Position numbers and translations under genes: made by a program. Of a DNA stretch of 64,000 bases, positions 1 through 64,000 are shown piece by piece. The stretch's first letter is position 1. The number at the start of each line of letters is the position of its first letter. The stretch is taken from assembly GCF_009646095.1 (NCBI RefSeq), contig NZ_CP045725.1, positions 1,240,001-1,304,000 of the forward strand. The letters are read 5' to 3'. Under the pieces are notes generated by a model. That model searched no databases and was not told where the DNA came from. It worked only from the letters and a program-made list of their open reading frames with translations. This DNA comes from Raineyella fluvialis (GTDB lineage Bacteria; Actinomycetota; Actinomycetes; Propionibacteriales; Propionibacteriaceae).

Positions 1-441
1 GAAGGCGATCTGCAACTTCCGATAGTCGAACGTCCGGTCGTACGACGCCACGACGATGTCGATCTCGGCGGGGTCCTCGCTGATCCGCAACCCGGCCCCC
101 ACGAGCGCTCGGATCAGCGGCTCCTCAGCGATCGGGAAGACGACGGCCTCGGGATGGTGCGCCCGCAGCCAGCGGACGGTCGACACGACGGTGTTGACGA
201 TGTCCTCGACCGGCGTGTCCAGACCGAGACGGGCCAGCTTCGCCGCGTACTGCTCGGGATCCTTGGTCGGGTTGTTCGACAGGAACCGGATCGGGATGCC
301 AAGCTTCCGCAATGCCCGCAGGGTGTCCCGTACACCGGGCAGTACATCGTCGCCCAGGTAGATGGTGCCGTCCATGTCGAAGACGTATGCGCCGTAGAGG
401 CGGTCGGGGCGCACCGACGCGCCGCTCTCCAGGGTGATCAT
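1..441 (-). CDS. HAD-IIA (NagD/AraL-like) phosphatase, 3' end beyond the window
   Basis: N-terminal 147 residues of a HAD phosphatase of the NagD/AraL subfamily; the remainder lies left of base 1. The nucleophile motif FDMDGTIYLG (Asp22, Asp24) is near the N-terminus and is followed by the FLSNNPT block (motif II) typical of family IIA, which has a C2 cap. These enzymes dephosphorylate small sugar phosphates, glycerol phosphates or 2-phosphoglycolate. The ATG at 441 shares its A with the TGA of the upstream dehydrogenase (TGATG), so translation is probably coupled. It is the last visible gene of the glucitol-type PTS operon. The pairing AraM-like dehydrogenase plus NagD-like phosphatase matches araM/araL in the Bacillus subtilis ara operon. 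A role in removing toxic polyol-phosphate by-products is inferred. Confidence 0.85.
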   Translation of the reverse strand, partial: MITLESGASVRPDRLYGAYVFDMDGTIYLGDDVLPGVRDTLRALRKLGIPIRFLSNNPTKDPEQYAAKLARLGLDTPVEDIVNTVVSTVRWLRAHHPEAVVFPIAEEPLIRALVGAGLRISEDPAEIDIVVASYDRTFDYRKLQIAF

Positions 442-1786
442 CAGGCCCAGATCCCGTCCGGCCCGAAGACCTCCTCGACCAGCCCGTCGAACCAGCCGAG
501 TTCGCGACTCACATCGAGCACGGTGTACCGCGAGCGGTAGTACATCGCTCTCGGGAAGGTGTCCTTCACCTGCTGGGGCGTCAGACCGATATCCTCGGGA
601 CGGGTCGGCGCTCCAGCAGCGGCCAGCATCGCCTGCAGTTCGTGCGCCGGACGCAGTTGGGCCCGGAGACGGCCCCGCAGCACGCTCCAGTTGTCGACGA
701 GCGTCTGCACGCGCGTACGCAGGCCGGCGGCGTCCACGTACTTCTCCCTGGTCTCCCGGACGCCCTTCTCGGCGAGCGCGCCGGTGAGCTTCGACCGGAT
801 GTCGGTCTCGACCGCTTCCCACGACGGCCAGGCCGCCACCACCCGGTCCACGTCGACCGCGGCCAGGTCGCGCGCCAGGAACTTCTCGTGGAAGGCGGTC
901 ATCGCCAGGGTGCCGATGGCCACCTTGGATCCGTGCGACAGCGGCGGATCCAGCTCGGCGCCCAGGTGGTCCAGTTCCCACAGGTGGCTGAAGTAGTGCT
1001 CGGCCCCCGAGGCGGGGCGCGTGCCCTGGTAGACCTGCATCGCGAGACCCGACAGCAACAGTCCCTCGACCAGACCTTCGTACGCGTCGGCCTCGCCGGC
1101 CGCCAGCGCGTCGGGGCGGGACAGCGCTTCGGCAACGCCACCCTGGACCAGGTCCCAGGCGAGCGGATCGATGGGATCGAGGCCCACGGCGTCGGCGAGG
1201 ATCCAGTCGGCACCGGCGGGGATCTTGGCCGCCAGGTCGCCGTAGCCCGACGCCACCATCGACTTCGGTGCGGCGGCGGCGACGTCGAGGTCGAACAGGA
1301 CGACGGCCGGCGCCGGGCAGGGCCGGGTGACCTTGACGCCGTTCTCCGTCATCGGGGCGCCGAAGCCGGAGTAGCCGTCCATCGAGGCGGCGGTGCCGAC
1401 GACGGCGTACGGCTGGCCGAGCTCGCCGGAGGCGAGCTTCACCAGGTCGTTGAGAGTGCCGGCCCCCACGGCCACGGCCAGGGCCCGGTGGCGCACAGCC
1501 GTTCCCGGATGACCTCGCAGTGCTCGTACGCCGCGTACAGCGTGGGAGTGCCGGGGAAGATGAGCGGTTCGGCGAGAGCGACGCCGGCCTCCTCGAGGGA
1601 CGCGGCGACACCTCGACCGGCAGCGTCCCACGTGCGGTCGTCGGCGACGAGGAGGACAGGGCGTCCGTCCTGCGCGAGGGACCGGGCGAGAATCTCGCCG
1701 GACCGTGGGAGGATCTCGCGGCCCACCTCGATGACCCGGGTGTCGCTGGCGTGGCGGAGGCCTTCTGCCATGGCTTCGTTGTTCAT
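441..1786 (-). pseudogene. AraM/EgsA-like polyol-phosphate (sn-glycerol-1-phosphate-type) dehydrogenase, frame broken by one base
   Basis: Iron-containing-alcohol-dehydrogenase superfamily, AraM/G1PDH branch: NAD(P)-dependent oxidation or reduction of a polyol phosphate. The reading frame opens at ATG 1786 behind AAAGGAAAG and runs about 100 residues, then continues in another frame from about 1485 to the stop at 441. Adding one G to the GGG run (written as CCC at 1484-1486) joins the halves into about 448 residues with the cofactor motif GAGTLND at the junction. Probable metal ligands sit in GAEHYFSHLWE and LSHGSK. B. subtilis AraM is about 394 residues. The gene lies where a sorbitol-6-phosphate dehydrogenase (SrlD) would be expected in a srl operon, and no SrlD is present. 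Oxidation of the PTS product by this enzyme is inference. The break is more likely sequence error than decay. Confidence 0.8.
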
Positions 1787-1831
1787 GGTCTTTCCTTTCG
1801 GAGTTCTGGGCTCGGACGGGTCCGGCTCAGG

Positions 1832-2089
1832 TCACGTGCTGGAGCTGAGATGCAGTGCGATGGCGTCGAGGGCCTCCGCCTCATCGGTGCCGTCGACCCA
1901 GACCGAGACCTTCGCGCCGTACGGCAGGGCCAGGGCGACCACCTCCACGACGCTGCGCAGACTCGCGCTGCCCTCAGGGGTCCGGAGGAAGATGCTGCTC
2001 CGGAACCGTTCGGCCTGCCGGGCCAGGTCGTGGGCCACAAGGGCGTGGATTCCCTGTGCGTGGCCCACGACGACGTCGCGGTGGATCAC
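1832..2089 (-). CDS. HPr-like phosphocarrier protein of the glucitol operon
   Basis: 85-residue HPr-fold protein. The phosphorylatable His15 is in its canonical place (QGIHA) and Ser46 is also conserved (LRSVVEV). The usual HARPA active-site segment reads HALVA, so the conserved Arg17 that stabilises phospho-His is missing. The ATG overlaps the TGA of srlB by four bases (ATGA). HPr normally carries phosphate from Enzyme I to Enzyme IIA; placement directly after srlB suggests a dedicated or regulatory paralogue for this PTS rather than the general HPr. Whether it still accepts phosphate from Enzyme I without Arg17 is open. Confidence 0.82.
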   Translation of the reverse strand: MIHRDVVVGHAQGIHALVAHDLARQAERFRSSIFLRTPEGSASLRSVVEVVALALPYGAKVSVWVDGTDEAEALDAIALHLSSST

Positions 2090-2454
2090 GGCACCAGGAT
2101 GGCGATGGTGCTGCCCGCGGCCAGTTCCGGCATGATCTCTCCGCTGACGTGGATGGCACCGTGCATCTTCGCTGTGGCGGCCCCGTCGACGTTGACCGTG
2201 ACGTGCCCGAGCTGGTCCAGGTTCTTGCGTGCCACATCACCCACCGCGGTGATGGGGTACGCCCGTCCGTCGAGGACGAGTTCCTGCCCCACCTCGATGT
2301 CCTGGCTCGTCTGCGCAGCCGCGTCGATGATGAAGCAGAACTCACGTAGTGCCTCGGGGGCGTCCTCGCCGAAGGTGACGAACATGCCCTGGCCGATGAA
2401 GGCCGTGGCCTCGGGGCCGGCTCCGCTGACGGTGGTTCGGTAGATCTCGGTCAT
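2086..2454 (-). CDS. srlB: PTS glucitol/sorbitol transporter subunit IIA
   Basis: 122-residue cytoplasmic Enzyme IIA of the glucitol family, which passes phosphate from phospho-HPr to the IIB domain of SrlE. The family pattern is clear: TAFIGQGMFVTFGEDAP near residue 20 and a C-terminal half ending in GSTIAILVP. Length agrees with E. coli SrlB (about 123). The start ATG at 2454 follows AAAAGGATCC. It lies 18 bases after srlE and its stop overlaps the HPr-like gene start, so the three genes are co-transcribed. Substrate specificity cannot be deduced from IIA. Confidence 0.93.
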   Translation of the reverse strand: MTEIYRTTVSGAGPEATAFIGQGMFVTFGEDAPEALREFCFIIDAAAQTSQDIEVGQELVLDGRAYPITAVGDVARKNLDQLGHVTVNVDGAATAKMHGAIHVSGEIMPELAAGSTIAILVP

Positions 2455-2472
2455 GATGGGGATCCTTTTCGT

Positions 2473-3519
2473 TCAGGAGGCGTAGAGGCCGATGCTGGCG
2501 AGCCAGGCGACGGCGACGCGCGGGACACCGGTCAGGAACCGGGAGTAGAGCACCGAGGGGACGCCGACCTCGACGGTGGTCGCCTCCGCCTCCGCCAGGC
2601 CGAGGCCGACGGGGATGAAGTCGGCCGCATTCTGCGTGTTGATGGCGAACAGGGCCGGAAGGGCGAGGCTCGGATGGATGTTGCCCTTGCCGATCTCGAC
2701 ACCGATGAGCGTGCCGATGATCTGGCCGATGACCGCACCCGGGCCGAGCAGCGGCGACAGGAAGGGCAGCGAGCAGATGAGGCCGAGGACGAGCAGGCCG
2801 ATACCCGAACCGGCCAGCGGCGTCAGCATCTTCGAGAACCACGTCCCGAACCCGGAGGCGTTGATGACACCGATCAGCATGGCGACGAAGGCCATGAACG
2901 GGATGATGGTGCTCAGCATGGTCTGGACCGCGTCCCTGGCGGCCTGGTAGAAGACCGACACGACGCGGCCGGCCCCGAGGCCGATCTTCTCCAGCAGGGA
3001 CTTCTTCTTCTTGGCCGCGATCGTCTGCGAGATCCTCTTGTCGGTCGACCACTCACCCTTCACCGTGAAGGCCGGACCGGACGTCGGCTCCTGGCTGCTC
3101 GACTCCTCCGCGTGACCCGGGGTGGCCAGGGCCATCTCGGATTCCGGTGCCAGGCGGACCTGCACCGCGCTCACCGCGGACACGTAGATGTCCTCGGTGA
3201 TGAACTGGGCGAGGGGGCCGGACTTGCCGGTCGCCATCACGTTGACCGTGGCGATGCCCTTCTTCGGGTACAGGCCACAGCGGAGTGTGCCGCCGCAGTC
3301 GATCACCGCGACGAAGGTCTCGTCGTCAGGCACCGAGGTGGCGAACCCGTTGACGGCCTCAGCTCCGGACAGCTCGCAGATGCGATCCACGACGTCGGGC
3401 TTCATCCCGCCGCCGACGATGTAGACGACCTTGTTCTTCTTCTCGTCCGGCGTGAGCGTCAGGGGGCCACCGAAGCCGCCGCTACCCCGCTCGATCACAA
3501 TGGTGCGGTAGTCGCTCAT
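2473..3519 (-). CDS. srlE: PTS glucitol/sorbitol transporter subunit IIB/IIC2 (SrlE-type)
   Basis: 348-residue Enzyme IIBC component. The N-terminal IIB domain carries the phosphorylated cysteine block DCGGTLRCG (Cys75, Cys81) followed by the family signature [10 protein letters not shown] charged linker leads to a membrane half with [22 protein letters not shown] and LFAINTQN-type segments, as in E. coli SrlE. I start it at ATG 3519, which has GGAAGG about nine bases upstream; the GTG at 3528 overlaps the srlA stop and is the alternative. Together with SrlA and SrlB it imports and phosphorylates a hexitol-type substrate at the membrane. Confidence 0.93.
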
Positions 3520-3524
3520 CGGGT

Positions 3525-4076
3525 TCACCCTTCCAACTTCGGCTCGGCGCTGAGGACCACGCCCTGTTGCTTGCTGACGTACGAGGTGGTCAGGTCCGTG
3601 ACCCAGCCGGCGATGAAGTTCATCACCAGGCCGACCAGCAGGTAGCGGATGGCCAGGGGGCCGGTGCTCAGGCCCAGCTTCGAGACGCCTTGGGCGATCC
3701 CGAGCCAGATGAAGAGTTCGGCCGGGTTGATGTGCGGGAAGATGCCGTTGCTGGTGTGGCAGAACTGCGCGGCACTGGCGAAGTAGCTGGGCTTGTAACG
3801 CTCCGGCATGAAGCGTCCGAGCGAATGCACCATCGGGTTCGCCAGCATGAAGGCACCGATGAAGGGCAGCAGCAGATAGCGGCTCACGGGGTTGTGTCCG
3901 GCCTTGGAGGCGAACCGGTTGATCCTGTTCTCACCGATCAGCTGGATCAGCGAGTTCATGGCGACCAGCAGCATCAGCACGAGGGGCACGATGGTGCCCA
4001 TCCAGCTGATGAAGGTCGTGGCGCCGGCCTGGAACAGGCCGATGAACCACTCAGCCGCGTGGACGAGGATGTTCAT
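3525..4076 (-). CDS. srlA: PTS glucitol/sorbitol transporter subunit IIC (SrlA-type)
   Basis: 183-residue integral membrane permease with about four hydrophobic segments. Family motifs include [20 protein letters not shown] and the following [17 protein letters not shown] region, both hallmarks of SrlA. The ATG at 4076 is preceded by AAGGAG with five-base spacing; a GTG six bases earlier abuts the Shine-Dalgarno and is unlikely. It forms the substrate channel with SrlE. It is separated from gutM by about 180 bases that contain a short TGCCCG-CT-CGGGCA stem at 4141-4154 but no other gene. Confidence 0.93.
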
Positions 4077-4256
4077 GGTCACTCCTTTCTGGGGGTGTGG
4101 CGAGGTGGGGTGTGCAGAGGTATCGAGGGGTGTGGAGGGGTGCCCGCTCGGGCATGGCGGGGCCCACGCACCGGCGGTGAGCAGGCGTGGTGAGGTCGGA
4201 GCCCGGTGTGGGCGAGGGGCGCGGGGTCGGGCTCGCGAGGAGTGAGGGTGGCGGTG

Positions 4257-4715
4257 TCAGCGCCGGGCGGGGACCCGTCGCCCGAACAGGCGGCCGACGG
4301 CCGAGCCGATCCCGGCGAGGGGGCCCGGCGGTTCGGGTGCAGTTCCGCCGCCCATGATGATGCGGTAGTTCTCCCGGGCGTTGGCCACGGCGGCACGTAT
4401 GCTCCGGTTGACCCGCCCGTCCGACTCGGGTCTCAGGGTGGCGAGGTCCTCGCCGTCGAAGGCGGGGAAGGGGCGGAAGCGGGAGAGGACGGTGACCCCC
4501 GAGAGCTTCCGGCCCTCGACGATCCGGCCCTCGGCGTCCAGGAGGAACATGACGATGGCGCCGGCGACGACAAGGCCCTGCTTCTTGCCGATCGCGACCC
4601 GGCCGCGTCGCCGCATCGCGGTGAAGGTGGTGGCGAAGTTCTTCGACTGTCGCAGGCCGAGGACGGTCTGCGTGAGGTAGATGACCGCAAAGGCGATCGC
4701 GATGGTCCAGAACAT
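4257..4715 (-). CDS. gutM: GutM-type glucitol operon activator
   Basis: 152 residues with one N-terminal membrane helix (about residues 3-20) and a soluble body containing TAMRRRGRVAIGKKQG and VMFLLDAEGRIVEGRKLSGVTVLSRF, characteristic of GutM/SrlM. In E. coli GutM is an activator of the glucitol operon acting beside the GutR repressor. Here it follows the PRD regulator by nine bases and precedes srlA, which supports a shared regulatory job. A more direct role, such as membrane-linked control of the regulator, is not shown by the sequence. The C-terminal 30 residues are Pro/Gly/Arg-rich and unlike E. coli. Confidence 0.88.
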   Translation of the reverse strand: MFWTIAIAFAVIYLTQTVLGLRQSKNFATTFTAMRRRGRVAIGKKQGLVVAGAIVMFLLDAEGRIVEGRKLSGVTVLSRFRPFPAFDGEDLATLRPESDGRVNRSIRAAVANARENYRIIMGGGTAPEPPGPLAGIGSAVGRLFGRRVPARR

Positions 4716-4724
4716 GGGCTGTCC

Positions 4725-6626
4725 TCAGGAGTGGGGATCGGTCGAGAGGTTCTCCATGAAGTAGAAGAACTGCTCGTAGCTGGTGAGTCGCGAGATTCTG
4801 CCGAGCGCCGCGTGGTTCGTCCCCAGGCGGATGATCTCGTCGTAGACACGGATGAGGATGGAGTCGTCGTACGACAACTTCTCGGGCACGGCCATCAGGA
4901 AGATCAGGCGGATGCCTGCCTCCTGGTCGGACCGCGGGACGACGCCTAGGGCGCAGACGGGGCTCACGAGGGTGGCGTCGGTCGCATGCGGGAAGCCGAG
5001 TTGGTCGGCGAGCTGCATGGTGGAGCGAGTCTGCCGCTCGGCGAGCGCCTCGGCGAAGCCTTCCCCGACGAGCCCGAGCTTCTGCAGCCGGCGGACCAGC
5101 CGGCGGGTGCCCTGCTCGTAGTCGCAGTCGGGCGGGAGCCGGACGAACCGGCTCTCGTCCAGCAACGAGGACAACACGGAGCCGACCGGGGCGGCGGGCG
5201 AGAGGGGACCACCGGTCGGAATCCTGAGGGAGTGGAGACTGCGTAGGACGGCCTCACGGTCGAACACCTCGGTGAGTTCCAGCACCGGGCGGTCGGTGGC
5301 GACCCTGGCCCCGGGCGTTGTCACGACGAGGTCGCTCGCCGTCAGGTCGCCGGGATCGGAGTCCGGCACGATCGTGTAGCGCGCGTCCCCGCGCAGGACC
5401 GACGCCAGATGGGAGCGGACCAACCGGGCCGTCGCCGGCCCACGACCGGCGACGATCGTCACCGCCAACCCATGGGACCGGTGCGAGGCATGGTCCTCGA
5501 GGAACACCTGGAAGTACGTCGTCATCAGGGACAGCTCCCCGGCTTCCATGACGAGTCCGGTCTCCTCCTCGATGACCTCACCGGCGATCGTTGCCATCCG
5601 GTAGGCGGCGGGGTACCGCTCCCGCAGGGATTCGGGCTGCGAGCCGGTGGTGAGGTGGAGTGAATAGCGCATCCGGTTGAGCAGGAAAGTGATGTGCTGG
5701 CTGAACTCGTGCACCAGCTCCGTGGGGTCGAGGCGTACGTCCATCTCGTCCGCGATCCGGTCGAAGATGCGCTGCACGCGCTCCTCGGCGGCGTCGGAAG
5801 CGGCCTCCTCCGCCCCCGCAGCAGGACGGTCGATCATCCGCAGGCCAGCCGCCGGCAGGGCGAGGAAGAGCACCTCGTCCTGCGGCAGGTGCTCGGCGAG
5901 GAGCGGCTCGAGGCGGTCGGCGAGGGTCCGGGCGAGGTCGTGGGCGGGGGTGCCGATCAGGTCACGGTAGGAGGAGGGCAGATCATCGACCGGGTGGTCC
6001 GTGACGTGCCGGTCCAGGACGACGGTCAGCCACCGCTTGAGCACGTCGGCGCTCTCGGTGGTCGCGTGGTGGTCGCGCAGGACGTTCTCCACCGTGGTCT
6101 CGAGCTCCTCACCGAGGGGGTAGTCCCGGTAGGCCGCTTCGTACGCGTGATTCAGGACGGCCAGCCGGATGCCGTGTTCCGGCCCCGACAGATGCAGTCC
6201 CACCCGCGGCCGCCCTTCGACAGACACGCCGTACGGCTTCAGCAGGTGGCGCACCTGCGCGATGTCGGCGACCACGGTCGTCCGTCCCAGCCCCATCTCG
6301 ACGGCCAGGTCCTCCGTCCGCACCGCCGTGGTGCTGCGCAGCAGCCGGCCCAGGATGTACCCGGCCCGCCACTGCGGATCGTTGAACGACTCGTGCAGGG
6401 AGAGGATCCGATCGCGCTGGCGACGGTAGCCCTCGGCGTCCACGATGAGCAGGCGGTAACGGCCGTCCAGGTAGCGGATGGAGGCGGAGCCGGCGAGGCT
6501 GTCGTTGAGCTGGTCGACGTCCGCCGCGATCGTCCGAGGACCGACCCCGCAGCGCTGGGCGAGCGACTCCCGGGTCACCGAGAGGATCGATTCCAGTTGC
6601 AGAAGAACTGTGGCAGCGCGGTTCAT
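4725..6626 (-). CDS. PRD/EIIA-domain transcriptional regulator of the glucitol PTS operon
   Basis: 633-residue MtlR/GutR-type activator: N-terminal HTH (residues 1-60), second HTH region (about 85-160), two PRD domains with candidate phospho-His (LNHAYEAAY; VHEFSQHITF), an EIIB-like domain (VTIVAGRGPATARLV) and a C-terminal EIIA-like domain with the phospho-His block LGFPHATD. PTS phosphorylation of such domains couples sugar flux to transcription. The EIIB-like domain lacks the usual cysteine (CxxGxGTS reads AGRGPAT), so that input is probably lost. ATG 6626 follows GAAAGGAGG with good spacing. It heads the operon, so it probably autoregulates with gutM-srlAEB. Confidence 0.9.
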   Translation of the reverse strand: MNRAATVLLQLESILSVTRESLAQRCGVGPRTIAADVDQLNDSLAGSASIRYLDGRYRLLIVDAEGYRRQRDRILSLHESFNDPQWRAGYILGRLLRSTTAVRTEDLAVEMGLGRTTVVADIAQVRHLLKPYGVSVEGRPRVGLHLSGPEHGIRLAVLNHAYEAAYRDYPLGEELETTVENVLRDHHATTESADVLKRWLTVVLDRHVTDHPVDDLPSSYRDLIGTPAHDLARTLADRLEPLLAEHLPQDEVLFLALPAAGLRMIDRPAAGAEEAASDAAEERVQRIFDRIADEMDVRLDPTELVHEFSQHITFLLNRMRYSLHLTTGSQPESLRERYPAAYRMATIAGEVIEEETGLVMEAGELSLMTTYFQVFLEDHASHRSHGLAVTIVAGRGPATARLVRSHLASVLRGDARYTIVPDSDPGDLTASDLVVTTPGARVATDRPVLELTEVFDREAVLRSLHSLRIPTGGPLSPAAPVGSVLSSLLDESRFVRLPPDCDYEQGTRRLVRRLQKLGLVGEGFAEALAERQTRSTMQLADQLGFPHATDATLVSPVCALGVVPRSDQEAGIRLIFLMAVPEKLSYDDSILIRVYDEIIRLGTNHAALGRISRLTSYEQFFYFMENLSTDPHS

Positions 6627-6913
6627 GTCGTCCTCCTTTCGCGGCGTCCTTGACTGCTTCGAAGCTATCAACGGACACCCTCCGGGGGACCTTCCAATAG
6701 GTCGCCCTTTCGACCACTGGACGCCGACAGCCGACCGATATTCGATGTCAGGCACCCCCGCCGGGTGGCCGACTCAACCTTCCCTGTGACGGGACGGCCG
6801 AGCGAGCACCACGAAACTGGTGACACACACCGCGGCGCCGGCGACCATGACCGGGTCATGGGAGCGGCGGTGAAGCACCTACACCTACGCCCGGAGGATC
6901 CGCCGCCCCGGAG
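6627..6913 (-). other. Intergenic/promoter region upstream of the glucitol operon
   Basis: 287 bases without a confident gene, between the XRE regulator stop and the PRD regulator start. The operon promoter is presumably here, but I see no clear -35/-10 pair. A 34-codon minus-strand frame (GTG at 6878 to TGA at 6774) would encode one hydrophobic helix. It lacks a good ribosome binding site and I do not call it. Confidence 0.35.
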
Positions 6914-7831
6914 TCAGTCCTGCCGGTCGTCTCTGGGTGACCCGACGACTGCAGTCGACGGGGCGTCTGACGTTGATTCGATCTGGTGCTGAGCGGTGGC
7001 GCTCCAGCTGATGAGGAAGTCGAGTTGCTCCTGGGCATGGCTGCCGGGTTCAGCCGTGTAGGCGATGATGGTCAGCTCCTCTCCGGGCAAATCCAGGGCA
7101 TCGCCGGTCAGTTCGATGTCGCCGACGAGGGGGTGGTGGAGCGTCTTGCGAGCCGAGCGATGGAAACGGACGTTGTGCCGTGCCCACCGCGTCGAGAACT
7201 CGGTGCTCCCCGCGGCGAGGTCACCGATGAGACTGTTCAGCGCCCTGTCGCGGGGAAGACGTCCCGATTCGGTGCGCAGCGCCGCGGCGAGGTCATCGGC
7301 GAGGGTCTCCCATTCGAGGAAGAACTCCCGGGAGCGCGGGTCGAGGAACATGAACCGTGCGAGGTTCAGCGGCAGGGTCTCGGGGCTGAGGATGCCGGTA
7401 TAGAGGGCGAAGCAGAGCCCATTGGCGGCGACGATGTCCATCCGTGAGTTGCGCACGTACGCGGGAACGCCTGTCATCCCGGCCAGGATGCGCTCAACGC
7501 TGGGGCGCATCTCTTCGCGCACTCGCCGGGTCGCCGAAGCCTTCGACGACGCGGCTGCCCGGGCCAGGTCGAACAGATGGGTGCGTTCGGCCTCGTCGAG
7601 TTGGAGGGCAGCGGCGAGTGACGCCAGCACACTCTCCGAGACCCCCCGCAGGTTCCCTCGCTCGAGCTTGGCGTAGTACTCGGTGCTGACGCCGGTGAGC
7701 ATGGCCACTTCCTCACGTTTGAGGCCGGCCACCCGCCTCGTCCCACCGTAGGCGGGCAACCCGGCCTGGGCGGGAGTGATCCGCGCCCGCCGGCTTATCA
7801 GGAACTCGCGGACGTCGTCGGCGTTCTGCAT
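6914..7831 (-). CDS. XRE-family helix-turn-helix regulator with MmyB-like ligand-binding domain
   Basis: 305 residues. The N-terminal XRE HTH (about 10-80) shows RRVAGLKREEVAMLTGVS and YYAKLERGN, the standard pattern of the MmyB subfamily; the C-terminal half (about 110-280) is the MmyB-like ligand-binding domain (RNSRMDIVAANGL, ARFMFLDPRSREFF, HPLVGDIEL). Members repress adjacent short-chain reductase, aldo-keto reductase or efflux genes and are thought to bind small lipophilic ligands. ATG 7831 was chosen because the HTH begins just after it; a start at 7897 would add 22 Arg/Ser-rich residues. It is divergent from the MFS gene, sharing a 146-base promoter region with an inverted repeat at 7928-7945. 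Confidence 0.88.
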   Translation of the reverse strand: MQNADDVREFLISRRARITPAQAGLPAYGGTRRVAGLKREEVAMLTGVSTEYYAKLERGNLRGVSESVLASLAAALQLDEAERTHLFDLARAAASSKASATRRVREEMRPSVERILAGMTGVPAYVRNSRMDIVAANGLCFALYTGILSPETLPLNLARFMFLDPRSREFFLEWETLADDLAAALRTESGRLPRDRALNSLIGDLAAGSTEFSTRWARHNVRFHRSARKTLHHPLVGDIELTGDALDLPGEELTIIAYTAEPGSHAQEQLDFLISWSATAQHQIESTSDAPSTAVVGSPRDDRQD

Positions 7832-7927
7832 GCCGTCCACGCTACGACGGGACCCCACGGCCTGACAGGAACTGCCAGTACACCGCACGGCAGGCACTCC
7901 CGCGGGCCGGAAGACGCTGGTTCTCTG

Positions 7928-7945
7928 GAAGAAGTCCGGTTCTTC
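7928..7945. promoter_or_regulatory. Candidate operator between XRE regulator and MFS exporter
   Basis: Perfect inverted repeat GAAGAA-N6-TTCTTC (inner bases GTCCGG), centred between two divergent genes and 33 bases before the MFS start. A likely site for the XRE/MmyB regulator; assignment is inferred from position only. Confidence 0.45.
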
Positions 7946-7977
7946 ACGATTCCGGTTTCTTCTCCTGGAAGGACACG

Positions 7978-9348
7978 ATGTCGCTTACTCTCGTGAGCCG
8001 CCCGGCCACCGCGTCGCGGCCGCGGGCTTCGCTGGTGGTCGCCATGCTGGGCTTCTTCGTCGTCGCCCTGGATGCTCAGATCGTCAATGTCGCCCTGCCC
8101 AGGATCCGCACCGACCTCGGAGGCGGCCTGTCCGGTCTGCAGTGGATCGTCACCGGCTACACCCTGATGTTCTCCGCGCTCCAACTCTTTTCCGGCACGC
8201 TCTCCGACAGAGCAGGGGCACGCCGAGCGTACGGCCTCGGCATGGTCCTGTTCACCGTCGCCTCGGCAGCCTGCGCGGTCAGCCCGAGCCTGCCGGCGCT
8301 CGTCGTCGGTCGCATCGTGCAGGGCATCGGGGCGGCGATGATCACGCCCAGCTCGCTGGCTCTCATCCGGGAGGCCTACCAGGACGCGACCAGCCGGGGG
8401 CGGGCGATCGTGTACTGGGGCCTGGGCGGCTCCGTCGCCGCGGCGGCCGGTCCGGTGCTCGGCGGCGCCCTGACCCAGATCGACTGGCGGCTGATCTTCC
8501 TGGTCAACCTCCCCGTCGGGGTGGCCGCCCTGTCCGTACTCTCCCGCGTCTCTCCCTCGCCCCGGCGTCCGATGCCGTTCGACTGGCTCGGGCAGGTCAC
8601 CGCTGTGCTGGCCCTGGCCAGCCTGACGTACGGGATCATCGAAGGCGCCTCGGTCGGCTACGGAAGGCCCGAGATCCTCGCCCTGTTCGCCGTCTGCGTC
8701 GGGTCGGTCGCCGCTTTCGTGTGGGCGCAGTCGCGAGGAAGCCATCCCATGATCCCGCTGGACCTGTTCCGCTCACGCGCGGTCTCCACCGCCCTGGCCA
8801 TCGCACTCGTCACGATGGCCGCCTTCTACGGCGTGGTCTTCCTCCAGAGCCTCTATTTCCAGCAACAACGCGGCGCGACCGCCCTCGTAACGGGGCTGCT
8901 GTTCCTGCCGATGACCGGTCTCGTCGCCCTGCTGAACCCCGTGGCGGCCCGGTTGATGGTGCGCTACGGCAATGTCGCCATGATCGTCGCGGGCCAACTC
9001 CTGATGGCCTTGGGCCTGGCCGGCCTGTGGCTGCTTCCCACCGACTCCTCCACCCTGCTCGTCTCGGTCGTGATGGTCCCCGTCGGGGTCGGCGGATCCT
9101 TCACCGTGCCCCCGATCATCGCCCTCGTCATGGACCACGTGTCGGCGGACAGAGCAGGCACGGCAAGCGGTGTCATCAACACCGCCCGGCAGGTCGGCGG
9201 GTCCCTCGGCGTCGCCGCCTACGGGGCCTTGCTCCAGGGACACGACTTCATGGGCGGGCTCCGCCTGGGCCTCGGCGCCACCGCCGTCGTCCTCCTCGTC
9301 CTCGTCGCCGCCTCCCTGCCCCTGCGGCACGCCCACCCGCAACGGTGA
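7978..9348 (+). CDS. MFS drug exporter, DHA2 (EmrB/QacA) family
   Basis: 456 residues with about 14 predicted hydrophobic segments, the DHA2 topology. Motif A-like text appears after TM2 ([16 protein letters not shown]), motif C-like glycine/proline text in TM5 ([14 protein letters not shown]), and the early motif [13 protein letters not shown] is typical of this proton-driven multidrug exporter family. AAGGA lies eight bases before the ATG. The gene is divergent from the XRE regulator and followed by an aldo-keto reductase and a flavodoxin, which suggests a module that exports or reduces a toxic, perhaps quinone-like, compound. The substrate is unknown. Confidence 0.92.
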
Positions 9349-9407
9349 CGTACGTCCCCTACCGACTCCACACGACCCGACAACCACACCCAAACAAAGG
9401 AACTCGC

Positions 9408-10265
9408 ATGAAGAACGTGACCCTCAACAACGGCGTCGAGATGCCGATCCTCGGATTCGGCGTCTTCCAGATCCCCGATGAGGAGACCCAGGCCGCGGTC
9501 GAGGCCGCCCTCGCCATCGGCTACCGCCACCTCGACACCGCCGCCTCGTACGGCAATGAGGAGGCCGTGGGAGCGGCGATCAAGGCCAGCGGAATCGACC
9601 GCAAGGACCTCTTCGTCACCACCAAGCTGTGGATCCAGCACGCCCCCACCGGCAGCGTGCAGGACGACACCAAGCGCTCCTTCGAGAACTCTTTGCGCCG
9701 GCTCGGACTGGACTACGTAGACCTCTACCTCATCCATCAGCCGCTGGGTGACTACTACAGCGAGTGGCGGGCCCTGCAGGACCTCAACCGAGAAGGCGCC
9801 GCTCGTGCGATCGGCGTGTCGAACTTCCATCCCGACCGCCTCGTCGACCTCATCGACCACAACGAGATCGTCCCGGCCGTCAACCAGATCGAGACGCACC
9901 CGTTCCACCAGCGCACCGCGGATCAGGCGCTGATGCGCGAACGCGGTGTCCAGATCGAGTCCTGGGGGCCGTTCGCGGAGGGCCGCAACAACCTGTTCAC
10001 CGACCCGATCCTCACCCCCATCGCCGAGGCACACGGCAGGTCCGTCGCGCAGGTCGTGCTCCGTTGGCTCGTCCAGCGCGAGGTCGTGGTGATCCCCAAG
10101 TCCGTACGTCCGGACCGCATGGCCCAGAACCTCGACATCTTCGACTTCGCCCTCACTGAGGACGAGATGCACCGGATCGCCACCCTGGACACCGGCACCA
10201 GCCTCTTCTTCGACCACCGCGACCCCGCCATGGTCAGCTGGCTCGGCGGACGCAGGATCAGCTGA
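9408..10265 (+). CDS. Aldo/keto reductase (2,5-diketo-D-gluconate reductase-like)
   Basis: 285-residue NADPH-dependent (beta/alpha)8 reductase. The catalytic tetrad is visible: Asp in RHLDTA, Tyr in [10 protein letters not shown], Lys in VTTKLW and His in LIHQPLGDY. The cofactor-binding C-terminal motif [13 protein letters not shown] is also present. Family members reduce a wide range of carbonyls, so the substrate is unclear. ATG 9408 follows AAAGGAACTCGC. It sits 59 bases downstream of the MFS exporter, probably co-transcribed, and is followed by a strong terminator at 10290-10326. Confidence 0.93.
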
Positions 10266-10289
10266 ACCCCGACTGTCCCCCGTCAGCGT

Positions 10290-10326
10290 CTTCCGTCAGG
10301 GTGCGGCCCGCCCGCCCTGACGGAAG
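10290..10326 (+). terminator. Factor-independent terminator-like hairpin after the aldo/keto reductase
   Basis: 12-bp perfect stem CTTCCGTCAGGG / CCCTGACGGAAG with a 13-base loop, 24 bases after the reductase stop. No U-tract follows, as is usual in high-GC actinobacteria. Confidence 0.7.
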
Positions 10327-10408
10327 GCGCCGTCCCTGGTGCTGAGCGACCGCTTCACCCCAGCAGCCCGGCCGCATCCGGCTCGCACACCCCGCAGAGA
10401 GACCCACG

Positions 10409-11104
10409 ATGAGTACACGTCCACGGACCCTCAGCCGACGCCTCGTCCTCCGGACGGCTGCCACCAGCCTGGGTGCCGCCGCACTGACTGCCGCAACATC
10501 AGGCTGCTCCACCACTGATCGGACCGATCCCACGCCCATACATGACCCGACCAGCCGTCTTTCATCGCAAGACGCGGACCGGAAGGTACTGCTCGCGTAC
10601 TTCTCCCGTGCCGGGGAGAACTACTACTACGGCGGGCGCACCGACCTGGCGGTCGGCAACACCCAGGTCCTCGCGGGCATGATCAGCGCACTCATCGGCT
10701 GCGACCTCCACCGCATCGACGCTGCCGATCCCTACCCGGCCGACTACATGGCCACCGTCGCACGCAACGTACGCGAGCAGAACGCCAACGCCCGACCTGC
10801 CCTGGCCCATCCCGTCCCCACCATCGACCAGTACGACACCGTGCTGCTGGCCAGCGGGATCTGGAACGTGAGGGCCCCGAGGATCATGACCACCTTCACC
10901 GAGAGTCTCGACCTCACCGGCAGGGCGATTCATCCGGTCACCACTCACGCCATGAGCGGGTTGGGCACCACCGAGCGGGACTACGCCAGGTCCTGCCCGG
11001 GAGCGGTCATCGGCGAAGGGCTGGCCGTGCGCGGGGAAGAAGTCCGACAGGCCGGCCCAGACATCGAGTCCTGGCTGCGGCGAACCGGGCTGATTCACAC
11101 GTGA
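10409..11104 (+). CDS. Flavodoxin-domain lipoprotein
   Basis: 231 residues. The N-terminus has a twin-arginine-like start (SRRLVLRTAATSLG), a hydrophobic core and a lipobox ending TSGC (about Cys33), so it is probably a membrane-anchored lipoprotein exported folded by Tat. The body is a flavodoxin fold: KVLLAYFSRAGENYYYGG is the FMN phosphate-binding loop, followed by TVLLASGIWNVRAP and a terminal HAMSGLGTTERDYA region. Such proteins carry electrons or act in quinone reduction. It follows the aldo-keto reductase after a terminator, and its 3' end overlaps by 10 bases the convergent membrane-protein gene. Confidence 0.85.
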   Translation: MSTRPRTLSRRLVLRTAATSLGAAALTAATSGCSTTDRTDPTPIHDPTSRLSSQDADRKVLLAYFSRAGENYYYGGRTDLAVGNTQVLAGMISALIGCDLHRIDAADPYPADYMATVARNVREQNANARPALAHPVPTIDQYDTVLLASGIWNVRAPRIMTTFTESLDLTGRAIHPVTTHAMSGLGTTERDYARSCPGAVIGEGLAVRGEEVRQAGPDIESWLRRTGLIHT

Positions 11105-11802
11105 CCGGCGATGGGTCCGCGCAGGTGCCGCCCGACAGCGAACAGCCAGACCGGCCAGGAGACGTACGCCAATCCCCCGACGCCATAGCCGACCACGTTC
11201 ACGACCGCCCTCAGCCCCGGTGCTCGACCGAGGGTGAAGCCGAGGCCGACGACCGGCAGAGCCGCCAGCATCGCCACCCCGATCGCCCGCCCGACCCGCG
11301 CCAGCCGAGGCGGGTACCCGGGACGCCGCAGCAGTCGGTGCTGGGTGAGGGCGGCCCACGCCGCCTGGGAGACGATCCCGGCCATCGATACCGCCGTGGA
11401 CGGGACGAAGGGAATGACCTGGAGGGCGAGCAGGATGCCGCTCACCGCGGCTGCACCGGAGCCGACGACCACCGTCGTCAGTCCGGCTCGACTCGCCGAC
11501 GTGGCCGGCAGGCGCCGATGGACCTGGATGATCACCGGGATCGTCGCTGCGTAGAACAGCCCGCCGGCGACGTCGTTGAGGCGGCCGAAGACGAAGGGCC
11601 CACCGCGCGGAACCTCCACGGCATACATGACGGCAAGCGTGCCCACCGCGACGGCGCCGAGGCCGGCGGAAACGTACGCGGCAAGGCCTGCCGCGGGATC
11701 GCCGCGGAGAGACTCGTGCTGGGGTGCGTCGGGGTATCGAGGGTGGGGACGTACATGGTCGGCCACCTGGTGGGACGGCCTGACCCGGCGGTCGTCGGCC
11801 AT
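11095..11802 (-). CDS. Integral membrane protein of unknown function
   Basis: 235 residues. A 35-residue polar N-terminus (DDRRVRPSHQVADHVRPH) precedes about six hydrophobic segments: LGAVAVGTLAVMYAV, GGLFYAATIPVIIQV, LTTVVVGSGAAAVSGILLALQV, a central segment near residue 135, AMLAALPVVGLGF and VVNVVGYGVGGLAYVSWPVWLFA. I do not recognise the family; actinobacterial DUF-type four- to six-TM proteins of this size are common. It is convergent with, and slightly overlaps, the flavodoxin gene. No ribosome binding site clearly fixes the start, so the polar N-terminus could be shorter. Confidence 0.65.
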   Translation of the reverse strand: MADDRRVRPSHQVADHVRPHPRYPDAPQHESLRGDPAAGLAAYVSAGLGAVAVGTLAVMYAVEVPRGGPFVFGRLNDVAGGLFYAATIPVIIQVHRRLPATSASRAGLTTVVVGSGAAAVSGILLALQVIPFVPSTAVSMAGIVSQAAWAALTQHRLLRRPGYPPRLARVGRAIGVAMLAALPVVGLGFTLGRAPGLRAVVNVVGYGVGGLAYVSWPVWLFAVGRHLRGPIAGHV

Positions 11803-11943
11803 ACTGGCTCCTCAACCTCAGCGGGGGTTCCCCGAGGTCCTGAGGGCCTCGATGCGTCCATCATCGCCGTCTCACCGACGCCGAGTCCATGGGAAATATC
11901 ACGGGCTGACACGCTGCTGACGCGTCAGATCGGGGCGTAGCCA

Positions 11944-11975
11944 GTGCACGGCGCCTCATATTGGGCGCCGTGCAC
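11944..11975 (-). terminator. Terminator hairpin downstream of glpD
   Basis: Perfect 12-bp stem GTGCACGGCGCC / GGCGCCGTGCAC around an 8-base A/T-rich loop, 34 bases past the glpD stop. Because of its symmetry it could act on either strand. Confidence 0.75.
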
Positions 11976-12009
11976 GCTGGCAATCGTCTGGCATCCATCG
12001 CTGCCCGGC

Positions 12010-13737
12010 TCACACCCCCATTGGCACCAGGCTCGGCGCGGCCGCCCGCACCTCGGCGGCGGCGGCATCGGTGGCCTGTGCTTCGGCGTCGAGTTCGGCG
12101 CGGACCCGACGCAGATAGTTGTCCTTCTCCTCGGTCGTACGATCCTCGTCCCAGCCCAGGAGCGGGGCGACGAGGGCCGCCACCTCGTCGACCGCCGAGG
12201 CGCCGCGGTCGCGGTGCTCGGAGTTGAGCCGGACTCGGGTCGTGAGGACGTCCTCCAGGTGCAGGGCGCCCTCATGGGTGCAGGCGAAGGCGACCTCGGC
12301 GCGTGTGTAGCGCGGCTCCGCGCTCAGCGGGCACCGCAGCGTCGGATCGGCATCCACCAGCGCCAGGACGGCGGGAAGGTCCGAGCCGTACCGGTCGAGC
12401 AGCGCCTGGACCCGGTCCTCGGTCCAGCCGTAGCGCTTCGCCAGGTGCGGCACCCGGGAGCGTACGGCGTCGAGGCCGGCGGCACCCAACAGCGGCGTAC
12501 GGTCAGTGATCGAGGGACGTTCCTTCGCCTGCTGCCTCCCGAGGGCGAAGTCCACGGCATCCGCCGCCATCACGCGGTAGGTGGTCAGCTTGCCGCCGGC
12601 GATGACGACCATCCCGGGCGCGGCCTGCGTGACCGTGTGCTCCCGGGACACCTTCGCGGACGTGCTGTCGTCCAGGGTGCCCGGCTGGAGCAGGGGCCGT
12701 AGGCCCGCCCACGTGCCGATGATGTCGTCACGGGTGAGCTTGTCGGCCAGGACGTTGTTGGCCTGCTCGAGGACGTAATCGATGTCCGCGCTCGTCGGCA
12801 CCGGGTGTCGCAGTTGCTCGTGCCAGGCCGTGTCGGTCGTGCCGATCATCCAGCCGTTGGGCCAGGGGATGATGAACAGGACCGACTTCTCCGTCCGCAG
12901 GAACATGCCTGCGTCGGCCTGGATGCGATCGCGCGGGACGACGATGTGGATGCCCTTCGAGGCGAGGACCTTCAGCCCGCCGTCGGCGCCGGCCAACTGC
13001 TGGGTCTTCTCCGTCCAGACGCCGGTGGCGTTGATGACGGTCGTCGCCCGTACGTCCCGCTCCACGCCGGTCTCGAGGTCGCGCAGCGTCGCCCCGACCA
13101 CCCGGCCCGCGTCGTCCTTGGCGAAACCCACGACCGCGGTCCGGTTGGCGGCCAGGGCGCCGTAGCGTACGGCCGTCCGGACGAGGGTGACCACCAGGCG
13201 GGCGTCGTCGACCTTGGCGTCGTAGTACTCCATCGCACCGACCAGCGACCGCGGGTCGAGCGCGGGGGCGCGACGCAGGGTCTCCTTCTTCGACAGGTGC
13301 CTCTGGATCGGCACGGTCTGGTGGAAGCCGGCCCCCACGACGGCCATCGCGTCGTACATCCCGACGCCCAGCGTCGAGTAGGCGCGCTCGATGACCGGGA
13401 TCTTGAACGGCCAGATGAGCGGTTGGGGCTTGACCAGGTGCGGCGCAAGCGTCGTCAGCAGGAGTCCCCGCTCGTGGAGGGCCTCGGCCACCAGCTTGAC
13501 GTCCAGCTGGTAGAGGTAGCGCAGCCCTCCGTGGACGAGCCGGCTGCTGCGCGAGGAGGTGCCGGCGGCCCAGTCCTGGGCCTCGACGATCGCGGTGCGC
13601 AGACCGCGGGTGGCCGCGTCCAGCGCGATCCCCGCGCCGGTCACGCCGCCGCCGACGACGAGGACGTCGATCCCCTCGTCGTCCGCCATCTGCTCGAGGG
13701 CGGTCGCGCGCTGGGCGGCATTGAGTGCGGTGTCCAT
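12010..13737 (-). CDS. glpD: Aerobic glycerol-3-phosphate dehydrogenase
   Basis: 575-residue FAD-dependent membrane-associated enzyme that oxidises sn-glycerol-3-phosphate to DHAP and passes electrons to the quinone pool. The dinucleotide-binding motif VVGGGVTGAGIALDAATRG is near residue 27. Family blocks include SSRLVHGGLRYL, GVMYDAMA-like text, NATGVWTE and the IIPWPNGWMIGTTDT substrate-domain segment. The C-terminal helical domain (RCPLSAEPRYTRAEVAFA) is full length. ATG 13737 is preceded by GGAAGGAAG; an upstream ATG at 13803 overlaps the operator and is rejected. Divergent from a SorC-type regulator that probably controls it. Confidence 0.95.
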   Translation of the reverse strand: MDTALNAAQRATALEQMADDEGIDVLVVGGGVTGAGIALDAATRGLRTAIVEAQDWAAGTSSRSSRLVHGGLRYLYQLDVKLVAEALHERGLLLTTLAPHLVKPQPLIWPFKIPVIERAYSTLGVGMYDAMAVVGAGFHQTVPIQRHLSKKETLRRAPALDPRSLVGAMEYYDAKVDDARLVVTLVRTAVRYGALAANRTAVVGFAKDDAGRVVGATLRDLETGVERDVRATTVINATGVWTEKTQQLAGADGGLKVLASKGIHIVVPRDRIQADAGMFLRTEKSVLFIIPWPNGWMIGTTDTAWHEQLRHPVPTSADIDYVLEQANNVLADKLTRDDIIGTWAGLRPLLQPGTLDDSTSAKVSREHTVTQAAPGMVVIAGGKLTTYRVMAADAVDFALGRQQAKERPSITDRTPLLGAAGLDAVRSRVPHLAKRYGWTEDRVQALLDRYGSDLPAVLALVDADPTLRCPLSAEPRYTRAEVAFACTHEGALHLEDVLTTRVRLNSEHRDRGASAVDEVAALVAPLLGWDEDRTTEEKDNYLRRVRAELDAEAQATDAAAAEVRAAAPSLVPMGV

Positions 13738-13791
13738 CTTCTTCCTTCCAGATCCCTGTGTGACTCCTTCAGGCTCGACCACGAGGGGCAA

Positions 13792-13812
13792 TCGTGCAAT
13801 CATGATGCACGA
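13792..13812. promoter_or_regulatory. Candidate SorC-type operator between glpD and its divergent regulator
   Basis: Inverted repeat TCGTGCA-N7-TGCACGA (spacer ATCATGA), followed by a further ACGTGCA at 13813-13819. It sits 55 bases before glpD and 24 bases before the regulator start, the expected place for a shared autoregulatory operator. Confidence 0.6.
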
Positions 13813-13835
13813 ACGTGCAGGCAGGGAAGAGGTCG

Positions 13836-14807
13836 ATGGACGATCGTGAGGTGCTCCAGTACCGGGTGGCGACCATGCACTACCGCGACGGCATCACGAT
13901 GGAGGCCGTCGCGCGCCAGTTGGGCATGTCGCGGTCGACGGTCTCCCGGCTGCTGAAAGATGCCCGCGCGTCGGGTCTGGTGCGGGTGACGGTGGCCGAA
14001 CCGGTCGCCCGTGACGAGGACGTCCAGGATCTGGAGGAACGGTTCGGCGTCCGCGTGCTCTCGGTGCCGGTGTGGCCCGACGTACCCGACGCCACCCGGC
14101 TGGAAGCGGTCGCGCGCACGTCCGCCCGCCTGCTCGAGGAGTGGCTGCGCGAGGCGGACCGACCCAGAGTGGGCCTCGCCTGGGGCGTGACGGTCGGCGC
14201 CGTCGTGGCCGCCCTCGAACCGCTGAACTGTCAGGCGCAGGTGATCCAGCTCAACGGCGCGGTGAACCCCTCGACGACCGGACAGCCGTACGCCGGGGCC
14301 ATCCTCGCGTCCGCCGCGCGCGCCTGGCGTGGGACCGTCGTCCAGTTCCCGGTGCCCGCCTTCTTCGACCACGCCACGACGAAGGTCGCGATGTGGCGCG
14401 AGAGCACCGTCCGGGCCGTACTCGAGGCCCAGGACACCGCCGACACGGCGGTCTTCGGGGTCGGCAGCCTCGGGCCGGGCACGCGGTCCCACGTCTACCT
14501 GGGCGGCTACCTGGGCACGACGGAGCTGGCCACCTTGCTGGAGGCCGAGGTCGTCGGGGACGTCTGCACGGTGATGTTGCGGGCCGATGGGACGTACGAC
14601 GGCATCCCGCTCAACGATCGCACGTCCGGCATCACGCCGGACCGGCTGCGGACGATCCCCCGTCGGCTCTGCGTCGCGTCAGGGTCGGAGAAGGCGCGGG
14701 CCGTCGTGGCCGCGCTGCGCGCGGGGCTGGTGACCGTTCTCGTGGCCGACGCCGCCCTCGTCCGGAGCATCGCCCGACTCGTCGCCGCGCAGGCACCGGC
14801 GGGCTGA
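13836..14807 (+). CDS. SorC/DeoR-type sugar-binding transcriptional regulator
   Basis: 323 residues. N-terminal HTH (EAVARQLGMSRSTVSRLLKDAR, about residues 20-45) and a large C-terminal sugar-phosphate-binding domain related to SorC/CggR, with GLAWGVTVGAVVAAL, QLNGAV, PVPAFFDH and the GDVCTVMLRADG block. ATG 13836 follows GGGAAGAGG and starts closest to the HTH. Members bind phosphorylated sugars or polyols; the glpD neighbour suggests glycerol-3-phosphate or a related ligand, which is inference. It is paralogous to the regulator at 41023. Its stop is six bases from the convergent dinB stop. Confidence 0.88.
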   Translation: MDDREVLQYRVATMHYRDGITMEAVARQLGMSRSTVSRLLKDARASGLVRVTVAEPVARDEDVQDLEERFGVRVLSVPVWPDVPDATRLEAVARTSARLLEEWLREADRPRVGLAWGVTVGAVVAALEPLNCQAQVIQLNGAVNPSTTGQPYAGAILASAARAWRGTVVQFPVPAFFDHATTKVAMWRESTVRAVLEAQDTADTAVFGVGSLGPGTRSHVYLGGYLGTTELATLLEAEVVGDVCTVMLRADGTYDGIPLNDRTSGITPDRLRTIPRRLCVASGSEKARAVVAALRAGLVTVLVADAALVRSIARLVAAQAPAG

Positions 14808-14813
14808 TCGCCC

Positions 14814-16136
14814 TCACACCAGGTGCAGCGCCGGATCCCCCAGTGCGTACGTCCGCACCGGTCCCGGGCCGGTCTCCGCGGTCTCGAAGCGTACGGTCAC
14901 CCGGCCCAGCCCGGTCCCCCAGATCCACCCCGGGCCCATCTCGTCGTGGAGCACGTCCGCCCCGGGCAGCCAGCGAGGCACTCGCCGGTCCAGCGTCTCG
15001 GCCGACGTTCCCGCGGGAACGTCGACGCCACCGGGGACGACCTCCTCGTGGTCCTCCCGCGCCTCGAACAGCCGGTCCTGCGCCACGGTCGTCAGCCCGG
15101 ACACGCCGACACCCAGCAGGCGTACGCCCTGGTCGAGCTGGAGGCCGGCGAGCAGGTCGGTCGCCTCGGCGGCGACCACCTCGGCACTGTCGGTGGCCCC
15201 TTCCAGGGTCCGCGACCGCGTCCAGGTGGTGAAGTCGTGCAGGCGCACCTTGAGCGTGACCGTTCGGGCGAAGACACCCATCGCCTTCATCCGCTGGGCC
15301 ACCAGCCGGGCGTCCCGGTCGATCCGGGTGACCATCTCGGGCCGTCCCCTCAGGTCGGTCTCGAAGGTGTCCTCCACCGAGATGGACTTGCGGTCCCGGT
15401 CCGGGGAGACCTCCCGGTCGTCGCGGGCGAAAGCCAGCGCATGCAAAGCGGTGCCGTGCGCCCGGCCGATCTCGCGGATCAGCTCGTGTTCGGAGAGGGC
15501 CTGCAGGTCGGAGACGGTCGCCACGCCGAGCCGGGCCAGTCGGTCGAACGTCGCCGGCCCGACGCCGGGGATCACCCGTACCGACAGCGGCGCGATCGTC
15601 GCCACCTCGGTGCCCGGGACGACCAGGTGGATGCCGTCGGGCTTGTCCATCTCGGAGGCGAGCTTGGCGATGAACTTCGACGAGCCGAGCCCGATCGAGC
15701 AGGTCAGTCCGCCGGTCCGCTCGGCGACCTCAGCCTTCACCCGCTCGGCGACGGCCACCACACCCTGGTCGGTGAGCTCGAGCGGTTCCCGGGCGGTGGC
15801 GAGGTCGACGAACGCCTCGTCGAGCGACAGTGGCTCGACCAGCGGGGAGAGGTCCTCCAGGATGCCCATCACGATCCGGCTCGCCGCACGGTAGGCCCCT
15901 AAGCGGCCGGCGAGGAAGGCGGCATGGGGGCAGAGCCGCCGCGCCTCATGCATCGGCATCGCCGAGTGCACTCCATAGGTCCGAGCTTCGTACGATGCCG
16001 TGGCGACGACGCCGCGCTGGCCGACCCCGCCGACGACGACGGGCTTACCGCGCAAGGACGGCTTGTCCCGCTGCTCAACCGAGGCGAAGAAGGCGTCGAG
16101 ATCGAGGTGCATGATCGAGGCCTGCCGCCGCACCAC
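14814..16136 (-). CDS. dinB: DNA polymerase IV (Y-family translesion polymerase)
   Basis: 440 residues. Catalytic carboxylates are in MHLDLDAFFASVEQ (Asp12) and SLDEAFVDL (about Asp109/Glu110). The fingers motif ASYEARTYGVHSAMP, the helix-hairpin-helix region RVIPGVGPATFDRLARLG and the little-finger domain (SISVEDTFETDL onward) are all present, so the protein is complete. It copies across lesions at the cost of fidelity. A beta-clamp-binding motif may be the QDRLFEA segment near residue 365. The last 70 residues include an actinobacterial extension. No SOS-box search was possible by eye. Confidence 0.94.
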   Translation of the reverse strand: MVRRQASIMHLDLDAFFASVEQRDKPSLRGKPVVVGGVGQRGVVATASYEARTYGVHSAMPMHEARRLCPHAAFLAGRLGAYRAASRIVMGILEDLSPLVEPLSLDEAFVDLATAREPLELTDQGVVAVAERVKAEVAERTGGLTCSIGLGSSKFIAKLASEMDKPDGIHLVVPGTEVATIAPLSVRVIPGVGPATFDRLARLGVATVSDLQALSEHELIREIGRAHGTALHALAFARDDREVSPDRDRKSISVEDTFETDLRGRPEMVTRIDRDARLVAQRMKAMGVFARTVTLKVRLHDFTTWTRSRTLEGATDSAEVVAAEATDLLAGLQLDQGVRLLGVGVSGLTTVAQDRLFEAREDHEEVVPGGVDVPAGTSAETLDRRVPRWLPGADVLHDEMGPGWIWGTGLGRVTVRFETAETGPGPVRTYALGDPALHLV

Positions 16137-16297
16137 GCACCTCCCTCCGTCCGAGTACGCGGGATCGGCCGGGCCTCCCGCTCGTCCCTATCATGACCGT
16201 CACGGCCCCTGCACAGTGCGTGGGCGACTGTCAGTGACCGCGAATACCGTAGGGGTCATGGCCATCGAGGCCGTGGACACCGATGCGAGGGGATGCC

Positions 16298-16882
16298 ATG
16301 TCACGACGTAGAGCCGGCAAGGGTACGGGCCGGCGCAAGCCCGGATCCGGTCACCATGGCACTCCCGAGGCCCGGTCTGGCGAGCGGGACGCAGTTGACG
16401 AGGCCATCGCCACTGAACAGACCACGGAACGGAGCAGCGCCGTGCTTGCTGGCCATCCGATCCTGTCGACGATGCCGCACTGCGGCGCCTGTGGCGGCTC
16501 GATCCGGTGGATGCTCCCCAAGGAGTTGAAGGACGTCGACCGGGAGGCCTACCGCAAGGTGACGGCCGGAATCGCCCCGGACGTGGTCGAGCGCTCCGAC
16601 GTCTGGTGGTGCCCGAGCTGCGGGGCCGTCGGGATAGAGGACTACTGGGACGACCCGTTCATGGACGAGGAGGACCTCGACGCGGTCGATCTCGACGACC
16701 GCTGCACCGCTTGCGGCACCGAGGTCGAGTGGTACGACCCGGCCCACGTAGCGACGATTGACAAGGGCATGTACATGCAGGCCAAGCGCCTCTTCGGCGC
16801 GGCCGACCTGCTCGGCGGCGAAGCAGCGATCTGCCCCGAGTGCGGCCGGATCACCTTCTTCCCTCAGGAGGCCGCCACCTGA
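16298..16882 (+). CDS. Zinc-ribbon protein of unknown function
   Basis: 194 residues. A basic, low-complexity N-terminus (RRRAGKGTGRRKPGSG) is followed by four CxxC pairs: CGAC, CPSC, CTAC and CPEC, which would bind two zinc ions as paired ribbons. Acidic stretches (DPFMDEEDLDAVDLDD) lie between ribbons. GAGGGG five bases upstream supports ATG 16298 over ATG 16283. I do not recognise the family; nucleic-acid or protein binding is possible but not shown. It stands alone, divergent from dinB and convergent with sdaA. Confidence 0.7.
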   Translation: MSRRRAGKGTGRRKPGSGHHGTPEARSGERDAVDEAIATEQTTERSSAVLAGHPILSTMPHCGACGGSIRWMLPKELKDVDREAYRKVTAGIAPDVVERSDVWWCPSCGAVGIEDYWDDPFMDEEDLDAVDLDDRCTACGTEVEWYDPAHVATIDKGMYMQAKRLFGAADLLGGEAAICPECGRITFFPQEAAT

Positions 16883-16919
16883 GCACCATCGCCTCCCCAG
16901 CGGCACCCGCGCGAGGAGA

Positions 16920-18311
16920 TCAGCAGTCGGGGACGTTCACGGCCAAGCCGCCCAAAGCCGTCTCCTTGTACTTGCTGCTCATGTCCCTGCCGGTCTCGCG
17001 CATGGTCACGATCACCTCGTCGAGCGAGACGTGATGGGAACCGTCTCCCCAGGCCGCCAGCTTCGCGGCGTTGATCGCCTCGGCGGCAGCGATGGCGTTG
17101 CGCTCGATGCACGGGATCTGGACCAGGCCGCCGACCGGGTCGCAGGTCAGGCCGAGATGATGCTCCATCGCGATCTCGGCGGCGTTCTCGACCTGCGCGG
17201 GGGTCGCCCCCATCACCTCGGCCAGTCCGGCGGCGGCCATCGAGGACGCGGATCCCACCTCACCCTGGCAGCCCACCTCGGCCCCGGAGATCGACGCCTG
17301 CTCCTTGTAGAGGACGCCGATGGCGCCGGCGGTCAGCAGGAAGCGCACCACGACGTCGTCCGCGTCCGCCTCGCTCCCCGCCGGCATGCCCGGTCCGTAG
17401 TGCAAGGCGTAGTAGAGGACGGCGGGGATGATCCCCGCCGCTCCGTTGGTCGGGGCCGTGACGACCCTGCCCCCGGAGGCGTTCTCCTCGTTGACGGCCA
17501 GGGCGACGAGGTCCACCCATTCCTGCCAGTATTTCGCGTCGCGGTCCGGATCCTCGGCGAGGAGGCGCGCGTACCAGCCCGGGGCGCGGCGTCGGACCTT
17601 GAGCGGACCGGGCAGCGGACCGGTCCTTGACAGGCTCGACGCGACGCTGGCCTCCATGACGTGCCACCGGTGCAGGAGTCCCGCACGGATCTCCTCCTCG
17701 GTCCGGGAGGCCTCCTCGTTGCGGAGCATGACCTGCCCCATCGACAGGCCGTGCTCGGCACACTGGGCGAGGAGCTCCGCGGCCGTACGGAACGGGAACG
17801 GGACCTCCTGCTCCGGATGGTCGGGCTCCCCCGACGTCTCCTCACCGTCACGGACGACGAACCCGCCGCCTATCGAGTAGAACGTCGCCTCGTGCAGGAT
17901 CCTGCCCGCCCCATCGGCGACGCTGAAGCGCATCCCGTTGGGGTGGCGCGGGAGCACCTCGCGAGGGTGCAGAACGATGTCCTCGACGCGATACGCCACC
18001 TCGCATTCCCCAGCGAGGCGTAGCAGGCCGCTCGCGTCGAGCGATCGGACCCGCTCCTCGACCTGCTCGGGCAGCACCTCCTCGGGGTCGTAACCCTCGA
18101 GCCCGAGCAGCACCGCGGTGAAGGTCCCGTGTCCACGCCCGGTCGCCGCCAGCGATCCGTACAGGTCGATGCGCAGGGAGCACACCGCGTCGAGCAGGCC
18201 CCGTTCTCGCAGCTCATCGGCGAAGGCGGCCCCGGCCCGCATCGGCCCCACGGTGTGGGAGCTCGACGGGCCGATACCGACGGAGAAGAGGTCGAAGACG
18301 CCGACGGCCAT
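16920..18311 (-). CDS. sdaA: L-serine ammonia-lyase, iron-sulfur dependent
   Basis: 463-residue single-chain (type 2) L-serine dehydratase converting serine to pyruvate and ammonia. The beta-type N-terminal domain has [18 protein letters not shown]; the catalytic domain has [36 protein letters not shown] and ends in NVPDC. Three internal cysteines ligate the 4Fe-4S cluster, and the C-terminal Cys matches the tail-in-mouth cysteine known from the Legionella enzyme. ATG 18311 has GAGG at eight bases; a GTG at 18320 is possible. It is the last gene after gcvP-gcvT-gcvH, so serine formed from glycine can be drained to pyruvate under the same riboswitch. Confidence 0.94.
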
Positions 18312-18349
18312 GTCGGTCACCTCGTCGCTGGAGGCGCGGACGCGGTCGG

Positions 18350-18733
18350 TTACGTGAGCTCGCCGCCGTTCTTCTCTGCGTATTCCTCCGCCGTGAGCAG
18401 GGAGCCCTCCGTGCTGACCTCGACCGAGAACAGCCACCCGGCACCGTACGGATCCTCGTTGACGACAGCCGGGTCGTCGAGGACGGCGTCGTTGATCTCG
18501 ACCACCGTCCCGCTCACCGGGGCGTAGATGTCGGCGACGCTCTTGGTCGACTCGACCTCGCCGCACGGTTCGCCGGCGGTCACTTCGGCGCCGACCTCGG
18601 GCAGCTCGAGGTGGACGACGTCACCCAGTTCCTCGGCGGCGACGGCGGAGATGCCCACCCTGGCGGGTGAGGCGCTGGTGTCGAGCCACTCGTGGTCCTC
18701 GGAGTAGCGGTAGCCGGACCGGATGGTGCTCAT
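18350..18733 (-). CDS. gcvH: Glycine cleavage system H protein
   Basis: 127-residue lipoyl carrier. The lipoylated lysine is in [18 protein letters not shown], and the conserved start YSEDHEWL and end GWLFSVEV are intact. It shuttles the aminomethyl group between GcvP, GcvT and the L protein (dihydrolipoamide dehydrogenase, not in this window). It lies 27 bases after gcvT and 38 bases before sdaA on the same strand. Confidence 0.97.
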
Positions 18734-18760
18734 GGTGGTGCTCCTGTCGGGGATCGGTGG

Positions 18761-19882
18761 TTACTTCTGGCGCTGGTAGAACGGTAGGGCGACGACCTCG
18801 AACGGTTCGGGGCGGCCGCGCAGATCGACGTCGAGTCGGGTGCCGGGCTCGGCCAGTCCGACCGGGACGTACGCCAGGGCGATCGGGTGACCGAGGGTCG
18901 GGCTCGGCTGGCCGGAGGTCACCTCGCCCACCGGCTCACCGTCGTGGAGCACCGGGTAGCCCGCCCGGGCCGACCGGCGGCCGAGGCCGCGCAGACCGAC
19001 GAGCCGCCTGCCGCTGGTGGTGCCCATCCCGGCGTCCCTCGCCCGCTGCAGCGCCTCGCGCCCGACGAAGTCGCCCGGCTTCGCCAGCGCGACGACCCCG
19101 CCGAGACCGGCTTCGTACGGCGTGAGGTCGCGGGACAGTTCGTGGCCATAGAGCGGCATCCCCGCCTCGAGGCGCAGCGAGTCACGCGCGGCAAGGCCGC
19201 AAGGAATCAGGCCGGACTCCTGCCCGGCCGTCTCGAGGGCGGACCAGAGCGGCGCCGCGTCCAGGTTGGCAACGAACAGCTCGAAGCCGTCCTCGCCGGT
19301 GTAGCCCGTCCGCGCCACCAAGGCCTGGCGGCCCGCCACCACAGCGGCCGTCGCGGAGTAGTACTTCAGACTCGCGACGCGGGCGCGGTCCACGCCCACC
19401 AGCAGCTGCTCCAGGATGGCGGCGGCCCGGGGCCCCTGGATCGCAAGCAGCGAAGTCTCGGCCGAGGCGTCGCGCACGGTCACCTCGAAGCCGACGGCCC
19501 GCTCGCGGAGGGCGTCGACCACGGTCGGCGTGTTGCCGGCGTTGGGCACCACGAGGTAGTCGTCCTCGGCGAGCCGGTAGACGATCAGGTCGTCGAGGAT
19601 CCCGCCGTCCTCGGCGCAGATCATCGAGTACTTGGCCTTGCCGAGCGCGATGGCCGACAGCTTCCCGACCAGGGCGAAGTCGAGGAAGGCGCCGGCGCCC
19701 GGGCCACTGACCCGGACCTCACCCATGTGGGAGAGGTCGAAGAGACCGGCGGCCTCGCGGACGGCGCGATGCTCGGCCAGCTCGGAGCCGTACCGCAGCG
19801 GCATCTGCCAGCCGCCGAAGTCGGTGAAGTGGGCCCCGGCGCTTTCGTGCACGGCGTGCAGGGCGGTGAACCGCGGTGTCAT
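18761..19882 (-). CDS. gcvT: Glycine cleavage system aminomethyltransferase (T protein)
   Basis: 373 residues. It transfers the methylene group from aminomethyl-lipoyl GcvH to tetrahydrofolate, releasing ammonia. Family features include HFTDFGGWQMPLRYGSELAEHRAVR-type N-terminus, FDLSHMGEVRVSG, ARTGYTGEDGFELF and CGLAARDSLRLEAGMPLYGHEL. It follows gcvP by 28 bases. Full length for the family. Confidence 0.97.
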   Translation of the reverse strand: MTPRFTALHAVHESAGAHFTDFGGWQMPLRYGSELAEHRAVREAAGLFDLSHMGEVRVSGPGAGAFLDFALVGKLSAIALGKAKYSMICAEDGGILDDLIVYRLAEDDYLVVPNAGNTPTVVDALRERAVGFEVTVRDASAETSLLAIQGPRAAAILEQLLVGVDRARVASLKYYSATAAVVAGRQALVARTGYTGEDGFELFVANLDAAPLWSALETAGQESGLIPCGLAARDSLRLEAGMPLYGHELSRDLTPYEAGLGGVVALAKPGDFVGREALQRARDAGMGTTSGRRLVGLRGLGRRSARAGYPVLHDGEPVGEVTSGQPSPTLGHPIALAYVPVGLAEPGTRLDVDLRGRPEPFEVVALPFYQRQK

Positions 19883-19910
19883 GGTGGTCCTCTCCTCGAA
19901 CGGTGGGCCG

Positions 19911-22832
<2,922 letters not shown>

Positions 22833-22871
22833 GAGGAACTCCGGAGACACGCCGGCGATGCCGGCAACGGC

Positions 22872-23064
22872 TGGGTTCCTCCCCGCTCTGTCTGGGACCT
22901 GAGAGTTTCCGCCGGCCGGAGCCGGCTTGCACCGTCGGTGAGCCTGGTGGGGCTGCTTTCCAGAGTTGCCTCGTCGGGGCGGTACGGGTGCCTGAGAGAT
23001 TCCCGGGGAGGTGTTGCTCCTACGGCGCCTGTTCGCTCACGCTTGCAGGACTCTCCCGCCACGA
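22872..23064 (-). ncRNA. Tandem glycine riboswitch upstream of gcvP
   Basis: On the minus strand two glycine aptamers are recognisable. The first has GGGAGAGTCC, GGCGCCGTAGGAGCAA and ATCTCTCAGGCACC; the second has GCAACTCTGGAAAGC, CCGACGGTGCAAGCC and AACTCTCAGGTCCCAGACAGAG. Both show the conserved GCnnnGGnGCAA and CTCTCAGG cores. The 3' end is about 40 bases before the gcvP start. In this class glycine binding normally turns expression on, so the gcvP-gcvT-gcvH-sdaA operon should be induced by excess glycine. Confidence 0.95.
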
Positions 23065-23127
23065 CTCGAGCGGCGTCGCCACCTGCGGCAGCGACTGCGA
23101 CACAAGCTACTCCCCGCCCCGGGCACC

Positions 23128-23176
23128 GGCAAGACCACCCCCGGCAAGACCACCCCCGGCAAGGCCACCCCGGCAA
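23128..23176 (+). repeat. 15-bp tandem repeat upstream of the MOSC gene
   Basis: GGCAAGACCACCCCC occurs twice in tandem (23128-23142, 23143-23157), followed by a one-substitution, one-base-shorter copy (23158-23171) and the start of a fourth. It is non-coding as far as I can tell. Confidence 0.8.
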
Positions 23177-23246
23177 TCCCGCTGACCCGGCTGGGCACCG
23201 ACCCTTGCTCGGTCCCGGCCTCGGGCGGCGTCCCTATCATGGCGGC

Positions 23247-23894
23247 ATGATCCGGCTCGAACACGTCTGCGTCGTCCACCAGGTCATCCCCGACGCCGGC
23301 CGGGTCGGACGCACCGCGATCGACAAGCGTCCCGTCGATGGTCCGGTCGAGGTCGGCCCCTTGCATCTGGCCGGCGACGCCATCTGCGACACGAAGAACC
23401 ACGGTGGCCGGTTCCGTGCGGTCTACGTCGTGTCGGACGAGGACGCCGCGGTGGTGGAGCGGATGCTCGGGCGTACGCCACCGGTCGGCTGGCTGGGCGA
23501 GAACTTCCGCGTCTCCGGGGTCTCGATGAGCGATGTCCTGCTCGGTGAGCGCTGGCGGATCGGGGACTGCGTGATCGCCTTCACCGAGCCGCGGGTACCG
23601 TGTTCGACCTTCGCCCGGTGGGTTCGGGAGGAATCGTGGGTGCGCCGGTTCGCCGATCTCGGGCACCCGGGCGGTCTGGCCGAGGTGATCACGCCCGGCG
23701 TCGTCCGTGGCGGCCTGCCGATCGAGGTGGTCCACCGTCCTGACCACGGACTGACGATCGGCGAAGCCTTCCGCCCCTCCATGCCGCCCGACAAGGCGGC
23801 GGCGCTCCTGGCGACGTACGCTCCCGAGGACATCCAGCCCGACATGCTGAGGAAGGCCCGGGCGGCCGCTGGCCGGGTGGCCGACCCCGGCTGA
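23247..23894 (+). CDS. MOSC domain-containing protein
   Basis: 215 residues. The MOSC (molybdenum cofactor sulfurase C-terminal) domain fills the protein, with VDGPVEVGPLHLAGDAICDTKNHGG at residues 30-54 and the conserved cysteine in EPRVPCSTFARW (about Cys119), which in YiiM-like proteins binds the molybdenum cofactor. YiiM-type enzymes reduce N-hydroxylated compounds. ATG 23247 comes directly after the repeat-containing leader; no strong Shine-Dalgarno is visible. It stands alone, divergent from gcvP. It is convergent with the mannosyltransferase gene. Confidence 0.88.
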   Translation: MIRLEHVCVVHQVIPDAGRVGRTAIDKRPVDGPVEVGPLHLAGDAICDTKNHGGRFRAVYVVSDEDAAVVERMLGRTPPVGWLGENFRVSGVSMSDVLLGERWRIGDCVIAFTEPRVPCSTFARWVREESWVRRFADLGHPGGLAEVITPGVVRGGLPIEVVHRPDHGLTIGEAFRPSMPPDKAAALLATYAPEDIQPDMLRKARAAAGRVADPG

Positions 23895-23907
23895 TTCGAC
23901 AACGGGA

Positions 23908-23954
23908 ACAGAGGGACTCTGTCTACGAAATTCTTGCCATAGGGCTGCCCTATG
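23908..23954. terminator. Paired small hairpins between convergent genes
   Basis: ACAGAG-GGA-CTCTGT at 23908-23922 and CATAGGG-CTG-CCCTATG at 23938-23954 lie between the MOSC stop and the convergent mannosyltransferase stop, in a locally A/T-richer patch. They probably end transcription from both sides. Confidence 0.5.
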
Positions 23955-24004
23955 ACGTTGTTCTCGATCACTGACTCCCGCCCGACTACCGCGTCGGCAT
24001 GGGC

Positions 24005-25228
24005 TCAGCTCGACCACTGGCCGGTGGCGAACATCCACGCCCACCAGGCCATCACGACGACCGACGCGCCCATCGCACCGCCGACCAGGACGCGCCCCGC
24101 GATGACCCGGCCGGCAGGTCGTGGCACGCCGCCGGGAGCGCGGCACACCGCGCGAGCCGCGACCTCGCCCACGATGGTCCAGGTCGGGAACCACAGCAGT
24201 ACCGCCCGGTTCACCGACATCAACCAGGGCGAGAACGAGAACGCGAGGAGTTGGATGCCGACCCAGGCCGCTTCGGCCCAGCGGCGCCGGCGCAGCATCC
24301 AGCCGACGGTGATCAGGCCCACGGAGGTCGAGACGAGTTCGAAGCGGAACATCCAGCCCCAGCCGTTGGCGTCGGCGTAACCTCCCGGTCGCACCGCCAC
24401 CAGGGTTGCGCGGACGGCGTCCCACGGCAGTGTGAACGTCCGCAGCCACCCCGCCTGCTGGGCGGCGAACCACGCCGTCCACGAACCGGTGAGCGTCCAG
24501 AGATAGACGACGTACGCCACGAGCACCGCAAGTGGGAGCAGGAGCCAGACCGCGCGCCTGGCGGCGGCGCGAAGCCGCTCGGCCAGCGGAAGCCCGCGGG
24601 CGGGCGGCCAGGTCAGCGCCAGGACAGCGAGGGTGCCGATGAGGAAGAGGCCCGAGACCCGCAAGGTGGTGGCGGCCGCGGCGAGCACGGCGGCCAGCGC
24701 CCAGCGGTCGGCCCGGGCCCGTTCCCAGGCCCAGAACGCGGCGGCGCAGAAGAGCGCTTCGGTGTAGCCGACAACGGTGAACACCGCCGTGGGGGCGACC
24801 AGCCAAGCCACCGTCGCCCAGGTGCCCCGTGCCCGGTGTTCCGCCGACGAACCCGAGTCGCCCGGATCATCCGAAGCCACCGACGCGCCGGACGCGATCC
24901 GGTGCAACGCCAGCGCAGCCAGCGCCGAGCCCGGAAGGGACAGCAACACCCCGGTGATCTGTGGCGGCAGCCCGACGGCCAGGCCGAGCCGCATCAGCAG
25001 CGGCAGGCCCGGGAAGAAGGCCATCTCCAGGTGGTTCGGCGCGTAGCCCTGCCGGGCGATCCGCGCGAAGTGCTCGACGTCCCAATGACCGAGGAGGCCG
25101 ACGAACCCCCACCCGTTGATGACAGCGGTCAGCGCCACCGTCGCGAGCAGGAGCGTACGGCTCCCCAGCCAGGCGGCCGTGACCGTACGCAGCGCGCGGT
25201 CACGGCCGAGGAGGGACCGGTCAGCCAC
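24005..25228 (-). CDS. Polytopic GT-C mannosyltransferase-like protein (PIG-V type)
   Basis: 407 residues with about nine or ten hydrophobic segments. The first periplasmic loop has WDVEHFARIARQGYAPNHLEMAFFPGLPL, the acidic-residue loop of polyprenol-phosphate-mannose-dependent GT-C enzymes; GWGWMFRFELVSTS and MSVNRAVLLWFPTW appear later. This fits the PIG-V-like mannosyltransferases of actinobacteria, which use polyprenyl-phosphomannose outside the membrane. The GTG start at 25228 overlaps the end of the penicillin-binding protein gene by eight bases, so the two are co-transcribed and may both serve the cell envelope. The acceptor is unknown. Confidence 0.75.
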   Translation of the reverse strand: MADRSLLGRDRALRTVTAAWLGSRTLLLATVALTAVINGWGFVGLLGHWDVEHFARIARQGYAPNHLEMAFFPGLPLLMRLGLAVGLPPQITGVLLSLPGSALAALALHRIASGASVASDDPGDSGSSAEHRARGTWATVAWLVAPTAVFTVVGYTEALFCAAAFWAWERARADRWALAAVLAAAATTLRVSGLFLIGTLAVLALTWPPARGLPLAERLRAAARRAVWLLLPLAVLVAYVVYLWTLTGSWTAWFAAQQAGWLRTFTLPWDAVRATLVAVRPGGYADANGWGWMFRFELVSTSVGLITVGWMLRRRRWAEAAWVGIQLLAFSFSPWLMSVNRAVLLWFPTWTIVGEVAARAVCRAPGGVPRPAGRVIAGRVLVGGAMGASVVVMAWWAWMFATGQWSS

Positions 25229-27374
25229 CGGTGGTCGTCTGGCCCTTGCCGTTCCCGGTGCCTGACGTGCCCGTGCCGGTGGAGCCGCCGGTGCCGGTCG
25301 AGGTGCTCGCTGAGGGCTGCGGCTGCTTCGAGGACTGGTTCGAAGGAGCCGACGACGGAGGCTGGGTGCTGGCTGCCTGGCTCGGGGCCCGGCTGGGAGC
25401 CTGCGTGGTCGGAGCCTGGGTCGCGGGGGCCTGGGACTGGGTGACCTGCGGCGCAGGGGTGGCCGTCCGCTTGGGGGCGGTGTTGGTCGGCGTGTCGAAG
25501 TTCTGCACGTCCTGACCCTGGGTGGCGACCTGCATGTACTGCAGCCAGGTCAGGGCCGGGAAGCCGGCGCCGAAGAAGGTCTGGGTGCCGGGCTGCCGGT
25601 AGGGGTCCAGGTCGCCACTGCCGTCATCACCGGCGACGTACATCACGGCGGTGGAGATCTGCTTGGTGTAGGCGACGAACCATGCGGCGGCGATCTGGTT
25701 GCCGACACCGGCGGTACCGGTCTTGCCGGCGACGGGGCGGCCGAGGTTCGCGGCGGTCGCGCCGGTGCCCTCGTTCACCACGGACTGCAGCGCACTGGTC
25801 GTCAGGGCGGCGACGTTCTGGTCGATGGTCTGCTTGTTGGCGGAGGCCGCCTTGTAGAGGACGTTGCCGTCCTTGTCCTTGACCTCACGGATGACGTGCA
25901 CCTGGTTCTGCTTGCCGCTGTTGGCGAAGGTGGCGTACGAGTTGGCCATGTTCACCGGGTTGACCTCGGCGAAGCCCAGGACGATGCGGTTGTACGCGTC
26001 CCAGGCGCCGGCCTTGGGTGCACCGGCGTCATTGGCCGCCTGGATGACCTTCTGCGGACCGTGGTCCATCTGGGAGACCATGTCCACGAAGGCCGTGTTG
26101 ATCGACTGCGCGGTGGCCGTCCGCAGGCTGACCGGGCCGTACTGCTGGTTGAACTCGTTGCGGACGGTCTCGTTCTCGCCCTTCGGGGTGAAGGTGTTGC
26201 CCTGGAAGGTCGAGTCGAGGGTGAAGCCGTCACGCAGACCGGCGACCAGGCCGAAGGCCTTGAAGGTCGACCCGGTCATCCGGGCGGTCGAGGCCCAGTT
26301 GCGCGAGTTCTTGACGAAGTCGTCACCGCCGTACAGGGCGATCAGTTCACCGTTGCTCGTGTCGACCGATGCGATGGCGGCGTGCGCCGCGCCGGCGCTG
26401 GTCCCTCGGGACTTGGCGGCCGCATTGGCCTGCCCCTCATTCGCCTGGGCCGCCTTCTCGGCAGCGGCCTGGGCCTTCTGGTCGAAGGTGGTCGTCACCC
26501 GCAGGCCGCCACCGTTGATCTGGGCGTCGGTGAAGCCGAGGGAGGCGAGCTCCTGCTCGGCCGTGTTCACCAGGAAGCCCTTCGGGCCCTGGTAGCGCGG
26601 GTTGGCCTTGACCGTGGGCAGGTCCGGCATCTTCGCGCTGAACTGGTCGTACTGGGCCTGGGTGATCGACTGGGCGTCGAGCATGCCCGAGAGCACGTAC
26701 TTGTAGCGGGCCTGGAGACGGCCCATGTTGTCCGGGTCGACCTTCGGGTCCAGGATGCTCGGGTTCTGCACGACCGACGCGAGGATGGCGGCCTGGCCGA
26801 CGCTCAGGTCCTTCGCATCGATGCCGAACCATGCCTGCGAAGCGGCCTGGACACCGTACGCACCGCGACCGAAGTAGACGGTGTTCAGGTAGTTCCGGAG
26901 GATGTCCTCCTTGCTCAGCCGATTGCTCAGCTTGAGCGCGAGGATGACCTCCTTGAGCTTGCGGGAGATCGTCTTCTGGGGCGTCAGGTACATCAGCTTG
27001 ATGTACTGCTGGGTGATCGTCGAGCCACCCTGCACGTCCTTGCCCGAGGCGATGGCGACCATGGCGCGCACCATGCCCAGCGGCGAGATGCCCGGGTTGG
27101 TCCAGAACGACCTGTCCTCGGCCGCCACCTGGGCATCCTTCATCGCCTTCGGGATCTGGTCGTACGGCAGGCTCGTGCGGTTCTGCACGGCGAGGTCGGA
27201 CATCTGGGTCGAGCCGTCGTCGTAGTAGAGGTAGGTGGTGTTGGTCTGGAAGTCCGCGTTCGGGTCGGGGACCTTCGTCGTCGTGTAGAGACCGGCGAAC
27301 GCGACGCCGCCGACGAGCACGACGGCGAGGACGCCGGCGACCAGGATCGTGAGGATCTTCTGCCAGAGGGCCAT
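25221..27374 (-). CDS. Bifunctional class A penicillin-binding protein (transglycosylase/transpeptidase)
   Basis: 717 residues from the ATG at 27374. One membrane helix (about 5-28) is followed by a GT51 transglycosylase (AAEDRSFWTNPGIS about residue 87, QGGSTITQQYIK, SNRLSKEDILRNYLNTVYFGRGAYG) and a transpeptidase with STFK (about 366), SIN (about 422) and KTGTAG (about 549). The last 80 residues are a Pro/Gln/Ser/Thr/Gly tail. GAGG lies nine bases before this ATG. A second, well-spaced start (ATG 27460 after GAGGAC) opens a basic cytoplasmic segment (DRDRRRRRGGG) in another frame that would join if one base were misread near 27375, so the N-terminus is uncertain. Confidence 0.9.
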   Translation of the reverse strand: MALWQKILTILVAGVLAVVLVGGVAFAGLYTTTKVPDPNADFQTNTTYLYYDDGSTQMSDLAVQNRTSLPYDQIPKAMKDAQVAAEDRSFWTNPGISPLGMVRAMVAIASGKDVQGGSTITQQYIKLMYLTPQKTISRKLKEVILALKLSNRLSKEDILRNYLNTVYFGRGAYGVQAASQAWFGIDAKDLSVGQAAILASVVQNPSILDPKVDPDNMGRLQARYKYVLSGMLDAQSITQAQYDQFSAKMPDLPTVKANPRYQGPKGFLVNTAEQELASLGFTDAQINGGGLRVTTTFDQKAQAAAEKAAQANEGQANAAAKSRGTSAGAAHAAIASVDTSNGELIALYGGDDFVKNSRNWASTARMTGSTFKAFGLVAGLRDGFTLDSTFQGNTFTPKGENETVRNEFNQQYGPVSLRTATAQSINTAFVDMVSQMDHGPQKVIQAANDAGAPKAGAWDAYNRIVLGFAEVNPVNMANSYATFANSGKQNQVHVIREVKDKDGNVLYKAASANKQTIDQNVAALTTSALQSVVNEGTGATAANLGRPVAGKTGTAGVGNQIAAAWFVAYTKQISTAVMYVAGDDGSGDLDPYRQPGTQTFFGAGFPALTWLQYMQVATQGQDVQNFDTPTNTAPKRTATPAPQVTQSQAPATQAPTTQAPSRAPSQAASTQPPSSAPSNQSSKQPQPSASTSTGTGGSTGTGTSGTGNGKGQTTTGG

Positions 27375-27782
27375 CCTCCGCCACCTCGACGTCTTCGCCG
27401 GTCCCTGTCCCCTCCGGGGCCACGGGCCGGGGGCCGCGAGTGCGGGGTCATGTGCGCCATGGATGTCCTCGACGATCAGCTGCCGGCATGGTGGCGATGC
27501 GCACCTCCAGACCAGGCAGGACGGATTACTTCTCGTGGACACAGTGCCACTTGGGGTACAGAATAGGTCGGCACCGTACCCGGAACCGAACCGGATGACG
27601 TGAGATGTCACCGGATCGGCACGTCGATGCCGCAGTTCTCTGCGCAGGTTCAGGGACCGTTCGGGGATTCCCCGGGGCCGTAAGGTCCTGCTGGTGGGAC
27701 CGTTGGCGGGTGCTGTGGGGCCGCGGTTTGAGCAACCGGGCGCGGGTCCCGTATCGTGGGGTGACGTGCGTACGTCGCACAC
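27375..27782. other. 408-base intergenic region between the PBP gene and tRNA-Ala
   Basis: No confident gene. It holds the possible alternative PBP N-terminus (27375-27460, minus strand) and the tRNA promoter at its right end. Longer open frames here have no ribosome binding site and no recognisable product. Confidence 0.5.
27728..27757 (+). promoter_or_regulatory. Likely promoter of tRNA-Ala
   Basis: TTGAGC (27728-27733), an 18-base spacer and TATCGT (27752-27757), 25 bases before the mature tRNA 5' end. Confidence 0.5.
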
Positions 27783-27858
27783 GGGGCATTGGCGCAGCTG
27801 GTAGCGCACCTGCTTTGCAAGCAGGGGGTCAGGGGTTCGAATCCCCTATGCTCCACCA
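27783..27858 (+). tRNA. tRNA-Ala (anticodon TGC)
   Basis: 76 bases including an encoded 3' CCA. The acceptor stem GGGGCAT/ATGCTCC has one G-T pair; D loop AGCTGGTA, anticodon arm CCTGC-TTTGCAA-GCAGG and T arm AGGGG-TTCGAAT-CCCCT are canonical. The anticodon loop reads TTTGCAA, giving TGC for alanine. Confidence 0.97.
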
Positions 27859-28043
27859 TCTCTTCGGGCCTCGGTGCGGCCCACACGGCCTTCGCCGCGC
27901 CAGGCTTCCGGGCCTTCCGCCCTGCCAGAAAGTCCTCCTTGGCACCACGTGGAGCCTCTGACATCTGCTCCGGCGGCAAATGATGCGATCTCGCCAGTGG
28001 ACCCCGCGTGGAGAACGCCTGGTCAAGCGTCTAGATTGTCCTC

Positions 28044-28172
28044 ATGAGACCGTTAACATCGGGCCCGGGCAACGTCGCCCGCAACGTGTGGTACACCCCG
28101 TCTCCGCTCTGCCCGCCGGGACGCTGCGGCTACTGCGACGGGCTCAGACGCCTTGAAGCCGTGGCCGCCTGA
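28044..28172 (+). CDS. Possible 42-residue cysteine-cluster small protein
   Basis: A short frame starting ATG 28044 with a Cys/Pro/Gly-rich centre (LCPPGRCGYCDGLRR) carrying C-x4-C-x2-C, which could bind a metal. It lies in the gap between tRNA-Ala and the convergent rpiA. No Shine-Dalgarno is visible, so translation would have to be leaderless or weak. I do not recognise a family; the cysteine spacing and the fact that it fills an otherwise empty gap are the only support. Confidence 0.3.
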   Translation: MRPLTSGPGNVARNVWYTPSPLCPPGRCGYCDGLRRLEAVAA

Positions 28173-28209
28173 CGTCCCGGTCGTGACGGCCCGCCGGCTG
28201 CTGGATGCG

Positions 28210-28908
28210 TCAGCCGAAAGTCAGGGTGGCGACGCCGTCGGGCGTCCCGAGCAGACACAGCGAAGCGCGTTGACGGGCGAAGATGCCGACGGTCACCACG
28301 CCGGGCCAGTCGTTGACGGCGGATTCCATCGCGAGCGGGTCATCGATCCGCAGGCCGCGGACGTCCAGGATGTGTTGGCCGTTGTCGGTGACGTACGGCG
28401 TCCCGTCGTCGTTGCGCCGCAGCACCGCGGTCCCGGAGGTGCCGAGCACCCCGGCGGCGAACCGGCGGACCACGGAGGCCTCCGCCATCGGGACCACCTC
28501 CACGGGCAACGGGAAGGTGCCGAGGACGTCGACGCGCTTGGAGGCGTCCGCGATGCAGACGAAGCGCTCGGCGAGTGAGGAGACGATCTTCTCCCGCGTC
28601 AGCGCGCCGCCGCCGCCCTTGATCATGCAGCCGTTCGGGTCGATCTCGTCCGCGCCGTCCACGTAGAGGTCCAGGTGGTCGACCTCGTTGGCGTCCAGCA
28701 CGGGGATCCCGAGCGCGCGCAGCGCAGCGGTCGACCGTTCCGAGCTCGACACGGCGCCGGCGACGGGCGACGGCATCTCGCCGAGCGCCTCGATGAAGTA
28801 GGCCACGGTGGACCCGGTGCCGACACCGATGATCGTTCCCGGGGTCACGTAGCGGATGGCTGCGCGCCCGACCTCTGCCTTCAACTGGTCCTGGGACAGC
28901 TGAGCCAT
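28210..28908 (-). CDS. rpiA: Ribose-5-phosphate isomerase A
   Basis: 232 residues. It interconverts ribose-5-phosphate and ribulose-5-phosphate in the pentose phosphate pathway. Family motifs are intact: [29 protein letters not shown] and [13 protein letters not shown] with the catalytic Asp/Glu/Lys set. ATG 28908 is preceded by GAAGGATCTCGC; the longer frame start at 28977 has no conserved residues. It is a stand-alone minus-strand gene next to the catabolic cluster that also has an RpiB-like enzyme. Confidence 0.95.
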
Positions 28909-29055
28909 GCGAGATCCTTCGTTCGTCGTGACACCTGCGGCGGCCGTGCCCCTCGCCGACGAGGGGCAACCCGACACACACTAGCGGAGCCCGTCGGTGA
29001 CGTACGCCTCGATGGACCGGCCGCCGCCGAGACCCGGACGGCCCTTTCCCGCACC

Positions 29056-30525
29056 TCAGGCCGCCTCGATCGGTGGGATCCGTTCCCTCCCGGTGGTCCG
29101 CTCCCAACAACTCAGCCACGCCTCCCAGCGCACTGCCACCAGGTCGGCGCGATCGGCGCGCGGGCCGGTCTGGGTCGAGGTGGGCGTCGGCAGCCGGACG
29201 CCTGCCGTCGCCTCCGCGCAGATCCCCGCGGCACCCAGGCTCGGCAGATCCGTCTCCATGACCAGGTCGAAGCGCCGCCCCGTGCCGTCGGCCAGCAGCT
29301 GGGGGAACACCGGGTCGACCCCGAACGCACCCGTGAGGTAGATCGACTCGTCCCCGGCGGGGACGACGGCCTCCATCACCAGCCGGTCGGCGGAGACGAC
29401 TCCTTCCACCAGCCCATAGGCGATCTGCGCGCGCGACGTCTCCCGGTTGAGCCCATGGAGCTGGCACACCGGCTCGTTGAACCAGAACGGCCCCCGCTCC
29501 GCCATGATGTGCGGAATGAAGTACGGCGCGTCCGCGGCCTCGGCGGGGGAGATCCTGGCCGCCAGGTCGACCACGTCGCGCACCGCGTCCTCGGCGCCGC
29601 CGAAACCGAAGAAGACCGCTGCGGCGCCGAGCGCGTCGCCCCCGTTCGTCACGCCGTTGATCAGCCATTCACCGTCCCGCAGGCCCCGGCGCTGGAGCGC
29701 GAGCGACCTCCCGTCCGGACCGGACAGACAGCTGTTGACGACATGGGTGGTGCCCAGGATGAGGAACGGCTTGGCCCCTGGCGCCGTGCCGAGAACGTAC
29801 GACGCCGCGGGGGTGTCGGCCGAGCCGACCGCGACGGGAAGCCCCTCGGGGATCCCGAACCGGGCGGAGGCGGCGGACGTGACGGTCCCCAGGATGCTGA
29901 TCGGATCGAGCACGGGAGGGAGGACGGCCGGGTCGATCCCCAACTCCTGGCAGGTGTCGACCAACCAGTGCGAGCCCGGCCCGCAGGTGTCGAACACCCC
30001 GGTGTAGGAGGCCTGGGTCGGGTCCAGCGCACAGACGCCGGTGAGGACCTGCCCCAACCAGGTGCCGGCCAGGCCCATGGTGTCCATCGCCCGGAAGGTG
30101 TCCGGTTCGAGTTCCCTGAGCAGGTGGTACGCGACCGCCGTGAGGGTCGCCGGTGACGCATGGTTCCCGGTCGCCGCGACCTCGCGGGCCGACCGTTTGC
30201 CGGAGTACTCCTCGAAGTACTTGCGCATCGCCGGACTGTCCCAGGTCACTCCCAGTCCCACCGCCCCGCCGTCGGTCCCGAGGGGGACGACGGTGGGGCA
30301 GTGCGTGTCGAGACCGACACCGGAGACGTGAGCCACAGCAGGTCCCAACTTCTGGATCACGTGCTGCAGCGACTGGGCCCAGGCCCGGGTGTCCGCCCGT
30401 CCCGCAAGCCCGCGCCGGGACTCGGGGTGGGTGGCCCGCGCACGGGCCAGCACCTCCCCGGAGTCGGTGATGATGACCCCCTTCGTGGCGGAGGTGCCCA
30501 GATCGATGCCCAGATACGTGCTCAT
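29056..30525 (-). CDS. FGGY-family carbohydrate kinase
   Basis: 489 residues. The two actin-like domains of FGGY kinases are present: phosphate-1 motif GIDLGTSATKGVI at the N-terminus, substrate-region GLDTHCPTVVPLG, phosphate-2 ILGTTHVVNS and adenosine-region LTGAFGVDPVFPQLLAD. It phosphorylates a ketose or polyol; sequence alone does not distinguish erythritol, xylulose, apulose or ribulose kinases. It lies seven bases after the aldolase gene and continues the operon running Zn-dehydrogenase, aldolase, kinase. The neighbours suggest it acts on the ketose made by the dehydrogenase. Confidence 0.9.
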   Translation of the reverse strand: MSTYLGIDLGTSATKGVIITDSGEVLARARATHPESRRGLAGRADTRAWAQSLQHVIQKLGPAVAHVSGVGLDTHCPTVVPLGTDGGAVGLGVTWDSPAMRKYFEEYSGKRSAREVAATGNHASPATLTAVAYHLLRELEPDTFRAMDTMGLAGTWLGQVLTGVCALDPTQASYTGVFDTCGPGSHWLVDTCQELGIDPAVLPPVLDPISILGTVTSAASARFGIPEGLPVAVGSADTPAASYVLGTAPGAKPFLILGTTHVVNSCLSGPDGRSLALQRRGLRDGEWLINGVTNGGDALGAAAVFFGFGGAEDAVRDVVDLAARISPAEAADAPYFIPHIMAERGPFWFNEPVCQLHGLNRETSRAQIAYGLVEGVVSADRLVMEAVVPAGDESIYLTGAFGVDPVFPQLLADGTGRRFDLVMETDLPSLGAAGICAEATAGVRLPTPTSTQTGPRADRADLVAVRWEAWLSCWERTTGRERIPPIEAA

Positions 30526-30532
30526 CGTGGTG

Positions 30533-31360
30533 TCACGCCAGGAACTTCGCCGCGTCGGACACGCCGGCGCCGTCGTGGATGATCGCCTTGAGAGCACGCA
30601 CCATCTTCGCCGGATCCTCCGCGCCCCAGATGTTGCGGCCGGTGGTCATCCCGGCGGCTCCGGCCTCCATCACGTTGGCGGCCTGCTCGAGAACGTCCAT
30701 CGGCGTCTTGGTGGGGGCGCCGCCGGCGGCCACCACGAGCGTGGGGGTCGCCTCCACCACCTTGCGGAACTCCTCGGCGGAGCCGGTGTACCAGGTCTTG
30801 ACGATGTCGGTGCCGCACTCCGCAGCCGCTCGCGCCGCGTACACGACGGAATCGGTCGAGCCCTTGCGGTCACCCCACAGCTCTCCGCTCGGGTACGCGT
30901 GGCACACCACCGGCAGGCCCCACTTGTGCGCCTCTTCGGTGACGGCGCTGAGCATCTCCAGCATCGCCACCTGGTGCTCCGAGCCCGCGGAGATGCCGAC
31001 GGCGATCGCATCGGCGCCGAGCCGCAGGCAGTCGGCGACCTGGCCGACCGTCGCGTCGTACGTGGCGTGGAAGTCGATGCAGAACGTCGAGCCCTTCACG
31101 ATCAGCGGGATCTGCTTGGTGCGGCCCGACAGCAGGTGGCCGGCGACTCCCTTGAAGACGGTGAACGCGTCGGGCTCGGCCTCCATGATCTTGTCGAACG
31201 TCGACTTGAGGTCGGCCAGGCGCGGGGCGACACCCCGCGGGACCGCCTGGTCCAGGGCGACGGTCATCATCCGGCCGTCCTCGCCCAGGATGCGGCGCAG
31301 CCGCAGCTCGCGGCCGAGGGCCGAGGTGGTGCCGATGGGGTTGAGAGTGAACATGTCCAT
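30533..31360 (-). CDS. Class I aldolase of the DeoC/LacD/LsrF type
   Basis: 275 residues, (beta/alpha)8 Schiff-base aldolase (PF01791). The probable Schiff-base lysine is in DIVKTWYTGS, matching the DIVKxxYTG signature of archaeal-type class I fructose-bisphosphate aldolase and LsrF. ALDQAVPRG near the N-terminus and GGAPTK in the phosphate-binding region also match. ATG 31360 follows AAGGAG by six bases. Located between Zn-dehydrogenase and FGGY kinase, it probably cleaves the kinase product, a ketose phosphate, or forms a thiolase-like product as LsrF does. The substrate is not known. Confidence 0.87.
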   Translation of the reverse strand: MDMFTLNPIGTTSALGRELRLRRILGEDGRMMTVALDQAVPRGVAPRLADLKSTFDKIMEAEPDAFTVFKGVAGHLLSGRTKQIPLIVKGSTFCIDFHATYDATVGQVADCLRLGADAIAVGISAGSEHQVAMLEMLSAVTEEAHKWGLPVVCHAYPSGELWGDRKGSTDSVVYAARAAAECGTDIVKTWYTGSAEEFRKVVEATPTLVVAAGGAPTKTPMDVLEQAANVMEAGAAGMTTGRNIWGAEDPAKMVRALKAIIHDGAGVSDAAKFLA

Positions 31361-31400
31361 GGGAATCTCCTTGAGTGTCAGGGTTTCGTGGGGTGATGTG

Positions 31401-32440
31401 TCAAGCCCAGGGATCCACGCCGACGCGCAGGTCCTTGCCGGAGGCGACACGATCCAGGGCGGCGTGTACGTCGTCCAGGGGGAACTGGGTGCCGATCAGG
31501 TCGGCCACGTCGAGACGCCCCGACGACACCAGCGGCGCGATGGCCTGGAAGTTCTCCAGGCGGCAGGACGAGGCGCCGACCACCTCGTACTCGTTGTAGT
31601 GGATGTCGTTGGCGAGGATCTTGAGCACATCGGCGGAGTTGAAGCCGGCGAAGGCGGAGATCCGGGCACCCGGAGCCAGAACGCCGAGGTACGGAGTCAG
31701 GGCGTCATTACGGCCGACCGCCATGATCGCCACGTCCAGGCCCCCGTCGGTGAGGTCCGCGATGTCGGCGGCCACGCTCTGGGAGGGAGCGAAGACGTGG
31801 TCGGCGCCCGAGTCCCGCGCGATCTGGTGGCGTCCGGTGTTCGGATCGACGGCGATGACGGTCTGCACGCCCTGCGCCTTCGCCAACCGGATGTGCATCA
31901 GGCCCAGGGGCCGCAGCCGGAGACGAGGACTGCTTCGGCCCGGCCCACCTTCGCCAGGTTCTGGCCGTTCAGGGCACAGGCCAAGGGCTCGACCACCGCG
32001 GCATGCGTCGCGGGGACCCCGCCGAGGGGGATGAGGCATTGGCGCGCACTGCGCGGGACGCGGATGTACTGCGAGAGCCCCCCGGTCAACTGGTAGCCGA
32101 AGGCCACCCGGTGGCGGCAGATGTTGGGGTGTCCCTTGCGGCAGGCCACGCACTCGCCGCAGGGGACCAGCGGGTAGAGCGCCACCTGGTCGCCCAACTC
32201 CACCCCTTCGGGCAACGGTCCGTTGGAGTCCACGACGACGCCTGCCGTCTCGTGGCCCAGGACGCAGGGAAGCGTCACGTTCTTGGTCTTGGCGCCGGTG
32301 TAGATGCGCACGTCGGTGCCGCAGAGCAGCGCGGAGGTCACCTTGACCAAGGCATCCCCCGGCTCCAGGGCGGGGATGTCGTGCTCCTCGAGGCGTAGGT
32401 CGTTCGGGCTGTGGAGGACCGCTTGCTTCATGCCGGTCAC
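31401..32440 (-). pseudogene. Zinc-dependent polyol/alcohol dehydrogenase, frame broken by one base
   Basis: MDR-superfamily dehydrogenase of about 346 residues when repaired. The N-terminal part has catalytic-zinc motifs LLCGTDVRIYTG and LGHETAGVV and the structural-zinc loop CGECVACRKGHPNIC. The frame stops at 31898, and the Rossmann half (LGLMHIRLAKAQG onward) continues in another frame to 31401. Adding one G to the run at 31907-31910 restores GCGPLGLMHIRLAKAQG. The GTG at 32440 has AGGAG five bases upstream and is preferred to ATG 32431. It would oxidise a polyol to the ketose for the FGGY kinase. It is divergent from the transketolase genes. Confidence 0.85.
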
Positions 32441-32486
32441 TTGTTCTCCTGAGATCTCTCGGATGGGACGACTTCGTACCCTCGAA

Positions 32487-32516
32487 ATGTTCGTTCCAAT
32501 CACGTAGCCCTGTCAA
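32487..32516 (-). promoter_or_regulatory. Promoter and DeoR-like half-site for the dehydrogenase-aldolase-kinase operon
   Basis: Read on the minus strand: TTGACA (32516-32511), 18-base spacer, GAACAT (32492-32487). The -10 lies inside AAATGTTCGTT (32485-32495 on the plus strand), which resembles the GlpR/DeoR half-site consensus ATGTTCGWW. Confidence 0.5.
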
Positions 32517-32556
32517 GTCGGCCATAAATGCGCGGTGTGCGAACACAATGGCCGTC

Positions 32557-32587
32557 TTGACAGCTTGAGCTGCGCACATCGATCATT
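32557..32587 (+). promoter_or_regulatory. Promoter of the split-transketolase operon
   Basis: TTGACA (32557-32562), 18-base spacer, GATCAT (32581-32586), with CGATCATT spanning the -10. The same CGAWCATT text overlaps the -10 of the divergent operon and of the DeoR gene at 42274. Confidence 0.5.
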
Positions 32588-32631
32588 GAGCCGTCGCGTC
32601 AGGCTGACGCGACGTCACAGGAGGAGGAGAC

Positions 32632-33510
32632 GTGTCGCGTCGAGAGCCCTTGCCCCCGGGCGAGATCCAAGCGATGGCAGAAACACTGCGTGCCTCGGTC
32701 ATGCACATGCTGGCGGAGGCACGCAGCGGGCACAGTGCCGGTCCGCTCGGGATGGCGGAGATCCTGGCCAGCTTGTACTTCGGGTGCATGAAGCACGATC
32801 CGGACGACCCGGCCTGGGAGGGCCGCGACGTCTTCATGCTGAGCAACGGCCACACCGCGCCGATCCTGTATGCGGCATTGGCCCACGCCGGGTACTTCCC
32901 GGTGGAGGAGCTCACCAGCCTGCGGCAGTTCGGCAGTCGCCTCCAGGGGCACCCGGAACGGGTCTCGCTCCCCGGGCTGGAGAGCACGTCCGGCCCGTTG
33001 GGCGAAGGCCTGTCACAGGCCGCCGGCTACGCGTACGTGCTGAAGAAGCTGCACCGCAACCCCCATCGGTTCGTGTACGTCGTCATGGGCGACGGGGAGC
33101 TCAATGAGGGCAACGTGTGGGAAGCGGCGATGTTCGCCGCCAAGAACGGGCTCGGGCAGCTCATCGGGATCGTCGATCGCAACTACATCCAGATCGACGG
33201 GGCGACCGAATCGGTCATGCCGCTCGGCGACCTGCGAGCCAAGTGGGAGGCGTTCGGCTGGCACGTGCTCGAGGTCAACGGCCACAGCGTGACCGCCCTG
33301 CTCGACGCGGTCCAGACGGCGCAGGCGGTCGTGGACCGCCCGACGATGATCCTCGCGCACACGATCCCGGGCAAGGGCGTGGATTTCATGGAGTACGACT
33401 TCCGGTGGCACGGGAAGCCGCCGTCGCCGGCGGAGCGGGACGCTTGGCGCTCGGCCCAGGGCCTGGAACCGGCCGGATTCGATCACGTGGCAGCGGAGAA
33501 GGAGCAGTGA
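32632..33510 (+). CDS. Transketolase, N-terminal (TPP-binding) subunit
   Basis: 292 residues: the pyrophosphate domain of a split transketolase. The TPP motif GDGELNEGNVWEAAMFA and DRNYIQIDG are intact, as are the early histidines (GHSAGPLG, SNGHTAPILYAAL). GTG 32632 is preceded by GGAGGAGG. The stop shares a base with the start of the C-terminal subunit (TGATG). Split transketolases often sit in catabolic operons and act on particular ketose phosphates; apulose-4-phosphate transketolase AptA/AptB is one known case. Substrate assignment here is open. Confidence 0.92.
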   Translation: MSRREPLPPGEIQAMAETLRASVMHMLAEARSGHSAGPLGMAEILASLYFGCMKHDPDDPAWEGRDVFMLSNGHTAPILYAALAHAGYFPVEELTSLRQFGSRLQGHPERVSLPGLESTSGPLGEGLSQAAGYAYVLKKLHRNPHRFVYVVMGDGELNEGNVWEAAMFAAKNGLGQLIGIVDRNYIQIDGATESVMPLGDLRAKWEAFGWHVLEVNGHSVTALLDAVQTAQAVVDRPTMILAHTIPGKGVDFMEYDFRWHGKPPSPAERDAWRSAQGLEPAGFDHVAAEKEQ

Positions 33511-34484
33511 TGGCGGGATATCCCTTGGCGGAGGGCGTGCTGACCGACCAGGTCGCGGCGGAGCCCATCAGGGTCGGCTTCGGCCGGGGCCTGCTCGAGG
33601 CCGGCCGGCGCGACGAACGGGTGGTGGCGCTGTGTGCGGACCTCACCGACTCCACGCAGATGTCCCGGTTCCTCGACGCGTTCCCCGACCGGTTCGTCGA
33701 GGTCGGGATCGCCGAGCAGAACCTGGTGACGGTGGCCGCCGGGATGGCCCGGGCCGGCATGATCCCCTTCACCAGCTCGTACGCGGCGTTCTCGCCCGGC
33801 CGCAACTGGGAGCAGATCAAGACCTCGGCCTGCCTGAACGAGCTCCCGGTCAAGGTGGTCGGTTCACACGCCGGCCTGATCACGGGCAAAGACGGCGCGA
33901 CGCACCAGATGCTCGAGGACATCGCCCTGATGCGCGTCCTGCCCGGCATGGTCGTCGTCTGCCCCGGTGACAGCATCGAAGCGGAGAAGGCCACCGTGGC
34001 CATCGCCGCGAACGATGCGCCCAGCTACCTGCGACTGGCACGCGACGCCACTCCGGTCTTCACCACCCCGGACTCACCCTTCGAGCTCGGCCGGGCCTAC
34101 GTCCTCCGCGAGGGAAGCGACGTCACCCTGGCCGGCACCGGAGCGCTGAGCTACGAACTCCTGGTCTGCGCCGACTTGCTCGCCAGGGAGGGGATCGAGG
34201 CCGAAGTGATCCACATGCCGACTGTCAAGCCCCTCGATGAGGAGACGCTGTTGGCGAGCGCCACCAGGACCGGGGCGGTCGTCACCGCCGAGGAGGCCCA
34301 GGTCGCCGGCGGTTTCGGCGGGGCGGTGGCTGAGCTCCTGAGCGCCTGCCAGCCCTCCCGACTGCTGCGCCTGGGCGTGGAGGACCGGTACGGGGAGTCG
34401 GGCGACCCGCGCGAACTCCTGGAGGCGTTCGGACTGACGGGGGCCGGGATGGCGCAGAGGGTCCGTCAGTTCCTGTCACGATGA
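33510..34484 (+). CDS. Transketolase, C-terminal (pyrimidine-binding) subunit
   Basis: 324 residues: the PYR and C-terminal domains of a split transketolase. The catalytic glutamate is in VGIAEQNLVTVAAGMA, with the phenylalanine-rich FTSSYAAF following; SHAGLITGKDGATHQ marks substrate and TPP contacts. It works with the preceding subunit as a heterotetramer. Translation is coupled on both sides: TGATG with the N subunit and ATGA with the downstream DeoR regulator. Confidence 0.92.
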   Translation: MAGYPLAEGVLTDQVAAEPIRVGFGRGLLEAGRRDERVVALCADLTDSTQMSRFLDAFPDRFVEVGIAEQNLVTVAAGMARAGMIPFTSSYAAFSPGRNWEQIKTSACLNELPVKVVGSHAGLITGKDGATHQMLEDIALMRVLPGMVVVCPGDSIEAEKATVAIAANDAPSYLRLARDATPVFTTPDSPFELGRAYVLREGSDVTLAGTGALSYELLVCADLLAREGIEAEVIHMPTVKPLDEETLLASATRTGAVVTAEEAQVAGGFGGAVAELLSACQPSRLLRLGVEDRYGESGDPRELLEAFGLTGAGMAQRVRQFLSR

Positions 34485-35338
34485 GCAGGCCCTCGACACC
34501 ACCCGGGAGACGCATGAGCACGCCCCACGCGGCTGACGACCAGCCTGCACGCACCGCCCGACGCGACGTCAGGGGCGACAAGCGGCGTGCCCGGATCGTG
34601 GAGCTCGTCTCCACCGGGGCCAACGTCGCCGTCGCCGACCTGGCCGAGCAGTTCGGTGTGTCACTGGCGACCATCCGGCGTGACCTCAGCGACCTCGAGG
34701 AGCGCAAGATCCTGACCCGTACGTACGGGGGCGCGGCGCTCGCCCGCCCCCGCGCCGAGCTGGACATGCTGCAACGAGGTCAGGCGCACGCCGGCACCAA
34801 GCGCGCGATCGGTGCGCGGGCGGCGGGGATGGTCGAGGACGACGACCTGATCATCCTCGACGCCGGGTCGACGACGGAGCAGGTGGCCCTGGCCCTCGAT
34901 AACCGCCCCGTCACCGTCGTCACCAACGGGCTGCGCATCATCGTGCGCCTGGTGGCTTCGGACAACGTCAAGGTGCTGGTGCTGGGCGGGAGCCTGCGAG
35001 GATTCAACGAGACCATCCACGGCGCCGACGCCGAGGCCATGCTGCGGCGTGTCTACGCCAGGTACGCCTTCGTCGGTGCCGACGCCATCCACCCCCGGCG
35101 GGGGGTGGCCTCGCGCACGTACGAACAGGCTCGCCTCAAGTCCCTGATGATGGAGAGCGCCGCTGAGGTCGTGGTCGTCTCGGACTCCTCCAAGCTCGGC
35201 GACAGCAGCTTCAACCACTGGTCCCCCATGCCGCCCCGGTGGACGCTGATCACGGATCAGGAGGCGGATCCGGCGGTGCTGGAGTCCCTGCGGGGCACCG
35301 GTGCCGACGTCGTGCTGTGCGGGCCGGAAGGCGCCTGA
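34481..35338 (+). CDS. DeoR/GlpR-family transcriptional regulator (copy 1)
   Basis: 285 residues. N-terminal DeoR HTH (VADLAEQFGVSLATIRRDLSDLEE, about 52-75) and a C-terminal sugar-phosphate sensor with LDAGSTTEQVALAL, TNGLRII, LGGSLRGFNETIHG and SDSSKLG. Its start overlaps the transketolase stop (ATGA); ATG 34514 is a possible later start. It is a clear paralogue of the DeoR protein at 42274, sharing long blocks including GGSLRGFNET and SRTYEQARLKSLM. It probably represses the flanking divergent operons and is relieved by a phosphorylated intermediate. It is followed by a strong hairpin at 35366. Confidence 0.92.
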   Translation: MSRPSTPPGRRMSTPHAADDQPARTARRDVRGDKRRARIVELVSTGANVAVADLAEQFGVSLATIRRDLSDLEERKILTRTYGGAALARPRAELDMLQRGQAHAGTKRAIGARAAGMVEDDDLIILDAGSTTEQVALALDNRPVTVVTNGLRIIVRLVASDNVKVLVLGGSLRGFNETIHGADAEAMLRRVYARYAFVGADAIHPRRGVASRTYEQARLKSLMMESAAEVVVVSDSSKLGDSSFNHWSPMPPRWTLITDQEADPAVLESLRGTGADVVLCGPEGA

Positions 35339-35365
35339 CACAGTCCGCCCCCCGCACCGGACGAA

Positions 35366-35395
35366 GCCCCCGGCGGCCACCGAGCCGCCGGGGGC
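35366..35395. terminator. Bidirectional terminator between deoR copy 1 and tpi
   Basis: Perfect 12-bp GC stem GCCCCCGGCGGC / GCCGCCGGGGGC with a 6-base loop, placed between two convergent genes. Confidence 0.85.
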
Positions 35396-35403
35396 CACAC
35401 ACA

Positions 35404-36159
35404 TCACGCGACCTGCGCCACCGCCCCCGCGGCGATGTCGAGCAGACCCAGGTAGCCGTCGATTGTCCACGCGGCGCGGCCGACGAACAGGCCGTCCACT
35501 CCAGGGACCCGCAGCGTGTCCACCGCGTTGCCCGGGTTCACCGAGCCGCCGTAGAGGATCGCGGTCACCCGATCGCCCCACTCGTCGGCCAGCGCCGCGA
35601 ACACCGGCGCGATGTCGGCCGGACGCGCCTCGCGACCGTGCTCCCCGATCGCCCAGATCGGTTCGTACGCGATCACCACCCGGCTAGGGTCCGCCACGTC
35701 GGCCAGGGCGGCAGCCACCTGGCCGAGCACGTGCTCGACACTGTCACCGGCCTCGAACACGGCCGCCGACTCGCCCACGCACAGGATCGGTCGCAGCCCG
35801 TGGCGCAGCGTGCTGCGCACCTTGAGGTTGACCGTCGCGTCGGTTTCCCCGAAGAACTCACGTCGCTCCGAGTGGCCGATCTCCACCAGAGCGGCCCCCG
35901 CCTCGGCCGCCTGCGGCACCGAGATCTCCCCGGTCCAGGCGCCGGCGTCCTCCCAGTGCGCGTTCTGCACTCCGAGCAGCACCGGGCTGTCGGGCCCGAG
36001 GCAGTCGCGGACGACCGTCAGCGCCGTGGCGGGAGGAATGATGAACGGCTGCACGCCGGACGGAGCACCGTCGGCCAACGCCTTGGCGAGCCGCGTGGCG
36101 TAGTCGCGCGCGAAGCCCAGCGTCCCGTTCATCTTCCAACTCGTCCCCACCCACAGCAT
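35404..36159 (-). CDS. Triosephosphate isomerase-family protein
   Basis: 251 residues with complete catalytic set: Lys in TSWKMNG, His in IGHSERREFFGE, Glu in AYEPIWAIG, and phosphate loop GGSVNPGN. ATG 36159 shares a base with the rpiB stop (TGATG). A TPI placed beside an RpiB-like protein and away from the gap-pgk cluster resembles EryH (TPI2) and EryI of tetritol pathways, where it isomerises erythrulose phosphate. It could equally be a second DHAP/GAP isomerase supporting the PdxA2 product DHAP. Catalytic residues do not decide between them. Confidence 0.88.
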   Translation of the reverse strand: MLWVGTSWKMNGTLGFARDYATRLAKALADGAPSGVQPFIIPPATALTVVRDCLGPDSPVLLGVQNAHWEDAGAWTGEISVPQAAEAGAALVEIGHSERREFFGETDATVNLKVRSTLRHGLRPILCVGESAAVFEAGDSVEHVLGQVAAALADVADPSRVVIAYEPIWAIGEHGREARPADIAPVFAALADEWGDRVTAILYGGSVNPGNAVDTLRVPGVDGLFVGRAAWTIDGYLGLLDIAAGAVAQVA

Positions 36160-36620
36160 CAGCCGACCCCCTCGTACGCACAGATCGCGTCGACCTTCGG
36201 AGCAGACGCCGACGTCGCGTCGAAGGTGTACTCGAGGAACTCCGCGGCGAGCCGGCGGGCCAGCTCCACCCCGATCACCCGCGCACCGAGGCACAGCACC
36301 TGGCCGTTGTTCGACAGCACCAGCCGCTCCACGGAGAAGCTGTCGTGCGCGGTGCTGGCGCGCACGCCCGGCACCTTGTTGGCCGAGATCGCCATCCCCA
36401 TCCCGGTGCCGCAGACGAGGATGGCGCGTTGCGCCTCGCCGTCGGCGACCTTCCGGGCCCCGGCCACCCCGACGTGCGGGTAGAAGGTCTGGTCGTCGGC
36501 AGAGCCGACACCCACGTCGATCACCCGATCGACGCGCGGGTCGGCCGCGAGATCGGCCTTGATCCGGTCCTTGTAGTCCACGCCGGCGTTGTCGGCACCG
36601 ACCACCACCACGTATCCCAT
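36159..36620 (-). CDS. RpiB/LacAB-family sugar-phosphate isomerase
   Basis: 153 residues. The RpiB fold is shown by GADNAGVDYKDRIKADL near the N-terminus, the active-site cysteine region LVCGTGMGMAISANKVPG (about residues 68-85) and ASTAHDSFSVERLVLSNN. In RpiB the Cys in CGTGxGxxIxANK is the base. Paired tightly with a TPI paralogue it most resembles EryI/DerI, which convert D-erythrulose-4-phosphate to D-erythrose-4-phosphate, a transketolase substrate. True rpiA activity is already provided at 28210, which favours a specialised role. Starts at ATG 36620 after GAGGAGAAG. Confidence 0.88.
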   Translation of the reverse strand: MGYVVVVGADNAGVDYKDRIKADLAADPRVDRVIDVGVGSADDQTFYPHVGVAGARKVADGEAQRAILVCGTGMGMAISANKVPGVRASTAHDSFSVERLVLSNNGQVLCLGARVIGVELARRLAAEFLEYTFDATSASAPKVDAICAYEGVG

Positions 36621-36749
36621 GTCTTCTCCTCGCTGTGTCCGGACGCGACGAACGTCCGGAGGGTGTGTTCAGGGTCGGGGCGAGCGGATCCGCTCCCCCG
36701 CAGGGGCGGCCACGGGCCGCCCGGGGCAGGCCTGACGGCCTACCGGAAA

Positions 36750-36774
36750 GGGCCGGCCGGATCCCGGCCGGCCC
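36750..36774 (-). terminator. Terminator downstream of pdxA2
   Basis: Perfect 11-bp stem GGGCCGGCCGG / CCGGCCGGCCC with a 3-base loop, between the pdxA2 stop and the rpiB start. It separates the acid-sugar operon from the rpiB-tpi pair. Confidence 0.75.
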
Positions 36775-36814
36775 CCGGCCCCGTCACGTCCGGACAGGGC
36801 CTACGTCGTGCTCC

Positions 36815-37849
36815 TCAGGAGACGGCGAGCGCCTCCCGGTGCGACAGCAGCCGACCGGCGTACTCGGCGGCCACCCGGGTCGACTCGATCATGCTTCCGC
36901 CGTTGGCGACGCCCTTGCCGGCGATGTCGAAGGCGGTGCCATGGTCCACGGAGGAGCGCATGAACGGCAGCCCGAGGGTGACCGTCACCGCCTTCTCGAA
37001 GTCCAGGGTCTTGCAGGCGATGTGTCCCTGGTCGTGGTAGAGCGACAGGATGCAGTCGTGGTGCCCGTCCAGGCCGAAGGCGAAGACCGAGTCGCCGGGC
37101 AACGGCCCGCGGGCGTTGATGCCGAGCTTCTTGGCGTCCTCGACGGCCGGGATCAGGTGCTCGACCTCTTCGGTGCCGAACATGCCGCCCTCGCCGCCGT
37201 GCGGGTTGAGGGCCGCCACCGCGATCGACGGGTCCTCGAAGCCCAGGGCGCGCAGCTCGCGGTCGATGTCCTTGAGGTACGTCAGGGTGCGCTCCCGGGT
37301 GATCAGGTCGCAGGCCTGGCGTACGGACACGTGCCGGGTGAGGAAGAACACCCGCAACTTGTGCACGTTGAACATCGTCAGGGCGTACGGGGAGTGGGTG
37401 AGCTCGTTGAAGATCTCGGTGTGGCCGATGAAGGGGATGTGCGCCGCCTTCAGGGCCGCCTTGTTGATCGGGGCGGTGGACACGGCGTCCAGGCGCCCGG
37501 CCAGGCCGAGTTCGATCGACTTCTCCAGGTAGGAGTACGCCTGCCGGGCGGCATCCGCCTGGACGACGCCGTACTCGATCGTCGCGTCCGGCACGGCGTG
37601 GGTGTCGAGCAGGTCGACGGTGCCGTACTCGTACGCCGCCTCCTCCGGTGCGGAGATCTCGTGGATCCGCAGGGTGGTTCCCTGGATCGCGGCGGCCCGC
37701 TCCAGGTGCTGCCGGCTACCGATCACGAACGGGCGGCAGGCCTCGTAGATCATCGGGCTCTGCACCGTCTGGAGGACGATCTCCGGGCCGATCCCCGCGG
37801 GGTCTCCGAGGGTGATCGCCGTGACCGGCCTAAGCGCTGACTGCTGCAT
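36815..37849 (-). CDS. pdxA2: 4-phosphoerythronate/4-phosphothreonate dehydrogenase-like protein (PdxA2)
   Basis: 344-residue PdxA-family NAD- and metal-dependent oxidoreductase. TLGDPAGIGPEI opens the domain; metal-binding histidines are in FIGHTEIF, LNPHGGEGG and YHDQGH. PdxA2 oxidises 4-phospho-threonate or -erythronate to a 3-keto acid that decarboxylates to DHAP. It partners the DUF1537 kinase directly upstream, with a 20-base overlap. ATG 37849 is preceded by AAGAGG and AAGGA. Because it is linked to an acid-sugar kinase rather than to serC/pdxJ, vitamin B6 biosynthesis is unlikely. Confidence 0.92.
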   Translation of the reverse strand: MQQSALRPVTAITLGDPAGIGPEIVLQTVQSPMIYEACRPFVIGSRQHLERAAAIQGTTLRIHEISAPEEAAYEYGTVDLLDTHAVPDATIEYGVVQADAARQAYSYLEKSIELGLAGRLDAVSTAPINKAALKAAHIPFIGHTEIFNELTHSPYALTMFNVHKLRVFFLTRHVSVRQACDLITRERTLTYLKDIDRELRALGFEDPSIAVAALNPHGGEGGMFGTEEVEHLIPAVEDAKKLGINARGPLPGDSVFAFGLDGHHDCILSLYHDQGHIACKTLDFEKAVTVTLGLPFMRSSVDHGTAFDIAGKGVANGGSMIESTRVAAEYAGRLLSHREALAVS

Positions 37850-39227
37850 TTTCCTTGACCTCTTCTTGACATGAGCTCCGATTGTTCTCATCGAAGATCC
37901 GATTGACGCATTGCACTGCGGTCTGCGGGGTGCCGGTGAGGCCGCCCTTGCAGACCACGGGGATGCCGTCCCACGGCCCACCCACGACGACGCCCTGGTC
38001 GGCCTGGGGGATGACGTAGTCGACGAGTCCGAGACCACGGGTCCCGAGGGCCTTGCAGGTGTTGACCATGACGTCGCCACCCGTCAGGTACAGGCCGGCC
38101 AGCGAGCAGCCGATCGCCACGGCGGCGCGGCGACCGATCTCGCCCAGGCGCAGCGGGATCCGGGAGGGGCCGGTGCCGGGTTCCAGACCGGCCCCCCGTT
38201 CCAGAGCGGCGAGGTCCACGACCCGCCCCGAGAGGGTCGATTCCAGACCCAGCATGACCACCCGCGGCGGCGTCGGCAGGTTCATCAGCCGGGTCACCTC
38301 GTCGAAGGCCCGCTCCGCCTCGGCGGTGAACGCCGCCTCCTCGCCGATCAACGGACCGATCGCGATCTCGACGACCTCGGTGCCGGGGACCTGGCGCAGC
38401 TCGTTCATCTGGCCGTTCGTGGTGCCGGTCGCGCTGCCGGCCACCACCAGGACGGTGCCCCGGTCGCTCTCGGCACAGTGGAGCCGGGTGGTGCGCTCCT
38501 GCGGCACCCGGGTGGGCACCACGCCGCTGCGGATGGCCATCCGCTCGGTGAACGGGCCCGGATCCACGCACACCGTCTTCCAGCCGAGTTCGACCAGCGC
38601 GAGGGCGATCGTGTCGACGTCCTCGAGCGACGTGGCGTCCACCAGGATCGCCCGGGCACCGGCGGCACGCTCCTCGACCAGAGCCGCCTTCAGACAGTCC
38701 GTCCCGGCGAGCACGGCGTCGATGCCGACCTGGCCGACCGCGACGCTGCACTGCCCGGCCAGCAGCCGGCGCAGGTTGGACTCGGTGACCGGGGTCCGTA
38801 CGTCCACCGCCACCGGGGTGCGGGCGAGCAGCACCGAGTCGATCAGCGAGTAGCCGCCCACGACGATGCGCCGGGACTGCGGCATGGCGGGCACGACGAC
38901 GGCCACGTAGTCGTCGCCGAGCACGCTGAGCATGCCCTCGACCTCGGGGCCTATCCCGCCGCGGCAGGTGGTGTCGATCCGCTTGGAGAACAGCCGGGCG
39001 CCGGCGTCCACCAGGTCCTGGGTGGCGTGATGCACCCTGGCGTACGCCTCGGGTCCGGGCAGGGCCCGGGAGTCCGAGTTGATGATCACGGCCTCGTGGT
39101 CCCCGTCCAGCTCCCCGACGCCGCCGGCGTCGAACAGGACGACGGTGTCCACCCCGACGCGCGCCAGCAGGGCGCCCACGGTGGTCGCTCCGGTCAGGTC
39201 GTCGGCGATGATGCCTAGGCTCGGCAT
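37830..39227 (-). CDS. Four-carbon acid sugar kinase (DUF1537 family)
   Basis: 465 residues. The N-terminal DUF1537 domain begins GIIADDLTGATTVGALLA, contains FSKRIDTTCRGG and VVPAMPQSRRIVVGG, and the C-terminal nucleotide-binding domain has AGSATGTTNGQM, GLYLTGGDV and CKGGLTG. Family members phosphorylate D-threonate, L-threonate or D-erythronate at C4 with ATP. Adjacent PdxA2 completes the conversion to DHAP, and the MFS transporter upstream probably imports the acid. Which of the acids is used cannot be told from sequence. Confidence 0.92.
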   Translation of the reverse strand: MPSLGIIADDLTGATTVGALLARVGVDTVVLFDAGGVGELDGDHEAVIINSDSRALPGPEAYARVHHATQDLVDAGARLFSKRIDTTCRGGIGPEVEGMLSVLGDDYVAVVVPAMPQSRRIVVGGYSLIDSVLLARTPVAVDVRTPVTESNLRRLLAGQCSVAVGQVGIDAVLAGTDCLKAALVEERAAGARAILVDATSLEDVDTIALALVELGWKTVCVDPGPFTERMAIRSGVVPTRVPQERTTRLHCAESDRGTVLVVAGSATGTTNGQMNELRQVPGTEVVEIAIGPLIGEEAAFTAEAERAFDEVTRLMNLPTPPRVVMLGLESTLSGRVVDLAALERGAGLEPGTGPSRIPLRLGEIGRRAAVAIGCSLAGLYLTGGDVMVNTCKALGTRGLGLVDYVIPQADQGVVVGGPWDGIPVVCKGGLTGTPQTAVQCVNRIFDENNRSSCQEEVKENAAVSA

Positions 39228-39264
39228 GTCCTCATCTCCTCTCGTGGTTGCGTACGGTCGCTGG

Positions 39265-40623
39265 TCAGTCGGCGAGGGCGAGGGCCGCGTTCTTCGGCCT
39301 GGCCTCGACCAGCGTGAGGATCACGCCGAGGGCGAGCACCAGGACCACGACGAAGTAGCCGAAGGCGACGCCGTAGTTGCCGCCAGTGACGTCCAGCAGG
39401 GCGCCGACGATCATCGGGGCGAAGAAGCCGCCGAGGTTGCCGCCGGAGTTGATCAGGCTGATCGCGAAGGGGTACGTCTTCACGTTGGTGACGTCCATCG
39501 GGTACGCGGTGAACATCGGCCAGCCGATGTTCAGGAAGAAGCCGGTCAGCATCAGGCTGACGACGATCAGCGTGGTGTTCTGCGGCGCGTTGATGACGGC
39601 GACCAGCATGATGGCGGCGAACAGCGCGGTGAGCAGCATCGTCGGCTTGCGGCGGCCGTTGAACACCTTGTCGGAGATGTAGCCACCGATCAGCGCGCCG
39701 ATCAGGCCACCGACGGCCGGTGCGGCGGCGATGAAGCCGGTCTTGGCGAGGGTGAAGTGCCGGGCCTGGACCAGGTAGAGCGGGACCCAGGTGAGGAGGC
39801 CGTAGTTCACGTTGTTCATGAAGAAGTAGGCCAGGGTGTCGCCCCACACGTTCCACGACTTCAGGACCTGGCCGTTGCTGTCCATCGTCCGGACGTCCTT
39901 GAGCCGGATGAGGCGGTCGAGCCAACCCATCGAGCGGAACTCGACCTTCTTGCCCGCGGTGGAGGTGTCGTTGATGTGGGCGAGCTCCAGCTCGTTGACC
40001 TGCTTGCTCTGCGAGGGACGGTTACGGACCACCAGGTACCAGATGATGGACACGAGCACGCCCGGAGCGGCGAACCAGAGGAACACCGCGCGCCAGCCGG
40101 CGGCCATCGCGATGGCGATCGCGATCGTCGGGACGATGATCGGGGCGAACTGCGTCGAGGCGATGTAGAGACCCGTCGCGGTGCCCTTCTCCTTGGCCGG
40201 GAACCAGGCGTTGACCGTGGAGGTCATGCCGACAGGCACCGGGCCCTCGGCGAGACCGAGCAGCAGGCGAAGCGCCAGCAGACCGACCGCCGCGGTGGTG
40301 AAGCCCATCATGAACGTCACGACGGAGAAGGCCAGGATCGCGATCGAGACGATCGTACGCGTCCCCTTCTTGCCGATCAGCAGCCCGGCGGGGATCTGCG
40401 AGACCGCGTAGCCGAGGAAGAAGAAGCTGGAGATCGCACCCATCGTGAAGTTCGAGATCACGAACTCTTTCTTCACGAAGGGCAGCAGGGCGCCGATGTT
40501 GGACCGGTCGGCCATGCAGACCACGTAGCCCACGAAGATCGTCCCCATCACGACCCAGCGATAGGCGGTCGGCTTGGTGACCGGGGCGCGGCGCGCGGAA
40601 GTAGGTTGGATTGATGTTGCCAT
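39265..40623 (-). CDS. MFS transporter, anion:cation symporter (ACS) family
   Basis: 452 residues with 12 predicted helices. ACS-family features are MADRSNIGALLPFVKKEF after TM1, FLGYAVSQIPAGLLIGKKGTR-type motif A and LLGLAEGPVPVGMTS in TM4/5, as in the galactonate, glucarate and tartrate transporters. ATG 40623 follows GGGAGCACCAACC. It is the first gene of a three-gene operon with the DUF1537 kinase and pdxA2, so it probably imports a four-carbon sugar acid by proton symport. Confidence 0.92.
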   Translation of the reverse strand: MATSIQPTSARRAPVTKPTAYRWVVMGTIFVGYVVCMADRSNIGALLPFVKKEFVISNFTMGAISSFFFLGYAVSQIPAGLLIGKKGTRTIVSIAILAFSVVTFMMGFTTAAVGLLALRLLLGLAEGPVPVGMTSTVNAWFPAKEKGTATGLYIASTQFAPIIVPTIAIAIAMAAGWRAVFLWFAAPGVLVSIIWYLVVRNRPSQSKQVNELELAHINDTSTAGKKVEFRSMGWLDRLIRLKDVRTMDSNGQVLKSWNVWGDTLAYFFMNNVNYGLLTWVPLYLVQARHFTLAKTGFIAAAPAVGGLIGALIGGYISDKVFNGRRKPTMLLTALFAAIMLVAVINAPQNTTLIVVSLMLTGFFLNIGWPMFTAYPMDVTNVKTYPFAISLINSGGNLGGFFAPMIVGALLDVTGGNYGVAFGYFVVVLVLALGVILTLVEARPKNAALALAD

Positions 40624-41022
40624 GGTTGGTGCTCCCAATGTCGTCCTTGACAGTGAGCAATCGGTGATCTGCCCCGCGAACGGTGACCCGAACGCGAGGT
40701 GGCTCCGACCGACCTGACGACGACGAGCGGTGACCACGACCGCCGGCGAGCTGGGGTGCCGGGTCCGCGCATGTTCCGCGGCTCCACCAGGTCGCGCCGG
40801 ATGTGCCGGTCGCGGCGCCGATCCGTCAGGTGCCACCTCCGCGGTCTGCGAACCTCGGAGCGTGGCGGATGACCAACGCTGGGCCACATCCTGCTCCACA
40901 CCCCGCCCCCGGACACCACCCCGATGCCCGAGTCCGGGAGGATGTGTCATTATTGGCACGGGCTTTGACAGGCCCTTGTTGTGTTGCCCCTGATGATCGC
41001 GTCCCATGGGAGGTCTGCTCAC
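40624..41022. other. 399-base divergent regulatory region of the acid-sugar operon
   Basis: No gene recognised. It separates the MFS operon (leftward) from a SorC regulator (rightward). TTGACA at 40965-40970 is a possible -35 for the regulator, but no good -10 follows at normal spacing. The short GGGC-N8-GCCC repeat at 40961-40976 overlaps it. Long shadow frames of the MFS gene extend through here without ribosome binding sites. Confidence 0.45.
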
Positions 41023-42014
41023 ATGGTGTCGCGTCACCCCGAAGCGGAACACACGGCGACCCCGCTCGGCCCCCGCAGCCGGGCTCGACTGGCCCAGCTG
41101 GCGGAGCTCTATTGGGTGGACGGGCACACCGTGGAGGACATCGGCCGGCAGCTCGGCATGTCGCGCTCGACCGTGTCCCGACAACTGGCGCGTGCCCGGG
41201 CGGAGGGCGTGATCGAATTCGTGGTGCATCGCGACGCCAGCGCCGACCTCGCCCATGAGTTGGCGGGCCGGTATCGGGTCCGTGCCGACGTCGTCGACGT
41301 GATGCCAGAGGCAGCCGCCCCGGCGCGACTGGAGGCCGTGGCCGCTGCGGCGGCCCGCCGCCTCGCGTCGCTGATCGCCCCGGAGATGATCGCGACGATC
41401 GCGTGGGGGGCCACCATCGAGGCGGTGGCGCGCCATCTGGAGCCCTACCCCGTCCACGGTGTCCGGATCGTCCAGGCCAACGGTGCGGGCAACTCCTTCA
41501 CCCCCGGGATCGCGTACGCCGGCGGACTGATGGAACGCTTCGCCCAGGCCTTCTCGGGCAGCGTCCAGTTGCTCCCGATGCCGGCCTTCTTCGACTCCGC
41601 GGCCACCCGCGAGGCGATGTGGCGCGAGGGGAGCCTCCAACGCGTTCTGCGGCTGCGCCGTTCCGCCGACCTCCTGGTGACCTCGATCGGCACGGTCCGC
41701 AGTGAGTTGCCGGGCCACCTCTACCGAGGCGGCTACCTCGGGGACCATGTCGTCCAGGAGTTGCTCGCCCACGGGGTGGTGGGCGACCTGGCCGGCATGT
41801 TCTTCCGGGCCGACGGCAGCTTCGACGCCATCGGCGCCAACGACCGCTCCACCGGCCTACCGCTGGGGGACCTGCGGCGCATCCGCACTCGTCTGGTCGT
41901 CGCGGCCGGCGGGGCAAGGCCGCCGCGCTCCGGGCGGCCCTGGCGGCTGGTTTCGTCACCGATCTGGTGGTCGACGCGCGCTGCGCGGAGGATGTCCTGG
42001 CAGGCGCGGAATGA
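41023..42014 (+). CDS. SorC/DeoR-type sugar-binding regulator (copy 2), C-terminus frameshifted
   Basis: About 330 residues when repaired. HTH at GHTVEDIGRQLGMSRSTVSRQL, then the SorC sensor domain: TIAWGATIEAVARHL, QANGAGNSF, MPAFFDSAATREAMW, GVVGDLAGMFFRADGS. As written the frame departs after VVAAGG and runs to 42075; adding one G to the run at 41911-41914 restores KAAALRAALAAGF and ends at 42014. ATG 41023 follows GGGAGG at nine bases. It is divergent from the MFS-DUF1537-pdxA2 operon and is its likely regulator. It is a paralogue of the glpD-linked protein at 13836. Confidence 0.87.
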
Positions 42015-42082
42015 TTGCATCGCGCATTCACGTCTCGACAAGGGCCCCAAACCTCGGCAGATCGGCTCATCTTGACGGGTAC

Positions 42083-42113
42083 TTGACAGGAGTCTTGATC
42101 TAAACGATCATTT
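42083..42113 (+). promoter_or_regulatory. Promoter with DeoR-like site ahead of deoR copy 2
   Basis: TTGACA (42083-42088), 17-base spacer, GATCAT (42106-42111). AACGATCATTT across the -10 is the reverse complement of AAATGATCGTT, one base from the site AAATGTTCGTT at 32485. The region 42015-42273 otherwise holds no gene. Confidence 0.5.
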
Positions 42114-42273
42114 TCGAAGCAAGCTGTGATCGACCGCGCCCAGAGTTCCCGGTTTCCGACCCCGGGGACCGACCACAGTGAGCACACGGTGATCAGCGTC
42201 GCCCTCGGGTGGACCCGTCGCTCCGACACCGAGTAACCACCGGGTCCACCCCACCGCGGGGGAGAATCACGTC

Positions 42274-43143
42274 ATGGCTGACGCACACCCCGCCCGTACG
42301 TCCGAAGAATCCGCCGTCCAGCGTCCGGTGAAGTCCAGCAAGGGGCAACGCCGTCGCGAGCAGATCCTGCACCTGCTGACCACTGATCCGGAGACGAACG
42401 TGACGGTGAGCGACCTGTCCGAGACTTTCGGGGTCTCGGTGGCGACGATCCGCCGCGACCTGTCCGATCTCCAGGAGCAACGCCTCATCACCCGTACGTA
42501 CGGTGGAGCCGCCCTCCAGCGACTACCTGCCGAACTCACCATGGTCGAGAGGGAGTCGACCCACGCCGACGCCAAAAGGGCCATCGGACGGGCCGGGGCA
42601 GCGCTCATCGAGGACGGCGACCTGGTCATCCTGGACTCCGGCTCGACCACGGAACAACTCGCCATCGCCCTCGGTGACCGGCCGGTCACCGTGGTCTCCA
42701 ACGGCCTGCGCGTCGTGCGTCAACTGGTGCCGTACGCGCAGGTCCGGGTGACCGTGCTCGGTGGGTCGCTACGTGGTTTCAACGAGACGACGTACGGCCC
42801 CGACGCCGAGGCGATGCTCCAGCACGTGTACGCGACCCTGGCCTTCGTGGGCACCGACGCCGTCGATCCGCAGCGCGGCATCACGTCGCGTACGTACGAG
42901 CAGGCCCGACTGAAGTCGCTCATGCTCCAGAACTCCCAACAGGTGTTCGTCGTCGCCGACTCGTCCAAGCTCGGCCAGCACCAGGCTTTCAATTACTGGT
43001 CCCCCCTGCCCGCCGGCTGGGGACTGATCACCGACGACGGCGCCGATCCCGAGGCGCTGGAAGAGCTTCGAGCGGTCGGGGCGACCGAGATCATCATCGC
43101 CCCGACCGCTCGGGAGACGTCCGAGGGGGCAGCACTCGCCTGA
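42274..43143 (+). CDS. DeoR/GlpR-family transcriptional regulator (copy 2)
   Basis: 289 residues with DeoR HTH (VSDLSETFGVSVATIRRDLSDLQE, about 47-70) and C-terminal sensor (LDSGSTTEQLAIAL, SNGLRVV, LGGSLRGFNETTYG, ADSSKLG). It shares most of its sensor domain with the copy at 34481, including SRTYEQARLKSLM, so the two probably bind related sugar phosphates. ATG 42274 lies 22 bases after GGGGGAG text. It stands at the right edge of the catabolic cluster with its own promoter carrying a DeoR-like half-site, so autoregulation is likely. Confidence 0.92.
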   Translation: MADAHPARTSEESAVQRPVKSSKGQRRREQILHLLTTDPETNVTVSDLSETFGVSVATIRRDLSDLQEQRLITRTYGGAALQRLPAELTMVERESTHADAKRAIGRAGAALIEDGDLVILDSGSTTEQLAIALGDRPVTVVSNGLRVVRQLVPYAQVRVTVLGGSLRGFNETTYGPDAEAMLQHVYATLAFVGTDAVDPQRGITSRTYEQARLKSLMLQNSQQVFVVADSSKLGQHQAFNYWSPLPAGWGLITDDGADPEALEELRAVGATEIIIAPTARETSEGAALA

Positions 43144-43195
43144 CCACGTCCGAGTCCTCACCACCGCCGACCGCCGAGCAGGCCCGGGGCGAGGT

Positions 43196-43216
43196 TTGAC
43201 TTCAAGTACTTGAAGT
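43196..43216 (+). promoter_or_regulatory. MerR-type promoter/operator
   Basis: An 18-bp perfect palindrome, ACTTCAAG-TA-CTTGAAGT (43199-43216), begins inside the -35 TTGACT (43196-43201) and fills most of the long spacer. Its reading is typical of AdhR/NmlR-class MerR regulators. The merR start follows at 43233. Confidence 0.75.
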
Positions 43217-43232
43217 TTGCAGACTCAATGGA

Positions 43233-43691
43233 GTGAGCGCACGAACCACTCCCCGCACCTACTCGATCAAGGAAGCTGCCGCCCTGACCGGCCTGCCGGC
43301 CAGCACCCTGCGCTACTACGAGTCGATCGGTGTCATCGCCCCCGTGGGGCGTGGGGAGAGCAGCAAGCACCGCGTCTACAGCGAGGCCGACCTCGACCAG
43401 ATCATGTCGGTGGCGTGTCTCTCCGCGGCCGGGTTGTCGGTCAAGGAGATGCAGCAGTACATCGCCAACGGGCAGCTGGGCGCTTCAGCCGCCAGCCGGC
43501 AGATCGAGCTGCTCACCACCCAGCAGGAGCGTCTGGCCCTCGAGGCCGAGCTGCTGGCCGTCCGCCAGCAGTACGTACGCCTCAAGATCGCGTATTGGCA
43601 GGCGGTCGAGGCTGGCGACGAAACACAGGTCGAGCTGCTGGGTGCCGAAGCGCGCAGGCTGGCTGACCAGCTCAAGCGAGTCAAGCGCTGA
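43233..43691 (+). CDS. MerR-family transcriptional regulator
   Basis: 152 residues. N-terminal winged HTH ([26 protein letters not shown] region, residues 10-35; [12 protein letters not shown]) and a coiled-coil dimerisation helix (about 85-150) rich in Leu, Glu and Gln. No cysteine-rich metal loop is present, so a metal sensor is unlikely; the AdhR/NmlR group senses aldehydes or thiol stress. GTG 43233 follows the operator at close range. The alcohol dehydrogenase downstream (79 bases) is the probable target, inferred from adjacency and the operator type. Confidence 0.88.
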
Positions 43692-43770
43692 CCATCAGCG
43701 CCTCGCGGGCCGACCCACTGGTTCCGGACGACTCACATCACCCTCCACGCACAACGAGAAGGACCTGGCT

Positions 43771-44823
43771 ATGAGCCCCTCCCTGACAAACGTCAAGGCG
43801 TACGCCGCACCGGCCGCCGGCGAGCCGCTGGTGCCCACCACCATCGAGCGCCGCGAGGTCGGCGCCAACGACGTGCTGATCGAGATCAAGTACGCCGGCA
43901 TCTGCCACTCCGACATCCACACCGCCAACGGCGACTGGGGACCGCAGCCCTACCCCCTCGTCGTCGGCCACGAGATCGCCGGTGTCGTCACCGAGGTCGG
44001 CCCGCAGGTCACCACCCACAAGGTCGGCGACCACGTCGGCGTCGGCTGCATGGTCAACTCCTGTGGCGAGTGCAAGAACTGTCTGGCCGGTGACGAGCAG
44101 TACTGCCTCGATGGCACGGTCTTCACGTACGGCTCCACCGATCGCGACGGCACCGTCACCCACGGCGGCTACTCGACCCACGTCGTCGTCGACGCAGACT
44201 TCGTGCTGTCCATCCCGGACACCATCGAGCTCTCGCAGGCGGCTCCGCTGCTGTGTGCCGGCATCACCACGTACTCGCCGCTGGCCCACTGGAACGCCGG
44301 TCCGGGCACGAAGGTCGCGGTGGTCGGCCTCGGCGGGCTGGGCCACATGGCCGTCAAGATCGCCGACGCCATGGGAGCCGAGGTCACTGTCCTGTCGCAG
44401 TCGCTGAAGAAGAAGGACGACGGTCTGCGCCTCGGGGCCGACCACTACTACGCCACCAGCGACCCGGCCACCTTCACGACGCTGGCCAATGAGTTCGACC
44501 TCATCATCAATACCGTCAGCGCGAACATCGACCTCAATGCCCTCTTCGGGCTGTTGGACGTCAACGGCACGCTCGTCGGTGTCGGTGCACCGCCCGAGCC
44601 GTACTCGGTCGCCGGCATGGCGCTCGCCTCCGGTCGTCGTTCGTACGCCGGCTCGATGATCGGCGGCATCGCCCAGACCCAGGAGATGCTCGACTTCTGC
44701 GGTGAACACGGTCTCGGCGCCGACGTGGAGATCATCTCCGCCGACCAGATCAACGAGGCGTACGAGCGGGTGCTCGCCTCTGACGTGCGCTACCGGTTCG
44801 TGATCGACACCGCAACGCTGTAA
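43771..44823 (+). CDS. NAD(P)-dependent zinc alcohol dehydrogenase (AdhA/YahK-like)
   Basis: 350-residue cinnamyl-alcohol-dehydrogenase-type MDR enzyme that reduces aldehydes or oxidises alcohols. Catalytic zinc: [12 protein letters not shown] and [10 protein letters not shown]; structural zinc: [17 protein letters not shown]. The Rossmann motif [13 protein letters not shown] is intact, as is the C-terminal [18 protein letters not shown]. Starts at ATG 43771 after GAGAAGGACC. Directly after a MerR regulator of the aldehyde-responsive type, so it is probably an inducible aldehyde-detoxifying reductase. Ends in a strong terminator at 44834. Confidence 0.94.
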
Positions 44824-44833
44824 CAGCTCGCGG

Positions 44834-44871
44834 CGGCCCGGGAGGATGCCTTCGGTGCATCTCCCGGGCCG
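44834..44871 (+). terminator. Terminator after the alcohol dehydrogenase
   Basis: Stem CGGCCCGGGAG / CTCCCGGGCCG extended by ATGC/GCAT past a single bulged G, starting 11 bases after the stop. Confidence 0.8.
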
Positions 44872-44876
44872 TCAGG

Positions 44877-44889
44877 TACCAGACTGGTA
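44877..44889. promoter_or_regulatory. Candidate autoregulatory operator of the toxin-antitoxin pair
   Basis: Perfect inverted repeat TACCAG-A-CTGGTA ten bases before the antitoxin start, the usual place for Phd-type autorepression. Confidence 0.5.
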
Positions 44890-44899
44890 TCATTCGGGC

Positions 44900-45103
44900 A
44901 TGGCGATGACACTGCGGCTGGAACCCGAGGACGAGAGGACGCTCGCCCTGCTCGCCGAGGCGCAGGGGGTGAGCAAGCAGGAAGCCACGGTGAGAGCGAT
45001 CCGAGAGGCGGCAGCCAGAAGGCTCCGTGAGGACAAGGTGCGTCAGTTGTCCGGGGCGGCCCGCGCACGCTACGCCGACCTGCTCGACCGGTTGGGTCAG
45101 TGA
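44900..45103 (+). CDS. Antitoxin of a Doc/Fic-type toxin-antitoxin pair
   Basis: 67 residues. An N-terminal ribbon-helix-helix-like segment (MTLRLEPEDERTLALLAEAQGVSKQEA region) is followed by a charged helix (AAARRLREDKVRQL) suited to binding the toxin groove. The stop overlaps the toxin GTG by four bases (GTGA), the classic coupled arrangement. The family is judged by size and context rather than by a strong motif; the RHH N-terminus differs from canonical Phd. Confidence 0.75.
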   Translation: MAMTLRLEPEDERTLALLAEAQGVSKQEATVRAIREAAARRLREDKVRQLSGAARARYADLLDRLGQ

Positions 45104-45462
45104 CCGAGTACCTCACCCTGGACGACGTCTTGTCGCTGGTGGAGGATCTCGCCGTCGGCCCGGTGCGCGACGTCGGCCTGCTCGACTCGGCGGTCCACCG
45201 CCCCCAGGTAAGCGTCTTCGGACGTGACGCCTATCCCGGCATCGACGACAAGGCGGCCGCCCTGCTGGAGTCACTGGTCCGCCATCACGCGTTGGCCGAT
45301 GGGAACAAGCGCCTGGGCTGGCTCTGCGTCGTTGTCTTCTACGGCCTCAACGACATCACTCTGGAAGCGCCAGACGATGATGCCTACGACGTGGTGATCG
45401 CCGTCGCCAGTGGGACCATCAGCTACCAGGAGGTGGCAGGCCACCTGGCTTCCTGGCATTGA
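45100..45462 (+). CDS. Doc-like (death-on-curing) Fic-domain toxin
   Basis: 120 residues with the Fic/Doc active site HHALADGNKRLGW (residues about 63-75), matching HxFx(D/E)(G/A)NKR except that Phe is Leu. Doc toxins phosphorylate EF-Tu, whereas Fic enzymes AMPylate; DGNKR without a second Arg places it nearer Doc. Opening text EYLTLDDVLSLVED is typical of Doc. Co-translated with the preceding antitoxin. Convergent with the DUF4236 gene. Confidence 0.85.
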   Translation: MTEYLTLDDVLSLVEDLAVGPVRDVGLLDSAVHRPQVSVFGRDAYPGIDDKAAALLESLVRHHALADGNKRLGWLCVVVFYGLNDITLEAPDDDAYDVVIAVASGTISYQEVAGHLASWH

Positions 45463-45512
45463 CCAAGCGCGCGGGGACACCCCATCCTTCGTCGCCCGGC
45501 GACTGCGCAGCA

Positions 45513-46399
45513 TCACTTCTCGCAGGCGACCCCGTCTCCGTCACGGTCGAGCCCGCTGCGGTATCCCGGGTCGCCGCGGTGGAGCGGCGCGGCCCCGGCC
45601 GCCTTGGCAGCGGTGCAGTTCGCGTAGTACACCGAACTCGACGTAGTGCCGGATCCCCCGACGTCGAGCCCGACGTGGTGCCCGAGCCGCCGGACGTGGT
45701 CCCCGAGGTCTGGTCGGCGGAACCGGAGAGGGCGACCGGCGCTGAGGGAGCCGTACTCACCGCAGGAGTCGGCGTCGGTGTCGGTGTAGGAGTCGGGGTC
45801 GGCGTGAAGGAGGCGACCGGCGCCCCTGACGGAGTCGGGGTGACCGTGACGGTCACCGTGGGGGCAGGTCTGGGCGTCGTCGGTGCCGCGGCGCCCCGCG
45901 GAGTCGCCGCCGCCTGTCCGATCCCCGCGATGGCCAGGGCGATCCCGGCCACGACCAGGGGCCAGGCGGCGCCTCGGGCTCGCGCCCGCACGATGCCGAC
46001 CACGGCAAGCGCGAGACCGGCGATGATCAGCGGCACGTACGCCAGACCCCCGAAGGCGAACAGCATGGTCACCACGGCGACACCGGCGACGATCAGCTGC
46101 CACCGCGGTGGCTTCTCCTTCGCACCGGGTCCGGGATCCGCGGGCCCGCCGGTCGGCGGAAGCCCAGCTTCCGGGGAGGCCGCAGCACCGAACGTCGGTC
46201 CGGCCGCCCCGGCCGGCGGGAGGGTTTCGCGGTAGTAGAGGCCGCTGCCGGGGATACCGGCCGACACCGTCGTACGGCCCGTGGTCGACTTCGTCACGCC
46301 GAAGCCGCGCCCGCCCACCCGTACCGACGCACTCTTCTTGCCGAGATTCAGCCTGACTCCTGGCGCGCTCTTCACGCTCTTCCGAAAACCCCACCCCAT
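45513..46399 (-). CDS. DUF4236 membrane protein with C-terminal excalibur domain, frameshifted
   Basis: About 295 residues when repaired. N-terminal DUF4236 (MGWGFRKSVKSAPGVRLNLG, VTKSTTGRTTVSAGIPGSGLYY), two to three hydrophobic segments (about 105-170), a Thr-Pro repeat, a Ser/Gly/Thr linker, then an excalibur calcium-binding domain (YYANCTAAKAAGAAPLHRGDPG; DRDGDGVACEK). As written the frame leaves before the excalibur domain and runs on to 45419; adding one G to the run at 45655-45659 restores the ending at 45513. ATG 46399 starts exactly at the DUF4236 motif. Function unknown; the excalibur domain suggests a surface location. Confidence 0.8.
45765..45806 (-). repeat. 6-bp repeat encoding a Thr-Pro tract
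   Basis: Seven imperfect GGNGTC units on the plus strand, read as (Thr-Pro)n on the coding strand of the DUF4236 protein. Probably an extended wall-spanning linker. Confidence 0.8.
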
Positions 46400-46492
46400 G
46401 CCAGTCCCCCTCAGATCACGGGCCACGCCCCCCGGCACGCCCTCTGGCGGTCTCCAGTCTGGCCCACGGACCTGCGCGGGGCAGCTGCTGTG

Positions 46493-47449
46493 TCAGATGT
46501 CGCAGCCGGCCACCTCCAGCACCAGCCCCCACGTAACGCTGTGCGTCGCCCCGGGGTCCAGCACCGCCAGGGAGTCGCCGGTGACGAAGGCGTTGGCCGG
46601 GCAGGACATCGGCTCGGCGGCCACGCCGCTGCGTCGGTAACTCCCCGCCCAGGGGAGGTCACCGGTGCAGACCTGCCAGTGCCCCAGTGGCCGGTCCATC
46701 CAGACGGCAGCCGTACGACCATCGGGGGCCGCGAGTCGCACCCACGAGCGCCCGCCGTCGACGTCAGCACCCGCGGACGGATTGTCACGGACGGCTGCCA
46801 CGAAGCCGTCGTCGACCGCCACCGTCCCGATCCGCCGGGAGGTCGAGAAGTCGTACGACTCGGGGACCGGCTCCACGGCCGCTGGCAGGAGCCGCTCGTC
46901 AGGGCGCACCCAGGCCGACGCGTCGACCTGCAGCAGACAGTCATCAACGCTGGCCGCGCCCGGCGACAGCCACGGATGGAAGCCGACCCCGTACGGAGCC
47001 CGCGCGGCGCCGGTGTTCGTCGTGGTCAGCCGGATCGTCAGCCCGTCAGCCGTCAGGCGGTAGGAGACCTGCACCGCGAGCCGGAAGGGATAGCCGGGGA
47101 CAGGAGTGAGGTCCAGCGCGAGGTCGACACCGCTGTCGGAGTGCTCGAGGCAGGTCCAGGCCCTCTCGTTGACCAGGCCGTGGATGGCGGTGTCCCGCTC
47201 CGGCTCGTTGACCGGCAACTGGTGGGTGACGCCGTCGAAGCGGTAGCGGCCGTCGGCGAGCCGGTTCGGCCAGGGCAACAGGATCGCCCCGTGCACGATC
47301 GGCGGCAGCTCGTCCTCGCCGAAGGGCACCACGACGTCGCGGTCGCCGACGCGATAGGCCCGCAGCGTGGCTCCGCGCTCGGTGATCACCGCCTCCTGGT
47401 CGCCGTACGCGATGGTGAACTGCCGGCCGGTCGGGACGGTGGTCATCAT
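46493..47449 (-). CDS. Aldose 1-epimerase family protein
   Basis: 318-residue galactose-mutarotase-fold protein. GAILLPWPNRLADGRYRFDG, AIHGLVNERAWTCLE (catalytic His) and GVGFHPWLSPGA (second His) are present, with a C-terminal catalytic Glu region LEVAGCDI. It interconverts alpha and beta anomers of an aldose. Last gene of the xylose operon, 62 bases after the permease; it probably supplies the right xylopyranose anomer to XylA. Confidence 0.88.
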   Translation of the reverse strand: MMTTVPTGRQFTIAYGDQEAVITERGATLRAYRVGDRDVVVPFGEDELPPIVHGAILLPWPNRLADGRYRFDGVTHQLPVNEPERDTAIHGLVNERAWTCLEHSDSGVDLALDLTPVPGYPFRLAVQVSYRLTADGLTIRLTTTNTGAARAPYGVGFHPWLSPGAASVDDCLLQVDASAWVRPDERLLPAAVEPVPESYDFSTSRRIGTVAVDDGFVAAVRDNPSAGADVDGGRSWVRLAAPDGRTAAVWMDRPLGHWQVCTGDLPWAGSYRRSGVAAEPMSCPANAFVTGDSLAVLDPGATHSVTWGLVLEVAGCDI

Positions 47450-47510
47450 GTCTTCCTCCTCGGACGAGGTCGGTCCCCGCGCAGACCAGGAGTCCGCGCG
47501 GGGACGTGGG

Positions 47511-48788
47511 TCAGCTGAGCGATCCGCTGCGGCGCTTGTTGAGCAGGTCGAAGGCGACCGCCGCGACCAGGACGAAGCCCTTGATGGCCTGCTGCCACGC
47601 CGGGTCGACGGCGAGGATCGACAGGCCCATGTTGAGGACGCCCATGATCAGGGCGCCGATCATCGCGCCGCCGACCTTGCCCGAGCCGCCGGTGACCGCC
47701 GCGCCGCCGATGAAGCAGGCGGCGATGGCGTCCAGCTCGTAGCCCATGCCGGCGCTCGAGACGGCCGCACCGGCGCGGGAGGTGACCACGATGCCCGCGA
47801 GAGCGGCCATCACCCCGGCGATGACGAAGACCCCGAAGGTGATCCGCCGGGCATTGACGCCGGACAGCTCGGCGGCGCGGTAGTTGCCGCCGATGGCGTA
47901 GATGCTGCGGCCGAACCGGGTGTTCTTCAGCAGGAACGAGAAGACCAGCATCAGCACCCCGATGAGGGCCAGAACGATCGGGAAGCCTCCGGTCGAGAGG
48001 GCCAGCAGGTAGGTGAAGGCCAGGATGACGACGGCGATGGCGACGAGCTTGCCCCAGAAGACCCCCGGGCGGTCCACCGGCAGGCCATGGGTCGCCATGG
48101 ACCGACGATTGCGTAGGCCGGTGAGGACGAGGACGGCGACCGATGCCACACCGATGAGGACGGTGACGCCGTCCAGGTAGCCGAGCGCGGCGGTGTCGGT
48201 GAAGCCGAGGAGGTTCGGGATCGCCCCGTTACCGATCTGCTTGAACGCCTCCGGAAAGCCCGAGATGGTCCGGCCGACAAGCAGCTGGGCGAACCCGCGG
48301 AAGATCAGCATGCCGCCCAGGGTGACGATGAACGACGGCACCCCCACGTACGCCACCCAGTAGCCCTGCCAGACGCCGACCACGAGCCCGACGAGGAGCC
48401 CGAGGGCGACCGCGACGAGCCACGGCAGGTGCCAGGAAGCCATCCCGATACCGATGACACCGCCGATCATGGCGACGCTCGAGCCCACCGACAGGTCGAT
48501 GTGCCCGGCGATGATCACCAGCAGCATCCCGATGGCGAGCACCATCACGTACGCGTTCTGCTGGATCAGCGAGGCGATGTTGTCCGGGACGAGGAGCCTG
48601 CCTCCGGTGAGGAGTTGGAAGAGGGCGACGATGCCGATCAGGGCGATCAGCAGAGCGGACTGGCGAAGCTTCGCCCGCCGGGCCACCCGCGCCTCGGCAC
48701 GCAGGGCCTCGGGGTCGAGGGCGGGGCGCCCGGATCGCCCGGGCTGGCCGCGACGTTCCGCCTGATCGGTCACAGTGATGGTGCTCAT
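47511..48788 (-). CDS. xylH: Xylose-type ABC transporter permease
   Basis: 425 residues with about ten hydrophobic segments. Typical XylH/RbsC text: AGHIDLSVGSSVAMIGGVIG, GVPSFIVTLGGMLIFRGFAQLL, AIGGNYRAAELSGVNARRITFGVF and the ending GGAAVTGGSGKVGGAMIGALIMG. It forms the membrane channel with the adjacent ATPase and lipoprotein. The start overlaps the xylG stop by four bases (ATGA). Confidence 0.92.
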   Translation of the reverse strand: MSTITVTDQAERRGQPGRSGRPALDPEALRAEARVARRAKLRQSALLIALIGIVALFQLLTGGRLLVPDNIASLIQQNAYVMVLAIGMLLVIIAGHIDLSVGSSVAMIGGVIGIGMASWHLPWLVAVALGLLVGLVVGVWQGYWVAYVGVPSFIVTLGGMLIFRGFAQLLVGRTISGFPEAFKQIGNGAIPNLLGFTDTAALGYLDGVTVLIGVASVAVLVLTGLRNRRSMATHGLPVDRPGVFWGKLVAIAVVILAFTYLLALSTGGFPIVLALIGVLMLVFSFLLKNTRFGRSIYAIGGNYRAAELSGVNARRITFGVFVIAGVMAALAGIVVTSRAGAAVSSAGMGYELDAIAACFIGGAAVTGGSGKVGGAMIGALIMGVLNMGLSILAVDPAWQQAIKGFVLVAAVAFDLLNKRRSGSLS

Positions 48789-50374
48789 GCCACGCTCTCC
48801 TTCGTCTCCGTGGTCATCAGGCGCATCAGCGCCTCCTGGCTGAAGTCGGGGCGGTCGAGCTCACCTGTCAGCCGGCCCTCGTTGATGGTGTAGATGCGGT
48901 CGCAGAGCCCGATCAGTTCGGGCATCTCCGACGAGATGACGATGACGGCCCGGCCGGAATCGGCGAGCTGGTCGATGACCTGGTAGATCTCGTACTTCGC
49001 GCCCACGTCGATGCCGCGGGTCGGTTCGTCGAGGATGAGGACGTCGGGATCGGTGTAGATCCACTTCGCCAGCGACACCTTCTGCTGGTTGCCGCCGGAG
49101 AGGTTGCCCACGGCGGACTCGATGCTGGCGGTCTTGATCCGGATCTCGTCCTGGTAGCGCTGGGCGACCAGCACCTCCTCGCGCAGGTCGAGGACGCCGC
49201 GGCGGGTGATCTTGCCCATGGCGGCCGCCGAGATGTTCTCCCGGATCGTCTGCAGCAGGTTGAGTCCCATCTCCTTGCGGTCCTCGGTGACGTACGCGAT
49301 GCCATGGCGGATCGCCTTGCCGACGGTGGACACGTCGATCCGCTGCCCGCGCTTGTAGACGGCTCCGTCGACGACGCGCCCGTACTGCTGACCGAACAGG
49401 CTCATCGCCAGCTCGGTGCGGCCGGCGCCCATCAGCCCGGCGATGCCGACGATCTCGCCGGCGCGGACCCTCAGGTCGGTGTGGTCGGCGACCAGCCGCC
49501 CGGGGATGTAGGGATGCTCCACCGTCCAGTTCTCCACCCGGAGCAGTTCCTCCCCGAGGGTCGGAGAGTGCTCCGGGAACCGGTGGTCGAGGCTTCGCCC
49601 GACCATGCCCCGGATGATCCGGTCCTCGTCCGCGGCGTCCGGGCCCCGCATCGGCAGGGTCTCGATGGTCCGCCCGTCGCGGAGGATGGTGGTCTCGTCG
49701 GCGATCTCGGCGATCTCGTTCAGCTTGTGGCTGATGATGATCGCCGTGACGCCCTCGGTCCCGAGCTGACGGACGAGGTCGAGCAGCTGCTCGGAGTCGT
49801 CGTCGTTGAGCGAGGCGGTCGGTTCGTCGAGGATCAGCAGCTTCACCCGCTTGGACAGGGCCTTGGCGATCTCCACCAGCTGCTGCTTGCCGACCCCGAG
49901 GACCCCCACGAGCGTGTCGGGGTCCTCGTCCAGGCCGACCTTCGCGAGCAGGGCCTGCGCCTCGGCGCGCATCGCCCGCCACTGGATCACACCGCCCTTC
50001 GTGGCCTGGCGGCCGAGGTAGATGTTCTCCAGGATCGACAGGTTCGCGCACAGGGCGAGTTCCTGGTGGATGATGACGATCCCCGCGGCCTCCGAGTCGC
50101 GGATGCTGCCGAACGTCGCCCGCTCGCCCTCGTAGACGATCTCGCCGCTGAACGTACCGGCCGGGTACACGCCGGAGAGCACCTTCATCAGCGTCGACTT
50201 GCCGGCACCGTTCTCGCCGCAGATGGCGTGGACCGAGCCGCGGCGCACCCGGAAGGTGACGTCCTGCAGGGCCGCGACCGGGCCGAAGGTCTTCGAGATG
50301 TCGCGCATCTGGAGGATCAGGTCGTCCTCCCCCTCGCTCGCCGCGAGGGTGCGCCCACCGCCGAGGCTGGTCAT
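48785..50374 (-). CDS. xylG: Xylose-type ABC transporter ATP-binding protein
   Basis: 529 residues with two tandem ATPase domains, as in all sugar CUT2 importers. Domain 1 has Walker A GENGAGKSTLMKVLSG and Walker B LLILDEPTASL. Domain 2 has a degenerate Walker A GLMGAGRTELAMS, signature NLSGGNQQKVSLAKW and Walker B LILDEPTRGID. Starts at ATG 50374, overlapping the xylF stop (ATGA). Energises xylose uptake. Confidence 0.93.
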   Translation of the reverse strand: MTSLGGGRTLAASEGEDDLILQMRDISKTFGPVAALQDVTFRVRRGSVHAICGENGAGKSTLMKVLSGVYPAGTFSGEIVYEGERATFGSIRDSEAAGIVIIHQELALCANLSILENIYLGRQATKGGVIQWRAMRAEAQALLAKVGLDEDPDTLVGVLGVGKQQLVEIAKALSKRVKLLILDEPTASLNDDDSEQLLDLVRQLGTEGVTAIIISHKLNEIAEIADETTILRDGRTIETLPMRGPDAADEDRIIRGMVGRSLDHRFPEHSPTLGEELLRVENWTVEHPYIPGRLVADHTDLRVRAGEIVGIAGLMGAGRTELAMSLFGQQYGRVVDGAVYKRGQRIDVSTVGKAIRHGIAYVTEDRKEMGLNLLQTIRENISAAAMGKITRRGVLDLREEVLVAQRYQDEIRIKTASIESAVGNLSGGNQQKVSLAKWIYTDPDVLILDEPTRGIDVGAKYEIYQVIDQLADSGRAVIVISSEMPELIGLCDRIYTINEGRLTGELDRPDFSQEALMRLMTTETKESVA

Positions 50375-51504
50375 GCCCCGAGCTCCGAGGCCGAGTAGAA
50401 GCCACTGGTGACCAGCGTGGAGGTGACCGTGTCCGGAGTGACGACCTGGGGGTCGAGCAGGAAGGTCGGGATCTTGCCGGTGCCGTTGTTGTACTCCTTG
50501 CCCGCGCTGATCTCCACCGCGGTGCCGGTCACGACCTGCTGCACCATCGTGGCCGCCCGGTCCCCCAAGGCCCGGGTGTCCTTCCACACCGTCATCGCCT
50601 GCTTGTGGGCCAGCATGTTCATCACGTTCGCCTTGTCAGCGTCCTGGCCGGTGACGAGCGGCCAGTTCCCGTCGGGGCGGAAGCCGCGGGCGTCGAGGGC
50701 CTGTTCGATGCCGAGAGCGAGCGAGTCGTTCGGCGAGAGCACGGCGTCGAGCCGCTGCCCGCCGGTGTAGAAGGAGTTCAGCCGGGTCTGCATCTCGGCC
50801 TGGGCCTTGGCGCTGTCCCAGCCGAGGATGCCGATCTGCTGCCAGCCCGACGCGTCCTTCGGGACCTTGCCCGACGGGGACGCCAGCTTCCCACTGGCGA
50901 AGTAGGGCCCCAGCACCGACCAGGCACCGGCGAAGAACTGTGCCGCGTTGGGGTCGTCCGGGGAGCCGCCGAAGAGCTCGACGTTGAAGGGACCGCGTCC
51001 GGCGGTCAGCCCGAGGCGCTGCGCGAGGAACTCGCCCTGCATGACGCCCACGCGGAAGTTGTCGAACGAGACGTAGTAGCTGACGCCCGTTGACCCCTCG
51101 ATCAGCCGGTCGTACGAGATGACGGGGATCCGCTTGCTCCGGGCCTGTTCGACGACGGGGCCGAGCACGGTGCCGTCGATCGGGGCGACGACCAGCACGG
51201 AGACGTTCTGCGTGATCATGTTCTGGATCTGGCTGATCTGCTGGTCGGTCTTGTTGTCGGCGTACTGAAGGGTGGTGCGGTAGCCCATCGCCTGGAGCTT
51301 CTCCTCCAGGTGACCGCCGTCGCGGCTCCACCGTTCGAGGTACTTGGTAGGCATGGACAGCCCGATCACGGCGTTGCGGGCATCGAGGGCCGCGGCGGCA
51401 GCACCGGGGCGTTCGGCGACGCATCCGGCGGTCGTGGCGGCGACTCCCGCGGCAAGGGCGAAGGACAGCAGGGTCCGACGTTTCACCACTGCGTTCAGGT
51501 TCAC
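50371..51504 (-). CDS. xylF: Xylose-type ABC transporter substrate-binding lipoprotein
   Basis: 377 residues. The GTG at 51504 has GAGGAG six bases upstream; the signal peptide (KRRTLLSFALAAGVAATTAGC) ends in a lipobox with lipid Cys about residue 29. The periplasmic-binding domain type 1 shows IGLSMPTKYLERW, VLVVAPIDGTVLGP, SYDRLIEGSTGVSYY and VLSPNDSLALGIEQAL, as in ChvE/XylF proteins. Binds xylose or a related sugar outside the membrane for XylG/XylH. Confidence 0.92.
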   Translation of the reverse strand: MNLNAVVKRRTLLSFALAAGVAATTAGCVAERPGAAAAALDARNAVIGLSMPTKYLERWSRDGGHLEEKLQAMGYRTTLQYADNKTDQQISQIQNMITQNVSVLVVAPIDGTVLGPVVEQARSKRIPVISYDRLIEGSTGVSYYVSFDNFRVGVMQGEFLAQRLGLTAGRGPFNVELFGGSPDDPNAAQFFAGAWSVLGPYFASGKLASPSGKVPKDASGWQQIGILGWDSAKAQAEMQTRLNSFYTGGQRLDAVLSPNDSLALGIEQALDARGFRPDGNWPLVTGQDADKANVMNMLAHKQAMTVWKDTRALGDRAATMVQQVVTGTAVEISAGKEYNNGTGKIPTFLLDPQVVTPDTVTSTLVTSGFYSASELGA

Positions 51505-51565
51505 AACGATCTCCTCATTGAGACGGGTGGGGATGGGGTGGCGGATGGGGGTGAGGACGATGCGG

Positions 51566-52942
51566 TCAGCTGACCGGGCCGCGGAGCTCCCGGTAGCGGT
51601 CGAGCACCTCGGGGGTGGGGTCTGCCTCGTGGATCCGGGTGCCGGCCGGCCGCCAGGCCGGGGGCTCCCGGTCGCCACTGAGGGCCCAGGCGGCCTGCCG
51701 AGCAGCCCCGAGGGCGACGTACTCCGCCGGCGGCGGCACCTCGACCGGGCGGCCGAGCACCGCCGGGGCGATCAGCCGGACGGCCTCGGAGCGGGCACCC
51801 CCGCCGATCAGCACGATCCGCTGCGCGGTGACACCGGTCGCCGCCTCCAGGAAGGCCACCGCGTCGGCGAGGGAACAGAGCAGGGCCTCCACCGCGGCCC
51901 GGGCCAGGTCCTCGCGGCTGGTCCGGCTGGTCAGTCCGGCGAGCGTTCCGGTGGCGTACGGTCGCGACGGCGTCCGCTCGCCGTCCAGGTAGGGCAGCAT
52001 CGTCAGGCCATGGGCGCCGGCGACGGACGCCAGGGCGAGGGCGTCGAGGCCGGCGTGGTCGACGCCCAGCAGGAGCCGGGTGGTGTCGAGGATCCGGGCG
52101 GCGTTGATCGTGCACGCCAACGGCAGGAAGTGGCCGGAGGCGTCCGCGAAGCCGGTGACCAGGCCGGTCGGGTCAGCCGTCGGCACCGGCGAGACCATCG
52201 CCGCCACGCCACTGGTGCCGATCGACAACGACACCTCGCCGGGACCCAGCCCGAGCCCGAGGGCCGCCGCCATGTTGTCCCCGGTGCCCGCGGCGATCGC
52301 CGCTCCGCCGCGGGTCCGGCCGACCACCGCATTCGGGGCGGAGGCCAGGGTCGGCAGTTCGATCGGGTGCCCGATGGCACTCGCGGCGAGCTCCGGAGCC
52401 CAGGCGTCGGCCTGTGGGTCGAAATAGCCGGTGCCGGAGGCGTCGCCGCGGTCGGTGGCGAAGAGTGCCTCGTCGGCGCTCAGGGCGCGGGTGACGTAGT
52501 CGTGCGGCAGCAGGACGCTGTGCGTACGGGCGGCGTTGTCCGGCTCGTGCTCGGCCATCCAGCGCAGCTTGGTGGCGGTGAACGACGCGACCGGGACGCT
52601 GCCGATCCGCCGGGCCGCCGCGGCGGGACCGCCGAGCTCGGCGGTGAGTTGTTCGGCCTGCGGAGCCGAGCGGGTGTCGTTCCACAGCAAGGCGTCGCGG
52701 ACCACGTCGCCGCGCTCGTCGAGGGCGACCATGCCGTGCTGCTGGCCACCTACGGCGACGGCCTCCGCCCGCGGCAGGAGGTCGGCCGCGGTGGCGTCGA
52801 GCGCCTCGAGCCAGTGGCGGGGGTCGACCTCGCTGCCGTCGGGGTGGGGGGCGCGCCGTTCGTCGACGACGGCTCCCGTGTCGGTGTCGACCAGCAGTGC
52901 CTTGGTCGACTGGGTGGATGAGTCAATGCCCAGGACGAACAT
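51566..52942 (-). CDS. xylB: Xylulokinase
   Basis: 458-residue FGGY kinase. GIDSSTQSTKALLVD is the phosphate-1 motif; VGGQQHGMVALD holds the substrate-contact region of xylulokinases; SIGTSGVAAMV is phosphate-2 and LIGGGARSEAVRLIAPAVLGRPV the adenosine motif. ATG 52942 matches the conserved N-terminus. It lies 35 bases after xylA in the operon, which fixes its role in phosphorylating D-xylulose. Confidence 0.95.
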   Translation of the reverse strand: MFVLGIDSSTQSTKALLVDTDTGAVVDERRAPHPDGSEVDPRHWLEALDATAADLLPRAEAVAVGGQQHGMVALDERGDVVRDALLWNDTRSAPQAEQLTAELGGPAAAARRIGSVPVASFTATKLRWMAEHEPDNAARTHSVLLPHDYVTRALSADEALFATDRGDASGTGYFDPQADAWAPELAASAIGHPIELPTLASAPNAVVGRTRGGAAIAAGTGDNMAAALGLGLGPGEVSLSIGTSGVAAMVSPVPTADPTGLVTGFADASGHFLPLACTINAARILDTTRLLLGVDHAGLDALALASVAGAHGLTMLPYLDGERTPSRPYATGTLAGLTSRTSREDLARAAVEALLCSLADAVAFLEAATGVTAQRIVLIGGGARSEAVRLIAPAVLGRPVEVPPPAEYVALGAARQAAWALSGDREPPAWRPAGTRIHEADPTPEVLDRYRELRGPVS

Positions 52943-52977
52943 CGTCGGTCTCCTGTCGGCTGTGATCGGGGTGGGGG

Positions 52978-54165
52978 TCAGCCGCGGGCGCCGGTCAGGT
53001 GCTCGACCGCGAGCTGGTGGAGGCGTACGTAGCCGTAGTTGCGCTCCGAGGGACCGGTGAGGTCGAGGCCTTCGTAGACGGAGGGATCGGCGAGGAACGA
53101 CTCGAGGGACTCGTCGGCGCCCAGTGTGGGCTCGGCGAGCTCGTGCACTCCGGCGTACGCGAGGGCCTCCTGGACCTCCGGGTCGGCCCGGAAGGCCAGG
53201 GCACGCTCCTTGAGGATCAGGTACATCCGCATGTTCGCCAGCGCCGAGTCCCACACGCCGGTGACGTGGTCGGTGCGCGAGGTCTTGTAGTCGAAGTGAC
53301 GAGCACCCTCGTACGCCCCCGGCTTGGACGGGAAGCCGTTCTCCAGCAGGTCGACGGTGAAGAAGGCACTGATCAGGTTGCCGTGGCCGAAGACCAGGTC
53401 CTGGTCGTACATCGGGCCGTTCTGGCCGTTGAGGTCGATATGGAAGAGCTTCTCCGACCAGAGCGCCTGGGCGAGGCCGTGGGTGTAGTTGAGGGTGGCC
53501 ATCTGCTCGTGGCCGGTCTCGGGGTTGAGGCCGACGACGTCGCCGTTGTCGAGGCGCTGGATGAAGGCCAGGGCGTGGCCGATGGTCGGCAGGAAGATGT
53601 CACCACGGGGCTCGTTCGGCTTGGGCTCCAGGCCGATCCGCAGGTCGTAGCCCTGCGACTTGATGTAGCCGGCGACGGTGTCGATGCCCTCGGCGTAGCG
53701 CTCCAGCGCGGCGTGCAGGTCCTTCGAGGAGTCGTACTCGGCGCCCTCACGCCCGCCCCACATGACGAAGGTGGTGGCACCCAGCTCGGCGGCGAGGTCG
53801 ACGTTGCGCAGCACCTTGCGCAGGCCGTAGCGGCGGACCCGGCGGTCGTTCGAGGTGAACGCCCCGTCCTTGAACACCGGCTCGGCGAACGTGTCCGTGG
53901 TGACCATCTCGCAGACCATCCCGGTCTCGTCGATGGTCTTCTTCAGCGTGCAGATCAGGTCGTCGCGCTCGGCGGGGGTCGCATCGAAGGGGATCACGTC
54001 GTTGTCGTGGAACGTGAAGCCCCAGGCGCCGAGCTCCTTGAGCTTGCGGATCGAGTCGAACGGGTCGAGGTCGGGCCGGGAGGCTTTGCCGAACTGGTCG
54101 CGTGCCGGCCAGCCGACGGTCCACAGGCCGAACGAGAACTTGTCCGCAGGGGTGGGGTTGAGCAT
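52978..54165 (-). CDS. xylA: Xylose isomerase
   Basis: 395-residue actinobacterial-type (class I) D-xylose isomerase, a homotetramer. Active-site features: [14 protein letters not shown] (His54), [29 protein letters not shown] (metal Glu/Lys), [10 protein letters not shown] and [11 protein letters not shown]. It is the first gene of the xyl operon, with AAGGGA upstream and the XylR palindrome 24 bases before the ATG. Confidence 0.97.
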
Positions 54166-54188
54166 GGGATGGTCCCTTCAACGTCTTT

Positions 54189-54207
54189 GTTAGTAAGCGA
54201 AACTAAC
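54189..54207. promoter_or_regulatory. XylR operator ahead of xylA
   Basis: Inverted repeat GTTAGT-N7-ACTAAC, close to the TTAGT...ACTAA operators of ROK-type XylR in Gram-positives. It overlaps TTACTAAC on the minus strand, a plausible -10 for xylA, so binding would block transcription until xylose is present. Confidence 0.75.
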
Positions 54208-54370
54208 GTAACCTTGAGGAAGGGATCTGTGCAAGCCCCCGGCGGCAGTTCGTGATGTCATGTGGCTCACTTCCCGTCGGGAGGACAGGCAGCCGCCGGA
54301 GGCCGCCCCCGGCATAGGGTGGTGGAGCCGTGCACGGCACGACGCAGGCAACGGCGCGGGAGGAGAAGCG

Positions 54371-55588
54371 ATGAAGCCCACAGTCAGGGGCAGCACGCTG
54401 TCGGCGGTCCTGCGCAGTGCTGTCCTCGGTCCGCAGCTCCGCTCCCGCGCCGACATCGCCCAGGACACCGGACTGACGAAACCCACCGTCTCCAAGCTCG
54501 TCGAGCAGCTGATGGCCGCGGGGGTGCTCGCGGACGGCGAGGCGGTCTCGCGCGGGACGGGGCGTCCCTCAACACCCCTGGTGCTCCCGCCCCAGGGCGT
54601 CGTGGGGATCGGGGTCGAGATCGCGTCCGATCACCTGGGGGTCCGCGCCGTCGACCTGCGTGGCGCCACCGTCGACGAGCGACGCTCCCTGGTCCCCACG
54701 CTGGAGGAGGAACCCGGCGCGACTGTCGATCGCACCGTCGCCCTGCTGCTCGACGTGCTCTCCGGCGTGTCCGGTCGAGCGGTCTCGGGCGTGTGTGTGT
54801 CCGTTCCCGGGCGGCTGTCCGTCGATCGGACCACCGTCCTCTCGGCCCCCAACCTGTCCTGGACGGACGTCCCGCTGCTGTCCCTGCTGGCCGGGCATCC
54901 GTCCCTCGCGCGTCATCCCGCGCTGCACGCCGCGCCGGTGACACCCCTCAGCGTGCACAACGACTCCCAGCTGGCGGCCGAGTTCGAGCTCAGCCATCGT
55001 GGCGACGCCTCGTTCATGTACGTCTTCGGCGAGACCGGCATCGGCGGCGCGATCGTCATCGACGGCGAGCTGTACGTCGGCACCAACGGCTGGGCCGGGG
55101 AGATCGGTCACGTGGCCGTCGAGGTCGGCGGGGCCCGCTGCCGGTGCGGACGCCGCGGCTGCCTGGAAGCCCATGCGTCGTACGACGCCCTGCGCTCCCG
55201 CGCCGACCTCGGGCCGGACGTGCCGATCCACGAGGTGGTCGACACCCTCGCCCGCAGGCTGGGCGACAGGCGGGCCGTCATCGAGATGATCGGCGTGCCG
55301 TTGGGTTACGCCCTTGCGAACACCCTGAACGTGCTCGACCTGTCCACCGTCGTGCTCGGCGGATACTTCGCCCCCATCGCCGGCGAATTGGAGCCGGTCC
55401 TGCACCAGGTGTTCCGAGAGCGCGCGCTGGCGGAGGAACACGGTCAGGTGCGCGTGGGGCGCGCCGTCGATGACGCCCACCCGGCCCTGTCGGGCGCCAC
55501 CCGCACCGCCCTCGACCCCGTGCTCAACCACACCCCGGAGTGGATCGCGGCGATGGCGCATGACGCGGGGGCGACGCTGCGGCCCTGA
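54371..55588 (+). CDS. xylR: ROK-family transcriptional repressor XylR
   Basis: 405 residues. An N-terminal winged HTH (RADIAQDTGLTKPTVSKLVEQLM, about residues 27-49) is joined to a ROK sugar-binding domain with ETGIGGAIVIDGELYVGTNGWAGEIGH and the zinc-type cluster CRCGRRGCLEAHAS. AGGAGAAGCG precedes ATG 54371. Divergent from the xylA operon with an operator in between, so it is the xylose-responsive repressor. Confidence 0.92.
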   Translation: MKPTVRGSTLSAVLRSAVLGPQLRSRADIAQDTGLTKPTVSKLVEQLMAAGVLADGEAVSRGTGRPSTPLVLPPQGVVGIGVEIASDHLGVRAVDLRGATVDERRSLVPTLEEEPGATVDRTVALLLDVLSGVSGRAVSGVCVSVPGRLSVDRTTVLSAPNLSWTDVPLLSLLAGHPSLARHPALHAAPVTPLSVHNDSQLAAEFELSHRGDASFMYVFGETGIGGAIVIDGELYVGTNGWAGEIGHVAVEVGGARCRCGRRGCLEAHASYDALRSRADLGPDVPIHEVVDTLARRLGDRRAVIEMIGVPLGYALANTLNVLDLSTVVLGGYFAPIAGELEPVLHQVFRERALAEEHGQVRVGRAVDDAHPALSGATRTALDPVLNHTPEWIAAMAHDAGATLRP

Positions 55589-55701
55589 GAGGAGCCTTGG
55601 CGCCAGGTGTCGGCCTGGCCGGCGAAACCGTCGACAGACCCGGCACTGCGGGCCACTGTGGAACTGGAACGCTTGCCCTCGATGTCCATCGGAGGTTCCC
55701 G

Positions 55702-55824
55702 ATGACGACCGACCACAGACCGCCTCGACGCGTGACGACGGTCCTCGGATGGATCGCCACCGCCGCGATGACGATCGCGGGCATCATCGGGGTCTACGAG
55801 TCGATCAGCGGCGCGGGAGGCTGA
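55702..55824 (+). CDS. Small single-helix membrane protein
   Basis: 40 residues: a polar basic start (TTDHRPPRR) and one hydrophobic helix (VTTVLGWIATAAMTIAGIIGVY, about 11-32). The Shine-Dalgarno GGAGG six bases before ATG 55702 is strong, which is why I accept it. Its end overlaps by 20 bases the convergent membrane-protein gene. No family recognised. Confidence 0.5.
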   Translation: MTTDHRPPRRVTTVLGWIATAAMTIAGIIGVYESISGAGG

Positions 55825-56914
55825 CCTTCTCGACGGCCCGTGCCGGGGAGACGAAGGGCCAGAACGCGAACCCGTCGGTCATCACGGACAGCAGCGGGAA
55901 GGTGACGCCCAGCAGCGCGGAGGCGAGCCAGACCTCACCCTGGAAGCCCGGGGCGCCGAACGGGACGGTCCCCGACACGAGGGGCATCACCAGCACGTAC
56001 AGCCGGCCGAGCAGTACGCCCACCACCGCCGCGAGCACGGCGGACACGAGACCACGAGCCGGCTGCGCACCGGGCAGCGGCAGACGCCCCTGCAGGACGT
56101 TCAGCACCACGATGGATCCGAACAGGAACGCCACCGTGACGCCGGTGAGGAAGGACGGCCAAGGCATCGCGAACACGCCGATCCCGATGACCAGCGCGAT
56201 GCCCGTCAGCATCGCGATGACGACGGTGGAGGCGAACGCCCGGAGGGCGGGGACTCGCATCACCCGCTCCCCCAGCGGCCAGAACCCGAGGTGCAGCACC
56301 AGCAGTCCCGCCGCCATCGTCGTCACCACGGTGGTCAGCACGGCCCAGATGTCGAACGGTCCGTGCGGGTCCAGGGCGGCGACGTACGCGGGCCCTCCGA
56401 CGAAGGACCCGTAGTTGGCCAGCAGCAGGTAGGTCAGGACCGACAGCACGTACGCCACCACCATCAGCACCACCCCACCGAGCACCGGTGAGGGGATCGA
56501 CCGGAACGGCCAGCCGCCCCAGACCACGGCCAGGAGGAAGGTGAACGGCACCGCCATGATGGCGATGTGCGCCACGTTCGGGGTCGGCGGCGTGAGGCCA
56601 CCCCCGAGCAGCACCACGAGCAGGACGGCGATCACCGCAGCGGTCGCCAGCGCGAGGCCGAGGAAGGCGAGACCACGCCAGGGCTGACCCAGGCGTGCGA
56701 TCGAGCGCGGGTGCTCGGTCTGCCAGAACGCACCGATGACGAAGAGTGCCGGCACGCCGCAGACCAGCAGGTACGACACCCAGTCCCGGAAGGTCGGCCA
56801 GGAGAAGAGCGAGATGAACCCCAGGGAGAGGAGGACGGCAACGGCCAGGACCAGGGCGCCGAGCACCGGCTGGGCCACGGGCTGGCGGAGAGGGGTCGGC
56901 TCGGTGTCGCTCAT
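55805..56914 (-). CDS. Polytopic membrane protein of unknown function
   Basis: 369 residues with about ten hydrophobic segments in five pairs, starting with a short polar tail (SDTEPTPLRQPVAQ). Repeating features include LLVVLLGGGLTPPTPN, FTFLLAVVWGGWPFRS and FLFGSIVVLNVLQGRLPLPGAQ. AGGAGTGG upstream supports ATG 56914 over the longer start at 56944. I do not recognise the family; no transporter or enzyme motif is visible. It is divergent from a HAD phosphatase gene. Confidence 0.75.
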   Translation of the reverse strand: MSDTEPTPLRQPVAQPVLGALVLAVAVLLSLGFISLFSWPTFRDWVSYLLVCGVPALFVIGAFWQTEHPRSIARLGQPWRGLAFLGLALATAAVIAVLLVVLLGGGLTPPTPNVAHIAIMAVPFTFLLAVVWGGWPFRSIPSPVLGGVVLMVVAYVLSVLTYLLLANYGSFVGGPAYVAALDPHGPFDIWAVLTTVVTTMAAGLLVLHLGFWPLGERVMRVPALRAFASTVVIAMLTGIALVIGIGVFAMPWPSFLTGVTVAFLFGSIVVLNVLQGRLPLPGAQPARGLVSAVLAAVVGVLLGRLYVLVMPLVSGTVPFGAPGFQGEVWLASALLGVTFPLLSVMTDGFAFWPFVSPARAVEKVSLPRR

Positions 56915-57082
56915 CTGGGTCCACTCCTGGGCACCTGGGTCCATCCTGGCGAAGGACGGACGGTTGAATCTTGAAGGATTCCCTCAGCCTACAGTTCCGA
57001 TCGTCATCCGGGCCCCCTTCGTTCGTGACCGCGGTACGCGGCCTACGCTGGTCCGTACCTCCCCGGAACAAAGGATGACCAG

Positions 57083-57894
57083 GTGGACACCGACCCGACT
57101 GCCGCCGATCGCCGCGACCATGGCCCCGACGTGCTGGTCTGCGACCTCGACGGGACGATCGTCTTCGACGGGGTCGTTCCTCCGGCCGAGGCCGACGCGC
57201 TGTGGGCCTGGACTGAGGCGGGGAACATCCTGGTCCTCGACACCGGCAAATCCGTCGACGCGACGCGCCGGGTCTGGGGTCGTGACCTCCCGCGCCCGGA
57301 CTACGTCATCGCCTTCACCGGAGCGGTGATCACCGACGGCGACCTGGTGCCGCTGTCGGTGTCGGCGCACGACCCGTCGCTGTTCCCCGACGTCTTCCGG
57401 GTGGTCCGCGACGAGCGGGTCGCCCTCTACGCCTCGACCATCGAGCGGGACTACGAGGTCTTCAACGCCGCCGGCACCCACTCGATGATCCTGCCGGCCT
57501 TCGAACCGGCCGAAGCGGACTGGGTGTCCACGCAGGAGCTCTTCGGCATCCCGCTGCTCGTCCCCGATGACGACGACCGCGACCGGCTGGAGGCGAGGTT
57601 GACCAGCGTGGCCGGGCCCCGCGGGGTCGTGCATCGCAACCAGATCTTCCTGGATGTCGTCCCCCGGGAGCGACGAAGGGTCTGGGCCTGCGCCGGTTGC
57701 TGCAGGATCTGATCCCCGATCACGGGCCGGTGCACACCGTGGGTGACTCCTGGAACGACCTGTCCATGCATGCGGAGGCGGACCATCCGATCGCCTTGCG
57801 GCATTCCCCGCCGGAGGTCGTCGCCGTGTGCGAGCAGGCCGTCCCCAGCGCGAGCGCGTACATCGACCTACTCCTGGGGCGGGGCCGAGACTGA
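57083..57894 (+). pseudogene. HAD-IIB family phosphatase, frame broken by one base
   Basis: About 270 residues when repaired. DVLVCDLDGTIVFDG is the nucleophile motif, DTGKSVDATRRVW follows, and motif IV GDSWNDLSMHAEADHPIAL lies in a second frame starting near 57690. Adding one C to the CCCCC run at 57661-57665 gives PPGATKGLGLRRLL, the usual HAD-IIB link between cap and core. GTG 57083 follows AAAGGA at seven bases. Type C2B cap, so a sugar-phosphate or sucrose-phosphate-like phosphatase; substrate unknown. It lies just upstream of a second HAD-IIB gene. Confidence 0.82.
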
Positions 57895-58069
57895 CTCCGA
57901 GCCCGGGTGCCGCCGGCCGAACGGACCGTGCCTTCGGCCGCGGGAGGCGACCACCTAGAATCGTGTCGTGCGGATCGCCCGGCGACCGCGCGGCATCGCA
58001 GCCCGGTCGGGCCTTCGTGCGCCCGAGCACCGGCCACCTCCACCGGTGCGGCACCGCAGGAGAACTCGC

Positions 58070-58930
58070 GTGACACACCCCGCCCCGACGGACCTCTCGG
58101 CCCTGCCGGACCTCGACGACGTACGCCTCGTCATCGCCGACATGGACGGCACCCTGCTCGACGACGAGGGCCGGGTCCCCGAGGGGCTGTGGGCACTGCT
58201 GGGTCGGCTGGCGGAGCGCGGCATCGCGTTCGCCCCGGCCAGCGGACGCCAGTACGCCACCCTGCGGCGGACGTTCGAGCGCTCGAGCGAGGGGATGGTC
58301 TTCATCGCCGAGAACGGGTCGTACGTGGTCCGTGATGACCGCGAGGTCAGCTCGGTCACCCTGGATCGGCCCTTCGTCGAGGACACCATCCGCCGGGTCC
58401 GTGACCTCGCCGATCAGGGCCGCGACGTCGGCACCGTGCTCTGCGGCAAGCGGTCGGCCTACATCGAGCGCACCGACCCCCGCTTCGTCGCGCAGGCCGA
58501 GCCGTACTACGCGGCCCTGGCGACGGTCGATGACCTGCTGGAGCCCGAGGACGAGATCCTGAAGATCGCCGTCTTCGACTTCACCGACTCCGCCGCGACG
58601 GCCGCCGCCCTGGCACCGCTGCGTGCCACTCACCAGGTCATCCCCTCCAGCCACCACTGGGTCGACCTGATGGCTCCGGCGGTCAACAAGGGCGCAGCCA
58701 TCGGTCGGCTGCAGCAGGCGATGGGGATCGGCCCGTCCAACACCCTCGCCTTCGGCGACTACCTCAACGACCTGGAGATGATGGGCGCGGTCGAGCACTC
58801 GTTCGCCATGGCGAACGCGCACCCGGACGTCCTGTCCGCGGCCCGCTACGTCGCCCCGTCGAACGCCGAGCACGGCGTGATCCGCGTCCTGTCCGCCCTG
58901 CTGGCGCGGGACGCGTTCGTCCGCGTCTGA
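58070..58930 (+). CDS. Cof-type HAD-IIB family hydrolase
   Basis: 286 residues. Motif I IADMDGTLLDD, motif II FAPASGRQYATL, motif III lysine in APAVNKGAAI and motif IV FGDYLNDLEMM are all present, with a C2B cap (about 90-190) between II and III. GTG 58070 has AGGAG seven bases upstream. It dephosphorylates small sugar phosphates or related compounds such as pyridoxal phosphate; the exact substrate is unknown. Convergent with the radical SAM gene, 28 bases away. Confidence 0.9.
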   Translation: MTHPAPTDLSALPDLDDVRLVIADMDGTLLDDEGRVPEGLWALLGRLAERGIAFAPASGRQYATLRRTFERSSEGMVFIAENGSYVVRDDREVSSVTLDRPFVEDTIRRVRDLADQGRDVGTVLCGKRSAYIERTDPRFVAQAEPYYAALATVDDLLEPEDEILKIAVFDFTDSAATAAALAPLRATHQVIPSSHHWVDLMAPAVNKGAAIGRLQQAMGIGPSNTLAFGDYLNDLEMMGAVEHSFAMANAHPDVLSAARYVAPSNAEHGVIRVLSALLARDAFVRV

Positions 58931-58958
58931 GTCTGCCGCGGCCCGTGCGGTCCGGATC

Positions 58959-60041
<1,083 letters not shown>

Positions 60042-60282
60042 GACGGTGTTCCTCCTCCCGAGCAGTGCCGTACGTCTCCGGCCGGCCCCGGAGGGGCCTG
60101 ATCCTGCAGCCGGAACCTCCGTGCCATCCCGAACAGGGATCACGACCGGAGCGGCGGCGCTCGGTGATACGAGCAAATTGTAGCCAGGCCCAACAGCCCG
60201 GAATCCGTTCGCAAGGGCCCCGAGTATGGGACTCTGAGCGCAGCCTGTCCCTCGACAGGAACTCCCACAGAAGGGAAGCCCG

Positions 60283-61104
60283 ATGAAGCGTGCCCTCGCG
60301 ACGCTCCTCGCGTCCGCAGCCCTCGTCACCTCGGCCGCCATCGCGGCCCCGACCGCCCACGCCGCGGCAAAGGTCAATTACCTCGCGCTCGGCGATTCCT
60401 ACCCGTACGGACAGGGCCTCTCTCCGGCCCAGGCGTACCCCGCCGTCCTGCAGAGCAGGTACTCATCCTCGGTATCGCTCACCAACAACGCCGCCTCCGG
60501 CGCCACCACCACGGCCGTTCTCGGCCAGATCATTCCCGACAAGGCCACGGTCATCACGCTCACCGCCGGCGCCGATGACCTGAACTGGACGGGCGTCCTG
60601 CAGAGCTGTCTGGGGAGCGCCACCTGCACCCCGCCCAGCGGCACCGCCCTGTCCACGATGTCGGTCAACCTCGCCAAGGACATCACCGTCGCCCAGCAGA
60701 AGAACCCGCGGGCGAAGATCCTGGTCACCGGCTATCCGGAACTTTTCGATGCGTCGGCGGCGGCTTACGACGAATTCGTCCTCAGGAGGCCGTGCACGAT
60801 CGGCACATACTCCGGTCAGGCGGTCACCGTGTCAGGGAGCCAGGCGACCCAGGTCAATGCGATGGTCGACGCCGTGGACCTCGCGATCGCCAGCGGAGTC
60901 GCCCTCGCCCGGTACAACGGGGCCACGGCGAGCTACGTCAACGTTTCGCCCGCCTTCACCAACCATCGGCTCTGCGACACCTACCCATGGGTCTTCGACC
61001 TCGACACGCCTGCCGCGGCCTTCCATCCGAACGCAGCCGGACAGATGGCGTACGCCACGACTCTCAACAACGCCGGCTTCGGCACTGCGGTCACGTCCAG
61101 GTGA
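60283..61104 (+). CDS. Secreted SGNH/GDSL hydrolase (copy 1)
   Basis: 273 residues with a Sec signal (MKRALATLLASAALVTSA, cleavage after AHA about residue 26). Block I LALGDSYPYGQGL carries the nucleophile serine. The block III Asn-Asp pair reads TAGADDLNW, so the usual Asn is Asp. The C-terminal catalytic histidine is in AAFHPNAAGQ, without the usual Asp three residues before it. Extracellular esterase or lipase is likely. It is followed 34 bases later by a paralogue. GAAGGGAAG lies before ATG 60283. Confidence 0.85.
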   Translation: MKRALATLLASAALVTSAAIAAPTAHAAAKVNYLALGDSYPYGQGLSPAQAYPAVLQSRYSSSVSLTNNAASGATTTAVLGQIIPDKATVITLTAGADDLNWTGVLQSCLGSATCTPPSGTALSTMSVNLAKDITVAQQKNPRAKILVTGYPELFDASAAAYDEFVLRRPCTIGTYSGQAVTVSGSQATQVNAMVDAVDLAIASGVALARYNGATASYVNVSPAFTNHRLCDTYPWVFDLDTPAAAFHPNAAGQMAYATTLNNAGFGTAVTSR

Positions 61105-61138
61105 CCCGGTCACGGCCACTACTCCTGAGGAGACACCC

Positions 61139-61984
61139 ATGAAGCGACGCGCCATCCCGGCCCTCGCCCTCGCGGCGGCCCTGGCCGCCTCCGGGTTCGG
61201 GGCGGCCAGCGCCCAGGCAGCCGGGAAGAACTCGGCCGAGGTGACGTACATCGCCCTCGGCGACTCCTATCCGGCAGGCGCCGGGCTCACGACCGGTCAG
61301 GAGGCCTACCCTGCCCTGCTCGGCGACGTCCATTACGCCACGGTGGACGCGCACAGTGCCGCCGCCTCGGGCGACAGCACGTACGACGTCCTCTTCGACC
61401 ACACGACCGGCGGAGCGAAGGTCGTCACCGTGACCGTGGGCGCCGACGACCTCGACTGGGGCAAGGCCCTGATGGGCGACCCCACCGCTCTGGCTGCGCT
61501 CCCTGACCGCATGCAAGCCCTGGCAGGGGTGCCCAACGGGGCCACCGCGCCCGACGGCGAGCCGGTGCTCAGCATCCCGGCGGTCATCGCCGGGATCCGT
61601 ACCGCCAATCCTGACGCCACCATCCTGGTGACTAGTTACGTCCACCTGTTCGGGTCGGTCGCCACCAGCTGCACCATCGGTGGCCCGGCACCGGTATCGG
61701 CGGCTCAGGCGGCGTTCGCGAACAACGGGGTGGACCAGCTCAACGCCGTGATCAAGGGCGGCGTCATGGCGTACGACGCCGCCGCACACACGAACGCGGT
61801 GAAGTACGTCGACGCCACGGGTACCTTCGCCGGTCACGCCCTCTGCGACACCGACACACCGTGGCTGTTCGACATGACCAAGTCCGCTCCGTTCCACCTC
61901 ACCGCCCGAGGTCAGAAGGCGTACGCCCAGGCCATCCAGCAGCAGGGCTTCCAGACCGCCGCGCTGGCCGCCTCCCGCAGCTGA
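61139..61984 (+). CDS. Secreted SGNH/GDSL hydrolase (copy 2)
   Basis: 281 residues, signal peptide MKRRAIPALALAAALAAS, cleavage near AQA. Block I IALGDSYPAGAGL, block III TVGADDLDW (again Asp for Asn) and the histidine in PFHLTARGQKAYA match copy 1. It is clearly a diverged tandem duplicate, with different loops. GAGGAGACACCC precedes ATG 61139. A strong terminator at 62002 ends the pair. Confidence 0.85.
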   Translation: MKRRAIPALALAAALAASGFGAASAQAAGKNSAEVTYIALGDSYPAGAGLTTGQEAYPALLGDVHYATVDAHSAAASGDSTYDVLFDHTTGGAKVVTVTVGADDLDWGKALMGDPTALAALPDRMQALAGVPNGATAPDGEPVLSIPAVIAGIRTANPDATILVTSYVHLFGSVATSCTIGGPAPVSAAQAAFANNGVDQLNAVIKGGVMAYDAAAHTNAVKYVDATGTFAGHALCDTDTPWLFDMTKSAPFHLTARGQKAYAQAIQQQGFQTAALAASRS

Positions 61985-62001
61985 GGCACCTTCGAGACAC
62001 C

Positions 62002-62035
62002 CACGGGGCCCGGTCCGATCGGACCGGGCCCCGTG
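62002..62035 (+). terminator. Terminator after the SGNH hydrolase pair
   Basis: A 34-bp perfect palindrome with 17-bp arms (CACGGGGCCCGGTCCGA and its complement) and no unpaired loop bases, 17 bases after the stop codon. Confidence 0.9.
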
Positions 62036-62105
62036 CCGTCCGGGACGCCGTACGGAACCTACTCTTGAGCCATCGGGCACTTCCGCACCGAAGGGTGGTG
62101 GCGAC

Positions 62106-63245
62106 GTGGGCGGGGATATCCGCATCGGCCGGATCGCCGGTATCGACATCAAGCTCCACTGGAGCCTGCTGGTCGTCTTCGCGCTGATCGCCTGGAGCCT
62201 GGCGACCGGCGGGACCAGCGGCACGGCGACCGGGGGCACCGCGGCGGACTGGACGGCAGCGGTGATCGCGACCGCGCTGTTCTTCGGCGCTCTGCTCGCG
62301 CACGAGTTGGGCCACGCTCTGCTCGCGCAGCGCAAGGGACTGGAGGTCGAGGGCATCACCCTGTGGGTGTTCGGCGGCGTGTCCACCCTCAAGGGGGAGG
62401 CCCACACGGCCAAGGATGAGTTCCGGATCGCCGTGATCGGACCGCTGGTCAGCCTTGCTGCCGCCGCGGTGTTCGAAGCGGCCGCCGTCGCGATGAGCGC
62501 TCTCGGCACCCCGCAGGACGCCATTGCGGTGGCCCAGTGGCTGGCCGTGATGAACGTCATCCTGGCCGTCTTCAACCTGCTGCCGGCGTTCCCCCTGGAC
62601 GGCGGCCGGGTCTTCCGGGCATGGCTGTGGCAGCGGCGCGGCGATCGCGCCGCTGCCACCCGCTCCGCCGCTGCCGTGGGCCGGACCTTCGGTTTCGTGC
62701 TGATCGGGCTCGGCGCCCTGTTGTTCCTCCTCGGCGCCCCGCTCAACGGCGTCTGGCTGGTGGTGCTCGGCTGGTTCCTCTTCGGCGCAGCCCGGGCCGA
62801 GGAGTCGCACGTCCTGCTCACGGCCGCCCTACGCAACATCCGCGTCCACCACGTCATGAGCGCCAACCCCGTCGTCCTGCCGGCCACGATGAGTGTGCAG
62901 GACTACGTCGCGCACGCCCTGGACTCCCGGTTCACCGCCTTCCCCGTGGTGGAGGCGACGGGCCGGGTCGACGGGCTGGTCACCCTGCGACGGGTGAAGG
63001 CGGCGATGGCGCGCGGCGAGGGAGACGTCACCTTGGCCCAGATCGCGATCCCCCTCGACCAGGTACCGACGCTCGCCCCGTACGACACCGCCACCAGCCT
63101 TCTCGAGCAGCTGCAGGGCGCCGCGGACGGACGGGCCCTGGTGTTCGACCACGGGGCACTGGTCGGGATCGTGACCCCCACGGACCTGCAACGGATGCTG
63201 GACCTGGCCCTGTTGCGCGGAGGAGACAGGGCCTCGGGCCGGTGA
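62106..63245 (+). CDS. Site-2 protease family protein (M50) with CBS domains
   Basis: 379 residues. Intramembrane zinc metalloprotease: HELGH at residues 66-70, second zinc motif NLLPAFPLDGGRV about 159-171, about six membrane segments. A C-terminal CBS-domain pair (VHHVMSANPVVLPATMSV; LVTLRRVKAAMA; LVGIVTPTDL) probably binds an adenine nucleotide. Resembles actinobacterial Rip-type proteases that cut anti-sigma factors, but no sigma factor is adjacent. GTG 62106 start. Its stop abuts the convergent lectin gene. Confidence 0.92.
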   Translation: MGGDIRIGRIAGIDIKLHWSLLVVFALIAWSLATGGTSGTATGGTAADWTAAVIATALFFGALLAHELGHALLAQRKGLEVEGITLWVFGGVSTLKGEAHTAKDEFRIAVIGPLVSLAAAAVFEAAAVAMSALGTPQDAIAVAQWLAVMNVILAVFNLLPAFPLDGGRVFRAWLWQRRGDRAAATRSAAAVGRTFGFVLIGLGALLFLLGAPLNGVWLVVLGWFLFGAARAEESHVLLTAALRNIRVHHVMSANPVVLPATMSVQDYVAHALDSRFTAFPVVEATGRVDGLVTLRRVKAAMARGEGDVTLAQIAIPLDQVPTLAPYDTATSLLEQLQGAADGRALVFDHGALVGIVTPTDLQRMLDLALLRGGDRASGR

Positions 63246-64000
63246 TCAGCTGATCTTGCGCGGCAGGAACTTCTGCGCCGCGCTGGCATTGCCCTGGTAG
63301 ACCCAGATGTTCGTCCCGTCCGAGGTGCCGGACGAGGCGACGTCGAGGTACAGGCCGTTCGCGCGGGACACGATGTAGTAGCTGCCATCCAGATCGCCGG
63401 TGGGTCGGACGATCCACCGCTGGGCCGAGCTCCCATTGGCCGTCCACTGCCAGACGTTCGTGCCACTGGTCATCCCCGAGTAGGCGACATCGACGACCTT
63501 GTTCGCACCGGTGCCGGTCCAGAGTTCGATCGCGCCGCCGCCGGCGTCCTTGACGGTGAAGCGTTGGGCCGCCGAGCCGTTCCACCCCCACAACCAGACG
63601 TCAGCGCCGTCGGCAGGGCTGGCCCACTGCACATCCACCACCTTGTCCGTGTCGAGTCTCGAGGCGAGGGCGTACGTACTTCCGGCCTGGGGCGGAGCGG
63701 CCAACTGGACCCCGTTGAACGCGAATCGCTGCGCCCCGGACCCGTTCGGCTGGTAGATCTGCACGTTGGTCCCCGCTGTGGTCCCCGAGCCCTGAACGTC
63801 CAGCACATAGCCCTCCTCCCCACCCGGACGGTCGGCGATCGCACGGATTCCGAGGGCGGAGGAGATGGTGTAGTTGTGGCCGTCGAACGTGGTGATCCGC
63901 CACTTCTGGCCGAGGAAGCGTTGGGCGAGTACTGCCACACGTTGGTCCCGTTGGCCGCGGCGCTGTACTGGACGTCGAGGGCCTTCAGGGAGTTCACGTT
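63246..64000 (-). pseudogene. Ricin-type beta-trefoil lectin domain, partial and frameshifted
   Basis: C-terminal part of a longer protein whose 5' end is beyond the window. QxW-type repeats are spread over about 230 residues: QRFAF, QRFTV, QRWIV and QKFLP, with DVQ/DVAS strands, typical of tandem RICIN domains that bind carbohydrate. The frame breaks near 63908-63911: adding one C to GGCC gives NASSAQKWRITTFDG, joining the upstream text (ALDVQYSAAANGTNVWQYSPN) to the rest. Such modules usually end secreted glycoside hydrolases or proteases. Confidence 0.8.

Follow-up and report, generated by a model that had tools for sequence, protein, structure and literature searches.

We read the region 29056–43143 of the window (the whole stretch of DNA analyzed, 64,000 nucleotides) as a pair of linked sugar-acid modules, a tentative assignment held at somewhat less than even confidence. 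Module 1 comprises an MFS transporter, a DUF1537 kinase and PdxA2, usually with RpiB and TPI paralogues; module 2 comprises a Zn-dehydrogenase, a DhnA-type aldolase and an FGGY kinase. The gene orders of both modules are found again in other genera, and thus go beyond a chance juxtaposition of individual genes. The gene families, their recurrence, the phylogenetic placement of the TPI paralogue (TPI2) and the presence of operator-like sites were observed directly. The features are as follows.

28210–28908, minus strand: RpiA, ribose-5-phosphate isomerase A (TIGR00021 above cut-off)
29056–30525, minus strand: FGGY-family sugar kinase, module 2
30533–31360, minus strand: DhnA/DeoC-LacD-type class I aldolase, module 2
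31401–32431, minus strand: Zn-dependent dehydrogenase, module 2; one frame change near 31907–31910
32488–32502, no strand given: DeoR operator-like site with one mismatch, in the dehydrogenase/transketolase gap
32632–33510, plus strand: transketolase N-terminal subunit
about 33510–34484, plus strand: transketolase C-terminal subunit (start codon approximate, searched from 33516)
34481–35338, plus strand: DeoR-family regulator 1
35404–36159, minus strand: TPI2, TPI paralogue, candidate LerI/EryH-type isomerase, module 1
36159–36620, minus strand: RpiB paralogue, candidate DerI/EryI-type isomerase, module 1
36815–37849, minus strand: PdxA2-type dehydrogenase/decarboxylase, module 1
37830–39227, minus strand: DUF1537 acid-sugar kinase, module 1
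39265–40590, minus strand: ACS-type MFS transporter, module 1 (start approximate)
40981 to about 42011, plus strand: SorC-family regulator; a single frame change near 41910, the G061 gene being open throughout
42096–42110, no strand given: DeoR operator-like site TGATCTAAACGATCA
42274–43143, plus strand: DeoR-family regulator 2

Every gene named in the original prediction is present within 29056–43143 and belongs to the family stated there; that account lacked the SorC-type regulator, and the start of its region left RpiA just outside. RpiA is separated from the FGGY kinase by a hairpin, and its membership of the gene set is uncertain. The surrounding area contains further genes read as xylose and glucitol genes, and an ABC sugar transporter at about 47.5–51.7 kb lies beside a gene read as xylose isomerase.

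The DUF1537 kinase domain is confirmed by PF07005 (E 3.5e-56), and the PdxA-family dehydrogenase, which adjoins the kinase in all eight genomes, scores above the cut-offs of TIGR00557 and NF002992. The kinase misses the D-threonate kinase equivalog cut-off (172.9 of 450 bits), and PdxA2 misses that for D-threonate-4-phosphate dehydrogenase (267.7 of 583 bits). The top match of the MFS transporter is the D-galactonate transporter family, below cut-off.

A search of the family, with up to 11 candidates scored per genome, found module 1 in eight out of 147 genomes, including this one, and RpiB and TPI follow PdxA2 in seven out of the eight that have the DUF1537 kinase. The original prediction had assigned this pair to a polyol branch; here both genes lie downstream of PdxA2 on the same strand, and they travel with PdxA2 and not with the FGGY kinase and the aldolase. 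MFS–DUF1537–PdxA2 sets without the pair are seen in one genome (G016) and in Alicyclobacillus, and the pair is absent from two of the three plasmid loci examined. In two genomes, G051 and G080, the pair is only about 34–37% identical to that of the window, and it thus seems to have been recruited twice. A related cluster of Klebsiella (NZ_CP098173) has the order SorC-TPI-PdxA-DUF1537-KdgT-PTS IIA-RpiB-Tal-Tkt; its TPI and RpiB are 46% and 45% identical, respectively, to those of the window, with the same TPI loop. The first part of its kinase matches srlE DNA of E. coli; when the E. coli genome was searched with the Klebsiella PdxA/DUF1537 DNA, the matches listed covered about 11% of the query and corresponded to srlE. 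A search of the open-licence literature found no paper on this cluster. The Brucella DUF1537 genes were set aside; the passages on them describe an LtnD/OtnK/OtnC-type cluster and do not mention PdxA.

EryH and EryI, known from tetritol degradation, are TPI-like and RpiB-like, respectively. TPI2 lies outside the housekeeping clade and groups, with support 99/99, with TPIs encoded beside a DAK-type kinase at loci L049 and L053 (15-row tree, carrying the program's long-branch warning). It is 61–63% identical to these two TPIs versus 35–39% to housekeeping TPIs, and the loop reads AIGEHG/AIGDHG in the TPI2 group versus AIGTG in the housekeeping proteins. The RpiB paralogue is 77% identical to RpiB of L049 versus 30–32% to those of L029, L031, L032 and L033. 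The proteins compared include none with known LerI or DerI activity. TPI2 is only 40–42% identical to other DAK-linked TPIs (L050, L052, L054), hardly above the value for housekeeping TPIs; in the same tree, rooted at its midpoint, the TPI2 clade joins the housekeeping clade before those TPIs. Another set of DAK-linked TPIs forms a group with the TPIs of G051 and G080 (100/98). TPI2 also exceeds the cut-off of the plain TPI model, and RpiB that of the plain ribose-5-phosphate isomerase model (TIGR02133); RpiB misses the DerI equivalog NF051858 (140.6 of 240 bits), a model whose name suggests a rhizobial subset. The genes of 29056–43143 include no DAK-type erythrulose kinase. By these comparisons, TPI2 and RpiB are not housekeeping copies and are candidate tetrulose-phosphate isomerases of the EryH/EryI kind. 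The original prediction had contrasted the region with EryH/EryI-type routes; these identities and the tree do not support that contrast. According to a section of PMC10733421, LerI and DerI convert L-erythrulose-1-phosphate to erythrose-4-phosphate.

Module 2 was found at ten loci in all. It is present in at least three of the 147 family genomes, with no more than 10 candidates scored in each. Wider searches at class level, with four candidates scored per genome, gave at least 2/394 and at least 1/394 genomes, and a search in the family of G527 with five candidates gave at least 1/301. A contig scan with the aldolase alignment yielded seven loci; with the FGGY protein as query, such a scan gave none. 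The aldolase neighborhood of R. johnstonii pRL12 was rejected as a module 2, its kinase being PfkB, not FGGY. Aldolase residues K188, D37, Y156, G241 and R242 are invariant in all ten loci, and N243 in nine; alignment places the aldolase residues in register with those of MJ0400 and archaeal FBP aldolase. We take Lys188 to be the Schiff-base lysine, and Asp37, Tyr156 and the GRN motif to be the class I DhnA-type signature. LsrF/LsrK identity was rejected (equivalog scores 115.3 of 297 and 59.3 of 528 bits). Genes accompanying the ten loci encode a D-2-hydroxyacid dehydrogenase (seven loci), glycerate kinase (five), an ACS-type MFS transporter (six) and a TRAP transporter (one). Since relatives thus carry sugar-acid-type transporters, the hydroxyacid dehydrogenase and glycerate kinase, a sugar acid is a likelier substrate of module 2 than a polyol, and the polyol branch of the original prediction is doubtful. 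An orthologue of the module 2 hydroxyacid dehydrogenase is missing from the window's genome (best identity 28–34%), and the examined stretches of the other nine loci contain no transketolase.

For both modules, we infer all substrates, products, the reaction order and regulation. In module 1, the MFS transporter would import an aldonate, the DUF1537 kinase would phosphorylate it, and PdxA2 would oxidize the 3-hydroxyl and release CO2, an action resembling that of 6-phosphogluconate dehydrogenase, to give a ketose phosphate one carbon shorter. Given the neighboring TPI2 and RpiB of the tetrulose-phosphate kind, the likeliest product would be an erythrulose phosphate derived from a C5 acid; TPI2 and RpiB may turn this phosphate into D-erythrose 4-phosphate for transketolase. 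DHAP, the product originally proposed, is doubtful because RpiB and TPI follow PdxA2 in seven out of eight genomes and transaldolase and transketolase join the set in Klebsiella. In module 2, the Zn-dehydrogenase would form a keto-acid, the FGGY kinase would phosphorylate it, and the aldolase would cleave the product to DHAP and a C3 acid aldehyde; other bacteria would reduce this aldehyde and phosphorylate it via D-glycerate. The modules may be linked by a DeoR regulator, whose operator-like site recurs.

Alternatively, a C4 tetronate (D-threonate or D-erythronate) could be phosphorylated and converted by PdxA2 to DHAP, which TPI2 would isomerize, RpiB being incidental. The family placement of PdxA2, the known role of DUF1537/PdxA2 partners, the TPI2 score against the plain TPI model and the sets without RpiB/TPI in G016 and Alicyclobacillus agree with this; we nevertheless consider it somewhat unlikely, as RpiB and TPI accompany PdxA2 in seven out of eight genomes and in two subfamilies, both fall outside the housekeeping groups, Tal and Tkt join the set in Klebsiella, and the D-threonate cut-offs are missed. 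Module 2 might instead be a polyol route that starts with the phosphorylation of erythritol or a related tetritol, followed by oxidation to erythrulose 1-phosphate and cleavage by the aldolase to DHAP and formaldehyde. The enzyme set formally fits, TPI2 and RpiB are adjacent, such an erythrulose-1-phosphate aldolase had been suggested for Propionibacterium pentosaceum, as a part of PMC10733421 states, and the erythritol pathway of P. freudenreichii could not be reconstructed in PMC4437456. The gene complement of the relatives argues against it; moreover, all 21 P. freudenreichii strains use erythritol according to PMC4437456, whereas module 2 was found in only three out of 147 family genomes (a lower bound), which may not include P. 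freudenreichii, and we regard this route as decidedly improbable. The same excerpt of PMC10733421 names the co-occurrence of that aldolase with LerI/DerI-type isomerases an open question; that the DhnA-type aldolase is a natural erythrulose-1-phosphate aldolase, forming with TPI2, RpiB and transketolase an erythrulose-monophosphate route linked to sugar-acid breakdown, is a long shot, in which aldolase and isomerases would share one pool, yielding DHAP and formaldehyde or running in reverse. Least credible is a D-apiose/apiitol route via a dehydrogenase, an FGGY apulose kinase and a split apulose-4-phosphate transketolase, modeled on an E. coli cluster of two oxidoreductases, AplK and split AptAB tied to apiose growth (PMC13001218, in part). 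Here the window transketolase is 36–37% identical to AptA/AptB versus 44–48% to a further split transketolase in the genome of the window, blastp at 1e-10 gives no match between the FGGY kinase and AplK, the E. coli oxidoreductases (SE15 locus) are SDRs, and transketolase is missing from the other module 2 stretches; the route was rejected on sequence, kinase and transketolase not being closest to AplK/AptAB.

As to linkage, the original prediction would have fallen if its two branches never stayed together; the acid branch adjoins the FGGY branch in three out of three genomes (at least 3/147). Since G073 and G096 are of one genus, these are at most two independent cases. Each module also stands without the other: module 1 in five out of eight genomes, including G061 of the same genus, and module 2, in the stretches examined, in four Actinomyces, Schaalia, G527 and Rhizobium sp. 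X9, which counts against one obligate pathway. Of the original prediction, the two branches are supported, the contrast with EryH/EryI is not, and the DHAP product and the polyol branch are in doubt. Two unrelated operons might be neighbors by chance, each module being found alone elsewhere and the area being rich in carbohydrate genes, including those read as xylose and glucitol genes; this is unlikely, as the modules are adjacent in a second genus in a different layout and share a regulator of the DeoR 2 type and operator-like sites. In two Micropruina MAGs, the regulator that accompanies both modules shares 70–71% identity with DeoR regulator 2. Three gaps hold two operator-like sites versus 0.07 expected (P 0.0018), TGATCTAAACGATCA at 42096–42110 being the sole exact match in the window; 16 sites with one mismatch occur in the window, 14 of them outside the two named gaps, a density that gives about 0.2 expected in three gaps. 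No such site lies in the MFS–SorC gap of the window or in the MFS–DeoR gap of G073. The sites weakly suggest that both modules may be under shared control. The single frame changes in the dehydrogenase and SorC genes might mark pseudogenes of a decaying remnant, which is very improbable: both halves of each gene are about equally conserved, and a break of the same kind occurs in this assembly's housekeeping TPI, which is open throughout in the three congeners searched. Therefore, the breaks are probably assembly errors.

Searches of the open-licence literature, judged by titles and abstract starts, gave nothing recognized as either module. If the two-module reading is true, module 1 is a route feeding erythrose 4-phosphate from acids, some genes next to DUF1537 that are annotated as "RpiB" or "TPI" need renaming, and module 2 is a sugar-acid route built on an aldolase, for which Actinomyces species and a Rhizobium plasmid supply named enzymes that can be tested. 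Both offer concrete assay targets.

Among known systems, autoinducer-2 processing by LsrK/LsrF shares an FGGY kinase, a DeoC/LacD-type aldolase and a SorC regulator nearby; the window operon has a Zn-dehydrogenase, is far from the equivalog cut-offs and is accompanied by neither an Lsr transporter nor LsrG in the 28–45 kb whose genes were scanned (the ABC transporter at about 47.5–51.7 kb lies outside the scan). D-apiose degradation (AplK-AptAB) likewise combines an FGGY kinase with a split transketolase, whereas the window is not closest to it by sequence and adds an aldolase, with no apiose isomerase noticed. Tetritol pathways, in Brucella with EryH/EryI and in Mycobacterium smegmatis with LerI/DerI, resemble the window in the side-by-side TPI and RpiB paralogues, whose nearest counterparts are in both cases encoded next to a DAK-type kinase; the window operon lacks such a kinase, and its tetrulose phosphate would come from PdxA2. 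The Klebsiella cluster has the same enzyme set, transketolase and a SorC-type regulator, but a different transporter, a kinase whose first part matches srlE, and an extra transaldolase. Finally, DUF1537/PdxA2 acid-sugar pathways, such as the DtnK–PdxA2 pathway for D-threonate reportedly described by Zhang et al. in 2016, share the combination of a DUF1537 kinase with an adjacent PdxA2-type dehydrogenase and a sugar-acid-type transporter; the window differs in missing the D-threonate equivalog cut-offs and in adding the RpiB/TPI pair and a nearby transketolase.

Gene calls and profile searches confirmed the gene content of the original prediction for this region of the genome, which consists of one contig of 3.65 Mb. 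The genes are arranged as follows.

40590-35404, minus strand: ACS-type MFS transporter (39265-40590), DUF1537 kinase, PdxA2, RpiB, and the triosephosphate isomerase paralogue TPI2 (module 1)
32431-29056, minus strand: Zn-dehydrogenase, DhnA-type aldolase, FGGY kinase (module 2); RpiA beyond
Between the two minus-strand runs, plus strand: split transketolase and DeoR1
After the MFS gene, plus strand: SorC and DeoR2

The suggestion that these genes form one undescribed pathway holds in part: the association is real and its coherence is above chance, but there are two separable modules rather than one, and the isomerase families are known. The proposed polyol branch is doubtful; both modules are probably involved in sugar-acid degradation.

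The area is rich in carbohydrate genes, as xylose-operon-like and glucitol-type-PTS-like genes flank the region (46493-55588 and 441-4082). A second SorC-family regulator (13815-14807), 41.6% identical to SorC of the congeneric genome G061, lies beside a GlpD-like gene, and at 43233-44823 a MerR (NmlR-like) regulator and an Ahr-like alcohol dehydrogenase, preceded by a perfect palindrome, look like an aldehyde-stress pair. Genes flanking module 1 in G061 (locus L048) appear to lie approximately 12-20 kb beyond module 1 in the window (55805-63245), and hence the locus looks rearranged.

The Zn-dehydrogenase is split into two open frames joining at ~31907-31910, and SorC into two joining at 41910. 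Intact relatives align over both breaks, with 73.7 and 78.7% identity on the two sides for the dehydrogenase, and 76.0 and 76.5% for SorC. This assembly also carries a like break in its housekeeping TPI (~2046-2049 of L024, G000:C1:2618775-2622329; 94 and 91% on its sides), a gene unbroken in three out of three congeners searched, which hints at assembly indel errors. For the Zn-dehydrogenase and SorC, real mutation is less likely; assembly indels are the best reading of both breaks.

The two branches were expected to stay together in related genomes, and module 1 indeed adjoins module 2 in all three family genomes found with module 2. In the Micropruina genome G073, the MFS operon and the DeoR–Zn-dehydrogenase–aldolase–FGGY operon diverge from a common gap, and in G096, from the same genus, the arrangement is spread over contigs C266 and C315, each carrying part of DUF1537. 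NCBI assigns Micropruina, a genus near the host, to Nocardioidaceae within the Propionibacteriales. A module-2 match is missing in five out of eight module-1 genomes. The palindrome TGATYNNNNNRATCA, with at most one mismatch, is found upstream of a transporter or regulator in eight out of 14 relatives' loci (L011, L012, L013, L015, L016, L017, L048, L070) and not in L010, L014, L065, L066, L068, and L069. Its sole exact match in the window, at 42096, is upstream of DeoR2, and a near match (32488) lies in the gap between the Zn-dehydrogenase and the transketolase N-terminal subunit. Three window gaps contain two such sites against 0.07 expected (P 0.0018, to be read with the motif having been chosen after inspection of the gaps); the whole window has 16 against 2.5 expected, and at this density ~0.2 would be expected in the three gaps.

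The FGGY protein of module 2 was matched in at least three out of 147 family genomes (E 1e-60), its alignment in at least two out of 394 class genomes, own genome included (1e-90), and the aldolase search yielded seven contigs, from two Micropruina, four Actinomyces, and one Schaalia, with one further, distant locus on a Rhizobium plasmid. All ten loci compared (window, L010–L017, L070) have the Zn-dehydrogenase, aldolase, and FGGY kinase. A D-2-hydroxyacid dehydrogenase adjoins them in seven loci and is absent beside module 2 in the window and Schaalia, L011 having a run of N after the kinase at this point; glycerate kinase is present in five, an ACS-type MFS in six, and a TRAP transporter in one. 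The glycerate kinase passed TIGR00045; the best matches of the dehydrogenase (glyoxylate reductase) and of two MFS scanned (D-galactonate transporter family) were below cut-off. This dehydrogenase lacks an orthologue in the window genome; a locus at 1.41 Mb, whose genes read as those for glycerate kinase, hydroxypyruvate isomerase, glyoxylate carboligase, and tartronate semialdehyde reductase, could stand in for the missing reductase. Near these genes is a second split transketolase, accompanied by a TIM-barrel-like protein and a kinase distantly resembling DUF1537 (L051, G000:C1:1395000-1414999, 8832-19998). No split transketolase was met in the examined stretches of the other nine module-2 loci. 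In Actinomyces glycerinitolerans (L012:1-6268), module 2 is preceded on the same strand by an Rbs-like ABC transporter, a lactonase-like amidohydrolase, a TIM-barrel-like protein, and a ribokinase-like gene.

The DUF1537 protein was matched in eight out of 147 family genomes, the window's among them (E 1e-70). PdxA2 adjoins it in all eight, and the MFS in seven (in G058 the alignment covers residues 143-437 only), none being seen on the examined G096 contigs. RpiB and TPI follow PdxA2 in seven genomes, and in G016 a DeoR gene takes their place. G061 has module 1 with SorC and DeoR2, no Zn-dehydrogenase, aldolase, or FGGY within the 20 kb examined, and a full-length transketolase with PTS-like genes ~5.5 kb downstream. 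Three outside loci were inspected, from 1207 and 123 matching records. The Klebsiella pneumoniae record has the order SorC, TPI, PdxA, DUF1537, KdgT permease, PTS IIA, RpiB, transaldolase, transketolase; its kinase gene start (L075:6617-8335), with PTS IIA adjacent, resembles E. coli srlE DNA (PTS glucitol IIB). Two further plasmid loci with DUF1537 and PdxA show no TPI or RpiB within 6-7 kb, one having a KpsF/GutQ-type isomerase.

Neither TPI2 nor RpiB is a housekeeping copy: three TPI loci and four RpiB genes are present in the window genome. In a tree of 15 rows, which carried a long-branch warning, TPI2 clusters with the TPI of a DAK-type-kinase locus (L049, L053; support 99/99), away from housekeeping TPI, and both share the loop AIGEHG or AIGDHG (AIGEGG in one module-1 copy). 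A second DAK-linked set (L050, L052, L054; loop AIGA) is 40-42% identical to TPI2 and groups with the module-1 TPIs of G051 and G080; therefore, both module-1 kinds side with DAK-linked copies, each with a different group. The Klebsiella TPI (loop AIGEHG) is 46% identical to TPI2 versus 34-36% to three housekeeping TPIs. The window RpiB is 77% identical to that of L049 and 69-72% to those of L028, L030, and L034, whose neighbors include DAK-type-kinase-like and class II aldolase-like genes.

PdxA-type enzymes act by oxidizing the hydroxyl group at the position beta to the carboxyl, with loss of CO2. PdxA2 would thus convert a C4 acid phosphate to DHAP, a C5 one to erythrulose 4-phosphate, and a C6 one to a pentulose phosphate. 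The main rival for module 1 is a C4 acid, with DHAP as the PdxA2 product; the attached isomerases and the Klebsiella transaldolase and transketolase argue for longer acids, C5 foremost. For module 2, the aldolase, whose nearest PDB sequence is MJ0400, retains Asp37, Tyr156, and Lys188. Alternative products would be glyoxylate, hydroxypyruvate with glyceraldehyde-3-phosphate, or formaldehyde; by analogy with ketose-1-phosphate aldolases, we favor DHAP and a three-carbon acid aldehyde.

Loci with a DAK-type kinase, a small NAD-binding dehydrogenase-like protein, and an MFS (L049, L053, L066) possibly represent an apionate-like route. Those with a DAK-type kinase, TPI paralogue, and MFS (L050, L052, L054, from G061, the window genome, and G022), where L050 also shows RpiB and, like L052, a TIM-barrel-like protein, are candidate erythritol/threitol loci. 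We take LerI and DerI to be members of the TPI2 and RpiB families. According to PMC10733421, LerI and DerI convert erythrulose 1-phosphate to erythrose 4-phosphate; in PMC4437456, the erythritol pathway could not be reconstructed in P. freudenreichii. Modules 1 and 2 together are a variant of kinds already known, with isomerases of known families.
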